NCBI RefSeq assembly: GCF_036014215.1 | Contig: NZ_CP107921.1 | Location: forward strand, 977,501 to 1,041,500 | Direction: 5' to 3' | Length of the DNA: 64,000 nucleotides | Origin: Streptomyces sp. NBC_00440 | Lineage (GTDB): Bacteria; Actinomycetota; Actinomycetes; Streptomycetales; Streptomycetaceae | In this document: piece by piece, positions 1-64,000 of the stretch | Layout: every line of letters begins with the position of its first letter | Numbering within the stretch: the first letter of the stretch is position 1 | Notes under the pieces: generated by a model | Databases searched by the model: none | What the model saw: the letters and a program-made list of their open reading frames with translations, nothing else | Told to the model about the DNA's origin: nothing | Translations under genes and position numbers: made by a program

Positions 1-235
1 ATAGGCCGCGGGCTCATCCTTCACCGCCGGAGCTTTCAACCCCCTCCCATGCAGGAGAAGGTATTATCCGGTATTAGACCCCGTTTCCAGGGCTTGTCCC
101 AGAGTGAAGGGCAGATTGCCCACGTGTTACTCACCCGTTCGCCACTAATCCACCCCGAAAGGCTTCATCGTTCGACTTGCATGTGTTAAGCACGCCGCCA
201 GCGTTCGTCCTGAGCCAGGATCAAACTCTCCGTGA
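1..235 (-). rRNA. rrs: 16S ribosomal RNA, 5' part (gene runs off the window)
   Basis: The reverse complement begins with the universal bacterial 16S 5' sequence AGAGTTTGATCCTGGCTCAG (at 230-211) and continues into the conserved stretch GACGAACGCTGGCGGCGTGC. The gene enters the window from its 5' end and is cut at base 1, so only about 235 nt are present. The mature 5' end is placed near 235 by comparison with known 16S starts and may be a few bases off. The actinobacterial character of the sequence fits Streptomyces. Confidence 0.98.
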
Positions 236-660
236 ATGTTTACCCGTAATCGGGTGCACATCGCGTTGAGCGGGACAATCGACCGGAATAAGGCCGACTG
301 TCCACAGCGTCCTCGCTGTGTGTTGCCCACCCCGTACCCGAAGGCCGGAATGGGACTTTTTCAAAGGAACCACCAACCCACCAGAGGTGGGCCGGGGTAT
401 CAACATATCTGGCGTTGACTTTTGGCACGCTGTTGAGTTCTCAAGGAACGGACGCTTCCTTTGTACTCACCCTCTCGGGCTTTCCTCCGGGCTTTTCCCT
501 TCGGTCTTGCGTTTCCGACTCTATCAGACTCTTTCGTGTCCGATTCCCGGTCGGCCGGGCTCGCTTTCCAGTTCTTCGCTTTCGCGTTTCCCTTTCCGGC
601 GGTTCCGACTCTATCAGTCCTTTTCTCTCGCTCCGACCACTATTTCTGCGGGCATGCGGA
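236..660 (-). promoter_or_regulatory. rRNA operon leader and probable tandem promoters
   Basis: No gene is visible between the 16S 5' end and crr. On the minus strand this is the rRNA upstream region. At 446-424 it carries CCTTGAGAACTCAACAGCG, the antitermination/processing leader motif typical of actinobacterial rrn operons. A 15-base element CTGATAGAGTCGGAA occurs twice (527-513 and 617-603). TAGAGT inside it matches a -10 hexamer, so these look like two of the tandem rrn promoters known in Streptomyces. No convincing -35 is visible at either copy, so start points are not assigned. Confidence 0.6.
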
Positions 661-828
661 AATAGAATGCGGTTGAGATTCTTGGGCTGATCGAGAGACT
701 GCAGACCCCCGACTCGAAGTCGTGACGGGGCCAGGCAGGAGTACGACAGTACAGCTCGCCAAGGGGCCAGGCAAATCGCTTGCGTGGTACCCCGGGGTCT
801 GTCAACCCGCCGCTCCAGTGCGGAACCG

Positions 829-840
829 GGACTTATTATG
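829..840 (+). promoter_or_regulatory. possible -10 region of the crr-ptsI promoter
   Basis: TATTAT at 834-839 resembles a -10 hexamer and lies about 45 bases before the crr start. No good -35 is found 16-18 bases upstream. The region is shared with divergent rRNA transcription. I looked for a DasR-type TGGTCTAGACCA palindrome here because DasR controls PTS genes in Streptomyces, and did not find a convincing one. Confidence 0.3.
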
Positions 841-884
841 ACTTACCCTGCTGAAACAGTACGCCGCCCTCTGAGAGGCCCCAC

Positions 885-1334
885 ATGACCAGCGTGACAT
901 CCCCGCTCGCCGGACGCGCGATTGGACTGGCCGCGGTGCCGGACCCCGTCTTCTCCGGTGCGATGGTGGGCCCGGGCACTGCCATCGACCCCGTACGCGA
1001 GCCCTCGGACGCGGTGGCACCCGTCGACGGGATCGTGGTCTCCCTGCATCCTCATGCTTTCGTCGTCGTCGACGGGGAGGGGCACGGAGTACTGACGCAC
1101 CTCGGTATCGACACCGTTCAGCTCAACGGCGAGGGCTTCGAACTGCTCGTCAACAAGGGGGACACCGTGACGCGCGGGCAGGCCATGGTGCGCTGGGATC
1201 CGGTCGCGGTCGAGGCCGCCGGAAAGTCCCCCATCTGCCCGGTCGTCGCGCTGGAGGCCACCGCCGATTCCCTCTCGGACGTTGTGGAGAGCGGCGACGT
1301 CGCGGCCGGCGGGTCGCTCTTCAGCTGGCAGTGA
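885..1334 (+). CDS. crr: PTS glucose-type enzyme IIA (EIIA-Glc, Crr)
   Basis: A 149-residue soluble phosphocarrier of the phosphoenolpyruvate:sugar phosphotransferase system. It takes phosphate from HPr and passes it to sugar-specific IIB domains. The family core is clear: PVDGIVVSLHPHAF near residue 45 and the active-site segment THLGIDTVQLNGEGF near residues 70-85, whose histidine is the phosphorylated residue. Length is normal for a stand-alone IIA. GAGAGG lies about 6 bases before the ATG. ptsI follows 77 bases downstream on the same strand, the usual Streptomyces crr-ptsI operon. HPr is not in this window. Confidence 0.96.
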   Translation: MTSVTSPLAGRAIGLAAVPDPVFSGAMVGPGTAIDPVREPSDAVAPVDGIVVSLHPHAFVVVDGEGHGVLTHLGIDTVQLNGEGFELLVNKGDTVTRGQAMVRWDPVAVEAAGKSPICPVVALEATADSLSDVVESGDVAAGGSLFSWQ

Positions 1335-1411
1335 CACCGGCGCCGTGACAGCGGTGCATCGGCCAACCACCCCGGCGCCGGAGTGCGCCGCGACAGACGG
1401 AGACGGGTGAC

Positions 1412-3082
1412 ATGCAGACAACGCTGCGAGGCGTCGGCGTGAGCCACGGTGTGGCCATCGGCGAGGTCAGGCACATGGGTACGGCCGTTCTCGAACCGCC
1501 TGCCAAGCAGATCCCGGCGGAGGACGCGGAACGTGAACAGGGCCGTGCCCGGCAGGCCGTGAAAGCTGTGGCCGCCGACCTGATCGCGCGGGGAAATCTG
1601 GCCGGCGGCGAGGCGCAGCACGTGCTGGAGGCGCAGGCCATGATGGCCCAGGACCCGGAGCTCATCGCCGATGTCGACCGGCGTATCGCCGTGGGCAGCT
1701 CGGCCGAGCGCGGGGTGTACGACGCGTTCGCCTCGTACCGGGCGCTGCTGGCCGGTGCCGGTGAGTATCTCGCGGGCCGGGTCGCGGACCTGGACGATGT
1801 GCGGAACCGTATCGTCGCGCGGCTGCTGGGTGTCCCGATGCCGGGTGTGCCCGACAGCGATGAGCCCTATGTACTGATCGCCCGGGATCTCGCTCCCGCG
1901 GACACCGCGCTGCTCGACCCCGCGCTGGTGCTCGGTTTCGTGACCGAGGAGGGCGGGCCCACCAGCCACAGCGCCATCCTGGCCCGGGCACTCGGTGTAC
2001 CGGCCGTCGTGGCCCTGCCCGGTGCGGGTGAGCTGGCCGAGGGCACCGTCGTGGCCGTCGACGGCAGTACGGGAGAGATCTTCGTCCGGCCCAGCGACGA
2101 GAAGCGGGCCGAGTTGGTGTCCGCGGCCGCCGCCCGCAAGGCCGCGCTGTCCGCTTCGACCGGTCCCGGGGCGACGTCCGACGGCCACAAGGTGCCGCTG
2201 CTGGCCAATATCGGCGGGCCGGACGATGTCGCCGCAGCACTGGAGGCGGGCGCCGAGGGCGTCGGCCTCTTCCGTACCGAGTTCCTGTTCCTGGACGACT
2301 CCGCGAAGGCGCCGTCGGAGGCGAAGCAGGTCGAGGCGTACCGCTCGGTGCTGGAGGCGTTTCCGGAGAGCCGGGTTGTGGTGCGGGTGCTGGACGCCGG
2401 GGCCGACAAGCCGCTGGACTTCCTGACGCCGGCCGACGAGCCGAACCCCGCCCTCGGTGTGCGGGGGCTTCGGTCGCTCCTCGACCACCCCGATGTGCTG
2501 CGGGCCCAGTTGACCGCGCTGGCCAGGGCAGTTGAGGGGCTGCCGGTGTATCTGGAGGTCATGGCGCCGATGGTGGCGGACCGGGCCGATGCCAAGGCGT
2601 TCGCCGACGCCTGCCGCGAGGCGGGGCTGCACGCGAAGTTCGGCGCGATGGTGGAGATCCCGTCCGCCGCGCTGCGGGCGCGGTCCATCCTCCGCGAGGT
2701 CGAGTTCCTTTCGCTGGGCACCAACGACCTGGCGCAGTACACCTTCGCGGCGGACCGGCAGGTCGGTGCGGTGTCCCGGCTGCAGGATCCGTGGCAGCCC
2801 GCGCTGCTCGACCTGGTGTCGATGGCCGCCGAGGCCGCGAAGGCCGAGGCCAAGAGCTGTGGTGTCTGCGGTGAGGCCGCCTCCGATCCGACGCTGGCAT
2901 GTGTGCTGACCGGTCTCGGTGTGACCAGCCTTTCCATGGGTGCGGCCGCCATTCCGTACGTCCGCACGACGCTGGCGCAGCACACGCTCGCCCAGTGCGA
3001 GCGTGCGGCTGCCGCGGCGCGCGCCGCGGACTCGGCGGACGAAGCACGGCTGGCCGCTCAGGCGGTGCTGTCCGGCGAGTAG
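1412..3082 (+). CDS. ptsI: phosphoenolpyruvate-protein phosphotransferase (PTS enzyme I)
   Basis: A 556-residue enzyme I, the PEP-dependent first step of the PTS that phosphorylates HPr. The N-terminal phosphohistidine domain contains GGPTSHSAILARALGVPAVV near residue 185, with the active-site histidine in TSHS. The C-terminal PEP-binding barrel has the signatures SLGTNDLAQYTFAADR and the catalytic cysteine region SCGVCGEAA. Length and domain order match canonical EI. It lies downstream of crr, probably co-transcribed, and a hairpin terminator follows. Cytoplasmic. Confidence 0.97.
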   Translation: MQTTLRGVGVSHGVAIGEVRHMGTAVLEPPAKQIPAEDAEREQGRARQAVKAVAADLIARGNLAGGEAQHVLEAQAMMAQDPELIADVDRRIAVGSSAERGVYDAFASYRALLAGAGEYLAGRVADLDDVRNRIVARLLGVPMPGVPDSDEPYVLIARDLAPADTALLDPALVLGFVTEEGGPTSHSAILARALGVPAVVALPGAGELAEGTVVAVDGSTGEIFVRPSDEKRAELVSAAAARKAALSASTGPGATSDGHKVPLLANIGGPDDVAAALEAGAEGVGLFRTEFLFLDDSAKAPSEAKQVEAYRSVLEAFPESRVVVRVLDAGADKPLDFLTPADEPNPALGVRGLRSLLDHPDVLRAQLTALARAVEGLPVYLEVMAPMVADRADAKAFADACREAGLHAKFGAMVEIPSAALRARSILREVEFLSLGTNDLAQYTFAADRQVGAVSRLQDPWQPALLDLVSMAAEAAKAEAKSCGVCGEAASDPTLACVLTGLGVTSLSMGAAAIPYVRTTLAQHTLAQCERAAAAARAADSADEARLAAQAVLSGE

Positions 3083-3118
3083 TCGCGCGGTTCCGGCGCC
3101 CGGTGGTGTGGTGTTGTT

Positions 3119-3156
3119 CGAGGGGCTTCCTGCCGTGTCCGGCCGGGAGCCCCTCG
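3119..3156 (+). terminator. hairpin terminator after ptsI
   Basis: A perfect 9-bp inverted repeat CGAGGGGCT (3119-3127) / AGCCCCTCG (3148-3156) with a 20-base loop follows the ptsI stop by about 37 bases. It has no U tract, which is common for actinobacterial terminators. It lies between convergent genes and could serve both. Confidence 0.6.
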
Positions 3157-3195
3157 GGCGTCGGTGGTCGGTGATCAGGAGTCAGAGGTCAGAGG

Positions 3196-4080
3196 TCAGT
3201 GGTGCGGGTCGTCCTCCGGGATCACGTATCCGGCGCAGTAGTCGACGCCCGGTTCCGGGGCCACCGGGTCGCCGGTGTCGGCGTCGGTGCAGTAGGCGCT
3301 GAACACCTCGCCCGCGGTGAGCGGTTGCAGTCGGCCTCGGTGGAGCCGCCAGCCGCGGACCGTGTCATCCTGGCCCGGCACCGTCGTACGGATGACAATC
3401 CCGCCGGGGCTTTCCAGAGCCATACCGGCGGCGAGCACGGTCACGAAGGCCATGCCTTCCGCGCGGTCGAGCCGGGTGCGGGGGCCTTCGCCCCTCTCTG
3501 CGTGCAGGACGGCGAGGAGCGGTTCGTCCTCGGCGGGAATGCTGCAGACGAGATGGTGGACCCCGGGGCCCGCCCCGTCCAGCAGGCTCTTCAGTGCGCG
3601 GGAGGCCCGGTCGAACGATGTCGCGCCGATGTCCTGGCCGCAGTCGGCGCACTCCCCCGCTTCGGCCAGCACCATCGTCGCGTACTCCAGAGTGGCCCGG
3701 CACACTGCGGCGTTGATGAGGAGCGGGACCAGCCGGTCGATGGGCTGTCCGGTGTACTGGACGGTCGCCCCGTCCGCCGCGATGCCCGCGGTGAAGCGCG
3801 TCCGGCTGTCCGCCGAGTCCGGGTCGAGCCCGGCCGCCGTGCAGAACTCCTCGTACTCCTCGGGGTCGAAGAGAGCGACCGTCGTGTGCACCTCCTCGGC
3901 GGTGAGGGCCCGCAGCAGGCCCTCGACCTGCTGGAGGTAGGCCGTGTGGTCGTCGAAGGTGAAGGTGCGGTAGCGCCGCATCACCGCGAAGTCCTGCTCG
4001 TCGGCCAGCAGGCCGACGGTGCTCGGTGCTTCGCGGCGCAGTGCGTGCCGCATGGATCCGGTCCGGTGTGTCTGCGCCAT
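3196..4080 (-). CDS. conserved hypothetical protein
   Basis: A 294-residue soluble protein of unknown function. The ATG at 4080 is preferred over an upstream in-frame start because CAGGGGGA sits directly before it. The N-terminal part contains FAVMRRYRTFTFDDHTAYLQQVE and an acidic stretch. A CADC pair near residue 145 could be a metal site, but only two cysteines are close together. No signal peptide or membrane segment is visible. I do not recognise a named family; it looks like a Streptomyces lineage protein. It ends head-on to ptsI, and the MFS gene lies 22 bases upstream on the same strand, so the two may form an operon. Confidence 0.75.
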   Translation of the reverse strand: MAQTHRTGSMRHALRREAPSTVGLLADEQDFAVMRRYRTFTFDDHTAYLQQVEGLLRALTAEEVHTTVALFDPEEYEEFCTAAGLDPDSADSRTRFTAGIAADGATVQYTGQPIDRLVPLLINAAVCRATLEYATMVLAEAGECADCGQDIGATSFDRASRALKSLLDGAGPGVHHLVCSIPAEDEPLLAVLHAERGEGPRTRLDRAEGMAFVTVLAAGMALESPGGIVIRTTVPGQDDTVRGWRLHRGRLQPLTAGEVFSAYCTDADTGDPVAPEPGVDYCAGYVIPEDDPHH

Positions 4081-4102
4081 GACTCCCCCTGAGCGCGCTC
4101 GA

Positions 4103-5407
4103 TCAGTGCTCACTCACAGTAGCCGGGGGCACTGACAACGCCGTTGCGGACAGCCGGGTCCGCACCAGACGGCTCTGCGCCGCGCAGGTCGCTACGACAC
4201 CTGCGGCGAGTACGGGCCATCCCAGCGGACCTGCGGCGATCACCGCGGTGACGAGCAGGGGCCCGCCGCTGCGCTGGGCGGACTGGGCGAGCCCGTGCAC
4301 CCCGAGGTAGGCGCCCTGCGCCTCGTCGTCGGCGAGGGTGACCGAGAGTTCCCAGGAGGCCGTGGCGTGCAGCATCTCGGCGACGGTCAGCGCGATCGCG
4401 GCGAGGATCAGCGCGGTGACGGCTGCCCAGGTGCCGCCGTGCGACGAAGCGGTCATCGCGAGGCAGCCGGCCGTGAAGGAGCCGGCGAGCGGCATCAGGA
4501 GGGTGCGGGCCGTCTGCGGGGTGGAGGCGAACCGGCTGAGCGGCACCTGGCAGAAGACGACCATGACGCAGTTGAGGACCATCAGCAGGGGCGCCAGGCC
4601 GTGCGGGGCCGTGGTGGCGTGGACGATCCACAGCGGCATCCCGACCTGCAGCACGGCGTCGTCCAGGAAGAGCATCGTCTCGGTCGCGGTGAAGAGGAGG
4701 TACGTGCGGTCGCGCCAGGGGTTGGGCGGCGGGGCGGCGAGGGCCGGTTCCTCCGAACCTGTGACGACCGGACCCGTACCGGCCGAACCCGTGACGACCC
4801 GGGAGGGAGCCGGCGGTTCGGCGCAGCGCACGGTGAGGGCCGCGACCACGGCGTACGACACGGCGTTGCCGATGAGCAGGGCGTAGTAGGCGTGAGTGGT
4901 CCCGACGCCGAGGGTGACGGCCGCGGCGAGGCCGCCGATGGCCCAGCCCGCGTTGGAGACCGTGCGCTGGACCGCCTGGTAGCGGATGCGGTCGGCTCCG
5001 CCCACCCGGGCCGAGTAGAGCTTGGTGAGGACGTTGGACCCGCGGTCGCCGAGGCTGCCGACGGCGGAGTAGAGGAGCATCAGCGTGAAGCTGTGTGTGG
5101 TGAGCAGCGCGAGCAGGGCCAGTGCCTGCTGGACCTGGGCGGCCACCAGGACGCGGGTGAGGGGGAACCGGTCGGCGAGATGGCCGGCGAGCGGTGCGCC
5201 CGCGATGCCGGCGGCCCCCGAGACCCCCATGAGGATGCCGACCTGGGCGACCGAGAGGCCGGCGACAAGAGTGAAGTAGAGCGCGGCGGCGCCCATCCAG
5301 AGTCCGGTCCCCGCTTTGTTGATGAGGGCGATCCAGAGCATCCGGCGGCCGTCCTCGCCGCCCGGGATCCGTTCGTACAGTGCGGCTCGGCGCCGGCTCG
5401 TTTTCAT
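4103..5407 (-). CDS. MFS transporter (probable drug or metabolite exporter)
   Basis: A 434-residue major facilitator. About 12 hydrophobic segments are visible, with the typical loop 2-3 motif AGAPLAGHLADRFPLTR near residue 70. A Pro/Ala/Gly-rich cytoplasmic loop separates the two halves. The start ATG at 5407 has GGGGGAA just upstream. It is divergent from a MocR-type regulator, with only 45 bases between the start codons and a perfect 16-base inverted repeat in the gap, so the regulator very likely controls it. The substrate cannot be inferred. Confidence 0.85.
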   Translation of the reverse strand: MKTSRRRAALYERIPGGEDGRRMLWIALINKAGTGLWMGAAALYFTLVAGLSVAQVGILMGVSGAAGIAGAPLAGHLADRFPLTRVLVAAQVQQALALLALLTTHSFTLMLLYSAVGSLGDRGSNVLTKLYSARVGGADRIRYQAVQRTVSNAGWAIGGLAAAVTLGVGTTHAYYALLIGNAVSYAVVAALTVRCAEPPAPSRVVTGSAGTGPVVTGSEEPALAAPPPNPWRDRTYLLFTATETMLFLDDAVLQVGMPLWIVHATTAPHGLAPLLMVLNCVMVVFCQVPLSRFASTPQTARTLLMPLAGSFTAGCLAMTASSHGGTWAAVTALILAAIALTVAEMLHATASWELSVTLADDEAQGAYLGVHGLAQSAQRSGGPLLVTAVIAAGPLGWPVLAAGVVATCAAQSRLVRTRLSATALSVPPATVSEH

Positions 5408-5416
5408 TGTTCCCCC

Positions 5417-5445
5417 TTGACCAGACCTATGTACTGATACATACT
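5417..5445 (+). promoter_or_regulatory. promoter and operator palindrome between the MFS and MocR genes
   Basis: TATGTACTGATACATA (5428-5443) is a perfect 6-bp inverted repeat with a 4-base centre. TTGACC at 5417-5422 and CATACT at 5440-5445 are spaced by 17 bases and form a plausible plus-strand promoter. The operator overlaps the spacer and the -10, consistent with autorepression. The predicted start point coincides with the GTG at 5453, which would make the regulator mRNA leaderless. Confidence 0.5.
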
Positions 5446-5452
5446 CAGCTAC

Positions 5453-6772
5453 GTGGTAACACAATATGGGATCAGTGGTACGACGGCCAGGGACATTTCG
5501 GCCTCGGTCGAACAGGGCGTGACCGAGGGCCTGTTGGGCCCGGGAGACGCCCTGCCTCCGGTGCGCAGGCTTGCCGAGGGGCTCGGTGTGAGCCCGGGCA
5601 CGGTCGCGATGGCGTACCGGGAGCTGCGGCAGCGCGGCATCGTGATCACGCGCGGGCGGGGCGGCACGGTGGTGGCGCAGGCCCCGGCGGTGGGTTCGCG
5701 GCGACCGCCGAAGGTGCCGCCGGGGGTACGTGACCTGGCGGGCGGGTATCCGGACCCGGCGCTGCTCCCCGTACTGCTGCCGCCCGGGCGGGTCGACCCC
5801 GTACAGGGTTCGCACCGGGGTTCGCCGCGGCTGCCCGCCCTGGAGGAGCTGTCGCGGGAGTGGTTCGCGCGGGACGGGGTGCCGCACGAGCGGGTGACGT
5901 TCTCGCACGGGGCGCTCGACTGCATGGCCCGGCTGCTCTCGGTGGAGCTGAAACCGGGTGACACGGTCGCCGTCGAGGATCCGGGATTTCACCATCTCCT
6001 GGATCTCGTACCGGCGTTGGGGCTGCGGATCGCTCCGGTCGCGGTGGACGACGAGGGCATCCGCCCGGACGCCCTGCGCGCCGCGCTGCGGGCCGGTGCG
6101 CGCGCCGTGGTGTGCAGTCCGCGGGGGCAGAGTCCGGTCGGCGGCTGCTTCTCGGCTGCGCGCCGGGCGGCGCTCCTCGATGCGCTGGCGGGGTTTCCCG
6201 ATGTGCTGGTCGTCGAGGACGACCACAACGCCGATGTCGCGGGCGTGGCGCCGTTCCCGCTGGCTTCGGGCGGTCTGGCCCGCTGGGCGCAGGTGCGGAC
6301 CGTCTCCAAGCATCTGGGGATCGATCTGCGCTGGGCAGCGGTGGCCTGCGATGCGACGACGCTGGCCCGCCATGACGGCCGGATGCTGCTGACGTCCGGG
6401 TGGGTCAGCCATCTGCTGCAGGAGACGGTCGCGCGGGCCATGTCCGATGCGCCGGTGCGCACACTGGTCGAACGGGCCGGACGGACGTACACGGAGCGCA
6501 GGGGGGCCCTGGTCGCGCACCTCGCGGAACTGGGGATTCCGGCGCACGGGGCGAGCGGGCTCAATGTCTGGGTGCCGGTGCGGGACGAGTCCGCGGTGGT
6601 CAACGGTATGCGGTCGCGCGGCTGGTGGATCGCGGCGGGGGCGCGGTTCCGTATCGCGACTCCCCCGGCCGTACGGATCACGGTGGCCACCCTGACCGAG
6701 GCCGGAGCGGCCGCGCTGGCCTCGGACTTCGCGGAGGTGCTGGGCGAGTCCGAGGCCACGTACGGGGGCTGA
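5453..6772 (+). CDS. MocR-type (GntR wHTH + aminotransferase I) transcriptional regulator
   Basis: A 439-residue fusion of an N-terminal winged helix (LPPVRRLAEGLGVSPGTVA, about residues 30-50) and a fold-type I aminotransferase-like domain. The PLP lysine is in VRTVSKHLGIDLRWA. Family members bind PLP and usually control an adjacent transporter or B6 gene rather than catalyse transamination. GTG 5453 is chosen because the wHTH needs this length and a promoter ends right at it. No Shine-Dalgarno sequence is visible, in keeping with a leaderless transcript. The divergent MFS gene is the probable target. Confidence 0.88.
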   Translation: MVTQYGISGTTARDISASVEQGVTEGLLGPGDALPPVRRLAEGLGVSPGTVAMAYRELRQRGIVITRGRGGTVVAQAPAVGSRRPPKVPPGVRDLAGGYPDPALLPVLLPPGRVDPVQGSHRGSPRLPALEELSREWFARDGVPHERVTFSHGALDCMARLLSVELKPGDTVAVEDPGFHHLLDLVPALGLRIAPVAVDDEGIRPDALRAALRAGARAVVCSPRGQSPVGGCFSAARRAALLDALAGFPDVLVVEDDHNADVAGVAPFPLASGGLARWAQVRTVSKHLGIDLRWAAVACDATTLARHDGRMLLTSGWVSHLLQETVARAMSDAPVRTLVERAGRTYTERRGALVAHLAELGIPAHGASGLNVWVPVRDESAVVNGMRSRGWWIAAGARFRIATPPAVRITVATLTEAGAAALASDFAEVLGESEATYGG

Positions 6773-6837
6773 GGGTTCGGTCGTGCCGTGTTCGCAGAGC
6801 GTCCCTGGGCCGGCGGCGACGTCGTGAGCCGCAGTGG

Positions 6838-8811
6838 TCAGCCGCGGTCGCGGGCCAGCTTCTCGTAGAAGTGCAGCAGTTCGAGGTTGTCGACCGAGCC
6901 GGGGTTGACCGCCTTGTCGAGCGCCGCGCCCTGGAGCAGCCGTTTGACCGGAACCTCGATGCGCTTGCCGGTGAGGGTGTGCGGGACGCCGGGGACCTCG
7001 ATGATGTCGTCGGGTACATGGCGCGGCGACAGCTGCTCGCGGATCGTCTGCTTGATGCGCAGCCGCAGGCCGTCGTCGAGCGGGGTGCCCGGCGCGAGGT
7101 GGACGAAGAGCGGCATCCAGTAGCCGCCGTCGGGCTCTTCGACCCCGATGACCAGTGACTCGCGGATCTCGGGGAGCCGCTCGACCGCTTCGTAGATGTC
7201 GGCGGATCCCATCCGGACGCCCTGCCGGTTGAGAGTGGAGTCCGAGCGTCCGTGGATGATCACGGAGCCGTGTCCGGTGATCGTGATCCAGTCGCCGTGC
7301 CGCCAGACTCCGGGGTACGTCTCGAAGTAACTGCTCAGATAGCGGCTGCCGTCGGGGTCGTTCCAGAAGCAGATCGGCATGGACGGCATGGGGTTGGTGA
7401 CGACGAGTTCGCCGACCTCGTCGATGAGCGGCCTGCCCTGCGGGTCCCAGGCCTGGAGGTCGGTCCCGAGGCAGGCCGCCTGGAGTTCCCCGATGTGGAC
7501 CGGGAGGGTGGGCACGGCGCCCGCGAAGCAGCTGCACACGTCCGTACCGCCGCTGACCGAGGCGATCCAGAGATCCTCGCCCGCCGCTTCGTGGAGCCAG
7601 CGGAAGCCGTCGGGCGGCAGCGGGGAGCCGGTCGTCGCTACGCACTTGACGCGGGAGAGGTCGTGGTCGCGGGCGGGCTGGACGCCCGCCTTGCGGCAGG
7701 CCATGACATAGGCGGCGGACGTGCCGAACAGTGTTGTCCCGGTGGTTTCGGCGATGCGCCACTGCGCGTCGGTGCCCGGGAAGCCGGGGCTGCCGTCGTA
7801 CAGGACGATCGTGGTCCCGGTGAGCAGACCGGAGACGAGGAAGTTCCACATCATCCAGCCGGTGGAGGTGTACCAGAAGAAGCGGTCGCCGGGACCGAGG
7901 TCGCAGTGCAGGCCGAGCTGTTTGAGGTGCTCGATCAGGATGCCGCCCTGGGACTGCACGATGGCCTTGGGGAGTCCGGTCGTGCCCGATGAGTAGAGCA
8001 CCCAGAGCGGGTGGTCGAACGGGACCTGCTCGAACACCGGCTCCACGTCGCCGGAGGTGACGGTGGACCAGTCGAGCGCGCCGTCCGGGGCCGGGGTGCC
8101 GAGCAGCGGCACATGGATCACGGCGCGCAGGGTGGGCAGTTCGGCGCGGAGTTCGGCGACGGTGTCGCGCCGGTCGTGGGACTTGCCGCCGTAGCGGTAG
8201 CCGTCGACGGCGAACAGGACGACCGGTTCGACCTGCTGGAAACGGTCGAGGACGCTGCGGGCGCCGAAGTCGGGGGCGCAGGAGGTCCACACCGCGCCGA
8301 CCGCGGCGGTGGCGAGCAGCGCGGTGACGGCCTGCGGGATGTTGGGCAGGTAGCCGCTGACGCGGTCGCCGGGGCGTACGCCCAGTGCGCGCAGTTCGGC
8401 GGCGAGCGCTCCTACTTGGCGGCGCAGTTCGGACCAGCTGACGGCCTGCGGATCCTGGCTCTCGTCGACGTGCAGCAGGGCGGGCTCCTGCGCGCGGTCC
8501 GGGTCGGTGGCGGTCCGCAGGGCGTGTTCCGCGTAGTTGACGGTGGCTCCGGGGAACCACCGGGCGCCCGGCATGGAGCGGTCGGCGAGCACGCTCTCGT
8601 ACGGGGTCGTGAACCGGATGCCGAACCAGTCGGCGACCGCTTCCCAGAAGGTGGCGAGTTCCTCGACCGACCAGCGGTGCAGTGCCGCGTACCCGCCGTC
8701 CGCGGGTGCGCCGTACCGTTCGGCGGCCCACGCCTGGAAGCGGGTGATCCTGGCACCGTCGATCCGTTCCTGGCTGGGCTGCCAGAGGGGCGCGGTGTTC
8801 GATGGGTTCAT
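6838..8811 (-). CDS. acetoacetyl-CoA synthetase (acetoacetate-CoA ligase)
   Basis: A 657-residue member of the ANL adenylating family that converts acetoacetate, ATP and CoA to acetoacetyl-CoA, feeding ketone-body use or polyhydroxybutyrate/mevalonate-type metabolism. It has the N-terminal ACAS-type extension (GYAALHRWSVEELATFWEAV), the adenylation motif YSSGTTGLPKAIV, the A8-like core HGRSDSTLNRQGVRMG, and the C-terminal catalytic lysine motif near LTGKRIEVPVKRLL. LTGKRIEVPVK and overall length favour acetoacetate over acetate as substrate. Start ATG 8811 gives the standard N-terminus MNPSNTAPLWQPS. Transcribed divergently from the GH31 gene. Confidence 0.93.
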   Translation of the reverse strand: MNPSNTAPLWQPSQERIDGARITRFQAWAAERYGAPADGGYAALHRWSVEELATFWEAVADWFGIRFTTPYESVLADRSMPGARWFPGATVNYAEHALRTATDPDRAQEPALLHVDESQDPQAVSWSELRRQVGALAAELRALGVRPGDRVSGYLPNIPQAVTALLATAAVGAVWTSCAPDFGARSVLDRFQQVEPVVLFAVDGYRYGGKSHDRRDTVAELRAELPTLRAVIHVPLLGTPAPDGALDWSTVTSGDVEPVFEQVPFDHPLWVLYSSGTTGLPKAIVQSQGGILIEHLKQLGLHCDLGPGDRFFWYTSTGWMMWNFLVSGLLTGTTIVLYDGSPGFPGTDAQWRIAETTGTTLFGTSAAYVMACRKAGVQPARDHDLSRVKCVATTGSPLPPDGFRWLHEAAGEDLWIASVSGGTDVCSCFAGAVPTLPVHIGELQAACLGTDLQAWDPQGRPLIDEVGELVVTNPMPSMPICFWNDPDGSRYLSSYFETYPGVWRHGDWITITGHGSVIIHGRSDSTLNRQGVRMGSADIYEAVERLPEIRESLVIGVEEPDGGYWMPLFVHLAPGTPLDDGLRLRIKQTIREQLSPRHVPDDIIEVPGVPHTLTGKRIEVPVKRLLQGAALDKAVNPGSVDNLELLHFYEKLARDRG

Positions 8812-9018
8812 GGGGCGGCTCCCGGGCTGTACGCGTGGTGTCGCGTGTGGGCGCGCACGTGCGAGGGGTGTGCGCGTGACACGGCTGGCAGCGACGATGC
8901 CATGTGATCGTCCTGCGCACCAGGGCGGGCCGACCGGCGTCGGCATGGTGAACATCTGGTCAAGGGCGAGGTGAACGACGGTTGAACGGCCCTCGCGTCC
9001 CGGGGCCGGGGTGGCAGT

Positions 9019-11379
9019 GTGATCAGCATGGACGGTCGCGGCCTGGTTCGCTCGGTGAAGGCGTTCGGTTCGGCTCGGGGGCGGCTGGCCCTGCGCACCG
9101 CCCTGCGCAGACGGCGCACGGACGCGGCGGCGCTCGCGCCGCCCGGCCCCGAGCGGGCGCGGGTGCCCGGCGCGGTGACCGGTGTGGAGCACCGGCCGGG
9201 CGGAGGTGTCATCCGTTTCGCCCGCTCGGAGCTGCTGGTACGGGTCGCGGTGGGCGGCGCGGTCTTCTGGGGGTGGGACGGCGCGGAGCCGACTCCTTCG
9301 TACGCGCTGGCCGGCTGCCCGGAGGCGGACCCCCGGGCCGTCCTCGAACCGGACAAGGACGGCGGGTGGCGGGTGGTGTCGGAGCGGGTGACCGTCACGG
9401 TGTCCCGGCAGGGGGCCGTGGAGATCCTGACTCCGGGCGGTGTGCGGATCCGCCGTGAGCTGCCGCCGCGCTGGTGGGAGCCGGTGTCCGGCGGTGCGGC
9501 GCGCTGGGTGCAGCGGGCCGAGGTCCCGGCCGACGCGCGCTTCTTCGGGCTCGGCGGGCGGGCGTCGGGGCCCCGGCTGCGCGACGGCACGTACCACCTG
9601 TGGAACACCGACCCGCGCGGTGGCTTCGGACCTGGTGACGACCCGCTGTACATCACGATGCCGGTGCAGCTGGTGGTGGCCGACGCCGGGACTCATCTGG
9701 TCTTCCACGACAACACCCGGGAGGGCCGGGTGGTGCTGTCCGAGGGTCAGGAGGGCGCGGGCTCCGGGCATGACAGGCCGGGTTCCAGCGAGGTGCGGAT
9801 GGGCGGCGGTCCGCTGCGCTGCTGGGTGGTGGCCGGCACCCCGGCGCGGGTCCTGCTGGGCTGGACGGCGCTGACCGGCCGGCCCGCGCTCCCGCCGTCC
9901 TGGGCGCTGGGACCGCAGCACGCGCGGTGGGGTTTCGGCAGTGCGCGGGAGGTCCGCAGGGTCGTCGCCGGATACCGGGAGCACGGGCTGCCTCTGACGG
10001 CGCTGCATCTGGACATCGACCACTTCGACCGGCATCAGGTCTTCACCGTCGACCGCGAGCACTTCCCGGACCTTCCCGGCCTCGCGGGAGAGCTCCTCAG
10101 GGACGGCATACGGCTGGTCTCGATCGTCGATCCGGCGGTGCCGGCCGAGCCGGGCAATCGCGTGTACGAGGAGGGGCTGGCCGCGGACGCCTTCGTCGGG
10201 GACGCGCGGGGCGGCGCGGCGCGCGGGGTCGTCTGGCCGGGTGAGTGCGTCTTCCCCGACTTCACCGCGCCGCAGGTACGTGCCTGGTGGGGCGGGCTGT
10301 ACGCGGAGCGGCTCGCGCAGGGCTTCGCGGGTTTCTGGCACGACATGAACGAGCCGGCCTCCATCGTCCCGTTCGGGGATCCGACGCTGCCTCTCTCGTC
10401 ACGGCACGCTCTGGAGGGCCGCGGCGGCGACCACCGGGAGGCCCACAACGTCTACGGTCTGACGATGGCGCGGGCCGGTTACGAGGGGCTGCGGGCGCTG
10501 CGCCCCGATGAGCGCCCCTTTCTGTTCTCGCGCTCCGGGTGGGCGGGGATGCAGCGGTACGGCGGGACCTGGTCGGGCGATGTGACGACGGGCTGGCCGG
10601 GGCTGCGTGCCTCGCTGTCGCTGGTGCTGGGTCTCGGGCTGTGCGGGGTGCCGTACTCGGGCCCCGACGTGGGCGGCTTCGACGGCAGCCCCTCCCCCGA
10701 GCTGTATCTGCGCTGGCTCCAGCTGGCGTCCTTCCTGCCGCTGCTGCGCACCCACTCGGCGATCCGGGCCGGGCGCAGGGAGCCGTGGGAGTTCGGCCCG
10801 GAGACGCTGGTGCACGCGAAGGCGGCACTGGTGGAACGGGAGCGGCTGCACCCGTACTTCGTGACGCTGGCGCACGTGTCACGGCTGACCGGCGCCCCGT
10901 ATGTCCGGCCGGTCTGGTGGAGTTCGCCGGGGGACCGCGCGCTGCGGGAGTGCGAGGACGCCTTCCTGCTCGGGGACTGCCTTCTGGTGGCGCCGGTCCT
11001 CGACCCCGGCGGCGACCGGCGGGCGGTGCGGCTGCCGCGGGGCCGGTGGTACGACACGGCGACCGGCGCGGCCCACGAGGGGCCGGGGCAGGTGGTGCTG
11101 GACGCGCCGCTGTCGCGCGTACCGTTGCTGGCGCGGGCCGGTTCGGTGATTCCGGTACGGGGTGACGACGGCGGTACGGAGCTGGAGGTCTGGGCGCCGG
11201 CCGCCGGGCGTACGGGGGGCGGGGTGGTCGTACGGGACGCCGGTGACGGGTGGGAGGAGCCGGAGGTCGAGCGCTACACCACGGCGCTGGAGGACGGCCG
11301 GGTGGTGGTGGGGCGCGTGGTGGCGGAGGGCGCGGTGGAGCCCGGATGCCGGGTGCGGGTGCGGGGGCTCGGGACGTAG
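9019..11379 (+). CDS. glycoside hydrolase family 31 (alpha-glucosidase-like)
   Basis: A 786-residue GH31 enzyme. The family nucleophile motif is present as GFWHDMNEPASI, with the catalytic Asp at codon 10341-10343, and the acid/base region is SGDVTTGWPGLRASL. Other hallmarks are FGLGGRASGPRLRDG, ALGPQHARWGFGS and LHLDIDHFDRHQVFT. It should cleave alpha-glucosides or a similar alpha-linked sugar. No signal peptide is seen, so it is probably cytoplasmic. The start is GTG 9019 or ATG 9028; GGGGTGG lies 5 bases before the GTG. A GC-rich hairpin follows the gene. Confidence 0.9.
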   Translation: MISMDGRGLVRSVKAFGSARGRLALRTALRRRRTDAAALAPPGPERARVPGAVTGVEHRPGGGVIRFARSELLVRVAVGGAVFWGWDGAEPTPSYALAGCPEADPRAVLEPDKDGGWRVVSERVTVTVSRQGAVEILTPGGVRIRRELPPRWWEPVSGGAARWVQRAEVPADARFFGLGGRASGPRLRDGTYHLWNTDPRGGFGPGDDPLYITMPVQLVVADAGTHLVFHDNTREGRVVLSEGQEGAGSGHDRPGSSEVRMGGGPLRCWVVAGTPARVLLGWTALTGRPALPPSWALGPQHARWGFGSAREVRRVVAGYREHGLPLTALHLDIDHFDRHQVFTVDREHFPDLPGLAGELLRDGIRLVSIVDPAVPAEPGNRVYEEGLAADAFVGDARGGAARGVVWPGECVFPDFTAPQVRAWWGGLYAERLAQGFAGFWHDMNEPASIVPFGDPTLPLSSRHALEGRGGDHREAHNVYGLTMARAGYEGLRALRPDERPFLFSRSGWAGMQRYGGTWSGDVTTGWPGLRASLSLVLGLGLCGVPYSGPDVGGFDGSPSPELYLRWLQLASFLPLLRTHSAIRAGRREPWEFGPETLVHAKAALVERERLHPYFVTLAHVSRLTGAPYVRPVWWSSPGDRALRECEDAFLLGDCLLVAPVLDPGGDRRAVRLPRGRWYDTATGAAHEGPGQVVLDAPLSRVPLLARAGSVIPVRGDDGGTELEVWAPAAGRTGGGVVVRDAGDGWEEPEVERYTTALEDGRVVVGRVVAEGAVEPGCRVRVRGLGT

Positions 11380-11452
11380 GGGCTGTCGTCCGGACGGCAG
11401 GTTCAGCGTGGTCCGGGCCTGGTGCGGAGAGTCGTGTGTCCTGGACCGGCAA

Positions 11453-11469
11453 GGGCCGGACCCCGGCCC
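11453..11469. terminator. short GC hairpin between convergent genes
   Basis: GGGCCGG (11453-11459) and CCGGCCC (11463-11469) form a 7-bp stem with a 3-base loop, placed between the converging GH31 and Nudix genes. It plausibly ends transcription from one or both sides. It is weaker than the other hairpins in the window. Confidence 0.35.
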
Positions 11470-11473
11470 GGAT

Positions 11474-12010
11474 TCAGCTGTACCGTCCGGCGAACCAGCC
11501 CCGGACTACCGCGGTCTGCAACGGGAAGCAGAGGTCCGTGGGGGCCCGCAGGATGTGCCAGCCTGTTGTCTCGTCGGTGGGTTCGGACAGCGGAAGGCCG
11601 GCCGCCGCACGTTCCGGGAGCAGGCCGAAGAGCAGCAGATGGCCGTCCGGCGAGCTGCGCGCGTCGGCCAGCCGTACGTCCTGCTGCCGGGCGGTGATGC
11701 CCGTCTCCTCCCGCAGCTCACGCACGACCGCGTGCTGCCACGTTTCGACGCCGTCGATGAAGCCGCCGGGCAGGGCGATCCCGCCGGCCTGCGGCTCGTT
11801 GGTCCGGGTGATGACGGCGAGTCCGGTGCCCTGCCCGTCGCGTACCGGCAGCAGCGCCACGGCGACGGGCAGTGGGTTGCGGTAGGCCGTGGTCCCGCAG
11901 GACGGGCAGGTGCGGGGCCATCCGGCGGCGGCGGCGAACGGAGCGCCACAGCTCGAACAGTGGGAATCCCTGACAGGCTCGTCGCGATGCTCGTCGGCAG
12001 GCTCGTTCAT
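11474..12010 (-). CDS. Nudix hydrolase with N-terminal zinc ribbon
   Basis: A 178-residue protein. The N-terminus carries a four-cysteine ribbon, CSSCGAPF ... CPSCG (about residues 18-40). The Nudix box GGFIDGVETWQHAVVRELRE plus ETGI lies near residues 83-106 with all acidic residues kept. It should hydrolyse a nucleoside diphosphate linked to another moiety; the zinc ribbon recalls NudC-type NADH pyrophosphatases, but the protein is shorter. Start ATG 12010 gives a compact N-terminus; no strong Shine-Dalgarno is visible. Divergent from the VanX-like gene 63 bases away. Confidence 0.85.
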   Translation of the reverse strand: MNEPADEHRDEPVRDSHCSSCGAPFAAAAGWPRTCPSCGTTAYRNPLPVAVALLPVRDGQGTGLAVITRTNEPQAGGIALPGGFIDGVETWQHAVVRELREETGITARQQDVRLADARSSPDGHLLLFGLLPERAAAGLPLSEPTDETTGWHILRAPTDLCFPLQTAVVRGWFAGRYS

Positions 12011-12073
12011 GAGCGCGGACTGTAGCCGATCGTGCTTCCCCTGCGGGCCGTTCACCTGATAGATGGAATGCCC

Positions 12074-12883
12074 ATGACACGACTGACATCCGCCGCACGG
12101 TCCCTGGCCGTGGCCGCCGCCGCCCTGCTCGCCCTCTCCTCCGTCACACCGGCCGCCGGGGCGCAGCGGGAGCCGCGGGCGCCCCGGGACTTCGTCGCGC
12201 TGCGCTCCGTGGACCCGACGATCATCCAGGAGATGCGCTACCCGTACGAGCACAACTTCACGGGCGCACCGGTCGACGGCTACGACCAGCCCCTGTGCAT
12301 CCTCACCCGCCCCGCCGCGCAGGCCCTGCACCGGGCCCAGACGGAGCTGCTGCGCCGGGGCTACTCGCTCAAGGTCTACGACTGCTACCGGCCGCAGCGC
12401 GCCGTCGACCGCTTCGTGCGCTGGGCCGAGGACCCGAATGCCCTGGCGATGAAGGCCGAGTTCTATCCGCAGGTCGACAAGTCGCGGCTCTTCGCGGACG
12501 GTTACATCGCGGCGAAGTCCGGCCACAGCCGGGGCAGCACCATGGATCTCACGCTGGTGAAACTCCCGGCGCTGCCGACCCGCCCGTACCGCCACGGGCA
12601 GCCGCTGGCTCCCTGCTACGCGCCGAAGGCGCAGCGCTTCCCGGACAACTCCATCGACATGGGGACCGGGTTCGACTGCTTCGACACCCTCGCGCACACC
12701 GACGACCCGCGGATCAAGGGCGTCCAGCGCACCAACCGCGACATGCTGCGGACCGCACTCGGCGCCGTCGGCTTCGTCAACCTCCCCGAGGAATGGTGGC
12801 ACTTCACCTACCAGCCGGAGGTGTACCCCGACCGCTACTTCGACTTCCCGGTCGCGTGGCGTTCGGTGGCCGGGCACCGCTGA
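12074..12883 (+). CDS. secreted D-Ala-D-Ala dipeptidase, VanX-like (peptidase M15D)
   Basis: A 269-residue exported zinc dipeptidase. Residues 1-30 form a signal peptide ending in an Ala-rich stretch (PAAGA). The catalytic core shows the SxHxxGxxxD zinc motif as SGHSRGSTMDL and the C-terminal Glu/His pair in PEEWWHF. It should cleave D-alanyl-D-alanine outside the membrane, for recycling or processing of peptidoglycan precursors, rather than confer glycopeptide resistance, since no vanHA or vanRS genes are nearby. ATG 12074 is preferred (GGA 6 bases before); ATG 12068 is possible. Confidence 0.9.
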   Translation: MTRLTSAARSLAVAAAALLALSSVTPAAGAQREPRAPRDFVALRSVDPTIIQEMRYPYEHNFTGAPVDGYDQPLCILTRPAAQALHRAQTELLRRGYSLKVYDCYRPQRAVDRFVRWAEDPNALAMKAEFYPQVDKSRLFADGYIAAKSGHSRGSTMDLTLVKLPALPTRPYRHGQPLAPCYAPKAQRFPDNSIDMGTGFDCFDTLAHTDDPRIKGVQRTNRDMLRTALGAVGFVNLPEEWWHFTYQPEVYPDRYFDFPVAWRSVAGHR

Positions 12884-12957
12884 CACCGCCGGTTCCGGAG
12901 TGCCCTCCATGGGCTCGGGTTCCGGCTCACCTTCGTGAGGGCGCCTCGTGCCCTCCG

Positions 12958-12991
12958 GCCGTCACCGCCCGCGGGCAGGGGCGGTGACGGC
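12958..12991. terminator. hairpin terminator between VanX-like gene and ABC operon
   Basis: A 12-bp perfect stem (GCCGTCACCGCC at 12958-12969 with GGCGGTGACGGC at 12980-12991) and a 10-base loop lie between the converging dipeptidase and substrate-binding protein genes. It is well placed to terminate both. Confidence 0.65.
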
Positions 12992-13015
12992 GGTACGGGC
13001 GTGTCGTCCGGCCTT

Positions 13016-14008
13016 TCAGAACGCGTGGGGCGGGGTGGTGGACGGCGGCACACCGGCGTTGAACCGGGTGTCGACGAAGTCGGAGAACGTGAACCGCTCG
13101 GGTATCAGCTTCAGGCCCGCGAACTCGTCGGCGATCTGCTGCTCCGATGCGACGGCGGCCCGGTCCACGGCGACCCGCACCGTCGTGCCCGACGTACGCC
13201 GCACCGCGTCCAGCGCCACCTTGTACGGCACGCCGGTGTCCTTGGCCCACACCTTCGCCCACTGCTGCGGGTGCTGGTAGACCCACTTCCGGGCGCGCTG
13301 CAGCCGCTGCATGTAGTCCTTCATGGCTGCCGACTTGCCCTTGTTCGCCAGCGCGGAGGGGGAGGCGATATCGAAGGTGAGACCGTTGACCAGCCCCTGT
13401 CCGCTCACCAGGACCCGGGCGTTCCCGCCGTCCAGCGCCTGGGTGGTGGTCGGGTCTGCCGCCGCCCAGGCATCGACGTCTCCCCGCTTGAAGGCGGTCT
13501 TCGCCTCGGCGGACTGGAGGTAGTCGACCTTGACGTCCTTGATCGACATTCCGGCCTTCCTGAGCACGCCGAGCAGCAGGTCGTGCCCGGTGGTGCCCTG
13601 CATCACCGCGATCTTCTTGCCCTTGAGATCGTGGACGCTCTTCAGCGGCGAGTTCTTCGGCACCAGGATGGCCGTGCCCGCCACCGAGCTGTGCATCGCG
13701 CCCACAACGGTGATCTTCGATTTGGACGCGGCGGCGAACACCGGCGGGGTGTTGCCGGTCCAGCCGAGGTCGACCGCCTTGGCGTTGACGGCTTCCAGCA
13801 GCAGCGGCCCGGAGGCGAAGTTCGACCAGTTGATCTTGTACGGCATGTTGTCGAGCTCGCCGGAGGCTTCCAGCATGGCCCGGTCGCCGCCCGTCTGGTC
13901 ACCGACGTTGAGAGTGGTCCTGGTGTGGGTGTCCGCGGACTTCCCTCCGCATGCCGTGGTCAGCAGAGCGAACGGGATGAGCAGGGCGCCGAGGCAGCGT
14001 CGTTTCAT
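13016..14008 (-). CDS. ABC transporter substrate-binding lipoprotein, sulfonate/nitrate/taurine type
   Basis: A 330-residue exported lipoprotein. The signal sequence ends with lipobox LTTACGG (Cys about residue 20). The mature part is an SsuA/TauA-like periplasmic-binding fold (DLGWTGNTPPVFAAASKSKI; HDLKGKKIAVMQGTTGHDLL), which binds small sulfonates or related oxyanions outside the membrane. It is the last gene of a minus-strand permease-ATPase-SBP operon. The ligand is inferred from family only; aliphatic sulfonates are the likeliest. Confidence 0.87.
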   Translation of the reverse strand: MKRRCLGALLIPFALLTTACGGKSADTHTRTTLNVGDQTGGDRAMLEASGELDNMPYKINWSNFASGPLLLEAVNAKAVDLGWTGNTPPVFAAASKSKITVVGAMHSSVAGTAILVPKNSPLKSVHDLKGKKIAVMQGTTGHDLLLGVLRKAGMSIKDVKVDYLQSAEAKTAFKRGDVDAWAAADPTTTQALDGGNARVLVSGQGLVNGLTFDIASPSALANKGKSAAMKDYMQRLQRARKWVYQHPQQWAKVWAKDTGVPYKVALDAVRRTSGTTVRVAVDRAAVASEQQIADEFAGLKLIPERFTFSDFVDTRFNAGVPPSTTPPHAF

Positions 14009-14053
14009 GGGGAGTCTTTCTTCGGGTTGAGTGGAGATGTGTCGCGGGGACGG

Positions 14054-14797
14054 TCAGAAGGGGGCCTGGGCCGCCGCTACGCCGAGTTCGGCCAGCAGCC
14101 CGGCGCGCAGCAGGGTGAACTCCGGCGCGCCCACGTCGCGCGGGCGTGGCAGGTCCACCGGTTGCTCATGGGCGATGACGCCGTCCTGCATCACCAGGAC
14201 CCGGTCGGCCAGCAGCAGCGCTTCCTCCACGTCATGCGTGACGAGCAGGACGGCGCAGCCTCTGCGCTGCCACACCTCGGCGACCTGCTGCTGGGCCCTG
14301 ATCCGGGTGAGCGCGTCGAGTGCGCCGAACGGCTCGTCGAGCAGCAGCAGGTCCGGTTCGCGGACCAGCGCCCGTGCCAGCGAGGCGCGTTGGGCCTCAC
14401 CGCCGGAGAGTGTCTTGGGCCAGGCATCCGCCCGGTGCTCCAGGCCGACCTCGGCCAGCGCCCGTACCGCGGTCTCCCGCGAGGGGCGGCCCGGCAGGCC
14501 CAGCACGACGTTGCGCCACACGCGTTTCCACGGCATCAGGCGGGGCGACTGGAAGGCCACCGCCCGGCGGCGAGGCACGAGCACGGTGCCGTCGATGTCC
14601 CGGTCGAGCCCGGCGAGTATCCGCAGCAGCGTGCTCTTGCCGCAGCCGCTGCGTCCCAGCAGGGCCACGAACTCGCCCGGCCGTACCGTGAGCTCCAGCC
14701 CGTCGAGGACGGCCCGGCCGTCGAAGGCCCGGGCCAGACCGGCGATCTCGACGACCGCCCGGTCGGCGGTCACTTCCCCGTGAACGTCGGTCGCCAT
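14054..14797 (-). CDS. ABC transporter ATPase, SsuB/TauB type
   Basis: A 247-residue cytoplasmic ATPase of the aliphatic sulfonate/nitrate importer family. Walker A is LLGRSGCGKSTLL, the signature LSGGEAQRASLARAL and Walker B LLLDEPFGALD, followed by the switch histidine in VTHDVEEA. Two starts are possible: ATG 14797 overlaps the permease gene by 28 bases, and GTG 14773 overlaps the permease stop as GTGA with GGGGAA immediately before it. Either way it is translationally coupled to the permease. Confidence 0.92.
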   Translation of the reverse strand: MATDVHGEVTADRAVVEIAGLARAFDGRAVLDGLELTVRPGEFVALLGRSGCGKSTLLRILAGLDRDIDGTVLVPRRRAVAFQSPRLMPWKRVWRNVVLGLPGRPSRETAVRALAEVGLEHRADAWPKTLSGGEAQRASLARALVREPDLLLLDEPFGALDALTRIRAQQQVAEVWQRRGCAVLLVTHDVEEALLLADRVLVMQDGVIAHEQPVDLPRPRDVGAPEFTLLRAGLLAELGVAAAQAPF

Positions 14798-15663
14798 TGC
14801 AGCAACAGCCTTTCCAGCGTGCGGACGACGACATCGGCGGCCAGGCCGAGGCAGGCGTAGACGATCAGGCAGACCACGATGACGTCGGTGCGGTAGTACT
14901 CACGGGCCTGATCCATCAGGAAGCCGATGCCGTCGCCGGCGTTGACCGTCTCGCCGAAGACCAGGGCCAGCCACGCCGAGCCCAGCGCGAACCTCAGCCC
15001 GGTCAGGGCGCCGGGCAGCGCCCCGGGCAGCACGACATGGCGGATCAGGCCCCACCGGCCCAGTCCCAGCGTGGCGCCGGCCTCGATCAACTGCTGGTCC
15101 ACGCCACGGATCCCGGCGTAGGTGTTCATGTACAGCGGGAAGGCCACGGCGAAGGCGATCAGCGTCGCCTTGACCGTCTCACCGATGCCCAGCCAGACGA
15201 TCAGCAGCGGGATGAGCCCGGCGAACGGCACCGCGCGCAGCATCTGCACCACAGCGTCGATCAGGTCCTCGCCGATCCGCAGCAGCCCGGACAGCAGCCC
15301 AAGACCGACCCCGGCCGTCGCGCCCAGCGCCAGTCCGACGGCGACGCGTTGCACGGAGACCGCCATCGCTGACGGCAGCGTGCCGTCGGCGATCAGCCCG
15401 CCCGCGGTACGGGCGATGGTGCCCGGGGAGGCAAGGATGTCCGGCTGGAGTGCCCCGGTGGCGCTGAACACCTGCCACAGGGCCAGCAGCAGCAAGGGCC
15501 CGGAGGCGCGTCGGAGCCAGCGCGGCACGCTGCGGCGCCGGGACGACGCGGAGACGATGGGTTCCAGGTCGACGCCCGCCGCACCGGATGGGCCCACCCC
15601 CTCAGGGCCCGTGGCCGAAGCCCCGCATATGCCCGGTTGGGGGGATGTGTCGTTGGTACTCAT
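14770..15663 (-). CDS. ABC transporter permease, SsuC/TauC type
   Basis: A 297-residue membrane permease with about six hydrophobic segments. The cytoplasmic EAA loop that contacts the ATPase is EAGATLGLGRWGLIRHVVLPGA in its middle part. ATG 15663 is chosen over an upstream GTG at 15675 because GGAG lies 7 bases before it. First gene of the operon; the ATPase and binding-protein genes follow. The N-terminal about 50 residues are Pro/Ser-rich and probably cytoplasmic. Confidence 0.9.
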   Translation of the reverse strand: MSTNDTSPQPGICGASATGPEGVGPSGAAGVDLEPIVSASSRRRSVPRWLRRASGPLLLLALWQVFSATGALQPDILASPGTIARTAGGLIADGTLPSAMAVSVQRVAVGLALGATAGVGLGLLSGLLRIGEDLIDAVVQMLRAVPFAGLIPLLIVWLGIGETVKATLIAFAVAFPLYMNTYAGIRGVDQQLIEAGATLGLGRWGLIRHVVLPGALPGALTGLRFALGSAWLALVFGETVNAGDGIGFLMDQAREYYRTDVIVVCLIVYACLGLAADVVVRTLERLLLQWRPTFTGK

Positions 15664-16042
15664 CAGGGGCTCCACGTCGGGGCGAGAGGGCGCGGGCGCG
15701 CGGCTGTCGGTGGTGCCGACGGCGGAGCGCCGTCACGGCGCCGGGCGCGAGACGGGGAGCGGTGGGAAGCCTGAAGGCGTCGGCAGTCCAGGCAGCGTGC
15801 GGTAGCGGCAGAGGTCACGATCAGCGGGTCAAGGTGACCTCACGGAGCGGACTTCTGGTAAATGCGACATGAACACGGGGCAGAAGCTAGCAGGTGGGAC
15901 CCTCGGGCGGTCAACCGGCGTCTCGCCCATCGGACGTCGCCCCATGCGCGCCCGACGGTCCTGACCGGCAGCCCGGCCCGCCGGGCCGTTGGTGAGCCGC
16001 CCGCTTCTTCCCCGGCACATCGCCGGGGCCTACCGTCTCCCC
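15664..16042. other. gene-free stretch upstream of the ABC operon
   Basis: About 380 bases without a supported gene, between the divergent ABC operon and the Mpo1-like gene. It holds an 8-bp perfect inverted repeat GAGGTCAC (15811-15818) / GTGACCTC (15834-15841) with a 15-base loop, about 150 bases before the permease start. On the minus strand a 13-codon open frame (MSHLPEVRSVRSP) ends at 15829, but nothing identifies it as a real leader peptide. I see no clear promoter. Confidence 0.4.
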
Positions 16043-16390
16043 ATGACGCAGCGGACGTTTGATTCGTACGAGGAATTCTGGCCCTACTACGTCGCGATGC
16101 ACTCCCGTGCGGCGACCCGGTGGGTGCATCTGACCGGCACGCTGACGGGGCTCGCGCTGAGCACCTACGGGCTGGCGCGCGGCCGGAAGCGGTATGCGGC
16201 CGCGCTGCCGCTCATCGGGTACGGGACCGCCTGGCCCGCGCACTTCCTCATCGAGGGGAACAACCCGGCCTCGTTCGGCCACCCGGCCTGGTCGCTCCGG
16301 GGAGACGTGCGGATGATCCGGACGATGCTGGCGGGCCGGGACCACGAACTGGCCGCCACCGCCGCCAAGTGGCTCGCGGAGAACGGCTGA
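16043..16390 (+). CDS. DUF962 / Mpo1-like protein
   Basis: A 115-residue protein of the YGL010w/Mpo1-like (DUF962) family. Conserved features are HSRAATRWVHLTGTLTGL at the N-terminus and PLIGYGTAWPAHFLIEGNNP with the invariant HFxxExNxP-type motif, then HPAWSLRGDVRM. The yeast relative is an iron-dependent 2-hydroxy fatty acid dioxygenase; whether the bacterial short form catalyses this is not established. Two weak hydrophobic segments suggest membrane association. ATG 16043 fits the start of homologous domains. Confidence 0.85.
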   Translation: MTQRTFDSYEEFWPYYVAMHSRAATRWVHLTGTLTGLALSTYGLARGRKRYAAALPLIGYGTAWPAHFLIEGNNPASFGHPAWSLRGDVRMIRTMLAGRDHELAATAAKWLAENG

Positions 16391-16409
16391 CCCATGCCAC
16401 ACTGAACAC

Positions 16410-16427
16410 TTCTGACGTTCCGTCAGA
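16410..16427 (+). promoter_or_regulatory. operator palindrome upstream of the DUF35/thiolase operon
   Basis: TCTGACGTTCCGTCAGA (16411-16427) is a perfect 7-bp inverted repeat with a 3-base centre, ending 21 bases before the TTG start. TTCTGACGTTCCGTCA (16410-16425) recurs with one mismatch at 50031-50016, in the same orientation and at nearly the same distance from another start codon. This looks like a binding site for one regulator, perhaps TetR family, acting on both operons. Confidence 0.6.
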
Positions 16428-16448
16428 TAGCTGATGCCGGGAGGGGTT

Positions 16449-16910
16449 TTGACGCGCACCCGCACACCCGTGGTGGCCGGATGGTTCACGGCCGATGCCG
16501 GGGAGGACGACTTCCGGCTGCTGGGCACCCGGTGCTCGGCCTGTTCCGCCGTCTTCTTCCCGCGCGAGGACACCTTCTGCCGTAATCCCGGCTGTCAGGG
16601 CGGGGAGTTGGCGGAGGTGCCGCTCTCCAAGCGTGGCCGCGTCTGGTCGTACACCGACGGCCGGTACCGGCCGCCCGCGCCGTACGTCTCGGATCCCGGC
16701 GTGGAGTGGGAGCCGTACACCCTGGTCGCCGTCGAGCTCGAAGCGGAGGGCATGGTCGTGCTCGGGCAGGCCGCACCGGGCGTGGCACTCACGGATCTGG
16801 CCGTCGGCGCCGTCGTCGAAGCCGTGCCCGGCGTGCTCAACGAGGACACGGACACCACCTGGACCACCTGGCACTGGCGACCGGTGCGGACACCGGAGGC
16901 GCGCTCATGA
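16449..16910 (+). CDS. DUF35 zinc-ribbon / OB-fold protein (acyl-CoA-associated)
   Basis: About 153 residues. A four-cysteine zinc ribbon (CSACSAVFFPREDTFCRNPGC, about residues 25-46, split across the ribbon) precedes an OB-fold. Such proteins pair with thiolase-like lipid-transfer proteins and appear to position acyl-CoA substrates. TTG 16449 is favoured by GGGAGGGG just upstream; ATG 16434 in frame is the alternative. Its stop overlaps the next gene's ATG as ATGA, the usual translational coupling for this pair. Confidence 0.88.
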   Translation: MTRTRTPVVAGWFTADAGEDDFRLLGTRCSACSAVFFPREDTFCRNPGCQGGELAEVPLSKRGRVWSYTDGRYRPPAPYVSDPGVEWEPYTLVAVELEAEGMVVLGQAAPGVALTDLAVGAVVEAVPGVLNEDTDTTWTTWHWRPVRTPEARS

Positions 16911-18097
16911 GCGGCGACATAGCGGTCCTGGGTGCCGGGATGCACCCGTGGGGCAAGTGGGGGCGGAGCTTCGTCGAGTACGGGACCGCAGCGGCCCGTA
17001 CCGCGCTGGCGGACGCCGGGATCGACTGGCAGGACGTGCAGTCGGTGGTCGGCGCGGACACGGTGCGCTGCGGCTATCCCGGGTACGTGGCGGGGGCGAC
17101 CTTCGCGCGGGCGCTCGGGTGGCAGGGAGCGCGTGTCACCAGCGTGTACGCGGCCTGCGCCTCCGGGGCGCAGGCCATCAGCACGGCCAGGGCCCAGATC
17201 CTCGCCGGGATGGCGGATGTGGCGCTGGTGGTCGGCGCGGACTCCGCGCCGAAGGGGTTCTTCGCCCCTGCGGGCGGTGAGCGGCCCGACGACCCGGACT
17301 GGCTGCGGTTCCGGGTGCTGGGCGCCACCAACCCGGCGTACTTCGCGCTGTACGCCCGCCGCCGGATGGCCGTGCACGGCGACACCCTCGAAGACTTCGC
17401 ACGGGTGAAGGTCAAGAACGCGGCGGCGGGTGTGCTCAACCCCAGCGCCCGTTACCGCAGGCCGGTCAGTCTCGACGACGTGGCCGCGTCCCCGGTGGTC
17501 GCCGACCCGCTGCGGCTGCTCGACATCTGTGCGACCTCCGACGGCGCGGCCGCTCTCGTACTCACCAGCATGGCGTTCGCGCGCCGGCACGGGGTGGCCG
17601 ACCCCGTCCGTATCCGTGCGGTGTCCACCGTCACGCCGACCTACCCGAGGACCGTCCTCGACCTGCCGGACATCGCCACCGACTCGTCCACCGCAGTGGC
17701 GGCCCCCGCGGAGTCCTTCCGCGCCTCCATCGCACGGGCGGCGTACGAGGAAGCGGGCATCGGCCCCGAGGACATCTCGCTGGCCGAGGTCTACGACCTG
17801 TCGACCGCCCTGGAGCTGGAGTGGTACGAGGACATCGGGCTCTGCGCACCGGGCGAGGGCGCGAAGCTCGTACGGGAGGGTGCCACCGCGCTCGGCGGGC
17901 GCATACCGGTCAACACCAGCGGCGGTCTGGCCTCCTTCGGTGAGGCGGTGCCCGCCCAGGCCATCGCGCAGGTCTGCGAAGTGACCTGGCAGCTGCGCGG
18001 CCGGGCCGGCACGCGTCAGGTGCCGGGGGCGCGGGCCGCGATCACCGCCAACCAGGGGCTGTTCGGGCACGGATCGTCGGTGATCGCCGTCCGCTGA
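16907..18097 (+). CDS. thiolase-like lipid-transfer protein (SCP-x type)
   Basis: A 396-residue thiolase-fold protein. The active-site cysteine is in YAACASGAQAIST (about residue 85), with the C-terminal motifs NTSGGLASFGEAVPA and NQGLFGHGSS. Relatives cleave or condense beta-ketoacyl- or steroid-side-chain-CoA thioesters, and some act as retro-aldolases with a DUF35 partner. ATG 16907 is preceded by CCGGAGG. It overlaps the DUF35 gene by 4 bases, so the two products are probably one complex. The exact substrate is unknown. Confidence 0.9.
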   Translation: MSGDIAVLGAGMHPWGKWGRSFVEYGTAAARTALADAGIDWQDVQSVVGADTVRCGYPGYVAGATFARALGWQGARVTSVYAACASGAQAISTARAQILAGMADVALVVGADSAPKGFFAPAGGERPDDPDWLRFRVLGATNPAYFALYARRRMAVHGDTLEDFARVKVKNAAAGVLNPSARYRRPVSLDDVAASPVVADPLRLLDICATSDGAAALVLTSMAFARRHGVADPVRIRAVSTVTPTYPRTVLDLPDIATDSSTAVAAPAESFRASIARAAYEEAGIGPEDISLAEVYDLSTALELEWYEDIGLCAPGEGAKLVREGATALGGRIPVNTSGGLASFGEAVPAQAIAQVCEVTWQLRGRAGTRQVPGARAAITANQGLFGHGSSVIAVR

Positions 18098-18176
18098 GCG
18101 GCTGTCGTGCTGAAACCAGGACGGAACCAGGACGGAACCAGCTGAACCAGAACTGGACCGGGCCGGGGCGTACGGC

Positions 18177-18782
18177 TCAGGTGACGGCGTGCGCGCGGGC
18201 TCCGGAGGCGAGGGCCATGGCGTGCTCCACGACGGCCACCAGGACCTCCTTGACCGTCTCGCGCTCCCGCGCGTCACACATCAGGACGGGCACTTCGGGG
18301 TCGAGGTCGAGCGCCGACCGTACGGTCTCCCCCGGGTAACGGTCCGCATCGTCGAAGCAGTTGACCGCCACGGTGAACGGGATGGAGCGCCGCTCGAAGT
18401 AGTCGACGGCCGCGAAGCAGTCCTCTAAGCGGCGGGTGTCGGCGAGGACGACCGCTCCCAGCGCGCCCTGCGCCAGCTCGTCCCAGAGGAACCAGAAGCG
18501 GTCCTGGCCCGGTGTGCCGAACAGATAGAGGACGAGGTCCTCCTTGAGCGTGATGCGGCCGAAGTCCATGGCGACCGTGGTGGTGGTCTTCTGCTCCACA
18601 CCGTCGGTGGAGTCCACCGGGCGGCCCGCCTCGCTCAGGGTCTCCTCGGTGCGCAGCGGTCTGATCTCGCTGACCGCGCCCACCAGGGTGGTCTTCCCCA
18701 CGCCGAAGCCGCCCGCCACCAGGATCTTGAGGGTCACCGGCTCGACGAACTGCTGGTTGCGGCTAGAGCGCCCGAAGGCCAT
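18177..18782 (-). CDS. cvnD: conservon GTPase-like protein CvnD
   Basis: A 201-residue small GTP-binding protein of the type found as the fourth member of Streptomyces conservons. The P-loop is GGFGVGKTTLVGAVSE (about residues 24-39), the G3-like segment LYLFGTPGQDRFWFLWDEL and the G4-like NCFDDA. It is proposed to work with CvnA-C as a membrane-associated signalling assembly resembling eukaryotic G-protein systems. It overlaps the DUF742 gene by 20 bases. Numbering of the conservon is not assigned. Confidence 0.92.
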   Translation of the reverse strand: MAFGRSSRNQQFVEPVTLKILVAGGFGVGKTTLVGAVSEIRPLRTEETLSEAGRPVDSTDGVEQKTTTTVAMDFGRITLKEDLVLYLFGTPGQDRFWFLWDELAQGALGAVVLADTRRLEDCFAAVDYFERRSIPFTVAVNCFDDADRYPGETVRSALDLDPEVPVLMCDARERETVKEVLVAVVEHAMALASGARAHAVT

Positions 18783-19161
18783 TGATTACCTCGCGAAGAA
18801 TGCTGACGTCCGGCAGTTCCGCCGGCGGTACTGGCTGGGTGACACGGACGAGTTCGTCGTCGACGAGGTCGCCGACCAGGACCCGCACCACCCCTACGGG
18901 CAGGTCGAAGTCGGCGGCGAGTTCGGCGATGGACTGCGGTGCGGTGCTGCACCGTTCGACGATGTCCACATGCTCGGGCGAGAGCGTCTGGTCCCTGCCC
19001 GTATCCTCGGCGGCCGGCTCGGGGATGACCAGCGCGATCAGGTCGAGGCGGTGGCCGCCGTCCGAGCCGGTACGGCCGCGCGTCATGGCGTACGGCCGGA
19101 CCACGGGGCCCGCGTCGTCGTCGAACCAGTGGTGCGCCGGTGGCCGGCCCGCGTCGCTCAT
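18763..19161 (-). CDS. cvnC: conservon DUF742 protein CvnC
   Basis: A 132-residue DUF742 protein with a winged-helix-like core (IVERCSTAPQSIAELAADF; VRVLVGDLVDDELV) and the typical VVRPYAMTRGRT near residue 20. CvnC proteins bridge CvnB and CvnD in conservons. The start ATG 19161 is preceded by GGAGGGTGAGGAG. It overlaps cvnD downstream and lies 10 bases from cvnB upstream. Confidence 0.93.
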   Translation of the reverse strand: MSDAGRPPAHHWFDDDAGPVVRPYAMTRGRTGSDGGHRLDLIALVIPEPAAEDTGRDQTLSPEHVDIVERCSTAPQSIAELAADFDLPVGVVRVLVGDLVDDELVRVTQPVPPAELPDVSILREVINGLRAL

Positions 19162-19171
19162 GGCGTTCTCC

Positions 19172-19609
19172 TCACCCTCCTGCGGTGAGCCCGCTCCGCG
19201 GGGCCGTCGCGAGGTGGGCGCCGACCCGCTTCACCATCAGCGTCATCTCGTACGCCACCAGGCCGACGTCGGAGTCCGCGTCGGACAGCACGGCCAGGCA
19301 GCTGCCGTCGCCGGCCGCCGTGATGAAGAGGAAGGCCTCGTCCAGCTCCACCACGGTCTGGCGGACCTTGCCGGCCTCGAAGTGGCGTCCGACGCCCTTG
19401 GCCAGGCTGTGGAAGCCGGAGGCGACGGCCGCCAGGTGCTCGCCGTCCTCCCGGGTCAGGTCCTTCGAAGTGCCGGTCGCCAGGCCGTCTCCCGAGAGGA
19501 CCAGCGCCTTGCGGATGCTGCCGACCCGGTCGACGAGCTCGTCGAGGAGCCAGTTGAGCTCGCCGGGGCCCCCTGCGGCGTTATGTGCTGCTGCGTTCGG
19601 TACGGTCAT
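19172..19609 (-). CDS. cvnB: conservon roadblock/LC7-domain protein CvnB
   Basis: A 145-residue roadblock/LC7 protein (LNWLLDELVDRVGSIRKALVLS at the start of the domain; GSCLAVLSDADSDVGLVAYEM at its end). In conservons it is thought to regulate the CvnD GTPase in the way MglB acts on MglA. GGAGGGG precedes ATG 19609, and ATGA overlaps the stop of cvnA. Confidence 0.94.
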   Translation of the reverse strand: MTVPNAAAHNAAGGPGELNWLLDELVDRVGSIRKALVLSGDGLATGTSKDLTREDGEHLAAVASGFHSLAKGVGRHFEAGKVRQTVVELDEAFLFITAAGDGSCLAVLSDADSDVGLVAYEMTLMVKRVGAHLATAPRSGLTAGG

Positions 19610-22404
19610 CGACCGGTCCCCTCCGATGTGGTTCCTGGTGCTGTGTCGGCCGGTCCGGTGCCGACTGCGGCTGATTCTGCCGAGTCCTGTGCGGAGTTGT
19701 CGCGGCGGCCCCGCTGCCAGCCACGCTGGAGCGATGCCATCCGGCTGCGTACCTCGTCCGCGTCGCGTTCGTCGTCGTCGTCCGCGGCATCCGGCTCGAC
19801 TGCGGGCACACCCCTCAGCTGCGGGGCCAGATTCGCCTGGCGCACCCGGCGCGGCAACCCGCCGGGGCCTGCCACCGGGGGGCCGGTACGCGGGGGCTGG
19901 GGCTGCGGGGGCCGGGACTGTGGGCGGTCCGACTGTGGGCGGTCGGTCTCAGCCCTCGACGGTTCGGCCCGGCGCGGTTCGGTCCGGCGCTGCGGGAGTT
20001 CGGTCCGGCGCGGTTCGGCCCGCCGGGGCTCGCGCTGCGGGAGTTCGGTCCGCCGGGGCTCGGTCCGCGACGGTTCGGTCCGTGACGGTTCCGGGATGTC
20101 GACCCTGCGCCCGTGGTCCGAGACCAGAGTCGGCTGTCCGGGTTTGCGGCGCCGGGGCAGTCCGACCGGGCCTGCGGGACGTGTCGCGCTCTGCGGCGCC
20201 GCTCCTTCGTCGGGGGTCTGCTGGTGCTGGTCGGGCGCCGGGGCCACTGCGCGGTTGCGGAAGATCCCGCCCGGCACGCTGTCCTCGTCGTCCAGGTCCG
20301 CCGTGTCGTCGAAGGTCAACGCGTCGACGGGCGGCTCCAGTTCGACCGGCCCGTCGATCACGGACACCGGTGTACGACCCGCGGCCGGCACCGGCGCGAG
20401 CCCGGAGCGCGATCCGGACCGGTGGGCGGACCGGCGGTCGGAGCGGAATCCGGCGCCATCGGCCCCGGATCCGGCGGCCGTGCCGTCGGCGTCCGGGGCA
20501 TCGGTGTCCGGAGCATCGGTGAGCAGCGCCACCGGGATGAAGATGACGGCGGTGGTGCCGCCGTACGGTGAGGGCTGGAGCGAGACCCGCACGTTCTGCC
20601 GCTGCGCGAGCCTGCTCACCACGAAGAGGCCGAGGCGGTCGGTGTCCGACAGCTCGAACTCGGGGGTCTCGGCGAGACGGAGGTTGGCGTCGAGCAGCGC
20701 GTCGGGCGCGATCCCGAGTCCGCGGTCGTGGATCTCCAGGGTGAAGCCGTTGGCGACCCGCTCGCCCAGCACCTGCACCGCCGTGTGCGGAGGTGAGAAC
20801 ACCGTGGCGTTCTCCAGGAGTTCGGCGATGAGGTGCGTGAGGTCGGCGACGGCCGGGCCGCCGACCCCGATCCTCGGCAGCCGCCGTACCTCGACCCGCT
20901 CGTAGTCCTCGACCTCAGCGACCGCCGCGCGTACCACGTCCATCAGCTGGACCGGCTTGCGCCACTGCCGGGACGGGGAAGCTCCGGAGAGGATCACCAG
21001 GCCCTCGGCGTGCCGCCGCATCCGGGTGGTGAGGTGGTCGAGCCGGAACAGGTCGGCGAGTTCCTCGGTGTCCTCCGTACGGCGCTCCATGGCGTCCAGC
21101 AGCGTCAGCTGGCGGTGCAGCAGGACCTGGTTGCGGCGGGCCAGGTTGACGAAGACGTCGGAGACCCCGCGGCGCAGGTCCGCCTGGCGCACGGCTGCTT
21201 CGACGGCGGCCCGCTGGACGGTGTTGAGGGCCAGGCCGACCTGGCCGACCTCGTCCTTCGCGTACTCCAGGCGCGGCGCCTCGGTGTCGATGTCGACCTG
21301 CTCCCCGGCGGCGAGCCGGCGCATCACAGCGGGCAGCCGCACCCCGGAGACCTCATGGGCCTCCTTGCGCAGCCGGCTGAGGTCGCGGATCAGTTCACGC
21401 CCGATGCGCACGGACACCACCAGGGACACCAGCAGTCCGCCGATGCCGAGCAGCGCGGCGATCGCGGCCTTGGCGAAGACGCCGACGGCGGCGGGCCTCA
21501 CCCGGCCCAGGAAGTCCTTGCGGGCGTCGGTTGCCAGCGTGTCGAGATGGCTGAGCGTGCGGTCGGCGTCCGTGCTCCAGCGGGACGCTGATCCGGTGAT
21601 GGTGGAGCTGCCGGGGTTCTTGTCGATTGCCGTGGATTCGGCGGTGCGTACCGGGATGGTCGCGGGTCCGCTCCAGTAGGCGTTGAACGCGTCGCTCGCC
21701 CCGCCCGGCAGCGAGGGCAGGCTGACCGTGTAGTACATCTTGCGGGCGGTGACGAGGTCCGAGATGTCACGCAGGTCCCTGGAGTCGAGCCGTCCGGATG
21801 TCAGGGCGGAGCCGAGGAGCGCGTCCTCCCGCGAGAGGGACTCACGGGCCCGGGTGACACCGACGAGGCCGCGCGCCTCCTTGTCGAGGCCGGAGTTCTG
21901 CAGGGTGGGCAGGCCGGCCAGGAAGTCGAGCGCCTGGTCGCAGAGCCGGTTGTACTGGTCGTACGCCTCGCGGCGGGTCACCTCGTGGTCGCCGGCGTTC
22001 TGCCGCAGCGAGCCGAGTCCGGCGAACCCGTCCAGCACCGTACGCAGCTGCCGTTCGGAGTTCCCGCCCAGCGCGGAACGGGCGTCGCTCCGCGCTGCGC
22101 CACGGCGCAGCTGGGCGACGGCCGCATCGGTGTCGGCGCGCTGGGTGCGCAGTTCGGACTGGATGTCCGAGGCTCCCGGATCGACCAGCTGGCGCAGGGT
22201 CAGGGAACGTTCCTTCTCGACCGACTGGAGGGAAGCGGTGAGCGGGTGCGCCACGCTCTTGTAGACGGTTCCCGTGCGCATCAGTTGCAGGGCGTCCCGG
22301 CCGGTGACGTAGACGGAGAACGTCCAGATCGCCGTCAACGCGACAAGTGGGACCAGCAACAGCGCCACGATCTTCCTGCGGATGGACTTCCCGCGAAAGC
22401 GCAT
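19606..22404 (-). CDS. cvnA: conservon sensor histidine kinase-like protein CvnA
   Basis: A 932-residue membrane sensor. An N-terminal membrane segment (LLLVPLVALTAIWTFSVYV) and a second one near residue 330 flank an extracytoplasmic NIT-like helical sensing domain. A HAMP-like linker, dimerisation helices and a HATPase domain follow (ENATVFSPPHTAVQVL; HDRGLGIAPDAL; LGLFVVSRLAQRQ). The C-terminal about 250 residues are disordered and Pro/Arg-rich with repeats. Start ATG 22404 is preceded by GGGGGAGG. It heads the cvnABCD operon. Confidence 0.93.
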   Translation of the reverse strand: MRFRGKSIRRKIVALLLVPLVALTAIWTFSVYVTGRDALQLMRTGTVYKSVAHPLTASLQSVEKERSLTLRQLVDPGASDIQSELRTQRADTDAAVAQLRRGAARSDARSALGGNSERQLRTVLDGFAGLGSLRQNAGDHEVTRREAYDQYNRLCDQALDFLAGLPTLQNSGLDKEARGLVGVTRARESLSREDALLGSALTSGRLDSRDLRDISDLVTARKMYYTVSLPSLPGGASDAFNAYWSGPATIPVRTAESTAIDKNPGSSTITGSASRWSTDADRTLSHLDTLATDARKDFLGRVRPAAVGVFAKAAIAALLGIGGLLVSLVVSVRIGRELIRDLSRLRKEAHEVSGVRLPAVMRRLAAGEQVDIDTEAPRLEYAKDEVGQVGLALNTVQRAAVEAAVRQADLRRGVSDVFVNLARRNQVLLHRQLTLLDAMERRTEDTEELADLFRLDHLTTRMRRHAEGLVILSGASPSRQWRKPVQLMDVVRAAVAEVEDYERVEVRRLPRIGVGGPAVADLTHLIAELLENATVFSPPHTAVQVLGERVANGFTLEIHDRGLGIAPDALLDANLRLAETPEFELSDTDRLGLFVVSRLAQRQNVRVSLQPSPYGGTTAVIFIPVALLTDAPDTDAPDADGTAAGSGADGAGFRSDRRSAHRSGSRSGLAPVPAAGRTPVSVIDGPVELEPPVDALTFDDTADLDDEDSVPGGIFRNRAVAPAPDQHQQTPDEGAAPQSATRPAGPVGLPRRRKPGQPTLVSDHGRRVDIPEPSRTEPSRTEPRRTELPQREPRRAEPRRTELPQRRTEPRRAEPSRAETDRPQSDRPQSRPPQPQPPRTGPPVAGPGGLPRRVRQANLAPQLRGVPAVEPDAADDDDERDADEVRSRMASLQRGWQRGRRDNSAQDSAESAAVGTGPADTAPGTTSEGTGR
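19918..20092. repeat. degenerate 15-base repeats inside cvnA
   Basis: Within the 3' third of cvnA, degenerate units such as GGTTCGGTCCGGCGC recur over 19958-20092, and a 15-base unit ACTGTGGGCGGTCCG occurs in tandem just upstream (19918-19947). They encode Arg/Glu/Pro repeats (RRTEP, RRAEP) in the disordered tail. The period is a multiple of three, so copy number can change without frameshift. Confidence 0.65.
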
Positions 22405-22781
22405 GGCCTCCCCCAGCTCAACCCCGCCCGGCGGGGGTGGTGTTCCGTCAACAAACGGCGTGAGCCTACTACTGCCGCACAAGCAACTCGAAGGGACGTC
22501 CGGACTATTTTCGGCCGCCCGTAGGGGAGTTGATCATGCCATGTCCTGGTATCCCAGCAGATCGTCTTCCCTGATCCGGTCAGATAACCCTGACAGGACA
22601 GCACTTTCCACACCTTCTCAGATGGCTGGAATTCTATGGGTTGCGGGAATCTTTGACGGCAGTTCTTCGTCCTTCCGTACGAGGGGCGCACCACGGGCGG
22701 GGACGCTTGAACCGACCCAAGCCGGGCATCCGTTCTGGAGTCGGACAGCGCCGAGGCGTGAAGGTCGAGGGTGAAGAGAGC
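22405..22781. other. divergent promoter region between cvnA and the membrane gene
   Basis: About 375 bases with no gene. On the minus strand TAGAAT (22636-22631) is a fair -10 for cvnA, without a good -35. On the plus strand TTGACG near 22660 could serve the small membrane gene. The region is a little AT-richer than its surroundings. Confidence 0.3.
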
Positions 22782-23210
22782 ATGACCATCGAAGAGGGCG
22801 AGGCCCCCCTGCGGACGCTGTGGGTCGAGGAGCCGGTCGGACGGTACCGGCTGCCGGATCCGGTGCGCGGAAGCGCGGTGCGTGCCGTGCTCATCGTGTC
22901 CGTGACGCTGATCCAGGCGGTGACGGCCTTCCTCTCCACCGTGGCGGGCTCCTGGCTGGCCTTCCCGATGGTGCTGAGCAGTGTGGCGAGTACGGTCGTC
23001 GCGACCTGGGCGGTGCTGGACGTCTGGATCACCCGGCAGGTGTGGAACCAGCGCCATGGTGTGACGTCCGTTCCCAGCAGCACCGCCCGCCGACTCCGCA
23101 AGGAGCGGCGGGCGGCCCGGCGTTCGGCGCGGCGTTCGGCCCCTCGGCAGGAGGGGGACGCCGAGCGGATACGTACGAAACGCTCCGCCCGGCTGTCGCC
23201 CCAGCCCTGA
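22782..23210 (+). CDS. small two-helix membrane protein, unknown function
   Basis: A 142-residue protein. Two hydrophobic segments lie near residues 32-75 (VRAVLIVSVTLIQAVTAF; SWLAFPMVLSSVASTVV), followed by a very basic tail rich in RRSARRSA-type repeats. ATG 22782 has GAAGAGAG upstream. The family is not recognised. Its stop codon TGA lies in the first unit of a 15-base tandem repeat, and it converges on the SMC-like gene. Confidence 0.7.
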   Translation: MTIEEGEAPLRTLWVEEPVGRYRLPDPVRGSAVRAVLIVSVTLIQAVTAFLSTVAGSWLAFPMVLSSVASTVVATWAVLDVWITRQVWNQRHGVTSVPSSTARRLRKERRAARRSARRSAPRQEGDAERIRTKRSARLSPQP

Positions 23211-23295
23211 GCCGGCCGGTCCTGAACCAGCCGGCCCTGAGCCGAACCGCCCTGAACCGGCAGGCCCTGAGCCGAACCGCCCTGAGCCGGCCCGG
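23206..23295. repeat. six tandem 15-base units at the convergent gene junction
   Basis: Six contiguous 15-base units of the form CCTGARCCRRMMSGS occupy exactly 23206-23295; units at 23236 and 23266 are identical (CCTGAGCCGAACCGC). The first unit includes the stop codon of the membrane gene, so each unit carries an in-frame TGA at a period of five codons. Confidence 0.9.
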
Positions 23296-23297
23296 AG

Positions 23298-23351
23298 GGC
23301 CAGGACGACTGAGACGGCCAGGACGGCTGAGACGGCTGAGACGGCTAGGAC
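23298..23351. repeat. six tandem 9-base units reaching the SMC-like gene stop
   Basis: Six 9-base units (GGCCAGGAC, GACTGAGAC, GGCCAGGAC, GGCTGAGAC, GGCTGAGAC, GGCTAGGAC) follow directly on the 15-base array. The last unit covers the stop codon of the SMC-like gene. No separate hairpin terminator is obvious between the two genes. Confidence 0.88.
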
Positions 23352-26300
23352 GGCTGGGCGCTCTGTGCCGCCTGGGCCCGTTTGAACATCCGGGTCGCGG
23401 TGATCTCGCCGTGCACCTGCTCCCCACCGGGGTCCTGCTGCGGGAGACCCGGCCGCAGATGCTCCTCCACGCTGATGTACTTCAGCCCCGCCCTGAGATC
23501 CGCGTCATTGCGCAACCTGATGACCAGCGGGAATTCGGCGAGCGCCGTGGTGTCGAAAAGCCCCGTCGTATAGAGCAGCTGGACGCCGAGAGCATCGGAG
23601 ACGGCGCGCTGGAGCTCCAGCAGATAGGTGGCGTTCGCCCGGCCGATCGGGTTGTCGAGGAAGAGCGTGCCCGCGTGCCGGTGCCTGTCCCGGCCACGGT
23701 CGTTGCTGCGCAGGGCGGCCATCGTGCAGTAGAGGGCGATGGCCGCGGTGAGCAGCTGTCCGCCGGAGAACACATCTCCCATCTGCCCCACCGGGACCCG
23801 CTCGGCCCGGAGCACCGCGTCCGGCTTGAGGATCTCGACGGCCACGCCCCTGGGTTCGAGCGCCGCCTGGACGGCCCGCAGCAGCAGTGACATCCCGTCC
23901 CTGCGCAGATCGGAGTTCTTCTTCAGGGCCGCCCTGGTCGCCTCGTCGACGACCTCACCGAGCCGTTCGGCAAGGGTGGCCTGGTCGGGCTCCTCGAAAC
24001 GGATGCGCAGGAACTCCTGGCCCGACCACTCCCCGAGGCCTTCGGGCAGCCGGGAGAGCCGCTGGGCGGAGCGCAGTGTGGTGAGCGCGGACTCCACCAG
24101 GCCGCGCAGCCGGTCGACGATCGAGTCCCGGTTGCGCTCCAGCTGCTCCAGTTCGTCGGTGAGCACCCGCAGCCGGGGCGCGAAGGCCGCCGCCCACTTC
24201 TCGGCGTGCTCCGGGAGCGCGGCGGCGGGCAGTTCACGGATCTGCTGGCGTGCCGGGGTGCGGACCTGCTCGTAGCGGGTGGCGTTGGCATGCCGTACGA
24301 GGATGTCACTCGCCTCCCGCACGGCCGACTCGGCCGCCGACAGGTCGCCGGCGCAGGCACGCAGTGAGCGGCGGGCCTCAGCTGCCGACTCCCTGGCCTC
24401 CTCCTGGCTGCCGGGATACGGCTCGGGCGGCGCGGATTCGGCGCCCTCGTCGTCCTGGTGCGGGTCGCGGAGCAGGTCCCGCAGCAGGGCGGCCGACTCG
24501 TCGAATCCGCCCGCCGCGTCCTCCGACGCCCGGTGGGCGCGCAGCAGTTCGGCGTGGGCCGCGCGGGAGGTCTCCAACGCGTCGGTGCGGGAGCCCAGTT
24601 CTGCCGTGGCGGTCCGCAGCAGGGTCTGTGCGGCGTCCGCGTCGGCCGGTACCAGTGCGTCGGGCAGCTCGGTGTGGGCGTCCGCACCGTCCGCGGGCGC
24701 GAGCCGTTCGGCCTCGCCGCGCAGCCGGCCGAGCTGTTCGCTGGCGGTCGACGCGCGTGTCTCCAGCATCTGGACGAGCGACTCCGCGCGGGCCGCGGCT
24801 GCCTGCCGGGACGGGCCGTCGGCGCCGTCGGTCGATTCGAGCAGCTGGGAGGCGCGGGTACGGACCTTGTTGGAGAGCCGGTCGAGCTCGGCGCGGGCCG
24901 CGCTCTCGTCGCTCTCGGCCCTGGCCTGTTCGGCCCGGAGGTCGGCTCCGACGCCGACCTTCTCGTACAGCTGCGATGCGGCACGGTAGGCCTCCCGCAG
25001 GGCCGGCAGTGCGGAGCGCTGTGCGCCCGCTTCCGGTTCGGGCAGGTCCTCGGGCACTCCGGCGATTTCGGACCGTTCGGCCCGCAGCGCGCGGGCGGTG
25101 CGGCGCGCGTCGTCGGCGGCCCGCTGGGCGGCCCTGCGGTCCTCGTCGGCGGCCCTGGCACGCTCCAGGCAGGCCGCGGCCCGGGTTTCCGACTCGGCCG
25201 CCTCGTCGCCCAGTTCGCGCAGGGTGACCTGCCAGCCCGCCCGTTCGCGGAGCCGGAAGGCCAGTCCGGAGAGCGCGTCGGCCACTCGCCGGGCGCGCTG
25301 TGCGGCGTCCTGGCGTTCGTCGCGCACCCGGGCGGCGTCGGCGGCAGCCTCGTCCGCCTCGGCCCGGGCCGTACGGGCTTCCTCAAGTGCGGCGGTGGCG
25401 GTCCCGGCCGCTTCCTCCGCGCTGCTCGCGGCAGCGGCCAGTTCGTCGAGCGTCCCGGGCGGGCAGGCGGACCGCCAGGAGCCGAGCCGGGCGGCGAGCG
25501 TCCGGTCGCCGCCCAGCCGGGCAGCGAGCGTGCGGATCTCCTCGTCGCGCCGGCCCGCACGGGAGCGCAGCGCCTGCCGTTCCTCGTCGGCGGCGTGCTC
25601 GTCGTGCATGGCCGGGTTCGGCGGTACGAGGAACACGTCACCGTCGCCTGTTCCGGACGGGCCGGGGCCCGGTACCGGTGCCAGCAGCGCGGACGCGGTG
25701 CCGACGGCGACCGCGGAGCGCGGGAGCAGGGCGGCCCCGCTCAGCACGGAGCGGGCCCGGCTGTGTGCGGCCGGGTCGGTGATCACCACACCGTCGACCA
25801 GCTCCGGGCGGGCGGCCAGCACCGCCGCGTGGTCGGCGGGGTCCACCGCCTGGGCGAGATAGCGCCAGCCGGGCAGTGCGGGGATACCGTGCTCGCCCAG
25901 GAATTCGACGGTGGCAAGGACATCGGGTCCCGGCGGCAGCAGCCCACCGTCACCCAGTGCGCCGAGGATGCGGGAGTCGTCCGCGGCGGCGGTGCGCAGC
26001 TCGAAGAGCTGGCGTTCGGCCGATGCGACGCCCCCGTCGAGAAGTTCCTTGAGCTCTTCCGCGTTGCGGTCCAGCTCGGCTGCGGTGAGCCGGCCGCTGG
26101 TCAGGGTGCCGGCATGACTCTCCGGTGCGCGGGCGGCTGCGGCGGCCTGTGCGTCCTGCGGCCCGGCGGTTCCGGAGGCCCCTGCCCCGGTCTCGTCGGC
26201 CTGGCCTGCGCCGGTCCCTCTCCGGGGCCGGTCCGCTTCCTGCGGCGTGGATCCGCTGCGGGGCTGGGGCAGCCCCGCAGTCGTGACCGATGCCGGTGTT

Positions 26301-28186
26301 GATGCCGGTGCAGATACCCATGCGGATACGGGTGTTGATGCCGGGGGCAAGCTCAGCAGTTCGGCCAGCCGGGGCTCCGCCGCGATGGAGTCGGCGGTGC
26401 GCAGCTCCGCCTCGTACGCCTGCTCGGCGGCCCGCGCAGCGTCCGCGGCCCGGGCGGCGGCGAGGTCGGCCCGGCTCTCCCGGGAGGCGGCCTCCCTGGC
26501 CTCGTCCGCCGTGGTGCGCGCCTGCTCGCGAGCCGTGTCCCAGGCGGCGACCGCTGTCTTCTCCGCGTCGCTGGCCGCCAGTGCGGCGCGCGCAGGATCC
26601 GCGTCGGGCGCGGTGTCGTCCAGCCAGCCCGCGCGAACGGCCTCGGAGGTCTCCTGGCCGACCTCGGTGAGGCGCTGGCGCAGGTGCCCGGCCTCGCTGC
26701 GGGCGCGCTGTGCCTCGGTCGCCGCGGCGGTGGCGTCGCGGTGGGCGGCCTCGCCCGCCGTCTGGAGCACGGCAGCGCGCTCCTCCTCCTCGTTGGCGAG
26801 CTGCTCGCCGCTCTCGGCCGCCGAGTGGAGTGCGCGGACCAGGTCGGCCGCCGCGGTGGCCCGGGCGGCCAGGGCCGGGGCGGCGTCCCGCTCGGCCTCA
26901 CGGATGGCCACCGCGACCCGGGCGGACCGGTCGGCTGCCGCGCGGTGCCGCAGCACCGCCTCGGCGGCCTGCCAGGCCGAGTGGAACGTCCGCGCGTCGG
27001 CCAGCTCCCTGCGCTGCGCCGCTGCGGACTTCTCGGCGACGGTGAGCGCCAATGAGGCGTGCCGGTAGGCCAGTTCGGCGGCGATCAGCGCGCTGCGGCC
27101 GCGGGCGTCCTCGGCCTGCGTGACGGTGTGGGCGGCGGAGGTGACCTGCTGGGCGAGGTCGGACGCGCGGCCCCGCTCGTCGGCGGCGCGGGCGGAGAGC
27201 CTGCGGGCGAGGGTGCGCGTACGGCGCTCGGCCCCCGCGTGGACGTCCCTGGACCGCGAGCGCGCCGCCGCGGCGTCGACGATGCGGCCGAGCAGATCGA
27301 CCGAGCCCGCGGTGAAGTCACGCTCCGCGGTGAGTTCGGCGCGGCGGCCGAGCTTGCTCCCGAAACTGCCGACGAGGTCGGCCAGTCCGTCCGTGTCCCG
27401 GGTGTCGGTGACGGCCCGCAGCAGCAGATCCGTGAAATCGGAGTCCTTCTTGACCGCGAAGAGACCGGCTGCCTCGCCCTCGTCGGCGTTCATCTCGCGC
27501 TGGTAGCGGAAGAGTTCGGGGTCGAGGCCCAGATCGCCGAGGTGTTCGTTCCAGCGGTCGTGGATCTCCTCCCAGTGGACGTCCAGATGGGGATAGAACT
27601 TGCCGGCCTCGGTGATCGCGTCGCGGAAGCCCTTCATGGTGCGGCGCCTGCCCCGCGCCCCGGAGACACCCTCCACCGGCGGCCGTACGGTGGTGGCTTC
27701 GGCGACCGGAAGGGAGTCGAGGCTCAGCCCGGGGCCGGGCCTGAACGAGTACCAGGCCTCGGCGAACTTCCGCGGGTCGTTGGAGACCTGCCGGCCGCGC
27801 CACTCGCTGGCCTTGCCGACCACGACGAGCTCACCGGTGAGGGTGTGCTGCCACTCCAGGGCGACATGGCCGCAGTCGTCGGCGAGCAGGAACTTGCGCA
27901 GAACGCCGGAGCTGGCGCCGCCGAGTGTGTTGCGGTGGCCCGGCAGCATCACCGAGAAGATCAGCTTCAGCAGGACCGACTTGCCGCCGCCGTTCTCCAG
28001 GAAGAGGACACCCGCGGGCGCGGGGCGGCGCGGCGGGCCGACCGGTTCCTCCTCGAAGAACTCCGCCTGGGCCGGAGCCGGGTGGGGCACGGGGGCGCCC
28101 ACTCCCCGCAGGTCGAGCACGGTGTCGGCGTAGCGCGCACCGGCAGGTCCGATGGAGTAGAGGCGGACCCGGGACAGCTCGTACAT
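23345..28186 (-). CDS. SMC-like ATPase of a MukB/MksB/JetC-type complex
   Basis: A 1613-residue SMC-architecture protein. An N-terminal ATPase half has a P-loop-like LFLENGGGKSVLL (residues 61-73). Long Ala/Glu/Arg-rich coiled coils flank a central globular hinge (about 790-920, GIPALPGWRYLAQAVDPAD; VDGVVITDPAAHSRARS). The C-terminal ATPase half has signature FSGGQ (about 1473) and Walker B LFLDNPIG (about 1508). A Pro/Ser/Thr linker interrupts the first coil near residue 625. Such ATPases load on DNA with a kleisin and a winged-helix partner, encoded here just upstream. Both nucleotide motifs deviate from consensus. Longer than most MksB/JetC proteins. Confidence 0.85.
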   Translation of the reverse strand: MYELSRVRLYSIGPAGARYADTVLDLRGVGAPVPHPAPAQAEFFEEEPVGPPRRPAPAGVLFLENGGGKSVLLKLIFSVMLPGHRNTLGGASSGVLRKFLLADDCGHVALEWQHTLTGELVVVGKASEWRGRQVSNDPRKFAEAWYSFRPGPGLSLDSLPVAEATTVRPPVEGVSGARGRRRTMKGFRDAITEAGKFYPHLDVHWEEIHDRWNEHLGDLGLDPELFRYQREMNADEGEAAGLFAVKKDSDFTDLLLRAVTDTRDTDGLADLVGSFGSKLGRRAELTAERDFTAGSVDLLGRIVDAAAARSRSRDVHAGAERRTRTLARRLSARAADERGRASDLAQQVTSAAHTVTQAEDARGRSALIAAELAYRHASLALTVAEKSAAAQRRELADARTFHSAWQAAEAVLRHRAAADRSARVAVAIREAERDAAPALAARATAAADLVRALHSAAESGEQLANEEEERAAVLQTAGEAAHRDATAAATEAQRARSEAGHLRQRLTEVGQETSEAVRAGWLDDTAPDADPARAALAASDAEKTAVAAWDTAREQARTTADEAREAASRESRADLAAARAADAARAAEQAYEAELRTADSIAAEPRLAELLSLPPASTPVSAWVSAPASTPASVTTAGLPQPRSGSTPQEADRPRRGTGAGQADETGAGASGTAGPQDAQAAAAARAPESHAGTLTSGRLTAAELDRNAEELKELLDGGVASAERQLFELRTAAADDSRILGALGDGGLLPPGPDVLATVEFLGEHGIPALPGWRYLAQAVDPADHAAVLAARPELVDGVVITDPAAHSRARSVLSGAALLPRSAVAVGTASALLAPVPGPGPSGTGDGDVFLVPPNPAMHDEHAADEERQALRSRAGRRDEEIRTLAARLGGDRTLAARLGSWRSACPPGTLDELAAAASSAEEAAGTATAALEEARTARAEADEAAADAARVRDERQDAAQRARRVADALSGLAFRLRERAGWQVTLRELGDEAAESETRAAACLERARAADEDRRAAQRAADDARRTARALRAERSEIAGVPEDLPEPEAGAQRSALPALREAYRAASQLYEKVGVGADLRAEQARAESDESAARAELDRLSNKVRTRASQLLESTDGADGPSRQAAAARAESLVQMLETRASTASEQLGRLRGEAERLAPADGADAHTELPDALVPADADAAQTLLRTATAELGSRTDALETSRAAHAELLRAHRASEDAAGGFDESAALLRDLLRDPHQDDEGAESAPPEPYPGSQEEARESAAEARRSLRACAGDLSAAESAVREASDILVRHANATRYEQVRTPARQQIRELPAAALPEHAEKWAAAFAPRLRVLTDELEQLERNRDSIVDRLRGLVESALTTLRSAQRLSRLPEGLGEWSGQEFLRIRFEEPDQATLAERLGEVVDEATRAALKKNSDLRRDGMSLLLRAVQAALEPRGVAVEILKPDAVLRAERVPVGQMGDVFSGGQLLTAAIALYCTMAALRSNDRGRDRHRHAGTLFLDNPIGRANATYLLELQRAVSDALGVQLLYTTGLFDTTALAEFPLVIRLRNDADLRAGLKYISVEEHLRPGLPQQDPGGEQVHGEITATRMFKRAQAAQSAQPS

Positions 28187-28234
28187 GGCGGCGGACTCTC
28201 GTCGTTGTGGTGCGGGATCTGGCTCTGGGGCTGG

Positions 28235-29134
28235 TCAGGAGTGGAAGGGGAGTCCTGCGTCGGCGGTCAGTTCGAGGTCGTCGGTCCCGGAGGGCGGCAG
28301 CAGCGTGGCCGTTCCGTCGGTCACCGGCACGACGCCCAGGTCGAGCAGCTCGGCCATGGCGGCGCTGCCCGCCATGTCGCGGACCTGGAGCTGGTAGCGG
28401 GCGGTGGTGCGGTACGCGCCTCCGGCGTCGTCGCCGGTGCGCTGCAGGAACCCCGAATCCGTGAGGAAGACAACGGCCTTGGCGACGATCCCGGTGGTGG
28501 AACCGGCCAGCCGCCTGGCGTCCTTGGTCGCTCCGGTGGAGCTGCGCCTCGCGTAGATCCGCCAGGCGGCTTCGAGCCCGGGGGCATCGGTGGCCGGGTC
28601 GCTGTTCTCGCCCTGCTCATCGGCCCGCTCCTCCAGCCGGCGGCAGGCCTGGCGGACGAACGCGTCGACGCCATTGACCGTGATCCGGCCGATGTACCCG
28701 TCGTCGGCGAGGTCTTCGGGGCGCGGGAAGGACATGGCGGCGACGGCGAGATGGGCCAGCCCGTGCAGGAAGCGGTCGGCGGAGTCGGCGGCGGCGCGGC
28801 GCGCGTAGTCGCCCATGCGTACGGCGAAGACCGAGTCCTCCCCTGCGGCGACGGCCATGCCCGCCCGGGTCGATACCTCCAGGACGACCAGGCCGAGCCC
28901 GGTGGCGACAGCGTCGGCGAGCCGGGCGAAGGCGGGCGCCTCGCGGTAGCGGCGGAGCAGCTCCGCGTACTCGGCGTCACGGGCGGGCAGCAGCTTCGGC
29001 TGGAGTCCGAAGGCGACGAGGCGCGCCGCGTCGGCGGCGTCGGCCGGGGTCACCGCCGGGCCGGCCGACGGCACGGCGGCGCCGCCCTGGTCGGGCTCGC
29101 TCCACGCGGTGTGCTCGGCGTGGGTCTCGCTCAC
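28235..29134 (-). CDS. MksE/JetB-like accessory subunit of the SMC-like complex
   Basis: A 299-residue soluble protein between the kleisin-like and SMC-like genes. Its middle part (LEAAWRIYARRSSTGATKDAR; VFLTDSGFLQRTG) looks like a winged helix, and the position matches MukE/MksE/JetB in the conserved F-E-B order. The assignment rests on gene order, size and this pattern rather than strong sequence similarity. Gaps of 61 and 48 bases to its neighbours make a single operon likely. Confidence 0.6.
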   Translation of the reverse strand: MSETHAEHTAWSEPDQGGAAVPSAGPAVTPADAADAARLVAFGLQPKLLPARDAEYAELLRRYREAPAFARLADAVATGLGLVVLEVSTRAGMAVAAGEDSVFAVRMGDYARRAAADSADRFLHGLAHLAVAAMSFPRPEDLADDGYIGRITVNGVDAFVRQACRRLEERADEQGENSDPATDAPGLEAAWRIYARRSSTGATKDARRLAGSTTGIVAKAVVFLTDSGFLQRTGDDAGGAYRTTARYQLQVRDMAGSAAMAELLDLGVVPVTDGTATLLPPSGTDDLELTADAGLPFHS

Positions 29135-29195
29135 AGCTGCTGCTCCTCGGTCGGTGTCGTTCTGTGCTGCTCCCCGGGTCCTGGCTGCCGGAGGT

Positions 29196-30722
29196 TCATG
29201 CGGACTCCGTACGGCCCGCGGCCATTCCGACGGTGTCCAGGAGGGCCGTCCCCACTATCAGATCCGCACCGCCGAACTCGGAGTCGTCCAGATCGGTGCC
29301 GTCGTCCACGGCGAAGAGCAGGCGTTCCTCACCCTGCCGGTACGCGGTGCCGACCGGCGGGCTGGCCGCGTGGATGGCCAGCAGGGCGACCAGATACGGC
29401 AGTTCCGGATCCCGCAGCCGGGCTTCGGCCAGCAGACCGGAGAGCCGGCGCGGGGCGTCGTGCTCCAGGTCGAGCAGCTCCATCGCGGCTGCCAGCTGCT
29501 CCTCGCTGAACCGGCTGTCGTCCGGTGTCGCGATGAGGTCGGGCTCGGGCATCTCGGCGCCCAGGTGCTCCCGCTCGGCCGGCGGCGTCAGCAGAATGTC
29601 GACCAGGTCCCCGACCCGTACCGACACGGGGGTACGCAGCCCGGTGCCCCGGGCGAAGAACGCGTCGGTGACCCGGATGGCCTGCTCCAGCGGCAGTGGC
29701 AGTACGGGGGCGACCAGCTGTCCGTACAGATCCAGTCCGGAACTCGCCGTCGGCGGGGCGAATGCCTGCCGGTCCTGCTCGGCGCGGAAGAGCGGCCCGG
29801 CCTCCAGCAGCCGGGACTGGAGCTGGGTGTGGCGGCGGATGCAGTCCTTGACGATGTCGACGAGCTCGGCGGCGCGCCGCTTGTGCTCGGGCTCCTCCGT
29901 CTCGTCCCTGGCCTTGCGGATGTTGGTGAGGATCGCGTTCTCATGGCGGTAGCGGTCGGCCACGTGGTCCAGGGCTTCGTCGATCATGTCGGGCACGGTG
30001 CGCAGCCAGTCGACCGCGCGGACGTTGCGCCGGGTCGCTTCCAGGGTCCTGCGCAGCGTCTCGGCGTACTGCACGGTCCGGTAGCGGGCCTGCTCCGCCG
30101 CGAGCTGGGCGTCGGCGAGCCTGCCCCGGCTGATCAGCACCTCCAGCTTCACCTCGGCGGCGATCTGTGCGCTGGTGACGTCCGTGTCGAGGGCGCCCAC
30201 CAGGACGTTGACCGCTTCGTCGGTGGTGCGCAGATAGACGGTGCCGCCGTGACCCGGCACCTCCTCGACCAGCTTGAAGTCGTAGTCGCGGCGGACGTAC
30301 TCCCCGTCGGGACCGAACGTGCCGTAGACCGCGCGGAACCCGCGGTCCACGCTGCCGACATTGATCAGGTTCTCCAGCACCCAGCGGGCCACCCGCTCGT
30401 GCTCCTCCGCCGGGCGGCGCGGGGCCTGGGCCGCGACGCGCGGCAGCAGCCTGGCCACTATCTGGTCGTGGTCGGCCCCGGTGTCGAAGTCCATGTTGAG
30501 CGTGACCAGGTCGATCGCGGCGAGCGCCACCTCGGCCATGGCGTAGACCGTGTACTCGCCGGCCAGATTGGCCTTGCGCACATCGAGGTCGTGCAGTGGG
30601 GCGGTGCACGCGAGCGCGCGCAGCCGCCGCGCCAGCCCTTCGTCGGCGGCCGGGCCCGGTGCGGGGCGCGGCCCCGCGCTGAGCTGGGGCGGAACGAATT
30701 CCGTCGGGGCAGGCGAAGTCAC
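29196..30722 (-). CDS. MksF/JetA-like (kleisin-type) subunit of the SMC-like complex
   Basis: A 508-residue, mostly helical protein, first gene of the operon. The N-terminal part (EGLARRLRALACTAPLHDLDVRKANL; GEYTVYAMAEVALAAIDLVTL) and a central coiled region (QYAETLRRTLEATRRNVRAVDW; VDIVKDCIRRHTQLQSRLLEAG) resemble MukF/MksF/JetA proteins. It would bridge the SMC heads. GTG 30722 is preferred over upstream starts because a promoter -10 (TAATCT) ends 7 bases before it, implying a leaderless mRNA. TTG 30752 would add 10 residues. Confidence 0.65.
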   Translation of the reverse strand: MTSPAPTEFVPPQLSAGPRPAPGPAADEGLARRLRALACTAPLHDLDVRKANLAGEYTVYAMAEVALAAIDLVTLNMDFDTGADHDQIVARLLPRVAAQAPRRPAEEHERVARWVLENLINVGSVDRGFRAVYGTFGPDGEYVRRDYDFKLVEEVPGHGGTVYLRTTDEAVNVLVGALDTDVTSAQIAAEVKLEVLISRGRLADAQLAAEQARYRTVQYAETLRRTLEATRRNVRAVDWLRTVPDMIDEALDHVADRYRHENAILTNIRKARDETEEPEHKRRAAELVDIVKDCIRRHTQLQSRLLEAGPLFRAEQDRQAFAPPTASSGLDLYGQLVAPVLPLPLEQAIRVTDAFFARGTGLRTPVSVRVGDLVDILLTPPAEREHLGAEMPEPDLIATPDDSRFSEEQLAAAMELLDLEHDAPRRLSGLLAEARLRDPELPYLVALLAIHAASPPVGTAYRQGEERLLFAVDDGTDLDDSEFGGADLIVGTALLDTVGMAAGRTESA

Positions 30723-30729
30723 GTTGCAC

Positions 30730-30759
30730 AGATTAGGTCCTCGCACTGACAACGGTCGA
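30730..30759 (-). promoter_or_regulatory. probable promoter of the SMC-like operon
   Basis: On the minus strand TCGACC (4 of 6 to the -35 consensus) and TAATCT (-10) are spaced by 18 bases. The -10 ends 7 bases before GTG 30722, so the transcript should start at or next to the start codon. Coordinates are approximate to one or two bases. Confidence 0.45.
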
Positions 30760-31008
30760 AACGGCGCGGATGGGGCGCCTGTCCACCGGGCCCGCTCGGC
30801 CTGCGGCGGCTAGGCTTCGTGCTCCCCGGACCGGGCCCGGATCCGCCCGTACGCACCTCCGGGGCCACGACTGTCCACCCCGTGAACCACCCCCGGACCA
30901 TGCCCTGTCCACCGTCCGGTGCACCCAGCAACCACCTTCGGTCCGCCCCGGATCCCGCCCCGGATCCCGCCCCGGTGCGAACCCCGTCCCGCTCCCGGAG
31001 GGAGCCGT

Positions 31009-31797
31009 ATGAGCACGACCGCCCCGACCGCCGCCGCCCCGGCCGTGGTCGATCTCAACGCCGACCTCGGTGAGGGGTTCGGCCGCTGGACGCTCACCGA
31101 CGACGAGGCGCTGCTGTCCGTCGTCACCAGTGCCAATGTCGCCTGCGGTTTCCACGCGGGCGACCCGTCGACCATGCGCCGGGTCTGCGAACTGGCCGCC
31201 GCTCGCGGTGTACGGATCGGCGCCCAGGTCTCGTACCGCGACCTGGCGGGTTTCGGGAGGCGCGCCATGGATGTCCCCGCCGGTGAGCTGGCCGACGAAG
31301 TCGCCTATCAGATCGGCGCGTTGGAGCTCTTCGCGCGGGCCGCCGGCAGCCGGGTGTCGTACGTCAAACCGCACGGCGCGCTCTACAACCGCACCGTCCA
31401 CGACGAGGAGCAGGCGGGCGCGGTCGTCGCGGGCGTGCGGCTCGCCGGGGGCGCGCTGCCGGTGCTCGGGCTGCCCGGCTCCCGGCTACTGGCGGCAGCA
31501 GCGGACGCGGGGCTGGCCTCGGTGCCGGAGGCCTTCGCCGACCGCGCGTACACCGCGCAGGCCACACTCGTTCCGCGCAGCAGGCCCGGGGCGGTGGTGC
31601 ACGAGCCGGAGGCGGTGGTCGCCCGGGCGCTGGCCATGGTGCGCGACCACTCGGTGGCCGCGGTCACCGGGGAGCCCGTCACCGTCGACGCGCGGTCGCT
31701 CTGTCTGCACGGCGACACCCCGGGGGCGGCGGACATCGCACTGCGGGTCCGCCGGGAACTGCTCGCCGCCGGTGTGGTGCTGGAGCCCTTCGCATGA
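31009..31797 (+). CDS. pxpA: 5-oxoprolinase subunit PxpA (LamB/YcsF family)
   Basis: A 262-residue LamB/YcsF protein, one of three subunits of the ATP-dependent bacterial 5-oxoprolinase that opens 5-oxoproline to glutamate. It starts with the family signature VDLNADLGEGFGRW and contains SANVACGFHAGDPSTM and YVKPHGALYN, which carry metal- and substrate-binding residues. GGAGGGAG precedes ATG 31009. pxpB and pxpC follow in one operon. The enzyme removes damaging spontaneous 5-oxoproline. Confidence 0.95.
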   Translation: MSTTAPTAAAPAVVDLNADLGEGFGRWTLTDDEALLSVVTSANVACGFHAGDPSTMRRVCELAAARGVRIGAQVSYRDLAGFGRRAMDVPAGELADEVAYQIGALELFARAAGSRVSYVKPHGALYNRTVHDEEQAGAVVAGVRLAGGALPVLGLPGSRLLAAAADAGLASVPEAFADRAYTAQATLVPRSRPGAVVHEPEAVVARALAMVRDHSVAAVTGEPVTVDARSLCLHGDTPGAADIALRVRRELLAAGVVLEPFA

Positions 31798-31846
31798 CGG
31801 CCCGGCCACGCGGCGGAGGGCGCCGGCCGCACGGGGGGCCGTGCCG

Positions 31847-32467
31847 GTGAGGGTGCTGCCGGTGGGCGAACACGCCCTGCTCGTCGAGCTGGAGTCGGCG
31901 CCGGAGACGGAGGCGTTCCACGCCGAGCTGCTGCGCAGGCGCGACGCCGGTGAGCTTCCCCCGGTGACGGAGATCGTGCCGGCCGCCCGGACCGTACTGC
32001 TGGACGGTCTGGCCCGCCCCCGGGAACTCGCCGCCCGGCTCACCACCTGGACCGTGCCGCCGTCCGCCGGGACCGGCGGTCCTGAGATCGAGATCGCCGT
32101 GCGCTACGACGGCCCCGATCTGGCGGAGGTGGCGGACCACTGGCAGGTGGCGCCTGAGGACGTCCCGGGAATCGTCGGCGGCCTCCGGTTCCGGGTCGCC
32201 TTCTGCGGTTTCGTGCCCGGCTTCGGCTATCTGTCCGGTCTTCCCGACCGGCTCCGGCTGCCGCGCAGGGCCACGCCCCGTACGGCTGTGCCCGCCGGTT
32301 CGGTCGCTCTCGCCGACACCTACGCGGGCATCTACCCCCGCTCGTCCCCCGGCGGCTGGCAGCTGATCGGCACCACCGGCGCGGTGCTGTGGGACCAGGA
32401 CCGCGAGCCCGCGGCGCTGCTGGTCCCGGGCGCGCGGGTGCGGTTCACGACGGAGGAGGCGGCATGA
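31847..32467 (+). CDS. pxpB: 5-oxoprolinase subunit PxpB (KipI family)
   Basis: About 206 residues of the KipI/PxpB family. Recognisable parts are VLPVGEHALLVEL at the N-terminus and GLRFRVAFCGFVPGFGYLSG with LPRRATPRTAVPAGSVALAD. PxpB and PxpC form the ATP-dependent part that phosphorylates the lactam. The start is GTG 31847 (GGGGGG 8 bases before) or GTG 31841. The stop overlaps the pxpC start as ATGA. Confidence 0.93.
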   Translation: MRVLPVGEHALLVELESAPETEAFHAELLRRRDAGELPPVTEIVPAARTVLLDGLARPRELAARLTTWTVPPSAGTGGPEIEIAVRYDGPDLAEVADHWQVAPEDVPGIVGGLRFRVAFCGFVPGFGYLSGLPDRLRLPRRATPRTAVPAGSVALADTYAGIYPRSSPGGWQLIGTTGAVLWDQDREPAALLVPGARVRFTTEEAA

Positions 32468-33426
32468 GGGCGACCGGCCCGGGAGATCCGGGCGCCGGGG
32501 TGCCGGATGCGGGAGTTCCGGATGCGCTGGAGGTCGTGCGTGCCGGGGCGCTCACCACCGTGCAGGACCTCGGGCGTCCGGGCCACGCGCATCTCGGCGT
32601 TCCGCGCTCGGGCGCCCTGGACCCGGCCGCGCACCGGCTGGCGAACCTTCTCGCCGGTAACGCGGCGGGCGCCGCCACCCTGGAGACCACACTCGACGGC
32701 ACCGCGGTGCGGGTCCGTACGGATGTCACGGCGGCCGTGACCGGTGCGCCCTGTCCGGTACGGATCGACGGCCGCCCCGCCGCCTGGGGCGCGCCGGTAA
32801 GGGTGCCGGCGGGTGCCGTGCTCGACGTGGGCGGGGCGGTCGGGGGGCTGCGCAGTTATGTGGCGTTCGGCGGTGGCGTCGCCGTGCGGCCGGTGCTGGG
32901 CAGCCGGGCCACCGATCTGCTCTCCGGTCTGGGCCCCGCACCGCTGGAGGCCGGGCAGTTGCTGCCGCTGGGGGTCCCGGGTGAACCGCCGCCGGGCCCG
33001 GTGGACGCGGTCCCGCTGCCTGCTCCCCCGGACGAGCTGGTGCTCCCGCTGGTGCTTGGCCCCCGTGCGGACCGGTTCACGGATGCGGCACTGCGGGCCC
33101 TGCCGGAGGCCGGCTACCGGGTCTCGGCCGCGAGCAACCGCATCGGCCTGCGCACCGAGGGCCCGCCCCTGGAACGCGCGGACGGCGCCGAACTCCCCAG
33201 TGAGGGAATGGTTCTGGGCGCGGTGCAGGTGCCGCCCGACGGGCTGCCGGTGCTCTTCCTCGCCGATCATCCGGTGACCGGGGGCTACCCGGTGATCGGG
33301 GTCGTCCCCGAGGACCGGCTCGGGGCTGCGGCGCAGGCGGTGCCGGGGACTCCGGTGGTGTTCGTTCCCGTACACGGCCGTCCGGCGCCGCCGTCGCCCG
33401 GCGCCCCGGACCGGACGCCCGTTTGA
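32464..33426 (+). CDS. pxpC: 5-oxoprolinase subunit PxpC (KipA family)
   Basis: A 320-residue KipA/PxpC protein. Typical segments are LTTVQDLGRPGHAHLGVPRS, NLLAGNAAGAATLETTL, YVAFGGGVAVRPVLGSRATD and the C-terminal DHPVTGGYPVIGVV. It completes the 5-oxoprolinase complex. ATG 32464 is inside GGAGGAGGCATGA, giving both a ribosome site and coupling to pxpB. The first about 18 residues are an extra Gly/Pro/Asp stretch. Confidence 0.94.
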   Translation: MRATGPGDPGAGVPDAGVPDALEVVRAGALTTVQDLGRPGHAHLGVPRSGALDPAAHRLANLLAGNAAGAATLETTLDGTAVRVRTDVTAAVTGAPCPVRIDGRPAAWGAPVRVPAGAVLDVGGAVGGLRSYVAFGGGVAVRPVLGSRATDLLSGLGPAPLEAGQLLPLGVPGEPPPGPVDAVPLPAPPDELVLPLVLGPRADRFTDAALRALPEAGYRVSAASNRIGLRTEGPPLERADGAELPSEGMVLGAVQVPPDGLPVLFLADHPVTGGYPVIGVVPEDRLGAAAQAVPGTPVVFVPVHGRPAPPSPGAPDRTPV

Positions 33427-33601
33427 TCCTGCCGGCTGCGTTGGCCCGCCCGTCGGGTGTACAGGGTGGACGGGGCGTCACGGCGTCCGGCCGAGGTGTC
33501 GGCTGTTCAGCGCACAACCTATGCCCCAACAACCCCACGGCGTACGCCAGTTCCTTCCCGGTGTGTTCGCAGCCGGACGTCGGGTGATCCGGCGGCCGGG
33601 G

Positions 33602-33624
33602 GCCCGCCCGGTGGTGGGGCGGGC
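33602..33624. terminator. GC-rich hairpin between pxpC and the HEAT gene
   Basis: GCCCGCCC (33602-33609) and GGGCGGGC (33617-33624) form an 8-bp perfect stem with a 7-base loop between convergent genes. No U tract. It probably ends transcription from both sides. Confidence 0.55.
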
Positions 33625-33636
33625 GGCGTGGCCGCG

Positions 33637-35055
33637 TCAGACCGCGGTCCCCTCGGTGCCGATCCGGTTGCGGACCGCGGTCTGCACCTCGGCCTCCTCG
33701 GCGGGATCGGCGGCCAGCCGGCGGAGCCGGTCGACCACCCGGACATCGCCGGTCTCGGCGTGCAGGGCGGCCACCTCCCGGGTGGTCTCCTCGCAGTCCC
33801 ACAGGCACTCGACGGCGAATCCGGCGCCGAAGGACGGGTCGGTGGCGGCGAGCGCGCGGGCCGCGCTGCCGCGCAGATGAGAGGAGGCCGTCTCGCGGTA
33901 CACATGGCGCAGGACGGGCGCCGCACAGGCGATGCCGAGCCGGCCGGCCCCGTCGACGAGCGTCCAGAGCAGGGCCGCGTCGGGGCCGTCGGCCCGGACG
34001 GTCTCGCGCAGCGCGCCGAGCACCAGGTGTGCGTCCTGCACCCCGCCGCGCCCGGCGAGCACACCGGCGGCCGACGCACCCAGCTCGTCGGGCCGCTGCA
34101 CCCAGCAGCGCGCGCGGTCCACCGCCTCGTCGCCGCACATCCGCTCGAAGGCGGCCACGGCCGTCTCCGCGACGGTACGGGAGGGGCTTTCCACCGCGGC
34201 TTCGATGAGGTCCAGCACGGCGGGGTCCCGCGCCTCGGCGAGATAGTGCAGCGCCGCGCAGCGGGCTCCGTCCGTACCGCTGCGGGCGGCCTCGACGATC
34301 GCGGCGCGGTCCCCGGGACCGGCCACGGCGGTGAGGCAGCGGGCGGCGGGCAGATGCAGTTCGCTGCCGCGCTCCAGTCCCTGCTGCGCCCAGTCGAAGA
34401 CGGCCTGCACGCTCCAGCCGGGGCGGGGGCCCGTCGGGCGCATCTGCCGCTGCCAGCGGTCGAAGGACCCCTGCTCCGCGGCGGCCCTGACCCGGGCGCC
34501 CACCGAATCCCGCGGATCATCGGCCCACAGCCACCAGGGCCGGGGTTCGTAGGCGTCGCGCACGGCGGCGGCCAGCTCGGCCTCGCCCTGCGGGGTGGCG
34601 GGGAACCGGCCGAGTACGGGCACGGCCAGAGCGCGCAGCCCCGCGTCGTCGTCACGCAGGGCGAGTTCGTCGAGCGCCCAGGCCCAGTTGGAGCCGGTCG
34701 CCGCGTACCGCCGCAGCAGCGCGAGCGCGTCGTCCCTGTCGTACGAGGCGAGGTGACCCAGTACCGCGAGGGCGAGCCCGGTCCTGCTGTCCTCGGTGAC
34801 GAAGTGGTCGTCCGGGACGAAGAGGTGCCGCTCGATCTCGCCGAGCCCGCCGTCGAGGTCGAGGTAGAGGCGCGCGTAGTAGAGCGAGCGGTTCTCGACC
34901 TGCCAGTCGTGGCGGGGGTCGCTCAGGACGCAGTGGTTCAGGGCGGCCAGCGCTTCCTTGCGCGGTGCGGCGAGCGCGTGCAGCGTGCCGTCGCCGCGGC
35001 CCCGCTGGAGGAGGCCGAGCAAGGTGCCGCTCGGCGCTATGACTGGATCGTTCAT
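33637..35055 (-). CDS. HEAT-repeat protein
   Basis: A 472-residue all-helical protein built from HEAT-like repeats (ALAVLGHLASYDRDDALALLRRY; AALHYLAEARDPAVLDLIEAAV; SAARALAATDPSFGAGFAVECL). No enzymatic motif is visible; such scaffolds bind proteins or nucleic acids. ATG 35055 has an AGG-containing but weak ribosome site. Upstream on the same strand, 46 bases away, is a 19-codon Cys-rich reading frame that may act in its leader. Confidence 0.8.
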   Translation of the reverse strand: MNDPVIAPSGTLLGLLQRGRGDGTLHALAAPRKEALAALNHCVLSDPRHDWQVENRSLYYARLYLDLDGGLGEIERHLFVPDDHFVTEDSRTGLALAVLGHLASYDRDDALALLRRYAATGSNWAWALDELALRDDDAGLRALAVPVLGRFPATPQGEAELAAAVRDAYEPRPWWLWADDPRDSVGARVRAAAEQGSFDRWQRQMRPTGPRPGWSVQAVFDWAQQGLERGSELHLPAARCLTAVAGPGDRAAIVEAARSGTDGARCAALHYLAEARDPAVLDLIEAAVESPSRTVAETAVAAFERMCGDEAVDRARCWVQRPDELGASAAGVLAGRGGVQDAHLVLGALRETVRADGPDAALLWTLVDGAGRLGIACAAPVLRHVYRETASSHLRGSAARALAATDPSFGAGFAVECLWDCEETTREVAALHAETGDVRVVDRLRRLAADPAEEAEVQTAVRNRIGTEGTAV

Positions 35056-35101
35056 GGAAGAGGCCTCACATCAAGCTGTAGACGCAACCGGGATACGTGG
35101 A

Positions 35102-35161
35102 CTACCTGGCCGCGCAACAACATGTCCGGCCGCCCGTTGCCATCTGCTTGGTGCAGTTCAT
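35102..35161 (-). CDS. putative 19-residue Cys-rich upstream ORF
   Basis: A short reading frame MNCTKQMATGGRTCCCAAR with three consecutive Cys codons near its end. AGAGGAAG lies directly before its ATG, and it ends 46 bases before the HEAT-repeat gene on the same strand. Consecutive Cys codons in leader ORFs of actinobacteria are known to sense cysteinyl-tRNA supply (polycysteine uORFs in mycobacteria). Reality here rests only on the ribosome site, position and codon pattern. Confidence 0.4.
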   Translation of the reverse strand: MNCTKQMATGGRTCCCAAR

Positions 35162-35255
35162 CTTCCTCTGCCTCTCGTCGGTGGTCCGATGTGGACCCGC
35201 GACGTCATGATGACCCAGCCAAATCGCCACCGCGACCACATTTACGACAGGCCGG

Positions 35256-35648
35256 TCAGCGGGCGCCGAACAGCTCCACCAGCTCCGTCTTCCCAAACAT
35301 CCGCGCGGTATCCACGGCGGACGGAGTCCCGGCCTCCGGATCGGCGCCACCGGCGAGCAGGGCGCGGATCACCGCGTCCTCGCCCTTGAAGACCGCACCG
35401 GCCAGCGGGGTCTGGCCCCGGTCGTTGGCCCGGTCGGCCTCGGCGCCGCGGGTGATGAGGGCCTCCACAGTCGCCGCGTGGCCGTGGTAGGCGGCGAGCA
35501 TCACCAGGGTGTCGCCGCGGTCGTTGGTGAGGTTCGCCGGGACCCCCGCGTCGACGTACGCGGCGAGCGCGTCGGCCTCCCCCTGCCTGGCGAGGTCGAA
35601 GACCTTCGTCGCCAGCTCGACCACCTCGGGGTCCGGAGCCTCGCTCAT
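35256..35648 (-). CDS. ankyrin-repeat protein
   Basis: A 130-residue protein with three ankyrin repeats: NLTNDRGDTLVMLAAYHGHA, DRANDRGQTPLAGAVFKGED and the final AVDTARMFGKTELVELF. A short N-terminal helix precedes them. It probably binds a protein partner; none is evident from context. ATG 35648 is taken for the N-terminus MSEAPDPEVVELA. The smeA-sffA operon is divergent from it. Confidence 0.9.
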   Translation of the reverse strand: MSEAPDPEVVELATKVFDLARQGEADALAAYVDAGVPANLTNDRGDTLVMLAAYHGHAATVEALITRGAEADRANDRGQTPLAGAVFKGEDAVIRALLAGGADPEAGTPSAVDTARMFGKTELVELFGAR

Positions 35649-35767
35649 CGCGCGTACCGCCTTCCATGCCGTGACCTCGGGGTACGGCAGGTGAGCCGTA
35701 CGAGTGAACCGACAGATTACTGCCCGCCCCGGGAGCCTGGCACGGCCCGTACATCCCCATCGACCAG

Positions 35768-35784
35768 TCAGGTGAATTACCTGA
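35768..35784. promoter_or_regulatory. inverted repeat in the smeA upstream region
   Basis: TCAGGT (35768-35773) and ACCTGA (35779-35784) form a perfect 6-bp inverted repeat with centre GAATT in an unusually AT-rich intergenic stretch about 95 bases before smeA. It may be a regulator site for smeA-sffA or the divergent ankyrin gene. No clear -10/-35 pair could be fixed. Confidence 0.35.
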
Positions 35785-35876
35785 TATTTAACCCATTTGC
35801 ACCTTTTATCGCATAGATACTTTCTGTGAACCTGGAAGAACTCATGGTGACTGTCCCCCCAACCAGGAGAACACTC

Positions 35877-36071
35877 ATGATCCTTTCCATCTCAGGCGTC
35901 GTACTGCTGGGAATCATCTCCTTCCTCTTCTTCAAGAAGGACGGACTCAAGGCCTCCCACGGGCTCGTCTGCGCCCTCTTCGGCTTCTACGTCGCGGGTA
36001 CCGCCATCGCACCGAGCATCACGGCCGGCGGTGCGAGCCTGGCCAGCATGCTGGGCGGAATCAAGTTCTGA
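35877..36071 (+). CDS. smeA: SmeA-type small sporulation membrane protein
   Basis: A 64-residue protein with two membrane segments (ILSISGVVLLGIISFLFF; GLVCALFGFYVAGTAIAPSI) joined by a short Lys-rich turn. Length, topology and the directly following FtsK-like gene match SmeA of S. coelicolor, which localises to sporulation septa and recruits the FtsK/SpoIIIE-like protein SffA. CCAGGAG precedes ATG 35877. sffA starts 39 bases downstream. Confidence 0.85.
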   Translation: MILSISGVVLLGIISFLFFKKDGLKASHGLVCALFGFYVAGTAIAPSITAGGASLASMLGGIKF

Positions 36072-36110
36072 CCCTCGGTAACCGTTTCCCACCCACCCCA
36101 GGAGACAGAC

Positions 36111-37766
36111 GTGGCCCGGCGACCACTTCCCCGCATTCTGAGCAGCAGCAGCGCATCGATCACCCGCAGCCGCGAGATCGCGCGGACGGCCGCCGACAGC
36201 GCCACCGACGTGCTCCATCCACTGATCACCATCGGGCGTGGCCTGCGCAAGCTGGCCTCGGCCGGGCGACAGCGGTGGGCCGCGACACCCAAGGACCGGC
36301 GCGGTCCCGTGCTGTTCCTCGTCGCGGCCTGCGTCCTGGTGGTCGCGCTCATCCCGTACGGGCCGCTGCTCGCCCTGATCACGGTGATGGCCGCGGCCGC
36401 CTGGCAGGGGCACGAGCGGACCGTGGTGAAGACCGGGCCCGACGAGGCGGAGACCGCCCGGCTCCAGGCGCTGTACGAGGCCCTGGTGCCGTACTTCTCC
36501 GTCCCCGACGACCCGGCTCCCCTCTTCTGCCACGGAGGCGCGTGGGACGAGGCGTTCAGCGACTACACCTTCGACGGCGACGGACGGCTCACCGCGCTGC
36601 ACGTCGCGTATCCGGCGCACTTCACCGACGGCGAAGCCGCGTCCCGCACCCGGATCGAGCAGCTCCTGCACGCCAAGTCAGGGCGCGGGCGCGAATACCG
36701 CTTCGACTGGGACGAGGAGAACAACCGGCTCGCGATGAGCGTGCTGCCCGCCCTGTCCACCACGATCGCGGCGCAGCCCTTCGTCACCGGGCCCGGCGAG
36801 ACCGTCCTCGGTTTCACCGACCCGGACGCGGTGCGGCGCACGGTGCCGGTGCGGGACGGCGAGGAGCAGGCCGACGCACCGCCCGTCGTCTGGCGGACCG
36901 GCGCGCGCTCGACCGAACCGCATCTGCTCGTCGTGGGCGAGCCGGGCAGCGGGACCACCACACTGCTGCGCTCGATCGCGCTCCAGGCCCTGCGGTACGG
37001 CGACGTGGTGATCATCGAGGGCAGCGGGACCGGGGAGTACGCCTGTCTCACCGGCCGCGACGGGGTGCTCGCCGTCGAGTGCGGACTCGCCGGGGCCCTG
37101 AGCACCCTGGAATGGGCGGCGCACGAGACCGAGCGGCGGCTGATCGCGGCCAACCGCGCCAGGCAGTCCGGGCATCCCACGCCCGAGGACACCAGGCGCC
37201 CGCTGTGGATCCTGCTCGACCGGCCCAGCGTCTTCGGGCATCTGGCGGCGGCCGACGGGCGCACCGACCCCCAGGAGCTGCTGCAGGTCCCCCTGCGGCA
37301 CGGCAGGGCGGCCGGCGTCACGGTGGTGGTGGCCGACCAGTCCGACACGGTGGACGCGCTGAGCGACGCCGTCCGGCGCCACACCCGCGCCCGCGTCGTG
37401 CTCGGATCGGCGCCCGAGGACCAGATCGAGGCCCTGCTCGGCACGCCGCCCCACACCACGCCGACGCCCGGCACCCCGCCGGGACGCGGCTATGCGCGGC
37501 TCGGGTCCGGGCCGGTGCTCCGGCTCCAGGTCCCGGCCACTCCCGACCCGTACGACGACGCGACCAGTGAGGCGCACCGCAAGGCCGTACTGGATCTGCT
37601 CCCCGGCCGGCAGGGCGCGCCGGAACCGGCACCGGTGACGCAGCAGGCCACCGCGGAGCCCGCGCCGATGGAGAAGGCCCCGGTGGAGGCGGCTCCGCTG
37701 GAGGCCGACCGGCTGGAGACCGGGCCGCGCCCCATGGAGGCGGCGCCGGTGGCGGCCGAGGGCTGA
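36111..37766 (+). CDS. sffA: SffA, FtsK/SpoIIIE-like protein of sporulation septa
   Basis: A 551-residue protein. Two membrane segments near residues 66-98 are followed by a cytoplasmic FtsK-like P-loop domain and a Pro/Ala/Glu-rich tail (about 500-551). The P-loop reads GEPGSGTTTLLRS (276-288), with Thr at 282 where the invariant Lys is expected. The Walker B-like strand is PLWILLDRPSVF, with Arg in place of the usual Glu. GTG 36111 has CAGGAGA upstream. In S. coelicolor the SmeA-SffA pair affects DNA segregation and spore maturation. Confidence 0.85.
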   Translation: MARRPLPRILSSSSASITRSREIARTAADSATDVLHPLITIGRGLRKLASAGRQRWAATPKDRRGPVLFLVAACVLVVALIPYGPLLALITVMAAAAWQGHERTVVKTGPDEAETARLQALYEALVPYFSVPDDPAPLFCHGGAWDEAFSDYTFDGDGRLTALHVAYPAHFTDGEAASRTRIEQLLHAKSGRGREYRFDWDEENNRLAMSVLPALSTTIAAQPFVTGPGETVLGFTDPDAVRRTVPVRDGEEQADAPPVVWRTGARSTEPHLLVVGEPGSGTTTLLRSIALQALRYGDVVIIEGSGTGEYACLTGRDGVLAVECGLAGALSTLEWAAHETERRLIAANRARQSGHPTPEDTRRPLWILLDRPSVFGHLAAADGRTDPQELLQVPLRHGRAAGVTVVVADQSDTVDALSDAVRRHTRARVVLGSAPEDQIEALLGTPPHTTPTPGTPPGRGYARLGSGPVLRLQVPATPDPYDDATSEAHRKAVLDLLPGRQGAPEPAPVTQQATAEPAPMEKAPVEAAPLEADRLETGPRPMEAAPVAAEG

Positions 37767-37825
37767 CGGGACCCCCGGGGCGACGGGAGGTGACAGGGGG
37801 CTGACAGGGGTTCGGCGAGAAGGGC

Positions 37826-39325
37826 TCAGGCCACGAACGTCCGCGGGGCTTCGGTGCCGGTGCTCGCGCCGGTCCCGACCAGCCGCGCGGCGGCCGCCAG
37901 CCGCAGCGCGGCCTCGTCGGCCACCCGGCCCCCGACGGTGAACGGCAGCCGCACATACCCCTCGAAGGCCCCGTCGACCCCGAACCGGGGCCCCGAGGGG
38001 ACCCGGACGCCGACCCGCTCCCCGACCTCGGCGAGCCGGGAGCCGGAGAGCCCGCCCGTCCGCACCCAGAGCGTCAGCCCGCCGTGCGGCACGTCGAACT
38101 CCCAGTCGGGCAGCTCCCTGCGGACGGCGCCGACCAGCGCGTCGCGGTTCTCCCTGGCCTGCGAGCGGCGGATATCGACGGCCTGCTCCCACCCCCCGGT
38201 GCTCATCAGCCAGTTGACGGCCAGCTGCTCAAGCACAGGGGTGCCCAGGTCGGCGTAGGCCCGGGCGGACACCAGGCTGCGGATCACGTCGGGCGCGGCG
38301 CGCACCCAGCCGATCCGCATACCGGCCCAGAACGCCTTGCTCGCCGAGCCCACCGTCAGCACCGTGCTGCCGGCCGGGTCGAAGGCGCAGACCGGGCGGG
38401 GCATTTCGGTCTCCTCGTCGAGGAGCAGCTCGGTCATCGTCTCGTCGACGACCAGGACGGTGCCGGCCGAGCGGGCCGCGTCCACAAGACCGCGCCGCTG
38501 GTCCTCGTCGGCGAGCGCGCCGGTCGGGTTGTGGAAGTCGGCCACCACATAGGCGATACGGGGGGCCGCGTCGCGCAGCACCTGCCGCCACCTGGGCAGA
38601 TCCCAGCCACTGAGCCCTTCGGCCATCGCGACCGGCACCAGCCGCGCCCCGGCCTCCCGCATCAGCTGGAGGATGTTGGCGTACGAGGGCGACTCGACGG
38701 CGATGCGCTCGCCGCGCCCGGCGAACAGGTGGCAGATGGCGTCCATGGCGCCCATCGCCCCGGTGGTCACCATGATCTGCTCGGGCATGGTCGGGATGCC
38801 CTGCTCCGTGTAGCGGTCGGCCAGTTTCTGGCGCAGCGCCGGCAGCCCCGCCGGGTAGTCGCCGTGGGTGTGCGCGTACGGCGCCAGCTCTTCGAGCGCG
38901 CCCTGGACCGAGCGCGTGAGCCAGGGCTCCGGCGCGGGCAGCGCGGCGGTGCCGAGGTCGATCATCGAGCCGAGTGTCTCGGGCGGCAGCGGTTCCAGGC
39001 CGCGGGCGGGCAGCGGGTTGCCGGCCGGGACCGCGGTCCAACTGCCCGCGCCCCGGCGGGACTCCAGGAAGCCCTCGGTACGCAGCGCCTCGTAGGCGGC
39101 GGCCACCGTGGTGCGGCTCACCGCCAGCGCGACCGCCAGTTCCCGCTCGGCGGGCAGCCGTGCGGCCACCGGGACGCGGCCTTCGAGGACGAGCACCCTG
39201 ATGCCGTCGGCGAGCGCCCGGTAGGCGGGCGGCCTGCGCGTGCCGGGGCCGGCCGGCCGTGACTGCTGGGTGCTGAGCTGCCGGGCCAGCTGCGCCGCGC
39301 CGACCGCCGAAGTCCACTGCGTCAT
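37826..39325 (-). CDS. MocR/PdxR-type regulator (YczR-like)
   Basis: A 499-residue GntR-aminotransferase fusion. The winged helix lies near residues 45-95 (LPAERELAVALAVSRTTVAAAY), and the PLP-binding lysine is in VGSASKAFWAGMRIGWVR. It is divergent from a YczE-like membrane gene with 108 bases between starts. In Bacillus the same pairing, MocR regulator YczR with YczE, is known, so control of that gene is likely. ATG 39325 gives the usual N-terminus MTQWTSAVGAAQLA. Confidence 0.9.
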   Translation of the reverse strand: MTQWTSAVGAAQLARQLSTQQSRPAGPGTRRPPAYRALADGIRVLVLEGRVPVAARLPAERELAVALAVSRTTVAAAYEALRTEGFLESRRGAGSWTAVPAGNPLPARGLEPLPPETLGSMIDLGTAALPAPEPWLTRSVQGALEELAPYAHTHGDYPAGLPALRQKLADRYTEQGIPTMPEQIMVTTGAMGAMDAICHLFAGRGERIAVESPSYANILQLMREAGARLVPVAMAEGLSGWDLPRWRQVLRDAAPRIAYVVADFHNPTGALADEDQRRGLVDAARSAGTVLVVDETMTELLLDEETEMPRPVCAFDPAGSTVLTVGSASKAFWAGMRIGWVRAAPDVIRSLVSARAYADLGTPVLEQLAVNWLMSTGGWEQAVDIRRSQARENRDALVGAVRRELPDWEFDVPHGGLTLWVRTGGLSGSRLAEVGERVGVRVPSGPRFGVDGAFEGYVRLPFTVGGRVADEAALRLAAAARLVGTGASTGTEAPRTFVA

Positions 39326-39433
39326 GGAATTCAGTCCACCTTCCCGGAATTGGCCATGGTTGGCCTCGTAACCCAAGCCACAGAGTGTCACGTACCAGTC
39401 CACTGCGGCTACCCACCCTCATGGAGGACCATA

Positions 39434-40078
39434 TTGTCCAGGAATGTCATACGCAGGCTTGTGCAGCTCTACGTCGGTCTGGCGCTGTACGGCGTCAGCT
39501 CCGCCCTCCTCGTCGACGCGGGCCTCGGCCTTGAGCCGTGGGGTGTGCTGCACCAGGGACTGGCCAGGCTCACCGGTCTGACGATCGGCACCGTCTCGAT
39601 CATCGTCGGCGCCGCCGTACTGCTGCTGTGGATCCCCCTCAGGCAGCGCCCGGGGCTCGGCACCGTCTCCAACGTCTTCGTCATCGGCATCGCCATGGAC
39701 TCGACCCTCGACCTGGTCCCGGCCGTGCACGGCCTGCCCGGCCGGATCGCGCTGATGGCGGCCGGCATCCTGCTCAACGGCGCGGCCACCGGCCTGTACA
39801 TCTCCGCCCGCTTCGGCCCCGGCCCCCGGGACGGCCTGATGACCGGGGTGCACCGCCTCACCGGCCTTTCGATCCGGCTCTCGCGCACCGCCATCGAGAT
39901 CGCCGTCGTGGCCACCGGCTTCGTCCTGGGCGGGACCCTCGGGGTGGGCACCGTGGTGTACGCCCTCTCCATCGGGCCGCTCGCCCAGCTCTTCCTGCGG
40001 GTGTGCGCGCTGCCCGACCCGGCCGCCGACCGGGCGCCGCTGGCCCGCGCCACGGCGGAGGCGATACTTCCCGAGTGA
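39434..40078 (+). CDS. YczE-like integral membrane protein
   Basis: A 214-residue protein with about six membrane segments (LVQLYVGLALYGVSSALLV; GTVSIIVGAAVLLLWIPL; GRIALMAAGILLNGAATGL). The loop FGPGPRDGLMTG is typical of the YczE/YitT-like group. The start is TTG 39434, fixed by GGAGGA 5 bases upstream; an in-frame ATG farther upstream lacks a ribosome site. Its stop overlaps the GDPD start as GTGA. Transport function is likely but the substrate is unknown. Confidence 0.85.
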   Translation: MSRNVIRRLVQLYVGLALYGVSSALLVDAGLGLEPWGVLHQGLARLTGLTIGTVSIIVGAAVLLLWIPLRQRPGLGTVSNVFVIGIAMDSTLDLVPAVHGLPGRIALMAAGILLNGAATGLYISARFGPGPRDGLMTGVHRLTGLSIRLSRTAIEIAVVATGFVLGGTLGVGTVVYALSIGPLAQLFLRVCALPDPAADRAPLARATAEAILPE

Positions 40079-40839
40079 CGAGGACCCAGCACCCCTATCT
40101 GGACCACCCGGGCCCGATCCCGTTCGCCCACCGGGGCGGATCGGCGGACGGCCTGGAGAACACCGCGGCCGCCTTCCGGCTGGCTGACCGCGCCGGTTAC
40201 CGCTACTTCGAGACCGATGTACACACCACGGCCGACGGCCGGCTGGTCGCCTTCCACGACGCGACGCTCGACCGGATGACGGACGCGCGAGGCCCCATCG
40301 CCTCCCTGCCGTGGAGCGAGGTCCGGCGGGCGCGGGTGGCGGGCACCGAACCGCTGCCGCTCTTCGCCGACCTGCTTGAAGAGTTTCCCGACGCCCGCTG
40401 GAACGTCGACATCAAGGCCGGGCCCGCGCTGGTCCCGCTGATCGGCCTGATCCGCAGCACGGGCGCCTGGGACCGGGTGTGCGTCGGCTCGTTCTCGGAG
40501 AAGCGCGTGGCCGCGGCGGCCCGCCTCGCGGGTCCGCGGCTCGCCACCTCGTACGGCATGAGCGGCATCGCGGCGCTGCGGCTGCGCTCCTACGGGGTCC
40601 CGGCCGCCCTGCGTACGGGAGCTGTCTGCGCCCAGGTGCCGGAATTCCACGGCCGGATCCGGGTGGTCGACCGGCGCTTCGTGCGCACCGCGCACGCCCG
40701 CGGGCTCCAGGTGCACGTCTGGACGGTCAACGACCCCCGGCGGATGGCCGCCCTCCTCGACCTGGGCGTGGATGGCATCATGACCGATCAGCTGGAGTCA
40801 CTGCGCACGGTCCTCACCGCGCGGGGGGCGTGGAACTGA
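40075..40839 (+). CDS. glycerophosphodiester phosphodiesterase
   Basis: A 254-residue GDPD with the catalytic AHRGGSADGLENT at the N-terminus, metal ligands in FETDVHTTADG, and FHDATLDRMTD. It hydrolyses glycerophosphodiesters to glycerol-3-phosphate and an alcohol. No signal peptide is present, so it is probably cytoplasmic. GTG 40075 overlaps the upstream stop (GTGA). The UMF1-type transporter follows, and co-transcription of the three genes is likely. Confidence 0.92.
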   Translation: MTRTQHPYLDHPGPIPFAHRGGSADGLENTAAAFRLADRAGYRYFETDVHTTADGRLVAFHDATLDRMTDARGPIASLPWSEVRRARVAGTEPLPLFADLLEEFPDARWNVDIKAGPALVPLIGLIRSTGAWDRVCVGSFSEKRVAAAARLAGPRLATSYGMSGIAALRLRSYGVPAALRTGAVCAQVPEFHGRIRVVDRRFVRTAHARGLQVHVWTVNDPRRMAALLDLGVDGIMTDQLESLRTVLTARGAWN

Positions 40840-40856
40840 CGATCAGGGGGCGCGGT

Positions 40857-42224
40857 TTGAGCGCTGGCACCGCGAACGGCACAGTCGGTACGGCCGGAGC
40901 GACCACCGCGGCCGACCGGAAGCGCGAGCAGCACGGCTGGTACTTCTACGACTTCGCGTCCTCCGTCTACTCGACCAGCGTGCTCACGGTGTTCCTCGGC
41001 CCGTATCTGACCTCGGTCGCCCGGGCAGCGGCGGACGCCCACGGCTACGTCCATCCGCTCGGCGTCCCGCTGCGCGCGGGGTCCGTCTTCGCGTACACCG
41101 TCTCGGTTTCCGTGGTCGTGGCGGTGCTCGTCATGCCGCTGGCGGGCGCCGTCGCCGACCGGACGGGACGGAAGAAACCGCTGCTCGCGGGCGCCGCGTA
41201 TCTCGGCGCCGGGGCCACAGCCGGGATGTTCTTCCTGGACGGCGACCGCTATCTGCTGGGCTCGCTGCTGCTGATCGTGGCCAACTCCTCACTGGCCGTC
41301 TCCATGGTCCTGTACAACGCCTACCTCCCGCAGATCGCGGAGCCGGAGGAGCGCGACACCGTCTCCTCACGCGGCTGGGCCTTCGGGTACACATCGGGCG
41401 CCTTCGTCCTGGTGCTGGATCTGGTGCTCTACTCGGGCCACGCGGCTTTCGGGGTGTCGGAGTCCACCGCCGTACGGATCTGCCTGGCGACGGCCGGGGT
41501 GTGGTGGGGCGCCTTCACCCTGATACCGCTGCGCCGGCTGCGCGACCGCCGGGTGGGCGCGGCAGCGGGCCGTGGGGCGGTCGGTGCCGGGTGGCGGCAG
41601 CTCCTGCGGACACTGCGGGACATGCGCCGCTATCCGCTGACTCTCTCGTTCCTGCTCGCGTACCTCGTCTACAACGACGGCATCCAGACGGTGATCTCGC
41701 AGGCGTCCGTGTACGGCTCCGAAGAGCTGGGCCTCGGCCAGACCACCCTGATCACCGCGATTCTGCTGGTGCAGGTGCTGGCGGTGGCGGGCGCGCTCGG
41801 CATGGGGCGGCTGGCGCGGACCTACGGCGCGAAGCGTACGGTGCTCGGCTCCCTCGCCGTGTGGACGCTGATCCTCGGTGCCGGGTACTTCCTGCCCGCC
41901 CGTGCGCCGGTCTGGTTCTTCGTGCTGGCGGCGGCGATCGGCGCGGTGCTCGGCGGCAGCCAGGCGCTCTCGCGCTCGCTCTTCTCCCATCTGGTGCCGG
42001 AGGGCAAAGAGGCCGAGTACTTCTCGGCGTACGAGATGAGCGACCGCGGCCTGAGCTGGCTCGGCCCCCTGGTGTTCGGGCTCGCCTACCAGTTGACCGG
42101 CAGTTACCGTGCGGCGATCATCTCGCTGGTGATCTTCTTCGTACTGGGTTTCTTCCTGCTGGCGCGGGTACCTGTGAGGGAGGCCGTGGCAGCGGCGGGA
42201 AACGCGGCACCGCAGCGGGTTTAG
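40857..42224 (+). CDS. MFS transporter, UMF1/Atg22-like
   Basis: About 455 residues, 11-12 membrane segments. It starts with the family's conserved HGWYFYDFASSVYSTSVLTV and includes PLAGAVADRTGRKKPLL and GGSQALSRSLFSHLVPEGKEAEYF, all typical of the UMF1 family. TTG 40857 is favoured by GGGGG 6 bases upstream; GTG 40830 would overlap the GDPD gene. Substrate unknown, although the yeast relative exports amino acids from the vacuole. Confidence 0.87.
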   Translation: MSAGTANGTVGTAGATTAADRKREQHGWYFYDFASSVYSTSVLTVFLGPYLTSVARAAADAHGYVHPLGVPLRAGSVFAYTVSVSVVVAVLVMPLAGAVADRTGRKKPLLAGAAYLGAGATAGMFFLDGDRYLLGSLLLIVANSSLAVSMVLYNAYLPQIAEPEERDTVSSRGWAFGYTSGAFVLVLDLVLYSGHAAFGVSESTAVRICLATAGVWWGAFTLIPLRRLRDRRVGAAAGRGAVGAGWRQLLRTLRDMRRYPLTLSFLLAYLVYNDGIQTVISQASVYGSEELGLGQTTLITAILLVQVLAVAGALGMGRLARTYGAKRTVLGSLAVWTLILGAGYFLPARAPVWFFVLAAAIGAVLGGSQALSRSLFSHLVPEGKEAEYFSAYEMSDRGLSWLGPLVFGLAYQLTGSYRAAIISLVIFFVLGFFLLARVPVREAVAAAGNAAPQRV

Positions 42225-42392
42225 GCATTGAAGTGAAAGGCCGGTAGTGTACGCCTTTGGCTCACCGGACGGACCGTTACTGCGGGATCATCAGCCGAAA
42301 TCGCAGGGTGACATCTCTGAGTAGATGTGACAAAGAGGGCACTGGTGGGTACAACAAGGGGCGGCACGACGGGCGACGTATGACCCGCAACG
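42225..42392. other. intergenic region before rbpA
   Basis: No gene is visible. ACATCT (42311-42316) and AGATGT (42323-42328) form a perfect 6-bp inverted repeat with a 6-base centre, a possible operator about 150 bases before rbpA. TTGAAG near 42229 hints at another promoter but lacks a partner. Confidence 0.3.
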
Positions 42393-42418
42393 GGAATCTT
42401 TACCGCCGACCGGACGTT
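42393..42418 (+). promoter_or_regulatory. sigmaR-type promoter of rbpA
   Basis: GGAAT (42393-42397), 18 bases, GTT (42416-42418) matches the SigR consensus GGAAT-N18-GTT exactly. It lies about 62 bases before the rbpA start. rbpA is a known sigmaR target in S. coelicolor, so thiol-oxidative induction is expected. Confidence 0.8.
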
Positions 42419-42479
42419 GACCGGATGACGACGACAGCGACACCTGTCCTGTGGGCGACAAGCCCGGGAGGCACGATTC

Positions 42480-42854
42480 ATGAGTGAGCGAGCTCTTCGC
42501 GGCACGCGCCTCGTGGTGACCAGCTACGAGACCGACCGCGGCATCGACCTGGCTCCGCGCCAGGCGGTGGAGTACGCATGCGAGAACGGACATCGCTTTG
42601 AGATGCCGTTCTCTGTAGAGGCGGACATTCCGCCCGAGTGGGAGTGCAAGGCGTGCGGCGCCCAAGCACTCCTGGTAGACGGGGACGGCCCTGAGGAGAA
42701 GAAGGGCAAGCCCGCGCGCACGCACTGGGACATGCTCATGGAGCGGCGCACCCGCGAGGAGCTGGAGGAGGTGCTGGCCGAGAGGCTGGCCGTCCTTCGT
42801 TCCGGCGCCATGAACATTGCCGTGCATCCGCGGGACAGCCGCAAGTCCGCGTAA
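42480..42854 (+). CDS. rbpA: RNA polymerase-binding protein RbpA
   Basis: A 124-residue RbpA. It binds RNA polymerase and group 1/2 sigma factors and stabilises the open complex in actinobacteria. Visible features are the N-terminal tail RGTRLVVTSYETDRGIDLAPRQ, a core with cysteines CENGHRF and CKACG, the basic linker KKGKPARTHWDMLMERR that contacts DNA, and the C-terminal sigma-interaction helix EELEEVLAERLAVLR. GGGAGG precedes ATG 42480. A long hairpin follows. Confidence 0.97.
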   Translation: MSERALRGTRLVVTSYETDRGIDLAPRQAVEYACENGHRFEMPFSVEADIPPEWECKACGAQALLVDGDGPEEKKGKPARTHWDMLMERRTREELEEVLAERLAVLRSGAMNIAVHPRDSRKSA

Positions 42855-42889
42855 CGCCCAGGCGTTCGCGTACAGCACGACCACATCAG

Positions 42890-42937
42890 GAGCTGAGGGC
42901 TCCGGCACACTTCAGGGTGTGCCGGAGCCCTCAGCTC
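42890..42937. terminator. strong bidirectional terminator between rbpA and fxsA
   Basis: A perfect 21-bp stem (42890-42910 with 42917-42937) closed by a 6-base loop and followed by TTT. It begins GAGCTGAGGGCTCCGG. It lies between converging rbpA and fxsA and is the strongest terminator in the window. Confidence 0.9.
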
Positions 42938-42990
42938 TTTGCATGGGGGGCGCGCGGCCCGCAGCTCCTGGTATGTCCTGCGGGGCGGCG

Positions 42991-43563
42991 TCAGGGCGTC
43001 AGCGGCGGGCGGGGGCCCTCGTCGTCCCGGTGGGAGCCGGGGCGGTCGTCGTTCTTGATGACCTCGCCCTGGACGACCTTGCCGTCCGGGCGGTGCATCC
43101 GCGCCTGCTGGAAGGCGTCGCCGACGGTGCCCGGCGCCGCCCTGCCCATCCGGCGCTCCAGGGTCCGCTCGGTGTACCGGCTCAGCGCCGACCGCAGGGG
43201 CGGCACCAGCAGCAGGAGCCCCACCGCATCGGTGATCAGCCCGGGGAGCATGATCAGCAGCCCCGAGAGCATCAGGAAGCCGTTCCCGCCCTCGCGCTCC
43301 TGCGCCGGCGGCGCTCCCGACTGCTGCCGCTGGACCGTCTCCGTCAGATTGCGGAAGGCCCGCCGCCCGGCCCGCTTGACGACGGCGGCGCCGAGCACCA
43401 GACCGCCGACGAGCAGGAAGAGCACGGTGAGCCCGCCCACCGCGTCGGCCACCAGGAGCAGCAGCCAGATCTCAAGGACCACCCAGACGGCGATGCCCAG
43501 CGGTACGAAGGTGCGCGCCCGGGAGCGCTTGGGAGCGGTCGGGGGCCGTGTGCCGGTCGTCAT
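42991..43563 (-). CDS. fxsA: FxsA family membrane protein
   Basis: A 190-residue FxsA protein. The conserved N-terminal membrane pair (PLGIAVWVVLEIWLLLLVAD; GLTVLFLLVGGLVLGAAVV) and LMLSGLLIMLPGLITDAVGL mark the family, followed by a hydrophilic tail. FxsA in E. coli relieves phage T7 exclusion when overproduced; its normal role is unclear. ATG 43563 is used; GGGAG lies very close to it. Confidence 0.9.
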   Translation of the reverse strand: MTTGTRPPTAPKRSRARTFVPLGIAVWVVLEIWLLLLVADAVGGLTVLFLLVGGLVLGAAVVKRAGRRAFRNLTETVQRQQSGAPPAQEREGGNGFLMLSGLLIMLPGLITDAVGLLLLVPPLRSALSRYTERTLERRMGRAAPGTVGDAFQQARMHRPDGKVVQGEVIKNDDRPGSHRDDEGPRPPLTP

Positions 43564-43609
43564 GCTCCCAGTGTGCCTGCAGGCGCGCACGGATGACGTG
43601 CTGGGGAGC

Positions 43610-44377
43610 TCAGGAAGGCTCCCGCCCCAGCAGGCGGGAGGCCCGCGAGCCGACCCCCCAGGCCGTCACCCGCCACAGCGCCTCCACGACGATGTCCTTG
43701 CTCATCTTGGAGTCGCCGATCTCGCGCTCGACGAAGGTGATCGGGACCTCCACGACATGGCAGCCCGCCTCGACGGCCCGCCGGGCGAGGTCCACCTGGA
43801 AGCAGTACCCCTGGGACGACACCTCGTCGAGGCCGAGTTCCTGCAGGGTCTCCTTGCGGAACGCCCGGAAACCACCGGTGACATCGCGGATCGGTACGCC
43901 GAGCAGCAGCCGCGAGTACGTACTGCCGCCCCGCGAGAGCAGTTCCCGGGACTTGGGCCAGTTGACGACCCGTCCGCCCGGCATCCACCGCGAGCCGAGC
44001 ACCAGGTCGGCGCCCTTCAACGCGGTGAGCAGGCGGGGAAGTTCCTCGGGCTGGTGCGAACCGTCGGCGTCCATCTCCACGAGGACGCCGTACCCGTGCT
44101 CGATGCCCCAGCGGAAGCCGGCGAGATACGCGGCGCCGAGGCCTTCCTTGCCCTTCCGGTGCAGCACCTGGACCTGCGGGTCGTCCCCCGCCAGCTCATC
44201 AACGATCTTCCCGGTGCCGTCCGGGCTGTTGTCGTCGGCGACCAGAATGTCCGCCTCCGGCACCGCGGCGCGAACCCGGGCAACGATCGGCTTGATGTTC
44301 TCGGCCTCGTTGTAGGTCGGAATGATGACCAAGGCCTTGCCGAGCGGACCGAATCGCCGCTCACCGCCGTCGTTCAC
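43610..44377 (-). CDS. ppm: polyprenol monophosphomannose synthase (GT2, Ppm1-like)
   Basis: A 255-residue GT2 glycosyltransferase. It has IIPTYNEAENI, the DDNSPDGTG metal/nucleotide site and MDADGSHQPEELPRLL, the hallmarks of dolichol/polyprenol-phosphate mannose synthases. It transfers mannose from GDP-mannose to polyprenol phosphate for protein O-mannosylation. In S. coelicolor this activity is required for phage phiC31 infection. No Lnt domain is fused. GTG 44377 has GAGGGG upstream. Confidence 0.93.
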   Translation of the reverse strand: MNDGGERRFGPLGKALVIIPTYNEAENIKPIVARVRAAVPEADILVADDNSPDGTGKIVDELAGDDPQVQVLHRKGKEGLGAAYLAGFRWGIEHGYGVLVEMDADGSHQPEELPRLLTALKGADLVLGSRWMPGGRVVNWPKSRELLSRGGSTYSRLLLGVPIRDVTGGFRAFRKETLQELGLDEVSSQGYCFQVDLARRAVEAGCHVVEVPITFVEREIGDSKMSKDIVVEALWRVTAWGVGSRASRLLGREPS

Positions 44378-44910
44378 TACTGCCCCTCACTGTGTGCCGA
44401 GCCATCACCCTATCCAGCGCCGGGATGGTGGAACGCAGCCGCATCGGCAGGCCCGACTCCCGAGAGGGGAGGGGAACTTCGGATCGGGGCCCGGCGTCCT
44501 TCGGGCCGACCTGGGGCCCGCTGGCTGCGGGTCGACCGAGAGCCGTTGTCTACTGAACGTCCGGGCCCCACCCGGGTCGCACCTGCCCGCGAACTCCTGA
44601 GGAGCAGGGCGGACCCCCTTCCGGCTGAAACCTCCCTCGCCCCCGAGGCGCGGGCGCTGAACCTGGCTCCCAGTGGTGGCACGCCTTCCGGTGTACCGCC
44701 CCATGACCCAGCGGCGTTCGACGACTGCGTGGAGGTTTGCCGGTCGGACGTCCTGTGGTGGACTCGGCCGAACCTACCCGCCGGCGGCCGCTTCCTGTCA
44801 ATACTCGCCCGACCTGCGGTGTTCGGATGAATGACCAGGTCAGTACGGAAGAGCCGCAGGTGGCGGGAGAGACTTTCCGGCATCGATCGGCCGCACGAAA
44901 TGCCGCGATG
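44378..44910. other. 532-base gene-free stretch upstream of ppm
   Basis: I see no supported protein gene here. On the minus strand TAGGGT (44413-44408) is a plausible -10 close to ppm. A stronger pair, TTGACA (44801-44796) and TAGGTT (44776-44771) spaced by 19, lies about 390 bases farther upstream. The interval could hold a long leader or an untranslated RNA. Base composition is like the surroundings. Confidence 0.4.
44771..44801 (-). promoter_or_regulatory. promoter with consensus TTGACA, distal to ppm
   Basis: TTGACA (44801-44796) is a perfect -35 and TAGGTT (44776-44771) a 4/6 -10 with a 19-base spacer. It points toward ppm, with about 390 bases of untranslated sequence in between. Expected start near 44764. 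Confidence 0.45.
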
Positions 44911-46551
44911 TCACTCGTTCGGCCTCACGAAGACAGTTTGTCCGAAGACCACCGTCCGCAGGCAGACCGGGAGTTCGGCGCCAGGGGTGAGGTCCGGCAG
45001 CCCCGGGGTGCCGGAGCGCGGGTCGGTCGACCAGCGGGCCACCCGGTCGTCGGGGGCCTGCACCACCAGGTCGGCGGTGCGCCAGACCGCGTAGTCGGCG
45101 GGGGCGCCGGGCACCAGGACGCCGGTGTCGTCCCGGCCGATGGACCGCCAGCCGCCGCGGGTGTGGGCGGTGAACGCGGCGCGTACGGAGATCCGGTGTC
45201 CGGGGGTCCGGTGGAAGGCCGCGGCCCGGACGTTCCCCCAGGGGTCGAGCGGGGTGACCGGGCTGTCGGAGCCGAAGGCGAGCGGCACACCGGCCCGCAG
45301 CAGGGCCGCGTACGGGTTGAGGGTGCCGGCCCGCTCGGCGCCGAGCCGCTGGGCGTACATCCCGTCGGCGCCGCCCCACGCCGCGTCGAAGGCGGGCTGC
45401 ACGGAGGCGGTGAGACCCAGCTCGGCGAAGGCGGCGACGGTTTCCGGGGTGAGCATCTCGGCGTGCTCGACGCGGTGCCGGGCGGCGCGGACCCGGGCGA
45501 GGCCGAGCTTCTCCGCGGCGGCCCGCACCCCGTCGACCACCGCGGTGAGCGCGGCGTCCCCGATGGCGTGGAAGCCCGCCTGGAGCCCGGCCTCGGTGCA
45601 GGCGGTGACATGGGCGGCGATGTCGGCGGAGTCCAGGTGCGCGGTGCCGGTGTGCGCCGCGTCCGCGTACGGCTCGTGCAGGCAGGCGGTGTGCGAGCCG
45701 AGCGAGCCGTCGGCGAAGAGGTCGCCGGCCGCGCCGACCGCGCCCAGTTCCCTGATGCGCCGGGCGTCCTTGGCGTCGGCGACACGCTCGGCCCAGTAGC
45801 CGAAGACGCGCGGCCCCTTCTCCTGTGCGGCGAGGCGGAGCAGCCCGGTGAAGTCGTCCTCGTCGGAGATGTCGGGCCCGCCGCACTCGTGGAGCGAGCC
45901 GATACCGAGCGAGGCGGCCCGCTCGCGGGCGGCGCGCTGCGCCTCGGTGCGCTGCTCCGGGGTGATCTGCGCGTGGGCCGCCGCACGCACGGCGTGGTGC
46001 GCCGCGCCGGTGAGCGGGGCGTCCGCCCGGTAGCCGGGCAGCGAGGTGACCCTCGGGACCAGATCGAGCAGGGCGCTGGAGACCACGGCCGAGTGGACGT
46101 CGACCCGGGGCAGATAGACCGGCCGGCCACCGGCCGCCTCGTCGAGCGCGGTGCGGGACAGCGGCTGCCCGTCCGGCCAGCCGGACTCGTCCCAGCCGTG
46201 GCCGAGCAGCACCCGGTCACCCGGGCGGTCCGCCGCGTGCTCCCGGACGAGCCGCAGGGCCTCCTGCGCGGTCCGCGCGGCCGACAGGTCGAGGCCGGTG
46301 AGGGCGAGTCCCGTCGATGTCGTGTGGACGTGTGCGTCGGTGAACGCCGGGGTCACCAGGGCCCCTTCGAGGTCGACGGTCTCGTCGACGCCCTTGGCGA
46401 AGGCGTCGGCCGCCCCTTCGGAGCCCACCCAGGCGACGTGCCCGCGTTCCACGACCATCGCGGTGGCGAAGGGGTCGGCGGGGCTGTGGATGTCCCCACC
46501 GCGCAGCAGTACGGTGCGGTGGTCGGCCTGGGGGGCGGTGCTCTCGGTCAT
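44911..46551 (-). CDS. YtcJ-like metal-dependent amidohydrolase
   Basis: A 546-residue amidohydrolase of the YtcJ/EXE group. Metal ligands appear in PAFTDAHVHTTSTG (HxH), HAIGDAALTAVVDG, ARHRVEHAEML and the C-terminal FGSDSPVTPLDPW aspartate. Members hydrolyse N-substituted formamides or related C-N bonds; the substrate here is unknown. ATG 46551 is used (N-terminus MTESTAPQADHRTVL). The Lrp/AsnC gene lies upstream on the same strand, 66 bases away. Confidence 0.9.
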   Translation of the reverse strand: MTESTAPQADHRTVLLRGGDIHSPADPFATAMVVERGHVAWVGSEGAADAFAKGVDETVDLEGALVTPAFTDAHVHTTSTGLALTGLDLSAARTAQEALRLVREHAADRPGDRVLLGHGWDESGWPDGQPLSRTALDEAAGGRPVYLPRVDVHSAVVSSALLDLVPRVTSLPGYRADAPLTGAAHHAVRAAAHAQITPEQRTEAQRAARERAASLGIGSLHECGGPDISDEDDFTGLLRLAAQEKGPRVFGYWAERVADAKDARRIRELGAVGAAGDLFADGSLGSHTACLHEPYADAAHTGTAHLDSADIAAHVTACTEAGLQAGFHAIGDAALTAVVDGVRAAAEKLGLARVRAARHRVEHAEMLTPETVAAFAELGLTASVQPAFDAAWGGADGMYAQRLGAERAGTLNPYAALLRAGVPLAFGSDSPVTPLDPWGNVRAAAFHRTPGHRISVRAAFTAHTRGGWRSIGRDDTGVLVPGAPADYAVWRTADLVVQAPDDRVARWSTDPRSGTPGLPDLTPGAELPVCLRTVVFGQTVFVRPNE

Positions 46552-46617
46552 GGAGAACAGTCTCCCGCCTGCGGAGCACCGGTTCGCGCAGGGGGGCACC
46601 CCGGGCGGCGGGGCGGC

Positions 46618-47058
46618 TCAGATCTCCGGGGGCCGTGCCTCGTACGGGGTGGAGAGCACGACGGTGGTACGGGTGGAGACCCCGGCCAGTGAGCGGATCC
46701 TGGTCAGCAGGTTCTCCAGGGCGAGCGGTGTCGGGACGCGCACCTTGAGGATGTAGTTCTCGTCGCCCGCCACGCTGTGGCAGGCCTCGATCTCGGGGAC
46801 CCCGGCGAGCCGCTCGGCGATGTCGTCCGGGGCGCTCGGGTCGAAGGGCTTCACCGAGATGAACGCGGTGAGCGGCAGTCCCACGGCCTCCGGATCGACC
46901 ACGGCGGCGTAACCGCGGATGACTCCGCGCTGTTCGAGACGGCGTACGCGCTGATGCACCGCCGATGTGGACAGGCCGGTGGCCTTGCCCAGGTCGGTGT
47001 AGCTCATCCGCCCGTCCTTGACGAGCAATTCCACGATGCGGCGATCCAGCTCCTCCAT
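46618..47058 (-). CDS. Lrp/AsnC family transcriptional regulator
   Basis: A 146-residue regulator. The N-terminal HTH is LDRRIVELLVKDGRMSYTDL with TGLSTSAVHQRVRRLEQRG, followed by the RAM ligand-binding/oligomerisation domain (EIEACHSVAGDENYILKVRV). It probably responds to an amino acid. ATG 47058 is preceded by AGGTTGA. A perfect 10-bp hairpin sits 21-49 bases upstream of the start in its leader. Confidence 0.93.
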   Translation of the reverse strand: MEELDRRIVELLVKDGRMSYTDLGKATGLSTSAVHQRVRRLEQRGVIRGYAAVVDPEAVGLPLTAFISVKPFDPSAPDDIAERLAGVPEIEACHSVAGDENYILKVRVPTPLALENLLTRIRSLAGVSTRTTVVLSTPYEARPPEI

Positions 47059-47078
47059 ACGGATCAACCTATGGCCCC

Positions 47079-47107
47079 GGCCCTCTCCGGCACAGCTGGA
47101 GAGGGCC
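47079..47107. other. 10-bp hairpin in the lrp leader
   Basis: GGCCCTCTCC (47079-47088) and GGAGAGGGCC (47098-47107) form a perfect stem with a 9-base loop, 21 bases upstream of the Lrp/AsnC start. As RNA it could act in attenuation or mRNA stability; as DNA it could be a regulator site. Confidence 0.45.
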
Positions 47108-47158
47108 GGTAAGGGTCCCCTGACGCGTTCGTGTGACGAAGGCCACAGGCCTGGAGCC

Positions 47159-47233
47159 GTGTCCGCGGGGAACGCGCGGTTACCGCGGACACCGGGCGGG
47201 AAGTGCTTGCTGTGGTCGAGACCACAGTTATCT
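47159..47233. promoter_or_regulatory. promoter region with two palindromes upstream of the 133-residue gene
   Basis: GTGTCCGCGG (47159-47168) / CCGCGGACAC (47183-47192) is a perfect 10-bp inverted repeat. CTGTGGTCGAGACCACAG (47210-47227) has perfect 8-bp arms and fills the 18-base spacer between TGCTTG (47204-47209) and TTATCT (47228-47233), a possible -35/-10 pair for the plus-strand gene. The second palindrome is a strong operator candidate. Confidence 0.5.
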
Positions 47234-47262
47234 GGTCGGCCCACCCGAGGGGGAGAATCTCC

Positions 47263-47664
47263 ATGCACAAGCTGAAGAGCGTCGATTCCATCGAGCCCGC
47301 GGAGCTCGCGGCCATCGAGAACGATCCAGGTCTCGCGGCCTACGACACCTATGAGATGTACCGGGTGATCTGCCCGGACTGCGCGCAGCCGATCGCCCTC
47401 CTCGCGGGCGAGGTCGCCCTGCCCGAGCACGCGCTCTGCGCAAGCCCCTGGAATCCGTTCGGGCTGACCGCGTGCGTGGGCACCGGCCGTGCGGCGTCGG
47501 ACGCCAAGCCCGCCGACGAGTCCCTGGAGGCCCAGGAGCAGGACACCGCACTCCTGCTGACGCTCCCTCAGGGACTGGACTGGCGCAAGCAGCCGTTCTC
47601 GCACGTCGGCGGGCCGGGCTCACGCCCCGTCAAGGCCGCCAGGCCGGTGCGCGAAGCCGCCTGA
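47263..47664 (+). CDS. conserved hypothetical protein with CxxC
   Basis: A 133-residue soluble protein of unknown function. It contains YRVICPDCAQPIALLAGEVALPEH with a CPDC pair, and a later cysteine near residue 60, so a zinc-ribbon-like or redox role is possible. GAGGGGGAG precedes ATG 47263. The 3' end overlaps the converging phosphotransferase gene by 45 bases. I do not recognise the family with confidence. Confidence 0.75.
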   Translation: MHKLKSVDSIEPAELAAIENDPGLAAYDTYEMYRVICPDCAQPIALLAGEVALPEHALCASPWNPFGLTACVGTGRAASDAKPADESLEAQEQDTALLLTLPQGLDWRKQPFSHVGGPGSRPVKAARPVREAA

Positions 47665-48756
47665 CCAGTCGTACGTTCCCTCCACCAGGGCGGTCAGAGA
47701 CGCCCGGTGCAGGATCATGGCATCCGGGTCCGCGGGGACCCGGACCTCGCCGAAGTGCACCTGCCGGTAGGCGATGCGCAGCATGACGATCGCGTGCCGC
47801 AGCGCCGCGTAGAGCAGATGGAAGTCCATGTCGCGCGGTGTGTGGCCGGTGAGTTCGGCGTACCGCCGCTCGGCGTTCTCCCGGCGCAGCAGGCCGGGCA
47901 GGCCCGGCAGCCCGGACCCCTCGGTGAGGTCCTGGAAGAAGCGGTGCAGATAGACGGTCCAGCCGAGGTCCAGTTCGCAGGGGCCGTATGCGGCCATCTC
48001 CCAGTCGAGCACGGCGGCGGGCTCGAAGCCGTCGTACACGATGTTGCCGATCCGGGCGTCTCCCCAGCACAGGACGGCGGGCCCCTCGTCCCCGGGCCAC
48101 AACTCCTCCAGCCGCTCGAAGGCCGCCTCGATGAGCGGTGAGGGCGGCAGACCGTCCACCACCCAGGCGTAGTAGGCCCGTTGCTCGTCCACATGGCGGC
48201 GCAGCGGACTGCCTTCCCCTGCGGGCAGCAGGAACTCCGCCTCGGTGGCGGGGAACTGCCGGTGCAGCCCCGCCAGGACGCGCAGGGTCCCCTCCTCCAG
48301 CGCGGCGCGTTCGGCGTCGGTCGCGGCGTACAGCCAATTCCCTTCGTACGTATAGGGCATGACGTCGGGCGGGACCCTGCCGTGGGCCTGTTCCATCACG
48401 AAGAACGGCGCGCCCAGCGGCCCCGGGTCCGTTTCCAGCCACAGGACGCGCGGCACCGGGATGTCGGTGTGCGCGGCGACCAGGCTCATCACCCGGTACT
48501 GCCGCTCCATGTCGTAGGCGGGGAAGACGGTGTACGCGGCGGGGTCGGCGGCCAGGCGCAGGGCGCAGGAGTCCACCGGGGCGGCGGGGCCGTCGATACC
48601 GAAGAGCAGGGTCTCGCTTGACATGCCGTTCGACGCGGGGGTCGTGAGGTCGCCGACCCGGGCGCCGGGCAGCCGGGTGCCGAGCCAGACGGCGAGCCTG
48701 CGGCCCAGTTCCTGCGGGTCTCGGGTGGTGGTGCGGGGGCGTGGTGCCGTGGTCAT
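47620..48756 (-). CDS. phosphotransferase family protein (APH/choline kinase fold)
   Basis: A 378-residue kinase-like phosphotransferase. The catalytic loop reads CWGDARIGNIVYD (HxD-type position, with Trp-Gly-Asp) and the metal Asp is in AAVLDWEMAAYGP. N-terminal motifs include ASNGMSSETLLFGI. Members of this group in actinobacteria sit near acyl-CoA dehydrogenase and fatty-acid genes, as here, rather than conferring drug resistance. ATG 48756 has GAGGAG upstream. Downstream of the DUF7064-like gene, 109 bases apart. Confidence 0.85.
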   Translation of the reverse strand: MTTAPRPRTTTRDPQELGRRLAVWLGTRLPGARVGDLTTPASNGMSSETLLFGIDGPAAPVDSCALRLAADPAAYTVFPAYDMERQYRVMSLVAAHTDIPVPRVLWLETDPGPLGAPFFVMEQAHGRVPPDVMPYTYEGNWLYAATDAERAALEEGTLRVLAGLHRQFPATEAEFLLPAGEGSPLRRHVDEQRAYYAWVVDGLPPSPLIEAAFERLEELWPGDEGPAVLCWGDARIGNIVYDGFEPAAVLDWEMAAYGPCELDLGWTVYLHRFFQDLTEGSGLPGLPGLLRRENAERRYAELTGHTPRDMDFHLLYAALRHAIVMLRIAYRQVHFGEVRVPADPDAMILHRASLTALVEGTYDWSGGFAHRPGGLDGA

Positions 48757-48865
48757 GGCGGTGCTCCTCGCTCGGGAAGGGGGTGCGGAGGGAGTGCGGA
48801 CGCGCGGCTGCCCGCGGCGCCCGGCCGGCGTACAGCGCCGCCGGACAAGGCCGTTGGGCGTACGT

Positions 48866-49990
48866 TCAGGGAGCGACCGACGCGTATCCGGTGAATCCGC
48901 TGGGGTCGTGGCGGCCGAAGCTGCCGTGCTCGAAGATGCCGTGGCCGACCCGGCCGTCGAGGGTGAAGCGGGCGGCGTGGTCGGTGACGCCGTAGGCGGC
49001 GGCCGGATGGGCTGCCGGGTCGCTCATGTCGTAGCTGCGCCGGTCGGTCCAGCCGCGCCCCTGCCAAGTGCCGTGCTGCCAGTCGGTGGCCGGCGGGTAG
49101 CCCGCGCCGAGCGCCAGCGGCGACGAGCAGAGCGTTTCGGCGGTCAGCTCCATCGGCCGCCCATCCGGTCCCGTGAGGTGGATCACCGCTCGTTCGGGGT
49201 GGCGGGTGCCGGGCCGGTACTCGATCTCCGTGCGCGGCCAGCCGAGTTGGACGTCATGGCCCCCGTCGCGGACCAGCAGCGCCTCGTTCAGCGTCCGGTA
49301 GCCGTCGGCGTCCTCCTGGGCGATCACCAGGACGAAGCGGTCGTCGAAGCGGACCGGGATCCAGAGCCAGTGGAACCCTTCGGGCCGGTACTCGGCCTCG
49401 GCGCGCCCGCCCTCCTCGCCGGGGATGGGCCGCACACCCCAGCTCCGGTCGCGGGTGCCGGTCCACTCCCCCGCCCCGACCCGTATCTCCTCGCCGCCCG
49501 CGCGGATGACCCCGGAACAGCTGCCGGCCTGCACGAAGCGGCGGCCTTCGAGCATCAGCCGCTCGCCGCGCCGCTGCACATGGTGCGGTTCCCAGACAGC
49601 CGGGAAGTCCGCGGTCCACTCGATGTCGTACGAGAGCGAGTCCGGGTCGGCCGGGTCGGCCGCACAGTGCAGCGTCAGCCGTTGGAGCGGGACGTCGACG
49701 GTGATGCGCAGGGGGCCGACGGAGAGGTTCATCCGGTCGTCGGTGAGTGCGTCCGACGCGCGGACGGCGTGCAGCCGGTCGCCGGTGCGCAGGGTCGCGT
49801 ACGCGTCGATCACACCCGTGTTGGGGTAGACGCCGAGTCCCACCACGAGCAGCGCCCGGCCCCGGTGGTCGAAGACATGGAAGATGCAGCGGTCATAGGC
49901 GTTACGGTCTCCCGTCGCGACGTGCTTCATCGACAACGGCACCTGATGGACGGGGTATTCGTCGAGCGCGATGGGACGGTCGTCGGTCAC
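48866..49990 (-). CDS. DUF7064/AttH-CrtC-like beta-barrel protein
   Basis: A 374-residue protein built mostly of beta strands, resembling the AttH/hydroxyneurosporene synthase-like (DUF7064/7065) lipocalin-type fold. Repeated elements include CIFHVFDHRGRALLVVGLGV, WTGTRDRSWGVRP and FHWLWIPVRFDDRFVLVI. It probably binds a hydrophobic ligand. GTG 49990 has GCAGGAGG upstream. The operator shared with the DUF35/thiolase operon ends 25 bases before the start. Paired with the phosphotransferase, as in other actinobacteria (family knowledge). Confidence 0.7.
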   Translation of the reverse strand: MTDDRPIALDEYPVHQVPLSMKHVATGDRNAYDRCIFHVFDHRGRALLVVGLGVYPNTGVIDAYATLRTGDRLHAVRASDALTDDRMNLSVGPLRITVDVPLQRLTLHCAADPADPDSLSYDIEWTADFPAVWEPHHVQRRGERLMLEGRRFVQAGSCSGVIRAGGEEIRVGAGEWTGTRDRSWGVRPIPGEEGGRAEAEYRPEGFHWLWIPVRFDDRFVLVIAQEDADGYRTLNEALLVRDGGHDVQLGWPRTEIEYRPGTRHPERAVIHLTGPDGRPMELTAETLCSSPLALGAGYPPATDWQHGTWQGRGWTDRRSYDMSDPAAHPAAAYGVTDHAARFTLDGRVGHGIFEHGSFGRHDPSGFTGYASVAP

Positions 49991-50015
49991 GGCATCCTCC
50001 TGCTGACAGGGAAGA

Positions 50016-50031
50016 TGACGGTACGTCAGAA
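50016..50031 (-). promoter_or_regulatory. operator upstream of the DUF7064/phosphotransferase operon
   Basis: On the minus strand TTCTGACGTACCGTCA, with core TGACG-N3-CGTCA. It differs at one position from TTCTGACGTTCCGTCA at 16410-16425 and lies 25 bases before GTG 49990, against 23 bases at the other site. Confidence 0.6.
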
Positions 50032-50198
50032 ATGGCACGTACTGCCAGACCCGGATCGCACCGGATCCGGCCGGCCCGCGGAGTGGCGGGATCCGGCCGG
50101 CCCCGGACGGGCGGCGTGCGCACCGCCCTTGACGGCGCGAACAGACGCCCGACGGCGCGGGGCGGTGACCGCGCGCCGCCGCTCCGCGTTGACCGTGC

Positions 50199-50444
50199 AT
50201 GACTCTTCTGCACTACGGGACCCGGACCGGGACCGGACTGCGCCGGCTCCTCCCGTCCGCCCCTCAAGAATCCCTTCCGCAGAGCGCGGAAGCGCCGATC
50301 TACCAGGCCCTGGTCAGCCAGTGGGGACGGGCCGGCCGGACCCTCCCGGGCCGCCGCGACCAGGAGTGGGCACGCCTGACCGCGACGACCGTCCAGCCGG
50401 GTCAGTTCAGCGGGACTCAGGACCCGCGAGGTGGCGGGCGATGA
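50199..50444 (+). CDS. small hypothetical protein
   Basis: An 81-residue reading frame starting MTLLHYGTRTGTGLRRLLPS. The segment APIYQALVSQWGRAGRTLPG looks like a genuine short helical domain and resembles small proteins I have seen in Streptomyces, but I cannot name a family. No good ribosome site is seen at ATG 50199. Its end overlaps the converging acyl-CoA dehydrogenase gene by 38 bases, which lowers confidence. Confidence 0.4.
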   Translation: MTLLHYGTRTGTGLRRLLPSAPQESLPQSAEAPIYQALVSQWGRAGRTLPGRRDQEWARLTATTVQPGQFSGTQDPRGGGR

Positions 50445-51579
50445 CCATCCGCTGGATCTGATTGGTGCCCTCGACGATCTGCAGCACCTTGGCCTCCCGC
50501 ATGAACCGCTCGACCGGGAAGTCCGCGGTGTAGCCGTAGCCGCCGAGCACCTGGACCGCGTCGGTGGTGGCCCGCATCGCCGCGTCCGTGCAGAAGAGTT
50601 TGGCCATGGCCGCCTGCCGCGAGAAGGGCCGCCCGGCGTCCCGCAGCCGGGCGGCCGCGAGATAGAGGGACCGGCCCGCCTCGATCTGGGTGGCCATGTC
50701 GGCGAGCATGAAGCGCAGCCCCTGGAAGTCCGCGATGGGGTGGCCGAACTGCTGCCGCTCCGTGGCGTACCGCACCGCCTCGTCCAGCGCGGCCTGGGCG
50801 ACGCCGATGGCGCAGGCGGCGATCCCCAGCCGCCCGGAGTCGAGCGCGGAGAGGGCGATGGCGAAGCCCTGGCCCTCCTCCCCGATCAGCCGGTCGCCCG
50901 ACACCCGTACGGCGTCGAAGTGCAGCTGGGCGGTGGGCGAGCCCTTCATCCCCATCTTCTTCTCGGGGACGGCGGCGGACAGCCCCGCGGCGTCGCCCGG
51001 CACCAGGAACGCCGAGATCCCGCGCGCCCCCTCGCCGCCGGTGCGCGCCAGCACCGTGCAGAAATCGGCGATCCCGCCGTGTGTGATCCACGCCTTGGTG
51101 CCGGTGATGACCCAGTCGTCGCCGTCCCGCACGGCCTTCGTGCGGAGCGACGCGGCGTCCGAGCCCGAGGCGGGTTCGGAGAGGCAGTACGCCCCGAGCA
51201 GTCCCCCGCCGAGCATCGCGGGCAGCTGCGCGGACCGCTGCTCCTTGCTGCCGTATCCGGCGAGGGCGTGGCAGGCGAGCGAGTGGACGCTGACGCCGAG
51301 GCCGACGGTGAGCCGCGCCGCCGCCAGCTCTTCGAGCACCTGGAGGTAGACCTCGTACGGCTGGTCACCGCCGCCGTACGCGGAGTCGTAGGGGAGGCCG
51401 AGCAGTCCGGCATCCGAGAGCAGGGTGAAGACCTCGCGGGGGAACCGGCCGGCTTCCTCCTCGGCGGCCGCACCGGGCACGATCTCCCGCTGGACGATGT
51501 CGCGCACCAGCGCGAGCAGGTCCCGGGACTCCTCGGTGGGCAACTGACGGTCCACCAACTGCGGGGCGCGGTCGGACAT
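50407..51579 (-). CDS. acyl-CoA dehydrogenase
   Basis: A 390-residue FAD enzyme that introduces an alpha-beta double bond into acyl-CoA and passes electrons to ETF. Motifs: AYCLSEPASGSDAAS, WITHGGIADF, and RQQFGHPIADFQGLRF. The catalytic base glutamate is in QIVEGTNQIQRMVIARHL. Length is standard for short/medium-chain types. ATG 51579 has GGAGGAG upstream. Divergent from the chitinase gene. Confidence 0.95.
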   Translation of the reverse strand: MSDRAPQLVDRQLPTEESRDLLALVRDIVQREIVPGAAAEEEAGRFPREVFTLLSDAGLLGLPYDSAYGGGDQPYEVYLQVLEELAAARLTVGLGVSVHSLACHALAGYGSKEQRSAQLPAMLGGGLLGAYCLSEPASGSDAASLRTKAVRDGDDWVITGTKAWITHGGIADFCTVLARTGGEGARGISAFLVPGDAAGLSAAVPEKKMGMKGSPTAQLHFDAVRVSGDRLIGEEGQGFAIALSALDSGRLGIAACAIGVAQAALDEAVRYATERQQFGHPIADFQGLRFMLADMATQIEAGRSLYLAAARLRDAGRPFSRQAAMAKLFCTDAAMRATTDAVQVLGGYGYTADFPVERFMREAKVLQIVEGTNQIQRMVIARHLAGPESR

Positions 51580-51751
51580 GGCGACGCTCTCCTCCCTGTC
51601 GGGCGCTGCGGCGTACGCGTGGCCAGGGTGTGGCAACGCCGCCGGATCTCGCCTTCAGCCGATGCTGCCCTCCCGGATCGCGGAAGAGGCTGACCAGAGG
51701 CTGTGGCGGCTTGAGTATGCCCGATCGGCGGACTTCCGTCACGGGGCGGAA

Positions 51752-51795
51752 ATTGGTCCGAACCATTGACCGCACTGGTCTAGTCCTTCTATCTT
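51752..51795 (+). promoter_or_regulatory. chitinase promoter with two DasR-like sites
   Basis: TTGACC (51766-51771) and TATCTT (51790-51795) form a promoter with an 18-base spacer. ACTGGTCTAGTCCTTC (51774-51789), filling the spacer, and ATTGGTCCGAACCATT (51752-51767), overlapping the -35, both resemble the dre consensus ASTGGTCTAGACCAST (12 and 11 of 16 matches by my count). Paired repeats at the -35 are typical of Streptomyces chitinase promoters. Confidence 0.65.
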
Positions 51796-51883
51796 CCCGC
51801 TATCGGCTTTCCGCGTTCATGCCAAACACATGCACCAGACAGCTCCCCCCACCTTCCGTCCCCCTCCCCCACGAGGAGACAGC

Positions 51884-53161
<1,278 letters not shown>

Positions 53162-53175
53162 CTCCTCTCCGCATG

Positions 53176-53207
53176 AGGGGGTGGAGGCCGGCCGGCCTCC
53201 ACCCCCT
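53176..53207. terminator. perfect 32-base palindrome after the chitinase gene
   Basis: The 16-base arm beginning AGGGGGTGGAGG (53176-53191) is followed at once by its exact complement (53192-53207), giving a hairpin with a minimal loop. It lies between convergent chitinase and TetR genes and should terminate both. Confidence 0.85.
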
Positions 53208-53224
53208 GAGCGCGTCCCCCGGCC

Positions 53225-53866
53225 TCACTCCGGGGGCGGCGGCGACGGGCACTCGGCGACGAACTCGCCGATGGTGTCCAGGGTGTTGCGCAGCATCCGC
53301 ACCAGCAGCTCACGGATCTGCGCACGGTCGAGTTCCTGGTGGCCGAGCCAGTCGAGCGTGATGCCCTCCACGGCGCTCAGCCAGCCCAGCAGCGCGAGCC
53401 TGGCCAGGAGCGGGATGTCCCGGTGCCCGTAGGCGCCCTCCGCGATGGTGGCGATGAGTTCCTCACGGACCGCGCCGCGCAGCGCCTGCACCTGGGTGTC
53501 GAAGCCGACGCCGCCGGTCACGATGGTGCGGAAGGCCGCCCGGTTGTTCTGGGCGTAGAGCAGATAGCCCTCGACGGTGCGGTGCACGCGGTCGGCCCTG
53601 GGCAGCTCGGTCTCGCCGGCCGCGCGGGCGACCAGCTCGGCCACCGACTCCTCGACGACGGCGAGGTAGTAGCCGCGTTTGCTCTTGAAGTAGTAGTAGA
53701 TGAGCCCTTTCGCGACCCCCGCGTGCCGGGCGATGTCGTCCATCGACAGTGCGTCGTACGACGTGTCGGCGAACAGTCTCCGCCCGGTGGCGATGAGGTC
53801 CGTGCGACGGAGCTGGGAACGCTCGGTCGGGGTGCGCTGATGTATGTACGGTCCGCTCTGGTTCAC
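53225..53866 (-). CDS. TetR family transcriptional regulator
   Basis: A 213-residue regulator. The HTH is DLIATGRRLFADTSYDALSM with IARHAGVAKGLIYYYFKSKRG. The C-terminal domain (GYLLYAQNNRAAFRTIVTGG; GWLSAVEGITLDWLG) is the type seen in regulators of lipid or acyl-CoA genes. GTG 53866 is taken with AGGG upstream. It could bind the TGACG-N3-CGTCA operators in this window, but nothing in the sequence proves this. Confidence 0.92.
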   Translation of the reverse strand: MNQSGPYIHQRTPTERSQLRRTDLIATGRRLFADTSYDALSMDDIARHAGVAKGLIYYYFKSKRGYYLAVVEESVAELVARAAGETELPRADRVHRTVEGYLLYAQNNRAAFRTIVTGGVGFDTQVQALRGAVREELIATIAEGAYGHRDIPLLARLALLGWLSAVEGITLDWLGHQELDRAQIRELLVRMLRNTLDTIGEFVAECPSPPPPE

Positions 53867-54182
53867 GTCCGGCCCTGTTCCGCCACTGCTCAGGAGGTTG
53901 CCACTGCCCTCGTAGGCCCGAAGTATGGCAGACCGCTCAGGGCCAAGTTCTTCAGGCCGTGGAGCCGTTGACCTGGGAACGGCCCGCCGGATGCGACGCC
54001 GCCGAAGGGACGGCGGCAGGTGAGGCACGGCATCAAACGACACCTCAAATGCTCTGCGCCGCGCCCCAGTTGGGTCAACGGGGAGGTAATCGCCGTGCCC
54101 TGGAGGGATCCTGTGCCGGTCCGCCGGAAGCCCTGCTGGACAGATCACCGCCGAGTACACTCCGTGACCGACGGAGGACCGT
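53867..54182. other. gene-free stretch between tetR and the kinase gene
   Basis: About 315 bases without a supported gene. TACACT near 54156 could be a -10 for the kinase operon, without a good -35, and GGAGGA (54173-54178) is the kinase ribosome site. No palindrome stands out. Confidence 0.3.
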
Positions 54183-56129
54183 GTGGTGTCATGCGGCGCG
54201 AGGGGTGAGGACGGGGCGGTGCTGATGACGCCAGAGGCAGGAATCAAGGTCGCAGGCCGGTATCTGTTGCAGGAGACCATCGGCAAGGGCGGGATGGGCG
54301 TCGTGTGGCGGGCCTGGGACGAACGGCTGGAGCGGCAGGTCGCGGTCAAGTTCGCCCACCCGGACGACGACCGGTCCACGCAGCAGCTCATGAAGGAGGC
54401 GCGCAACGCCGGGCGGCTGCACCACGCGAACATCGTGGGGGTCTTCGACTACGACCACGACGCCGACACCTGCTGGATCGTCATGGAGTACGTGCCCGCG
54501 CAGAGCCTGGCGCAGATCGTCCACGAGCGGGGTCTGCTCCCGCCCCAGGAGGCCGGGGCGATCGGCAGCCAGATCGCGGCCGCGCTCGCGAAGTCCCACA
54601 GCGCGGGCGTGGTGCACGGCGATGTGACCCCGGAGAACATCCTGGTCACCGACGAAGGCATCGCCAGGCTCACCGACTTCGGGATCTCCCGGGCGCTGTG
54701 GAGCGAGGCCACCCGGACGACAACCGGTGTCGTACGGGGCAAGCCCCGCTATCTGGCGCCCGAGCTGGTCAGGGGGAAGCGGGGAGACGAGAAGTCCGAT
54801 GTGTTCTCCCTGGGCGCGACCCTGTACGCGGCGGTCGAGGGCCAGTCGCCGTACGGGCAGGCCGAGCACCCCATGGCGTATGTGGCCCGGGCGATCGAGG
54901 GGCACCTCGAACCCGCGGTCCGGGCCGGCCTGCTCACCGGGCCACTGGCCGCGCTGCTGGAGCTGGAGCCCCGGAACCGGCCCGACGCCACCGGGGCGTA
55001 CGAGCTGCTGACCCGGGCCGCCCCGCCTGCGCCGGAGATCACGGCGAAGCTGAACGACGGCCGCACTCTGCCGATCGGTCCCCTCCTGTCCGTCACACGC
55101 CGGTTGCCACGGGTCGTACGCCGTCGGCGCCGAGCGCTCGCGATCACGTCGGGGGCGCTGGTCGCGGCGGCGGCGATCGCGGCCGCCGGCCTGCACCCGT
55201 GGACCGCGGGGGAAGACAGCCGGACGCATACGGACGGTGCCAAGTCCTCGGCCACGGCCGGCGCGGGCCGGGCCGGGACCATCGGCGACGCCGCTACGGC
55301 GGCCCCCTGCGGACTGCTCGACGCGGCGTCGCTGAGCCGGTTCGGCGAGACCCGGCTCGACCCGGCCTACGGAGAGTTCAACCGCTGCGACGTCGTGGTG
55401 GAGACCGGCAACGGGGACGAACTCGCCGACCTGGAACTCGCCTTCGACAGGGCCCCGGCACAGTTCGGTGGCGACGTGCCCACCCGGCGGGTCGGCAACG
55501 TCACCGTCGGGTCGTACGCACGCGACGGGGACGAGTGCGAGCGGCACATCGCGACCGCTGACCACGAACAGGTCGTGATCGTGGCAAAGCGGCGTGCGGC
55601 GGGGGCACCCGAACCGTGCGAACTGGCCGACGCGGGCACCGACGTGGCGGTGGGTGTGCTGGACCGGGGCGCGGTTCCGCGGCGCTCCTCAACCGCCGCC
55701 GCGGCCTCCCTGGCCCGTCGCGACGCATGCTCACTGCTGGACGCGTCCGCCATCGAGAAGGCGGCCGGTGTCGAGACGCAGCACCCGGAGCGGGGCTTCG
55801 GCAACTGGCAGTGCGGGTGGTCCTCGTCCACCGGCGACGCGGGCGTGGACGTCCTGTTCAACCGGGACAACGAACTGTCGGACAACGGAAAGCCGGCACG
55901 GGTCGCCGGGCGGAAGAGCTATGTGTCCCCGGGGGAATCCGGCGACGACAGCTGTGTCGTGCGCACCCCGCACCGTACGTATACGACCGCCGTCGGCGAC
56001 GACATCGTCGAGTTCGTCGAACTGACCGTATACGCACCGCAGTCGGCCGGCCGGCTCTGCGACACCGCCAAGAAGCTGTCGGCCACCGTGGTGCAGAACC
56101 TCGCCGAGCAGCTGCCGGAGAGCAAGTGA
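54183..56129 (+). CDS. membrane Ser/Thr protein kinase with duplicated extracellular domain
   Basis: A 648-residue Hanks-type kinase. The N-terminal kinase domain has IGKGGMGVVW, the ATP lysine in QVAVKFAH, DFGISRAL and YLAPELV. The catalytic loop reads VVHGDVTPENIL (143-154), with Gly and Thr where Arg and Lys are usual. A membrane segment (ALAITSGALVAAAAIAAAG) is followed by two Cys-containing repeats, PCGLLDAASLSRFG and ACSLLDASAIEKAAG, resembling DUF3558-type domains. GGAGGA 4 bases before GTG 54183 decides the start (GTG 54186 also possible). The FHA gene overlaps its stop. Confidence 0.9.
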   Translation: MVSCGARGEDGAVLMTPEAGIKVAGRYLLQETIGKGGMGVVWRAWDERLERQVAVKFAHPDDDRSTQQLMKEARNAGRLHHANIVGVFDYDHDADTCWIVMEYVPAQSLAQIVHERGLLPPQEAGAIGSQIAAALAKSHSAGVVHGDVTPENILVTDEGIARLTDFGISRALWSEATRTTTGVVRGKPRYLAPELVRGKRGDEKSDVFSLGATLYAAVEGQSPYGQAEHPMAYVARAIEGHLEPAVRAGLLTGPLAALLELEPRNRPDATGAYELLTRAAPPAPEITAKLNDGRTLPIGPLLSVTRRLPRVVRRRRRALAITSGALVAAAAIAAAGLHPWTAGEDSRTHTDGAKSSATAGAGRAGTIGDAATAAPCGLLDAASLSRFGETRLDPAYGEFNRCDVVVETGNGDELADLELAFDRAPAQFGGDVPTRRVGNVTVGSYARDGDECERHIATADHEQVVIVAKRRAAGAPEPCELADAGTDVAVGVLDRGAVPRRSSTAAAASLARRDACSLLDASAIEKAAGVETQHPERGFGNWQCGWSSSTGDAGVDVLFNRDNELSDNGKPARVAGRKSYVSPGESGDDSCVVRTPHRTYTTAVGDDIVEFVELTVYAPQSAGRLCDTAKKLSATVVQNLAEQLPESK

Positions 56130-56929
56130 CCGTGCGCCCCACGACGGCTCGCCCCGCCGACGGGCGCACCCTGCCCGCCGGTTACGGCAGTCTGGCCAGG
56201 GGCGCCTCAGGCCCCGTGCCCGGGACGCTCTACGCACTGGCGCTCACCGGCGGCATGGCACTGGGCCCGGGTGAGGGCCGTGAGGTGCTGTTCGGCCGCA
56301 ACCGGCCCGATGTGCACATCTGTCTGGGCGAGGACGATGCCCGGGTGAGCCGTCACCAGGGCACGTTCACCCACCGGGGCGGGCAGTGGTGGGTACGGAA
56401 CGACGGGCGGTTGCCGATCCGCTGCGCCGGGACCCGGCTGCTGTTCGGGGGCGAGGAGCCGTTTCCCCTCGCGACCGGCTACACCCCGTTGTTCGCGGGT
56501 GGTTCGCGAGGCCGCGAGCACCTGCTGGAGGTCTTCGTCACCGGTCCCGAGGACGAGCGTCCGGCACCGCGCCACGGTGACGTCACCCGGCCGCCCCGGG
56601 TGTGGCTGCTCACTGAACAGGAGAAGTTGGCCCTCATCGCGCTGGGACGCCGTTACCTGTTGCACGAGCCCCGCCCGCAGCCGCTGACGTGGAAGCAGAC
56701 AGCCGCCCAGCTGGCTGAGTTGCAGCCGGGGGCGGGCTGGACCGACAAACGCGTCGAGCACCTGGTCAACGCCGTACGTCTGCGGCTGTCCCGCGACGGG
56801 GTGCCCTGGCTGACCCGCGAGGAGGTGGGCGAGCCGGTCGGCAACGCGCTCAACGACCACCTGATCCGCGCCCTGATGGTGTCGACCAGTCTCGTACCGA
56901 TGGACCTGTCGCTGATCGACGCCGCCTGA
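56126..56929 (+). CDS. FHA-domain protein
   Basis: A 267-residue cytoplasmic protein. The FHA-like fold covers about residues 50-110 (VLFGRNRPDVHICLGEDDARVSRH in two strands, then GGQWWVRNDGRLPI), and should bind phosphothreonine. The C-terminal part (LTEQEKLALIALGRRYL; WTDKRVEHLVNAVRLRLSRDG) looks like a helical DNA-binding-type module. GTG 56126 overlaps the kinase stop (GTGA) with GGAG upstream, so it is very likely a partner or substrate of that kinase. Confidence 0.88.
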   Translation: MTVRPTTARPADGRTLPAGYGSLARGASGPVPGTLYALALTGGMALGPGEGREVLFGRNRPDVHICLGEDDARVSRHQGTFTHRGGQWWVRNDGRLPIRCAGTRLLFGGEEPFPLATGYTPLFAGGSRGREHLLEVFVTGPEDERPAPRHGDVTRPPRVWLLTEQEKLALIALGRRYLLHEPRPQPLTWKQTAAQLAELQPGAGWTDKRVEHLVNAVRLRLSRDGVPWLTREEVGEPVGNALNDHLIRALMVSTSLVPMDLSLIDAA

Positions 56930-57007
56930 TGCCCCGCTGACGCCGGCCGCCGGGCCCGGGCTCCTCCTCGGGACCCCTCCCCGGGACAGCTCCTACGCTC
57001 ACGCACC

Positions 57008-57838
57008 ATGACGACCACGACCCGCCGCCCGAACGGCATCCGCAGCCGGCTCCTCCCCGGAGCCGCCCTGCTGGCGACGCTCACGGCCGCGACCGCACAG
57101 CCCCTGGCCCCGGCCTCCGCCGCAGACTCCGTGGTGTCACGATCCGTACGGCTCGTCATCACCGAAGGCGGCACCGCCGGGCACCCGGCTGTCCACCGCG
57201 GCAACGGCCGCACCGTCGACGGCATCACCGTCGAGGCCGACCACGTCGTGGTCGAGGGGTACGCCGTCGACACCCCGCAGGCCCCCGGCATCGAGATGAC
57301 CGGCCACGACATCACCGTACGGAACAACACCGTGACCCGCCCGCACGGCGGCGACGGTGATGGCCTGCGCTTCTTCGGCGACGACCTGAAGATCCAGCAC
57401 AACACCATCACCGGCGCCTCCAACCGGTACGGCCACGCCGACTGCATGCAGACCTTCGCCAGCGACACCCCGCCCAGCCACCACGTCCTGATCGAGGGCA
57501 ACCGGTGCGAGCGGATCGACAACATGTGCCTGATGGCCGAGGGCCCCAACGACGGCGAGGGCGACGGCCGCGGCCACACGTACGACATCAGAGTCAGGAA
57601 CAACTACTGCGGGACCCTGAAGGCCTCACAGACCCTGATGTTCGAGGACGTCCAGCACGCCACCGTCACCGGCAACGTCTTCGCCGCCGCCCCCGACCAT
57701 GCCATCGGCCTGGCGATCCATTCCACGGGCGCCCAGGTCAGGGGCAACAAGGTCAGCTCCCGCATCCGCTACGAAGTCGGCATCGACCGGTCTTCCCTGC
57801 CGGGCTACCGGGGCCCGCGGCCGGGCGGCGCCCCCTGA
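57008..57838 (+). CDS. secreted right-handed parallel beta-helix protein
   Basis: A 276-residue exported protein. The signal peptide ends at about residue 39 (PLAPASAAD). The rest shows pectate-lyase-like beta-helix coils with regularly spaced ITV/VxxN steps (GITVEADHVVVEGYAV; HDITVRNNTVTRP; HHVLIEGNRC). It probably acts on or binds an extracellular polysaccharide; no catalytic set could be assigned. The FHA gene ends 78 bases upstream, so co-transcription is possible but not required. Confidence 0.85.
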   Translation: MTTTTRRPNGIRSRLLPGAALLATLTAATAQPLAPASAADSVVSRSVRLVITEGGTAGHPAVHRGNGRTVDGITVEADHVVVEGYAVDTPQAPGIEMTGHDITVRNNTVTRPHGGDGDGLRFFGDDLKIQHNTITGASNRYGHADCMQTFASDTPPSHHVLIEGNRCERIDNMCLMAEGPNDGEGDGRGHTYDIRVRNNYCGTLKASQTLMFEDVQHATVTGNVFAAAPDHAIGLAIHSTGAQVRGNKVSSRIRYEVGIDRSSLPGYRGPRPGGAP

Positions 57839-57881
57839 CCACTCGTCGCGGCAGGTGGAGGTCACCGGGGGCCGGACGGTC

Positions 57882-58901
57882 TCAGGCGTGCAGGACGCAG
57901 TCCACCTCCTGCCCGGACGGAAAGGTGACCCGGGGCGGTGCGACCTGCCCGCACTCGGCATGCGCCAACGGGCAGCGCGGGTGGAAACGGCAGCCCGACG
58001 GCGGGGTGATGAGGCTCGGTGGTTCCCCCTGCGACGAGGTGATGTCGAAGGCGCTGCCCGCGTCGGGGGAAAGGAGCCGCTCCGGGTCGGGAGAGGAATC
58101 CAGCAAGAGCTTCGTATAGGGGTGTTTGGGGTGCTGGATGACGTCTTCGGTGGGCCCGGACTCGACGACCTGTCCCGCGTACATCACATGAATACGGTCC
58201 GCGAGATAGCGGGCGCTGGCGATGTCGTGGGTGATGTACAGCAGGCTGAGCCCTTCCTCGTCCCGCAACCGGGCAAGGAGATTGAGCATGTCCAGGCGGA
58301 TCGACACATCGAGCATCGAGATCGGCTCATCACCGATCAGGACACTCGGACGGACCGCGAGAGCGCGGGCGATCACGACGCGCTGACGCTGGCCGCCGGA
58401 GAGTTCATGGGGCAGTTTGTCGATGAATTGCCCGGCCGGTGCAAGGTTGACCTTCTCCAGGAGATCGAGGACCTGGAGCCTGCGTTCGCTCTTCGAGGCC
58501 GCCGCATGGCCGTGCAGCCGCAGTGCTCGTTCCAGGTTGTGCCGGACCCTGCGCTGCGGGTTGAGCGAGCCGAAGGGATCCTGGAAGATCATCTGCACGG
58601 CCGAGTGATAGGCCCGCGCAGCCTTGGTATCCGGTTGCACGGCAGTGCCGTTCAGCCGGATCTCCCCCGCGGTGGCACCGTGGAAAAGGGCGAGGAGCCG
58701 GGCGAGTGTGGTCTTGCCGCTGCCGCTCTCGCCCACCAGCGCGACGATCTCACCCCGGTGGAGCGTGAGATGGACATTCTCCACGGCGCGCACCACCTGG
58801 TGTCGGCCGAGGCCACGGGTGACGTCGAAGTGGCGGCTCACCCCGACCGCTTCGAGTACGGGCACCAGCCCACGGGCCTGCGCGGGAACGGCGGTCGTCA
58901 C
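57882..58901 (-). CDS. oligopeptide/nickel ABC transporter ATPase, DppF/OppF type
   Basis: A 339-residue ATPase. Walker A LVGESGSGKTTLARLL, signature LSGGQRQRVVIARAL, Walker B VLIGDEPISMLD, and the C-terminal oligopeptide-type extension with CRFHPRCPLAHAEC (possible Fe-S or metal site common in this group). GTG 58901 has GAGGAG upstream and overlaps the preceding stop as GTGA. Last gene of a five-gene importer operon. Confidence 0.93.
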   Translation of the reverse strand: MTTAVPAQARGLVPVLEAVGVSRHFDVTRGLGRHQVVRAVENVHLTLHRGEIVALVGESGSGKTTLARLLALFHGATAGEIRLNGTAVQPDTKAARAYHSAVQMIFQDPFGSLNPQRRVRHNLERALRLHGHAAASKSERRLQVLDLLEKVNLAPAGQFIDKLPHELSGGQRQRVVIARALAVRPSVLIGDEPISMLDVSIRLDMLNLLARLRDEEGLSLLYITHDIASARYLADRIHVMYAGQVVESGPTEDVIQHPKHPYTKLLLDSSPDPERLLSPDAGSAFDITSSQGEPPSLITPPSGCRFHPRCPLAHAECGQVAPPRVTFPSGQEVDCVLHA

Positions 58902-59995
58902 CGGTTCAACTCCTCGTGTGGGGCGGACTGTTCCGCGCGCTCGGCCACCGGCGGCGCGTCGCTCGTATGCAGATGGCAGGCAACCTGGCGGTCTCCCGCC
59001 GTTACGAGTTCGGGGGTGCGGGTGTCGCACGGTGCGAACGCCCGATCGCAGCGCGGGTGGAAGGCGCATCCCGCAGGAGGAGACAGCAGGCTCGGTGGAA
59101 CGCCGGGTATTCCGGTCAGCTGCCGCTTGGGCGCGAAGAGCGGTGGGAACGAGTCCCGCAGACCACGGGTGTAGGGGTGTTGCGGGTCGGCGTAGAGAGC
59201 CTTCGCCGGGCCCTCTTCCACGATGCGTCCCGCGTACATGATCGCGATCCGGTCGGCGAGTTCGAGCAGCAGGGACAGGTCGTGGGTGACGAAGACCACG
59301 GCGAAGTCGAGCCGTTCGCGCATCCGGAGCACCTGCGACAGGATCTGGCGCTGCATCACCACGTCGACGGCCGTGGTGGGTTCGTCCATCACGATGAGGG
59401 ACGGCTCGCAGGCGAGGGCGAGCGCGATCGAGGCGCGCTGGCGCATGCCGCCGGACAGCTCGTGCGGATAGGCGCGAAGGCGGTCCGCGGAGATGCCGAC
59501 CAGGGCGACCAGTTCGGCTGCCCGCTCCCACGCCGCCTTCCTGCCCATCGTCGGATCGTGGGCCCGCAGGACATCGGCGAACTGCGCGCCGAGCCGCATC
59601 ACCGGGTTGAGAGCGTCCATGGCGGACTGCATCACGATCGCGATCTCGCTCCACCGCAGGCGGCGCAGCACGCGCTCCGGCTGCGCCACCAGGTCCAGGG
59701 GGTCGGAGCCTTCTCGGTGCAGGAGGATCGAGCCGTTCGTGGTCACAGCCGGCATCCGCTGCAAGCGGGTCAGCGCGGTGATCAGCGTCGACTTGCCCGA
59801 TCCTGACTCACCTGCGACACCGAGGATTTCGCCCCGGCGCAGATGGAAGGTCAGCTCACGGCAGGCCACGACGCCGGGGTCGGGCGCGGGCCTGACGTAC
59901 TCGACGGTGAGGTCCTTCACTTCGAGCAGGAGGTCGTGCCGGCGCTGTGCGAGGTCGACCGCGCCCGTGCTGTCGGGGTGTACGGCGCCGGTCAT
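58898..59995 (-). CDS. oligopeptide/nickel ABC transporter ATPase, DppD/OppD type
   Basis: A 365-residue ATPase with Walker [17 protein letters not shown], signature [15 protein letters not shown], Walker [13 protein letters not shown] and the C-terminal [14 protein letters not shown] motif. Together with the DppF-like subunit it powers import. ATG 59995 overlaps the permease stop as ATGA; the downstream ATPase overlaps its own stop. Confidence 0.94.
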
Positions 59996-60927
59996 GACGG
60001 GACCTCCTGGGTGCGCGGGGCGGCCGGTGTCGGGGCCGGCCGGGCAGCCGCCCCGGCGCGCCGGTCGACCTGGCGGACGAGGCTGCGCCGTGCTGCCTTG
60101 AGACGGGGGTTGGCGATCTCGTCGATGCCGAAGTTCACCAGACCGGCGGCCAGGCCGAGCAGGGCGATGCAAGCTCCCGGCGGCACGAACCACCACCACA
60201 TTCCGCGCAGCAACGCCGACTGCTGGTTGGCCTGCTGGATCATCGTGCCCCAGCTGACCGCGTCAGGGCTTGTGATGCCGAGAAAGGCGAGCCCGGCCTC
60301 GGCGAGTACCGCCCCGACCACCGCATGCAGGAACATCGCGGAGATCCAGCCGGCCAGGTGCGGCATCGCCTCGACCCAGACCAGACGCCATCGGCGCTCA
60401 CCGAGCATGCGCATCGCCATGATGAAGTCCCGCCGGCGCAGGCTCAGGGTCTGCGCCCGCAGGGTACGCGCGCCACCGGGCCAGCCGAAGAAGCCGATGA
60501 GGAGCCCGATCATCAGCACCCCGCCGCCCTGCAGATATCCGGCGACAACGAGGATCAGCGGGAAGACGGGGACGACCAGGAAGAGGTTCGTCAGAAAGTT
60601 GGCGAATCCGTCGGCGTGGCCGCCCGCGAACGTACCGATGACTCCCACCAGTACCGCGATGGCGGTGCTGATGGTCCCGGCGATCAGCCCGACCGTGATC
60701 GAGCCGCGGGTTCCGACGAGGAGCTGCGCGAGGACGTCCTCCCCACCGGTCGTCGTGCCCAGCCAGTGCGCCGTGGAGGGCGGCTGCTGGATGGCCGTGT
60801 AGTCGATGGCGTGCGGGTCCAGGCCGAGGAGTGCGTCGAGGCCGGGGCCGAAGATCGCGAACAGGCCGTACAGGCACAGGATCGCGAGGCCCGTGCGGAC
60901 CTTCCAGCTGTGCAGGAAGTCCTTCAT
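59992..60927 (-). CDS. oligopeptide/nickel ABC transporter permease, DppC type
   Basis: A 311-residue permease with an N-terminal membrane anchor (GLAILCLYGLFAIFGPGLDAL) and about five further segments. The DppC-type loop GTTTGGEDVLAQLLVGTRGS and the ATPase-contact EAA loop MRMLGERRWRLVWVEAMPHL are present. The C-terminal tail is Arg/Pro/Ala-rich and longer than usual. The upstream permease ends 3 bases before its ATG. Confidence 0.93.
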   Translation of the reverse strand: MKDFLHSWKVRTGLAILCLYGLFAIFGPGLDALLGLDPHAIDYTAIQQPPSTAHWLGTTTGGEDVLAQLLVGTRGSITVGLIAGTISTAIAVLVGVIGTFAGGHADGFANFLTNLFLVVPVFPLILVVAGYLQGGGVLMIGLLIGFFGWPGGARTLRAQTLSLRRRDFIMAMRMLGERRWRLVWVEAMPHLAGWISAMFLHAVVGAVLAEAGLAFLGITSPDAVSWGTMIQQANQQSALLRGMWWWFVPPGACIALLGLAAGLVNFGIDEIANPRLKAARRSLVRQVDRRAGAAARPAPTPAAPRTQEVPS

Positions 60928-60930
60928 GGT

Positions 60931-62031
60931 TCAGCTCACCTCCCGGGTGCGCGGGTCGAGCAGGGTGTACAGGGAGTCCGCGACGAAGTTGGTGAACAGG
61001 GTCGCCAGGGTCACGAGCAGGAAAACCGCCTGCATCAGGGGGTAGTCCCGCTTGTCGATGGCGTCGAACAGCAGGAATCCGATACCGGGGTAGGAGAAGA
61101 CCATCTCGGTGAGCAGGGAGCCGCCGACGACAGAACCGAGAGCCAGGGCGAAGCTGGTGAAGCTGGGCAGGATCGCGTTGCGGGCGCCGTAGCGGGTCAT
61201 CACCCGCCAGGGGGACAGCCCCTTGGCGCGCCCGAGCTGGACGTAGTCCTCGCTGACTGTGGTGACCGTCATGTTGCGCATGCCCACCAGCCAGCTTCCG
61301 GCGGAGGCGAGGACGATCGTCGCCACCGGCAGAGTTCCGTAGTGCAGCACGCTCAGGACGTAGCCGATCGATCCGGGAGTCGCGTCGGGTGCGTACCCGC
61401 CGGAGAGCGGGAACCAGCGCAGCTTGAAGCCGAGGAACCACACCGCGAGCAGGGCGATCCAGAAGTACGGCACGGAGGTGGTGAACATCGCGAGCGGGGC
61501 CATCACCGAGTCGGCGAGGCGCCCGGGCCGCCATCCGGCGACGACGCCGAGGACGATCCCGATGACGAAGGCGAGGACTGTGGAGATCCCGGCCAGCATC
61601 AGGGTCCAGGGAAGGCCCGTCATGATCAGGTCGGAGACGGGCACGGGGAACCGGCTCACGGAGACGCCGAGGTTCAGATGCGCGAGGTTGCCGAGGTAGT
61701 CGGCGTACTGCTGGAACAGGTTCGCTTTCGGGTCGCCGAACAGGGCCCGGATGTTGTCGATGGCCCCCGGCGGCAGCGGCTCTCCCCCGGAGGTCTTCTG
61801 GAACTGGCGGAGAATTACCTCCGCGGGGTCGCCGGGCATCAGGCGCGGAATGAGGAAGTTCGCGGTGATCGCGGCCCAGGCGGCGACCAGGTAGAAGCCG
61901 AGTCGTCTGCGCAGCGGCCGCCACCGGCCGGAGAAACGGTGGCGCCGGGGCGCTGCGGCCGGAGCAGGAGGGGTCCCGGCCGCGGCGGAGGGGGCAGCGG
62001 AGGGGTTCTCCTCCGCGGTGCATTCGGTCAT
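60931..62031 (-). CDS. oligopeptide/nickel ABC transporter permease, DppB type
   Basis: A 366-residue permease with six membrane segments and the DppB-type features LGFYLVAAWAAITANFLIPRLMPGDP and EDYVQLGRAKGLSPWRVMTR (EAA loop). The N-terminal about 35 residues are Ala/Pro-rich and cytoplasmic, unusual in length. It lies 16 bases downstream of the binding-protein gene and 3 bases before the DppC-type gene. Confidence 0.93.
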   Translation of the reverse strand: MTECTAEENPSAAPSAAAGTPPAPAAAPRRHRFSGRWRPLRRRLGFYLVAAWAAITANFLIPRLMPGDPAEVILRQFQKTSGGEPLPPGAIDNIRALFGDPKANLFQQYADYLGNLAHLNLGVSVSRFPVPVSDLIMTGLPWTLMLAGISTVLAFVIGIVLGVVAGWRPGRLADSVMAPLAMFTTSVPYFWIALLAVWFLGFKLRWFPLSGGYAPDATPGSIGYVLSVLHYGTLPVATIVLASAGSWLVGMRNMTVTTVSEDYVQLGRAKGLSPWRVMTRYGARNAILPSFTSFALALGSVVGGSLLTEMVFSYPGIGFLLFDAIDKRDYPLMQAVFLLVTLATLFTNFVADSLYTLLDPRTREVS

Positions 62032-62047
62032 GGCGCGGTCCTTGTTC

Positions 62048-63727
62048 CTATTCGGCCGGCTTGAGGTGCTGGAGGGTCAGGGTGAAGTCCGGTCCGTTGA
62101 TGAAGTGCGGGACGTAGTTGTCGACGCCGGGCTTGGGCCAGCCCTTCCAGCGGCTGGTGTTGATGTCCAGGAACCACACGCTCTGGAACAGCGGGCGCAG
62201 GGGCACCTGATCGGCGACGATCTTCTCCAGCTCGGCCGAGATCTCCTTGATCCGTGCCGGGTCGTCCGTCTCGCTCAGCCGGTGGAGGAGACGGTCGGTC
62301 TGCGGGTCCTTCCAGCGTTCGGTGTTGTCGAAGTTGGAGTTCTTGCCGATCGGCTGGGCGTACGAGCTGTCGAGCATGGCGGAGTAGGAGTTGAAGACCC
62401 CGGTGCCGCTCCCCGCATAGTTGAAGGCCATGCCGTAGTCGCCCTCGTTGACCTCGGGGTCGAAGCTGGAGGACTGCACCGGCAGCACCTTGACGTTCAG
62501 GCCGAGGGCCTGCTTCGCCTGGTCCGCGAAGCCGCGCGCGTACGCCTGCCAGTTGGCGTACTCCTGGATGATCTTCAGTTCCAGGGGATAGGACTTGCCG
62601 CCCTTGACGAGCTCGCCCTTCCTGACCGTGTAGCCACCGGCCTTGAGTTCCCTCTTGGCCAGCGCGATGTCCTGCCGGTTGACCTTGCCGCGGTACTCGC
62701 GGGCGATGACGTCGCCGTAGGCCTGCTCGTCGAGCCCGGTGATGTTCGCGGGTGCCTGGCCGGTGTCGTTGAGCGACAGCATCTTCCGGGCATCCACCGC
62801 CGCGGACAGGGCGCGCCGCACATGGACGTTGTTGTAAGGGGCGACGGCGTTGTTGAAGTACAGCGCCGTGCTGCCGCCCGTCGCGTACACCGCGTAGACG
62901 TTCGTCTTCGGGTCCCTCGCCACGAAGTCCTTGTCGGCGCCGGCCCATGCGGTCGTGGCCAGGTCGAGTTCGCCGGTGAGCATCTTGGGCTTGGTCGCGT
63001 CGCCGAGGACCGCCGGGATCTTGATGGCCGGTACGGCCACCCGGGCACCCCAGTAGTCGTCGCGGGCCTTGTAGGTGACCTGCTGGCTGTTGAAGTCGGC
63101 GAGGGTGTACGGCCCGGTACCGACCGGATTGTTGTTGGTCCAGGTCTTGAGGTCCTTGTGGGCCCACTGGTGCCGCGGAACGATGTCCAGACTGCCGGTC
63201 CCGAAGCTGCTGAGCTCGGAGTAGGCCGCGTGGTCCCAGGTGACCTTGACGGTCGAACCGTCCACCTTGGTCACCTTCTTGTAGGTGACGCCGGCGCGGT
63301 TGAGTTCGGGGTGCTCCAGCATGAGGCGCAGTGTGTAGACGACGTCGTCGGCGGTGAACTTCCTGCCGTCCGACCAGGCGACATCGGTGCGCAGGTGGAA
63401 GGTGAGTTCGGTGCCCTTGCTGTTCCAGTCGAAGGACTTGGCCAGCCAGGGGTCCGCCTTCGCGCCATGGGTGTAGTCGACGCGCACCAACGGTTCGAAG
63501 AGCAGTCGCAGCGCGGGGCTCTTGTCGCTGGCGGGTGAGTAGATGTTGAAGTTGCGGGCCCAGGTCGTGGCGGCATCGGCGGCCATGGTCAGCGACGCAG
63601 CACCGTTGCCGCCCGTGCCCCCGCTGATGTCAGTGGTCCCGCCGGTGCAGGCCCCGAGGCTTGCCACGAGGCAGACGGCCACCGCGAGGGTGTTCAGCCT
63701 GCGCCGACCGTTTCCGATGGACAACAC
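62048..63727 (-). CDS. oligopeptide-type ABC transporter substrate-binding lipoprotein (SBP family 5)
   Basis: A 559-residue exported lipoprotein and first gene of the importer operon. The signal ends with lipobox LGACTGG (Cys about residue 26). SBP family 5 signatures are LLFEPLVRVDYTHGAKADPWLAKSF and VAWSDGRKFTADDVVYTL, with the C-terminal NYVPHFINGPDF. The ligand may be a peptide, a sugar oligomer or nickel complex. GTG 63727 is fixed by AAGGAGG 5 bases upstream. Confidence 0.93.
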   Translation of the reverse strand: MLSIGNGRRRLNTLAVAVCLVASLGACTGGTTDISGGTGGNGAASLTMAADAATTWARNFNIYSPASDKSPALRLLFEPLVRVDYTHGAKADPWLAKSFDWNSKGTELTFHLRTDVAWSDGRKFTADDVVYTLRLMLEHPELNRAGVTYKKVTKVDGSTVKVTWDHAAYSELSSFGTGSLDIVPRHQWAHKDLKTWTNNNPVGTGPYTLADFNSQQVTYKARDDYWGARVAVPAIKIPAVLGDATKPKMLTGELDLATTAWAGADKDFVARDPKTNVYAVYATGGSTALYFNNAVAPYNNVHVRRALSAAVDARKMLSLNDTGQAPANITGLDEQAYGDVIAREYRGKVNRQDIALAKRELKAGGYTVRKGELVKGGKSYPLELKIIQEYANWQAYARGFADQAKQALGLNVKVLPVQSSSFDPEVNEGDYGMAFNYAGSGTGVFNSYSAMLDSSYAQPIGKNSNFDNTERWKDPQTDRLLHRLSETDDPARIKEISAELEKIVADQVPLRPLFQSVWFLDINTSRWKGWPKPGVDNYVPHFINGPDFTLTLQHLKPAE

Positions 63728-63905
63728 GATGTCCTCCTTGCGATACGGGAATGACGGGCACCCGGGCCACGGCGTCGGGGAGACGGAGCGGAACGGCAGC
63801 GGCGGCAACTCGTCCGGGCTGCGCCACTGCGCGGGTGAGCAGTGCCCGGACTGTACGAGATCGCTTCGGAACTCGGCCAGAAACTTGCTTCAACCGTTCA
63901 ACATC

Positions 63906-63924
63906 GATCATCCGGAGGATGATC
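63906..63924. promoter_or_regulatory. inverted repeat upstream of the importer operon
   Basis: GATCATCCGGAGGATGATC has perfect 8-bp arms around a 3-base centre, 179 bases before the binding-protein start. The rest of 63728-64000 shows no gene. The palindrome is a good operator candidate for the importer operon or for a gene beyond the window end. Confidence 0.45.
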
Positions 63925-64000
63925 AAAGCCGCCGCACGCTCGGGCCGTTGGGTCGTTCGTCCGCTGGGCGACGACCGTTCAACGGGCGACGACGACCGAA

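Follow-up and report, generated by a model that had tools for sequence, protein, structure and literature searches.

As set out in passages of a review, defence SMCs may be the ancestors of both MukBEF and MksBEF, the latter through loss of JetD, and the MksBEF of Pseudomonas is probably derived from JetABCD (PMC10586767). The Mycobacterium EptABCD and Corynebacterium MksBEFG systems, as presented in excerpts of two papers, have four genes including a nuclease subunit and are tied to plasmids (PMC10586767, PMC7083940). Here we analyse a relative encoded in a 64,000-nucleotide window of the Streptomyces sp. NBC_00440 genome. New are the core status of a JetD-less jetABC across Streptomycetaceae, the lack of JetD at core loci versus its presence at most accessory loci, with one probable loss, and a predicted RecA-NDp/PafBC-type (LexA-independent) promoter before jetA. 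The locus provides a family-wide case in which probable JetD loss is located on a tree and can be compared with JetD-bearing paralogues from the same genus.

The operon consists of three minus-strand ORFs at 23345-30722, jetA (kleisin), jetB (KITE) and jetC (SMC), with spacers of 61 bp between jetA and jetB and 48 bp between jetB and jetC (Table 1), and the order kleisin-like, E(JetB)-like, SMC given in the preliminary description is confirmed. Because of the PADLOC matches of JetA and JetC, orthologues in nearly all sampled Streptomycetaceae, and low dN/dS (~0 to 0.32 for each jet gene, 8 core pairs per gene), the ORFs are not chance, and all three genes are under purifying selection. The nearby histidine-kinase-like gene is the first of a conservon-like cluster.

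Table 1. Coordinates of the jetABC operon, its motifs and its neighbours in the window
Feature	Position	Strand	Remarks
Nitrate-sensing-domain histidine-kinase-like gene	19606..22482	-	PF08376, PF02518
Small 142-aa protein, probably membrane	22782..23210	+	Convergent, next after jetC; no Pfam match
jetC-like SMC ATPase	23345..28186	-	1613 aa; PADLOC JetC3 E=0, 1385 bits
JetC Walker B TLFLDNPIGRANATYL	23621..23668	-	Residues 1507-1522; carries D-N
JetC ABC signature VFSGGQLLTAAI	23738..23773	-	Residues 1472-1483; identical in 19/19 core JetC
JetC Walker A LENGGGKSVLLK	27965..28000	-	Residues 63-74; identical in 19/19 core JetC
jetB-like KITE, tandem winged-helix	28235..29134	-	299 aa
jetA-like kleisin	29196..30722	-	508 aa, GTG start; PADLOC JetA3 6e-189
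Predicted RecA-NDp/PafBC-type promoter TTGTCAGTG-N8-TAATCT	30730..30752	-	Ends 7 nt before jetA GTG
Conserved CGTTTCG element	30757..30763	-	Directly upstream of promoter core
LamB/YcsF (PxpA-like) gene	31009..31797	+	Divergent from jetA; PF03746 6e-97

JetA and JetC match the PADLOC profiles JetA3 (PDLC00567, E 6.3e-189) and JetC3 (PDLC00588, E=0), respectively, while JetB gave no match to PADLOC models. JetB is nevertheless 30-53% identical to the protein in the JetB position of JetD-bearing loci, and its fold is KITE-like. None of the three proteins has a match in NCBIfam or a match over cut-off in Pfam, and sequence searches with phmmer and with profiles against the PDB gave no credible match for JetA or JetB; those for JetC were confined to coiled coils or short P-loop stretches. 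In PADLOC only the JetA3 and JetC3 models match, and MukBEF/MksBEF as the sequence family of the operon is unsupported by these searches. By PADLOC, the operon falls with Wadjet type III rather than with MukBEF/MksBEF, which narrows the type first proposed, MukBEF/MksBEF/JetABC, to JetABC. The predicted structures keep the likeness to Muk partners that had been suggested for JetA and JetB: MukE-type chains are the best or near-best match of the JetB model and MukF-type chains of the JetA model (AlphaFold, pLDDT 77.9), although the JetA matches are weak, headed by MukBEF/MukEF chains of MukF size.

The ATPase motifs are kept in 19/19 full-length core JetC. The Walker B motif reads LDNP in all 36 JetC compared (19 core and 17 JetD-bearing), whereas most SMCs have D-E where JetC has D-N. 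Two core JetC with open frames below 1300 aa (L060 and L072) were excluded from the motif and tree counts, as were six accessory loci (L031, L039, L042, L048, L049 and L050) from the JetC motif and tree comparison.

The jetABC locus is core in Streptomycetaceae, mostly single-copy and mostly vertically kept. JetA was found in 98/101 Streptomyces genomes and in 119/121 Streptomycetaceae genomes (16/17 genera), and the core locus in 132/132 same-genus genomes of an order-level sample, the three samples overlapping; the 15 genomes from two other families of the same order have no core copy. The branch had been thought Streptomyces-specific; it is indeed a branch of the Streptomyces group, but one that spans the family. 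JetA and JetB are missing from four genomes, G050 (82% complete), G079 (78% complete), and G073 and G553 (each in >600 contigs), and one further genome, G498, has an accessory copy only, so the locus may be dispensable for viability. A few core jetA copies (G087, G552 and G562) carry an internal stop or are split. The genome under study also encodes Smc, with an SMC_prok_B match over cut-off at C1:6068838-6072644, and the jet locus is not among its four SMC_prok_B matches; the early picture of an SMC-kleisin-KITE complex embedded in the chromosome of a genome that also has Smc thus holds.

The locus has no JetD, as the preliminary description had read from the window, and neither has the whole 8.68-Mb genome as judged by three families, PF09983, PADLOC JetD3 (PDLC00594) and DUF2399 (PF09664); a nuclease of another family would escape these searches. 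A JetD fused to or neighbouring jetABC was rejected. Over 3 to 8.7 kb past jetC, none of the 20 core loci compared, which represent 10 genera, carries JetD. An adjacent JetD in related genomes, which would have spoken against a JetD-less system, does occur, but at accessory paralogues, 22/26 of which have it; of the remaining four, three are cut and one is broken. Three of the accessory loci (L078-L080), all that a scan of genome contigs yielded, were used for the JetD count only. The accessory copies are patchy (9/101 Streptomyces genomes). A strong JetD3 match (E of 4e-44 or lower) occurs in nine genomes, the very nine that have a second JetA, indicating that the core complex does without JetD3. 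With the threshold relaxed to E 0.01, JetD3 matches occur in 16/101 genomes; those of the other seven are weak only (E 2e-7 to 7e-4, part of the profile), and six of these (L052-L057) have no such JetA, JetB or JetC nearby. In both the JetA tree (built without L042 and L050) and the JetC tree, the core clade lies among JetD-bearing lineages, which argues that JetD was probably lost once. Wadjet ancestry of the core JetABC is well supported by these sequence comparisons.

Upstream of jetA, the predicted promoter has zero mismatches to the RecA-NDp consensus tTGTCRgtg-8 nt-TannnT (PMC5656591), and the jetA mRNA is possibly leaderless. The motif positions are the sole invariant columns upstream of jetA among 26 non-redundant core rows, in which six of the seven CGTTTCG columns (-12 to -6) are conserved at ≥85% and one at 58%. 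A relaxed motif is present in 39/41 core upstream rows, or 37/39 genomes (L002/L077 and L021/L074 each being one genome), compared with a mean of 0.015 and a maximum of 1 in 200 shuffles; the two exceptions, L061 and L062, show one-mismatch versions by eye. The strict motif is present in just 10/39 core genomes, and the others keep TGTCVG and TANNNT with an incomplete GTG part. In the genome under study the strict motif occurs 20 times (reversed control, 0), and 12 of the 19 other sites precede replication, repair or nucleotide genes, e.g. recA, uvrB, ruvC and dnaX. A PWM trained on these 19 sites scores ≥8 in 35/41 core rows versus 0.25% of random 230-mers, the six core rows below 8 being L058-L063.

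Consistent with a PafBC-type input, one locus of the genome encodes PafA, a WYL protein and a PafC-HTH WYL protein (PafA-PafB-PafC-type). In S. coelicolor, SCO6735 is described, in part of one report, as having a RecA-NDp promoter and being UV-inducible (PMC5087735), while sections of another state that an initial search found no conservation of the M. smegmatis PafBC motif in S. venezuelae (PMC9380542). Control of jetA by LexA is unsupported, since no SOS-box-like sequence in the 286 bp of intergenic DNA has fewer than 3 mismatches at 10 fixed positions. We infer that jetA lies behind a predicted LexA-independent DNA-damage promoter that would depend on PafBC and respond to damage. This promoter, missed earlier, suggests when the complex is needed and points to a role in maintaining the genome when DNA is damaged rather than in routine segregation.

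Together, these data suggest a defence machine turned genome-maintenance tool, and we consider it fairly probable that JetABC is a domesticated Wadjet that would act as a damage-inducible loop extruder on the chromosome. A Wadjet type III operon would have lost jetD no later than the last ancestor shared by all Streptomycetaceae, a single loss being the simplest assumption, leaving JetABC as a core, mostly vertically kept locus. The PafBC-dependent (RecA-NDp) promoter would most likely transcribe jetABC when single-stranded DNA signals damage, and the induced proteins would most likely assemble as an SMC-kleisin-KITE ATPase, load on chromosomal DNA and extrude loops without cutting. Damaged sister DNA could thereby be held, compacted or disentangled while RecA, RuvC and related repair proceed; roles in loop extrusion, repair or segregation would follow from this scheme. 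Counting against it, C. glutamicum MksBEFG, a relative with a nuclease, has no chromosome-folding role according to parts of its description (PMC7083940). More tentatively, the anti-plasmid SMC may have become a dedicated damage-response SMC complex in Streptomycetaceae, LexA-independent, PafBC-switched and nuclease-free. In function it would then be a bacterial equivalent of Smc5/6, working alongside RecA on damaged chromosomes that are linear and multigenomic.

Alternatively, JetABC might still serve defence: it would recognise small circular DNA and compact it uncut, so that plasmids and phage circles are silenced or blocked, with the promoter as an alarm for incoming single-stranded DNA. 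Human Smc5/6 acts likewise on viral circles. The type III ancestry fits this reading, as does the presence of the same promoter type in 8/23 accessory operons by PWM score (L033 without the TA of the -10; L078-L080 excluded), which suggests that damage-type regulation may be older than the JetD loss and alone is no proof of a repair role. Mycobacterial PafBC is activated by ssDNA, as stated in portions of one study (PMC11804915), in line with such an alarm. We nevertheless regard a defence role as unlikely: the known effector is lost, and the core, mostly single-copy distribution is unlike that of patchy defence loci, including the accessory copies of the same genus.

Somewhat less likely still, JetABC could act constitutively as a condensin that organises the chromosome in the manner of P. 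aeruginosa MksBEF, engaged in routine hyphal or spore segregation, its promoter being incidental. The JetD-less architecture and the co-encoded Smc would agree with this, but not the finding that only the motif positions are invariant upstream of jetA, or the strict motif common to recA, uvrB, ruvC and dnaX. It is improbable that JetABC has a so far unnoticed partner, a nuclease or topoisomerase whose gene lies at another place in the core genome. The few positions conserved differently between core and accessory proteins (JetA 1, JetB 0, JetC 11) give no sign of a decayed docking surface, but the three nuclease families searched are unmatched in the genome, a search that a nuclease of another family would escape.

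Returning to the proposed domesticated Wadjet, one laboratory organism could answer both what nuclease-free JetABC does on a chromosome and whether Streptomyces has a damage response of PafBC type, a point left open in the sections of PMC9380542 cited above. Compared with the RecA-NDp/PafBC regulon, the locus shares a zero-mismatch predicted promoter and a PafBC-type locus in the genome, while the regulon descriptions and listings consulted name no SMC complex as a member. Chains of MukF and MukE type are the best or near-best matches of the modelled JetA and JetB, but the Jet proteins are set apart from MukBEF by their NCBIfam and Pfam results and by Smc in the same genome. With EptABCD and MksBEFG, JetABC shares being an actinobacterial SMC-like complex, and differs in gene number and nuclease. 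With Wadjet type III (JetABCD) it shares the JetA3/JetC3 profiles, the A-B-C order, the ATPase motifs and a homologous JetB, and it differs in lacking JetD by three genome searches and in being core rather than patchy. Like Pseudomonas MksBEF, it is a nuclease-free SMC-kleisin-KITE complex beside Smc; unlike it, the Streptomyces complex appears, from its PADLOC matches, to be of type III ancestry, has family-wide core status, and lies behind a predicted damage-type promoter.

The locus consists of three minus-strand genes separated by gaps of only 61 and 48 bp, which encode proteins of 508, 299 and 1613 residues. NCBIfam supplies no name for any of the three, and Pfam returns no match above cut-off. 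In a PADLOC scan, the 508-residue protein is JetA3 (6e-189) and the 1613-residue protein is JetC3 (E = 0), indicating Wadjet type III, while no PADLOC model matches the 299-residue protein. By sequence comparison, the latter is the JetB-position protein, with 30–53% identity to the protein encoded between jetA and jetC in JetD-bearing loci and 57% in the cut locus L039. The three-gene SMC-like set of the preliminary description is upheld, and its broad MukBEF/MksBEF/JetABC-type assignment is narrowed to Wadjet type III.

Features of the jetABC locus and of the second damage-type promoter in the window
Feature	Position	Strand	Remark
Second strict promoter	4116-4138	-	zero mismatches; 2 nt before 305-aa ORF
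305-aa ORF	3196-4113	-	no Pfam match
Small gene, jetC 3′ neighbour	22782-23210	+	convergent
jetC	23345-28186	-	SMC
JetC Walker B	23621-23668	-	residues 1507-1522
JetC insertion	about 26087-26311		residues about 626-700; before presumed hinge
jetB	28235-29134	-	KITE
jetA	29196-30722	-	kleisin
jetA promoter, RecA-NDp/PafBC-type	30730-30752	-	TTGTCAGTG-N8-TAATCT; ends 7 nt before jetA GTG

The earlier observation that the 64 kb contain no JetD-like gene is confirmed and extends, at the sensitivity of three profile searches, to the whole genome. Specifically, jetC is followed by a small convergent gene, and genome-wide searches with PF09983, PADLOC JetD3 and DUF2399 gave zero matches. As positive controls, PF09983 matched both B. 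subtilis and C. glutamicum, with a single match over cut-off, and JetD3 matched C. glutamicum; DUF2399 matched in six genomes, with none above cut-off. A JetD gene adjacent in related genomes had been named as evidence against the JetD-less reading, and here the orthologous (core) loci and the divergent paralogous (accessory) loci differ. All 20 core loci, drawn from 10 genera, contain JetA, JetB and JetC, and a tblastn search using nine JetD proteins as queries detected JetD in none of them within the 3.0–8.7 kb past jetC, whereas JetD adjoins JetC in 22 of 26 accessory loci (20 of 23, plus those of S. benahoarensis and S. afghaniensis among three further loci). Three accessory loci without JetD end within jetC (L039, L049 and L078), and in the fourth, L048, the JetC open frame has merely 493 aa. 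Among the fourth genes of the first nine accessory loci, all seven scanned against PADLOC are JetD3; the other two, in L029 and L030, were inspected by eye, and the genome search likewise marked both as JetD3. Strong JetD3 matches (E of 4e-44 or better) occur in 9 of 101 Streptomyces genomes, exactly the nine with a second JetA.

Two Wadjet III loci look decayed: in L050, matches to JetA and to JetC share a single frame and JetB has no match, and L048 combines its short JetC frame with a missing JetD. At 14123-18748 (minus strand) of L030, next to the accessory Wadjet III locus, a gene encodes 1541 residues with AAA_23, SMC_N and SbcC Walker B domains and may be a further SMC-like defence gene.

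In four overlapping samples, JetA of at least 82% identity is found in 98 of 101 Streptomyces genomes (one copy, in G081, is a fragment; G050, G073 and G079 gave none), and JetA of at least 75% identity in 119 of 121 genomes and 16 of 17 genera of the family. The family exceptions are G553, without JetA, and G498, the sole member of its genus in that sample, with only a 26% accessory copy; a JetB search of all five genomes without core JetA was positive only in G498 (36%, same accessory locus). In the order sample, all 132 same-genus genomes are positive, and none of 15 genomes from two other families has a core copy, two having a 33–45% copy. In the phylum sample, matches came from 17 of 396 genomes, comprising 12 Streptomyces and five at 29–40% identity. 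A few core copies (G087, G552 and G562) have an internal stop or split.

The Walker A motif LENGGGKSVLLK and the signature VFSGGQ are invariant across 19 full-length core JetC proteins, and Walker B is LFLDNP in all 19. In most SMCs, the Walker B aspartate is followed by a glutamate expected to be catalytic. An asparagine (D-N-P) occupies this position in all 36 JetC proteins compared (19 core, 17 JetD-bearing), and its presence in 17 of 17 JetD-bearing proteins argues that it is a trait of the JetC type, not decay. dN/dS ranges from about 0 to 0.32 in the core (8 pairs per gene) and from 0.17 to 0.68 in accessory loci (5 pairs). Of the 75 positions of the JetC insertion, at least 24 are occupied in 11 of the 19 core proteins and at most 5 in each of the 17 JetD-bearing ones.

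In two midpoint-rooted trees with some long branches, the core stands together. The JetA tree (42 rows, built with quick IQ-TREE) places the 21 core rows on one side of a branch with SH-aLRT 98; next to them stands a group of 12 JetD-bearing rows, one of them cut, and the remoter rows are also JetD-bearing save broken L048 and cut L049. The JetC tree (36 rows, built with FastTree) recovers the core as a single clade with support 100, and JetD-bearing L038 is its sister with support of only 60, a placement not seen on the JetA tree; outside lie L028, L029, L040 and L041 (95), then L030, L032 and L043–L045 (100). Since the PADLOC models of JetD cover Wadjet types 1, 2 and 3, JetD is probably older than type III, and a single JetD loss in the core lineage is the simplest account.

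The predicted promoter of jetA matches tTGTCRgtg-8 nt-TannnT, the consensus of the LexA/RecA-independent damage promoter (PMC5656591), with zero mismatches. The window contains two strict sites versus 0.05 expected, and two were reached in 1 of 100 shuffles. The relaxed motif TGTCVG-N10-TANNNT precedes jetA in 39 of 41 core rows (37 of 39 genomes; shuffling the 41 rows 200 times gave a mean of 0.015), and the strict motif in 10 of 39 core genomes. The motif-to-start-codon spacing is odd in four loci (L068, L069, L071 and L073), probably from start codons wrongly assigned in our analysis. A PWM trained on the 19 other genomic strict sites, with the jetA site left out, scores at least 8 in 35 of the 41 core rows, in 8 of the 23 accessory rows and in 0.25% of random 230-mers. 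The core rows are mutually related; among 26 non-redundant ones, the only invariant upstream columns are TGTC, G, TA and T. The scoring accessory loci are L031, L032, L033 (whose −10 lacks TA), L034, L038, L039, L043 and L045, and all carry JetD except cut L039. These eight operons suggest that DNA damage may induce some true Wadjet systems, and that damage regulation may be older than the role change and have eased it.

The most likely mode of action of JetABC is damage-induced, non-cutting loop extrusion, with the induction judged from promoter sequence and the action on DNA from homology. DNA damage would expose ssDNA and thereby activate PafBC, which is activated by ssDNA in mycobacteria (PMC11804915), and PafBC would switch on jetABC alongside recA, uvrB and others. 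JetA and JetB would bridge JetC dimers, leading to DNA loading and loop extrusion, and the complex could act safely on the chromosome because, without JetD, it would be unable to cut.

The genome contains 20 strict RecA-NDp sites (L085–L104), versus 0 in the reversed control. By our own count, 12 of the 19 sites other than that of jetA precede replication, repair or nucleotide genes, namely ung, a rarA/mgsA-like gene, ruvC, a PD-(D/E)XK nuclease, a RecD2-HHH protein, uvrB, dnaX, rpsF then ssb, a dnaN, thyX, recA and a DinG/YoaA-like helicase (below the NCBIfam cut-off and cut by the locus end). The others precede a WGR protein, phoH, prsW, an ABC permease, a SWIM protein, an ECF sigma factor and the 305-aa ORF, a candidate for an unknown DNA-damage gene. 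Downstream of its pafA gene, the genome also encodes a WYL protein and a PafC-type WYL protein.

Titles and abstract openings of the open-licence PMC papers retrieved contain no description of a JetD-less core JetABC in Streptomyces or of its damage promoter. Wadjet has been located towards Streptomyces chromosome ends using DefenseFinder (PMC10482375); the covered portions of that paper do not mention the JetD-less core locus, and term searches within PMC13118837 and PMC13121528 returned no mention. Streptomyces RecA-NDp promoters are on record, with an S. rimosus recA paper cited, and SCO6735 has such a promoter and is UV-inducible (PMC5087735, PMC9411070). In an initial search, the M. smegmatis PafBC motif was apparently not conserved in S. 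venezuelae (PMC9380542). We argue from the 20 sites that, unlike in that search, the motif is conserved in the present genome, and these sites are a candidate PafBC regulon in Streptomyces, a point left open in the covered portions of PMC9380542.
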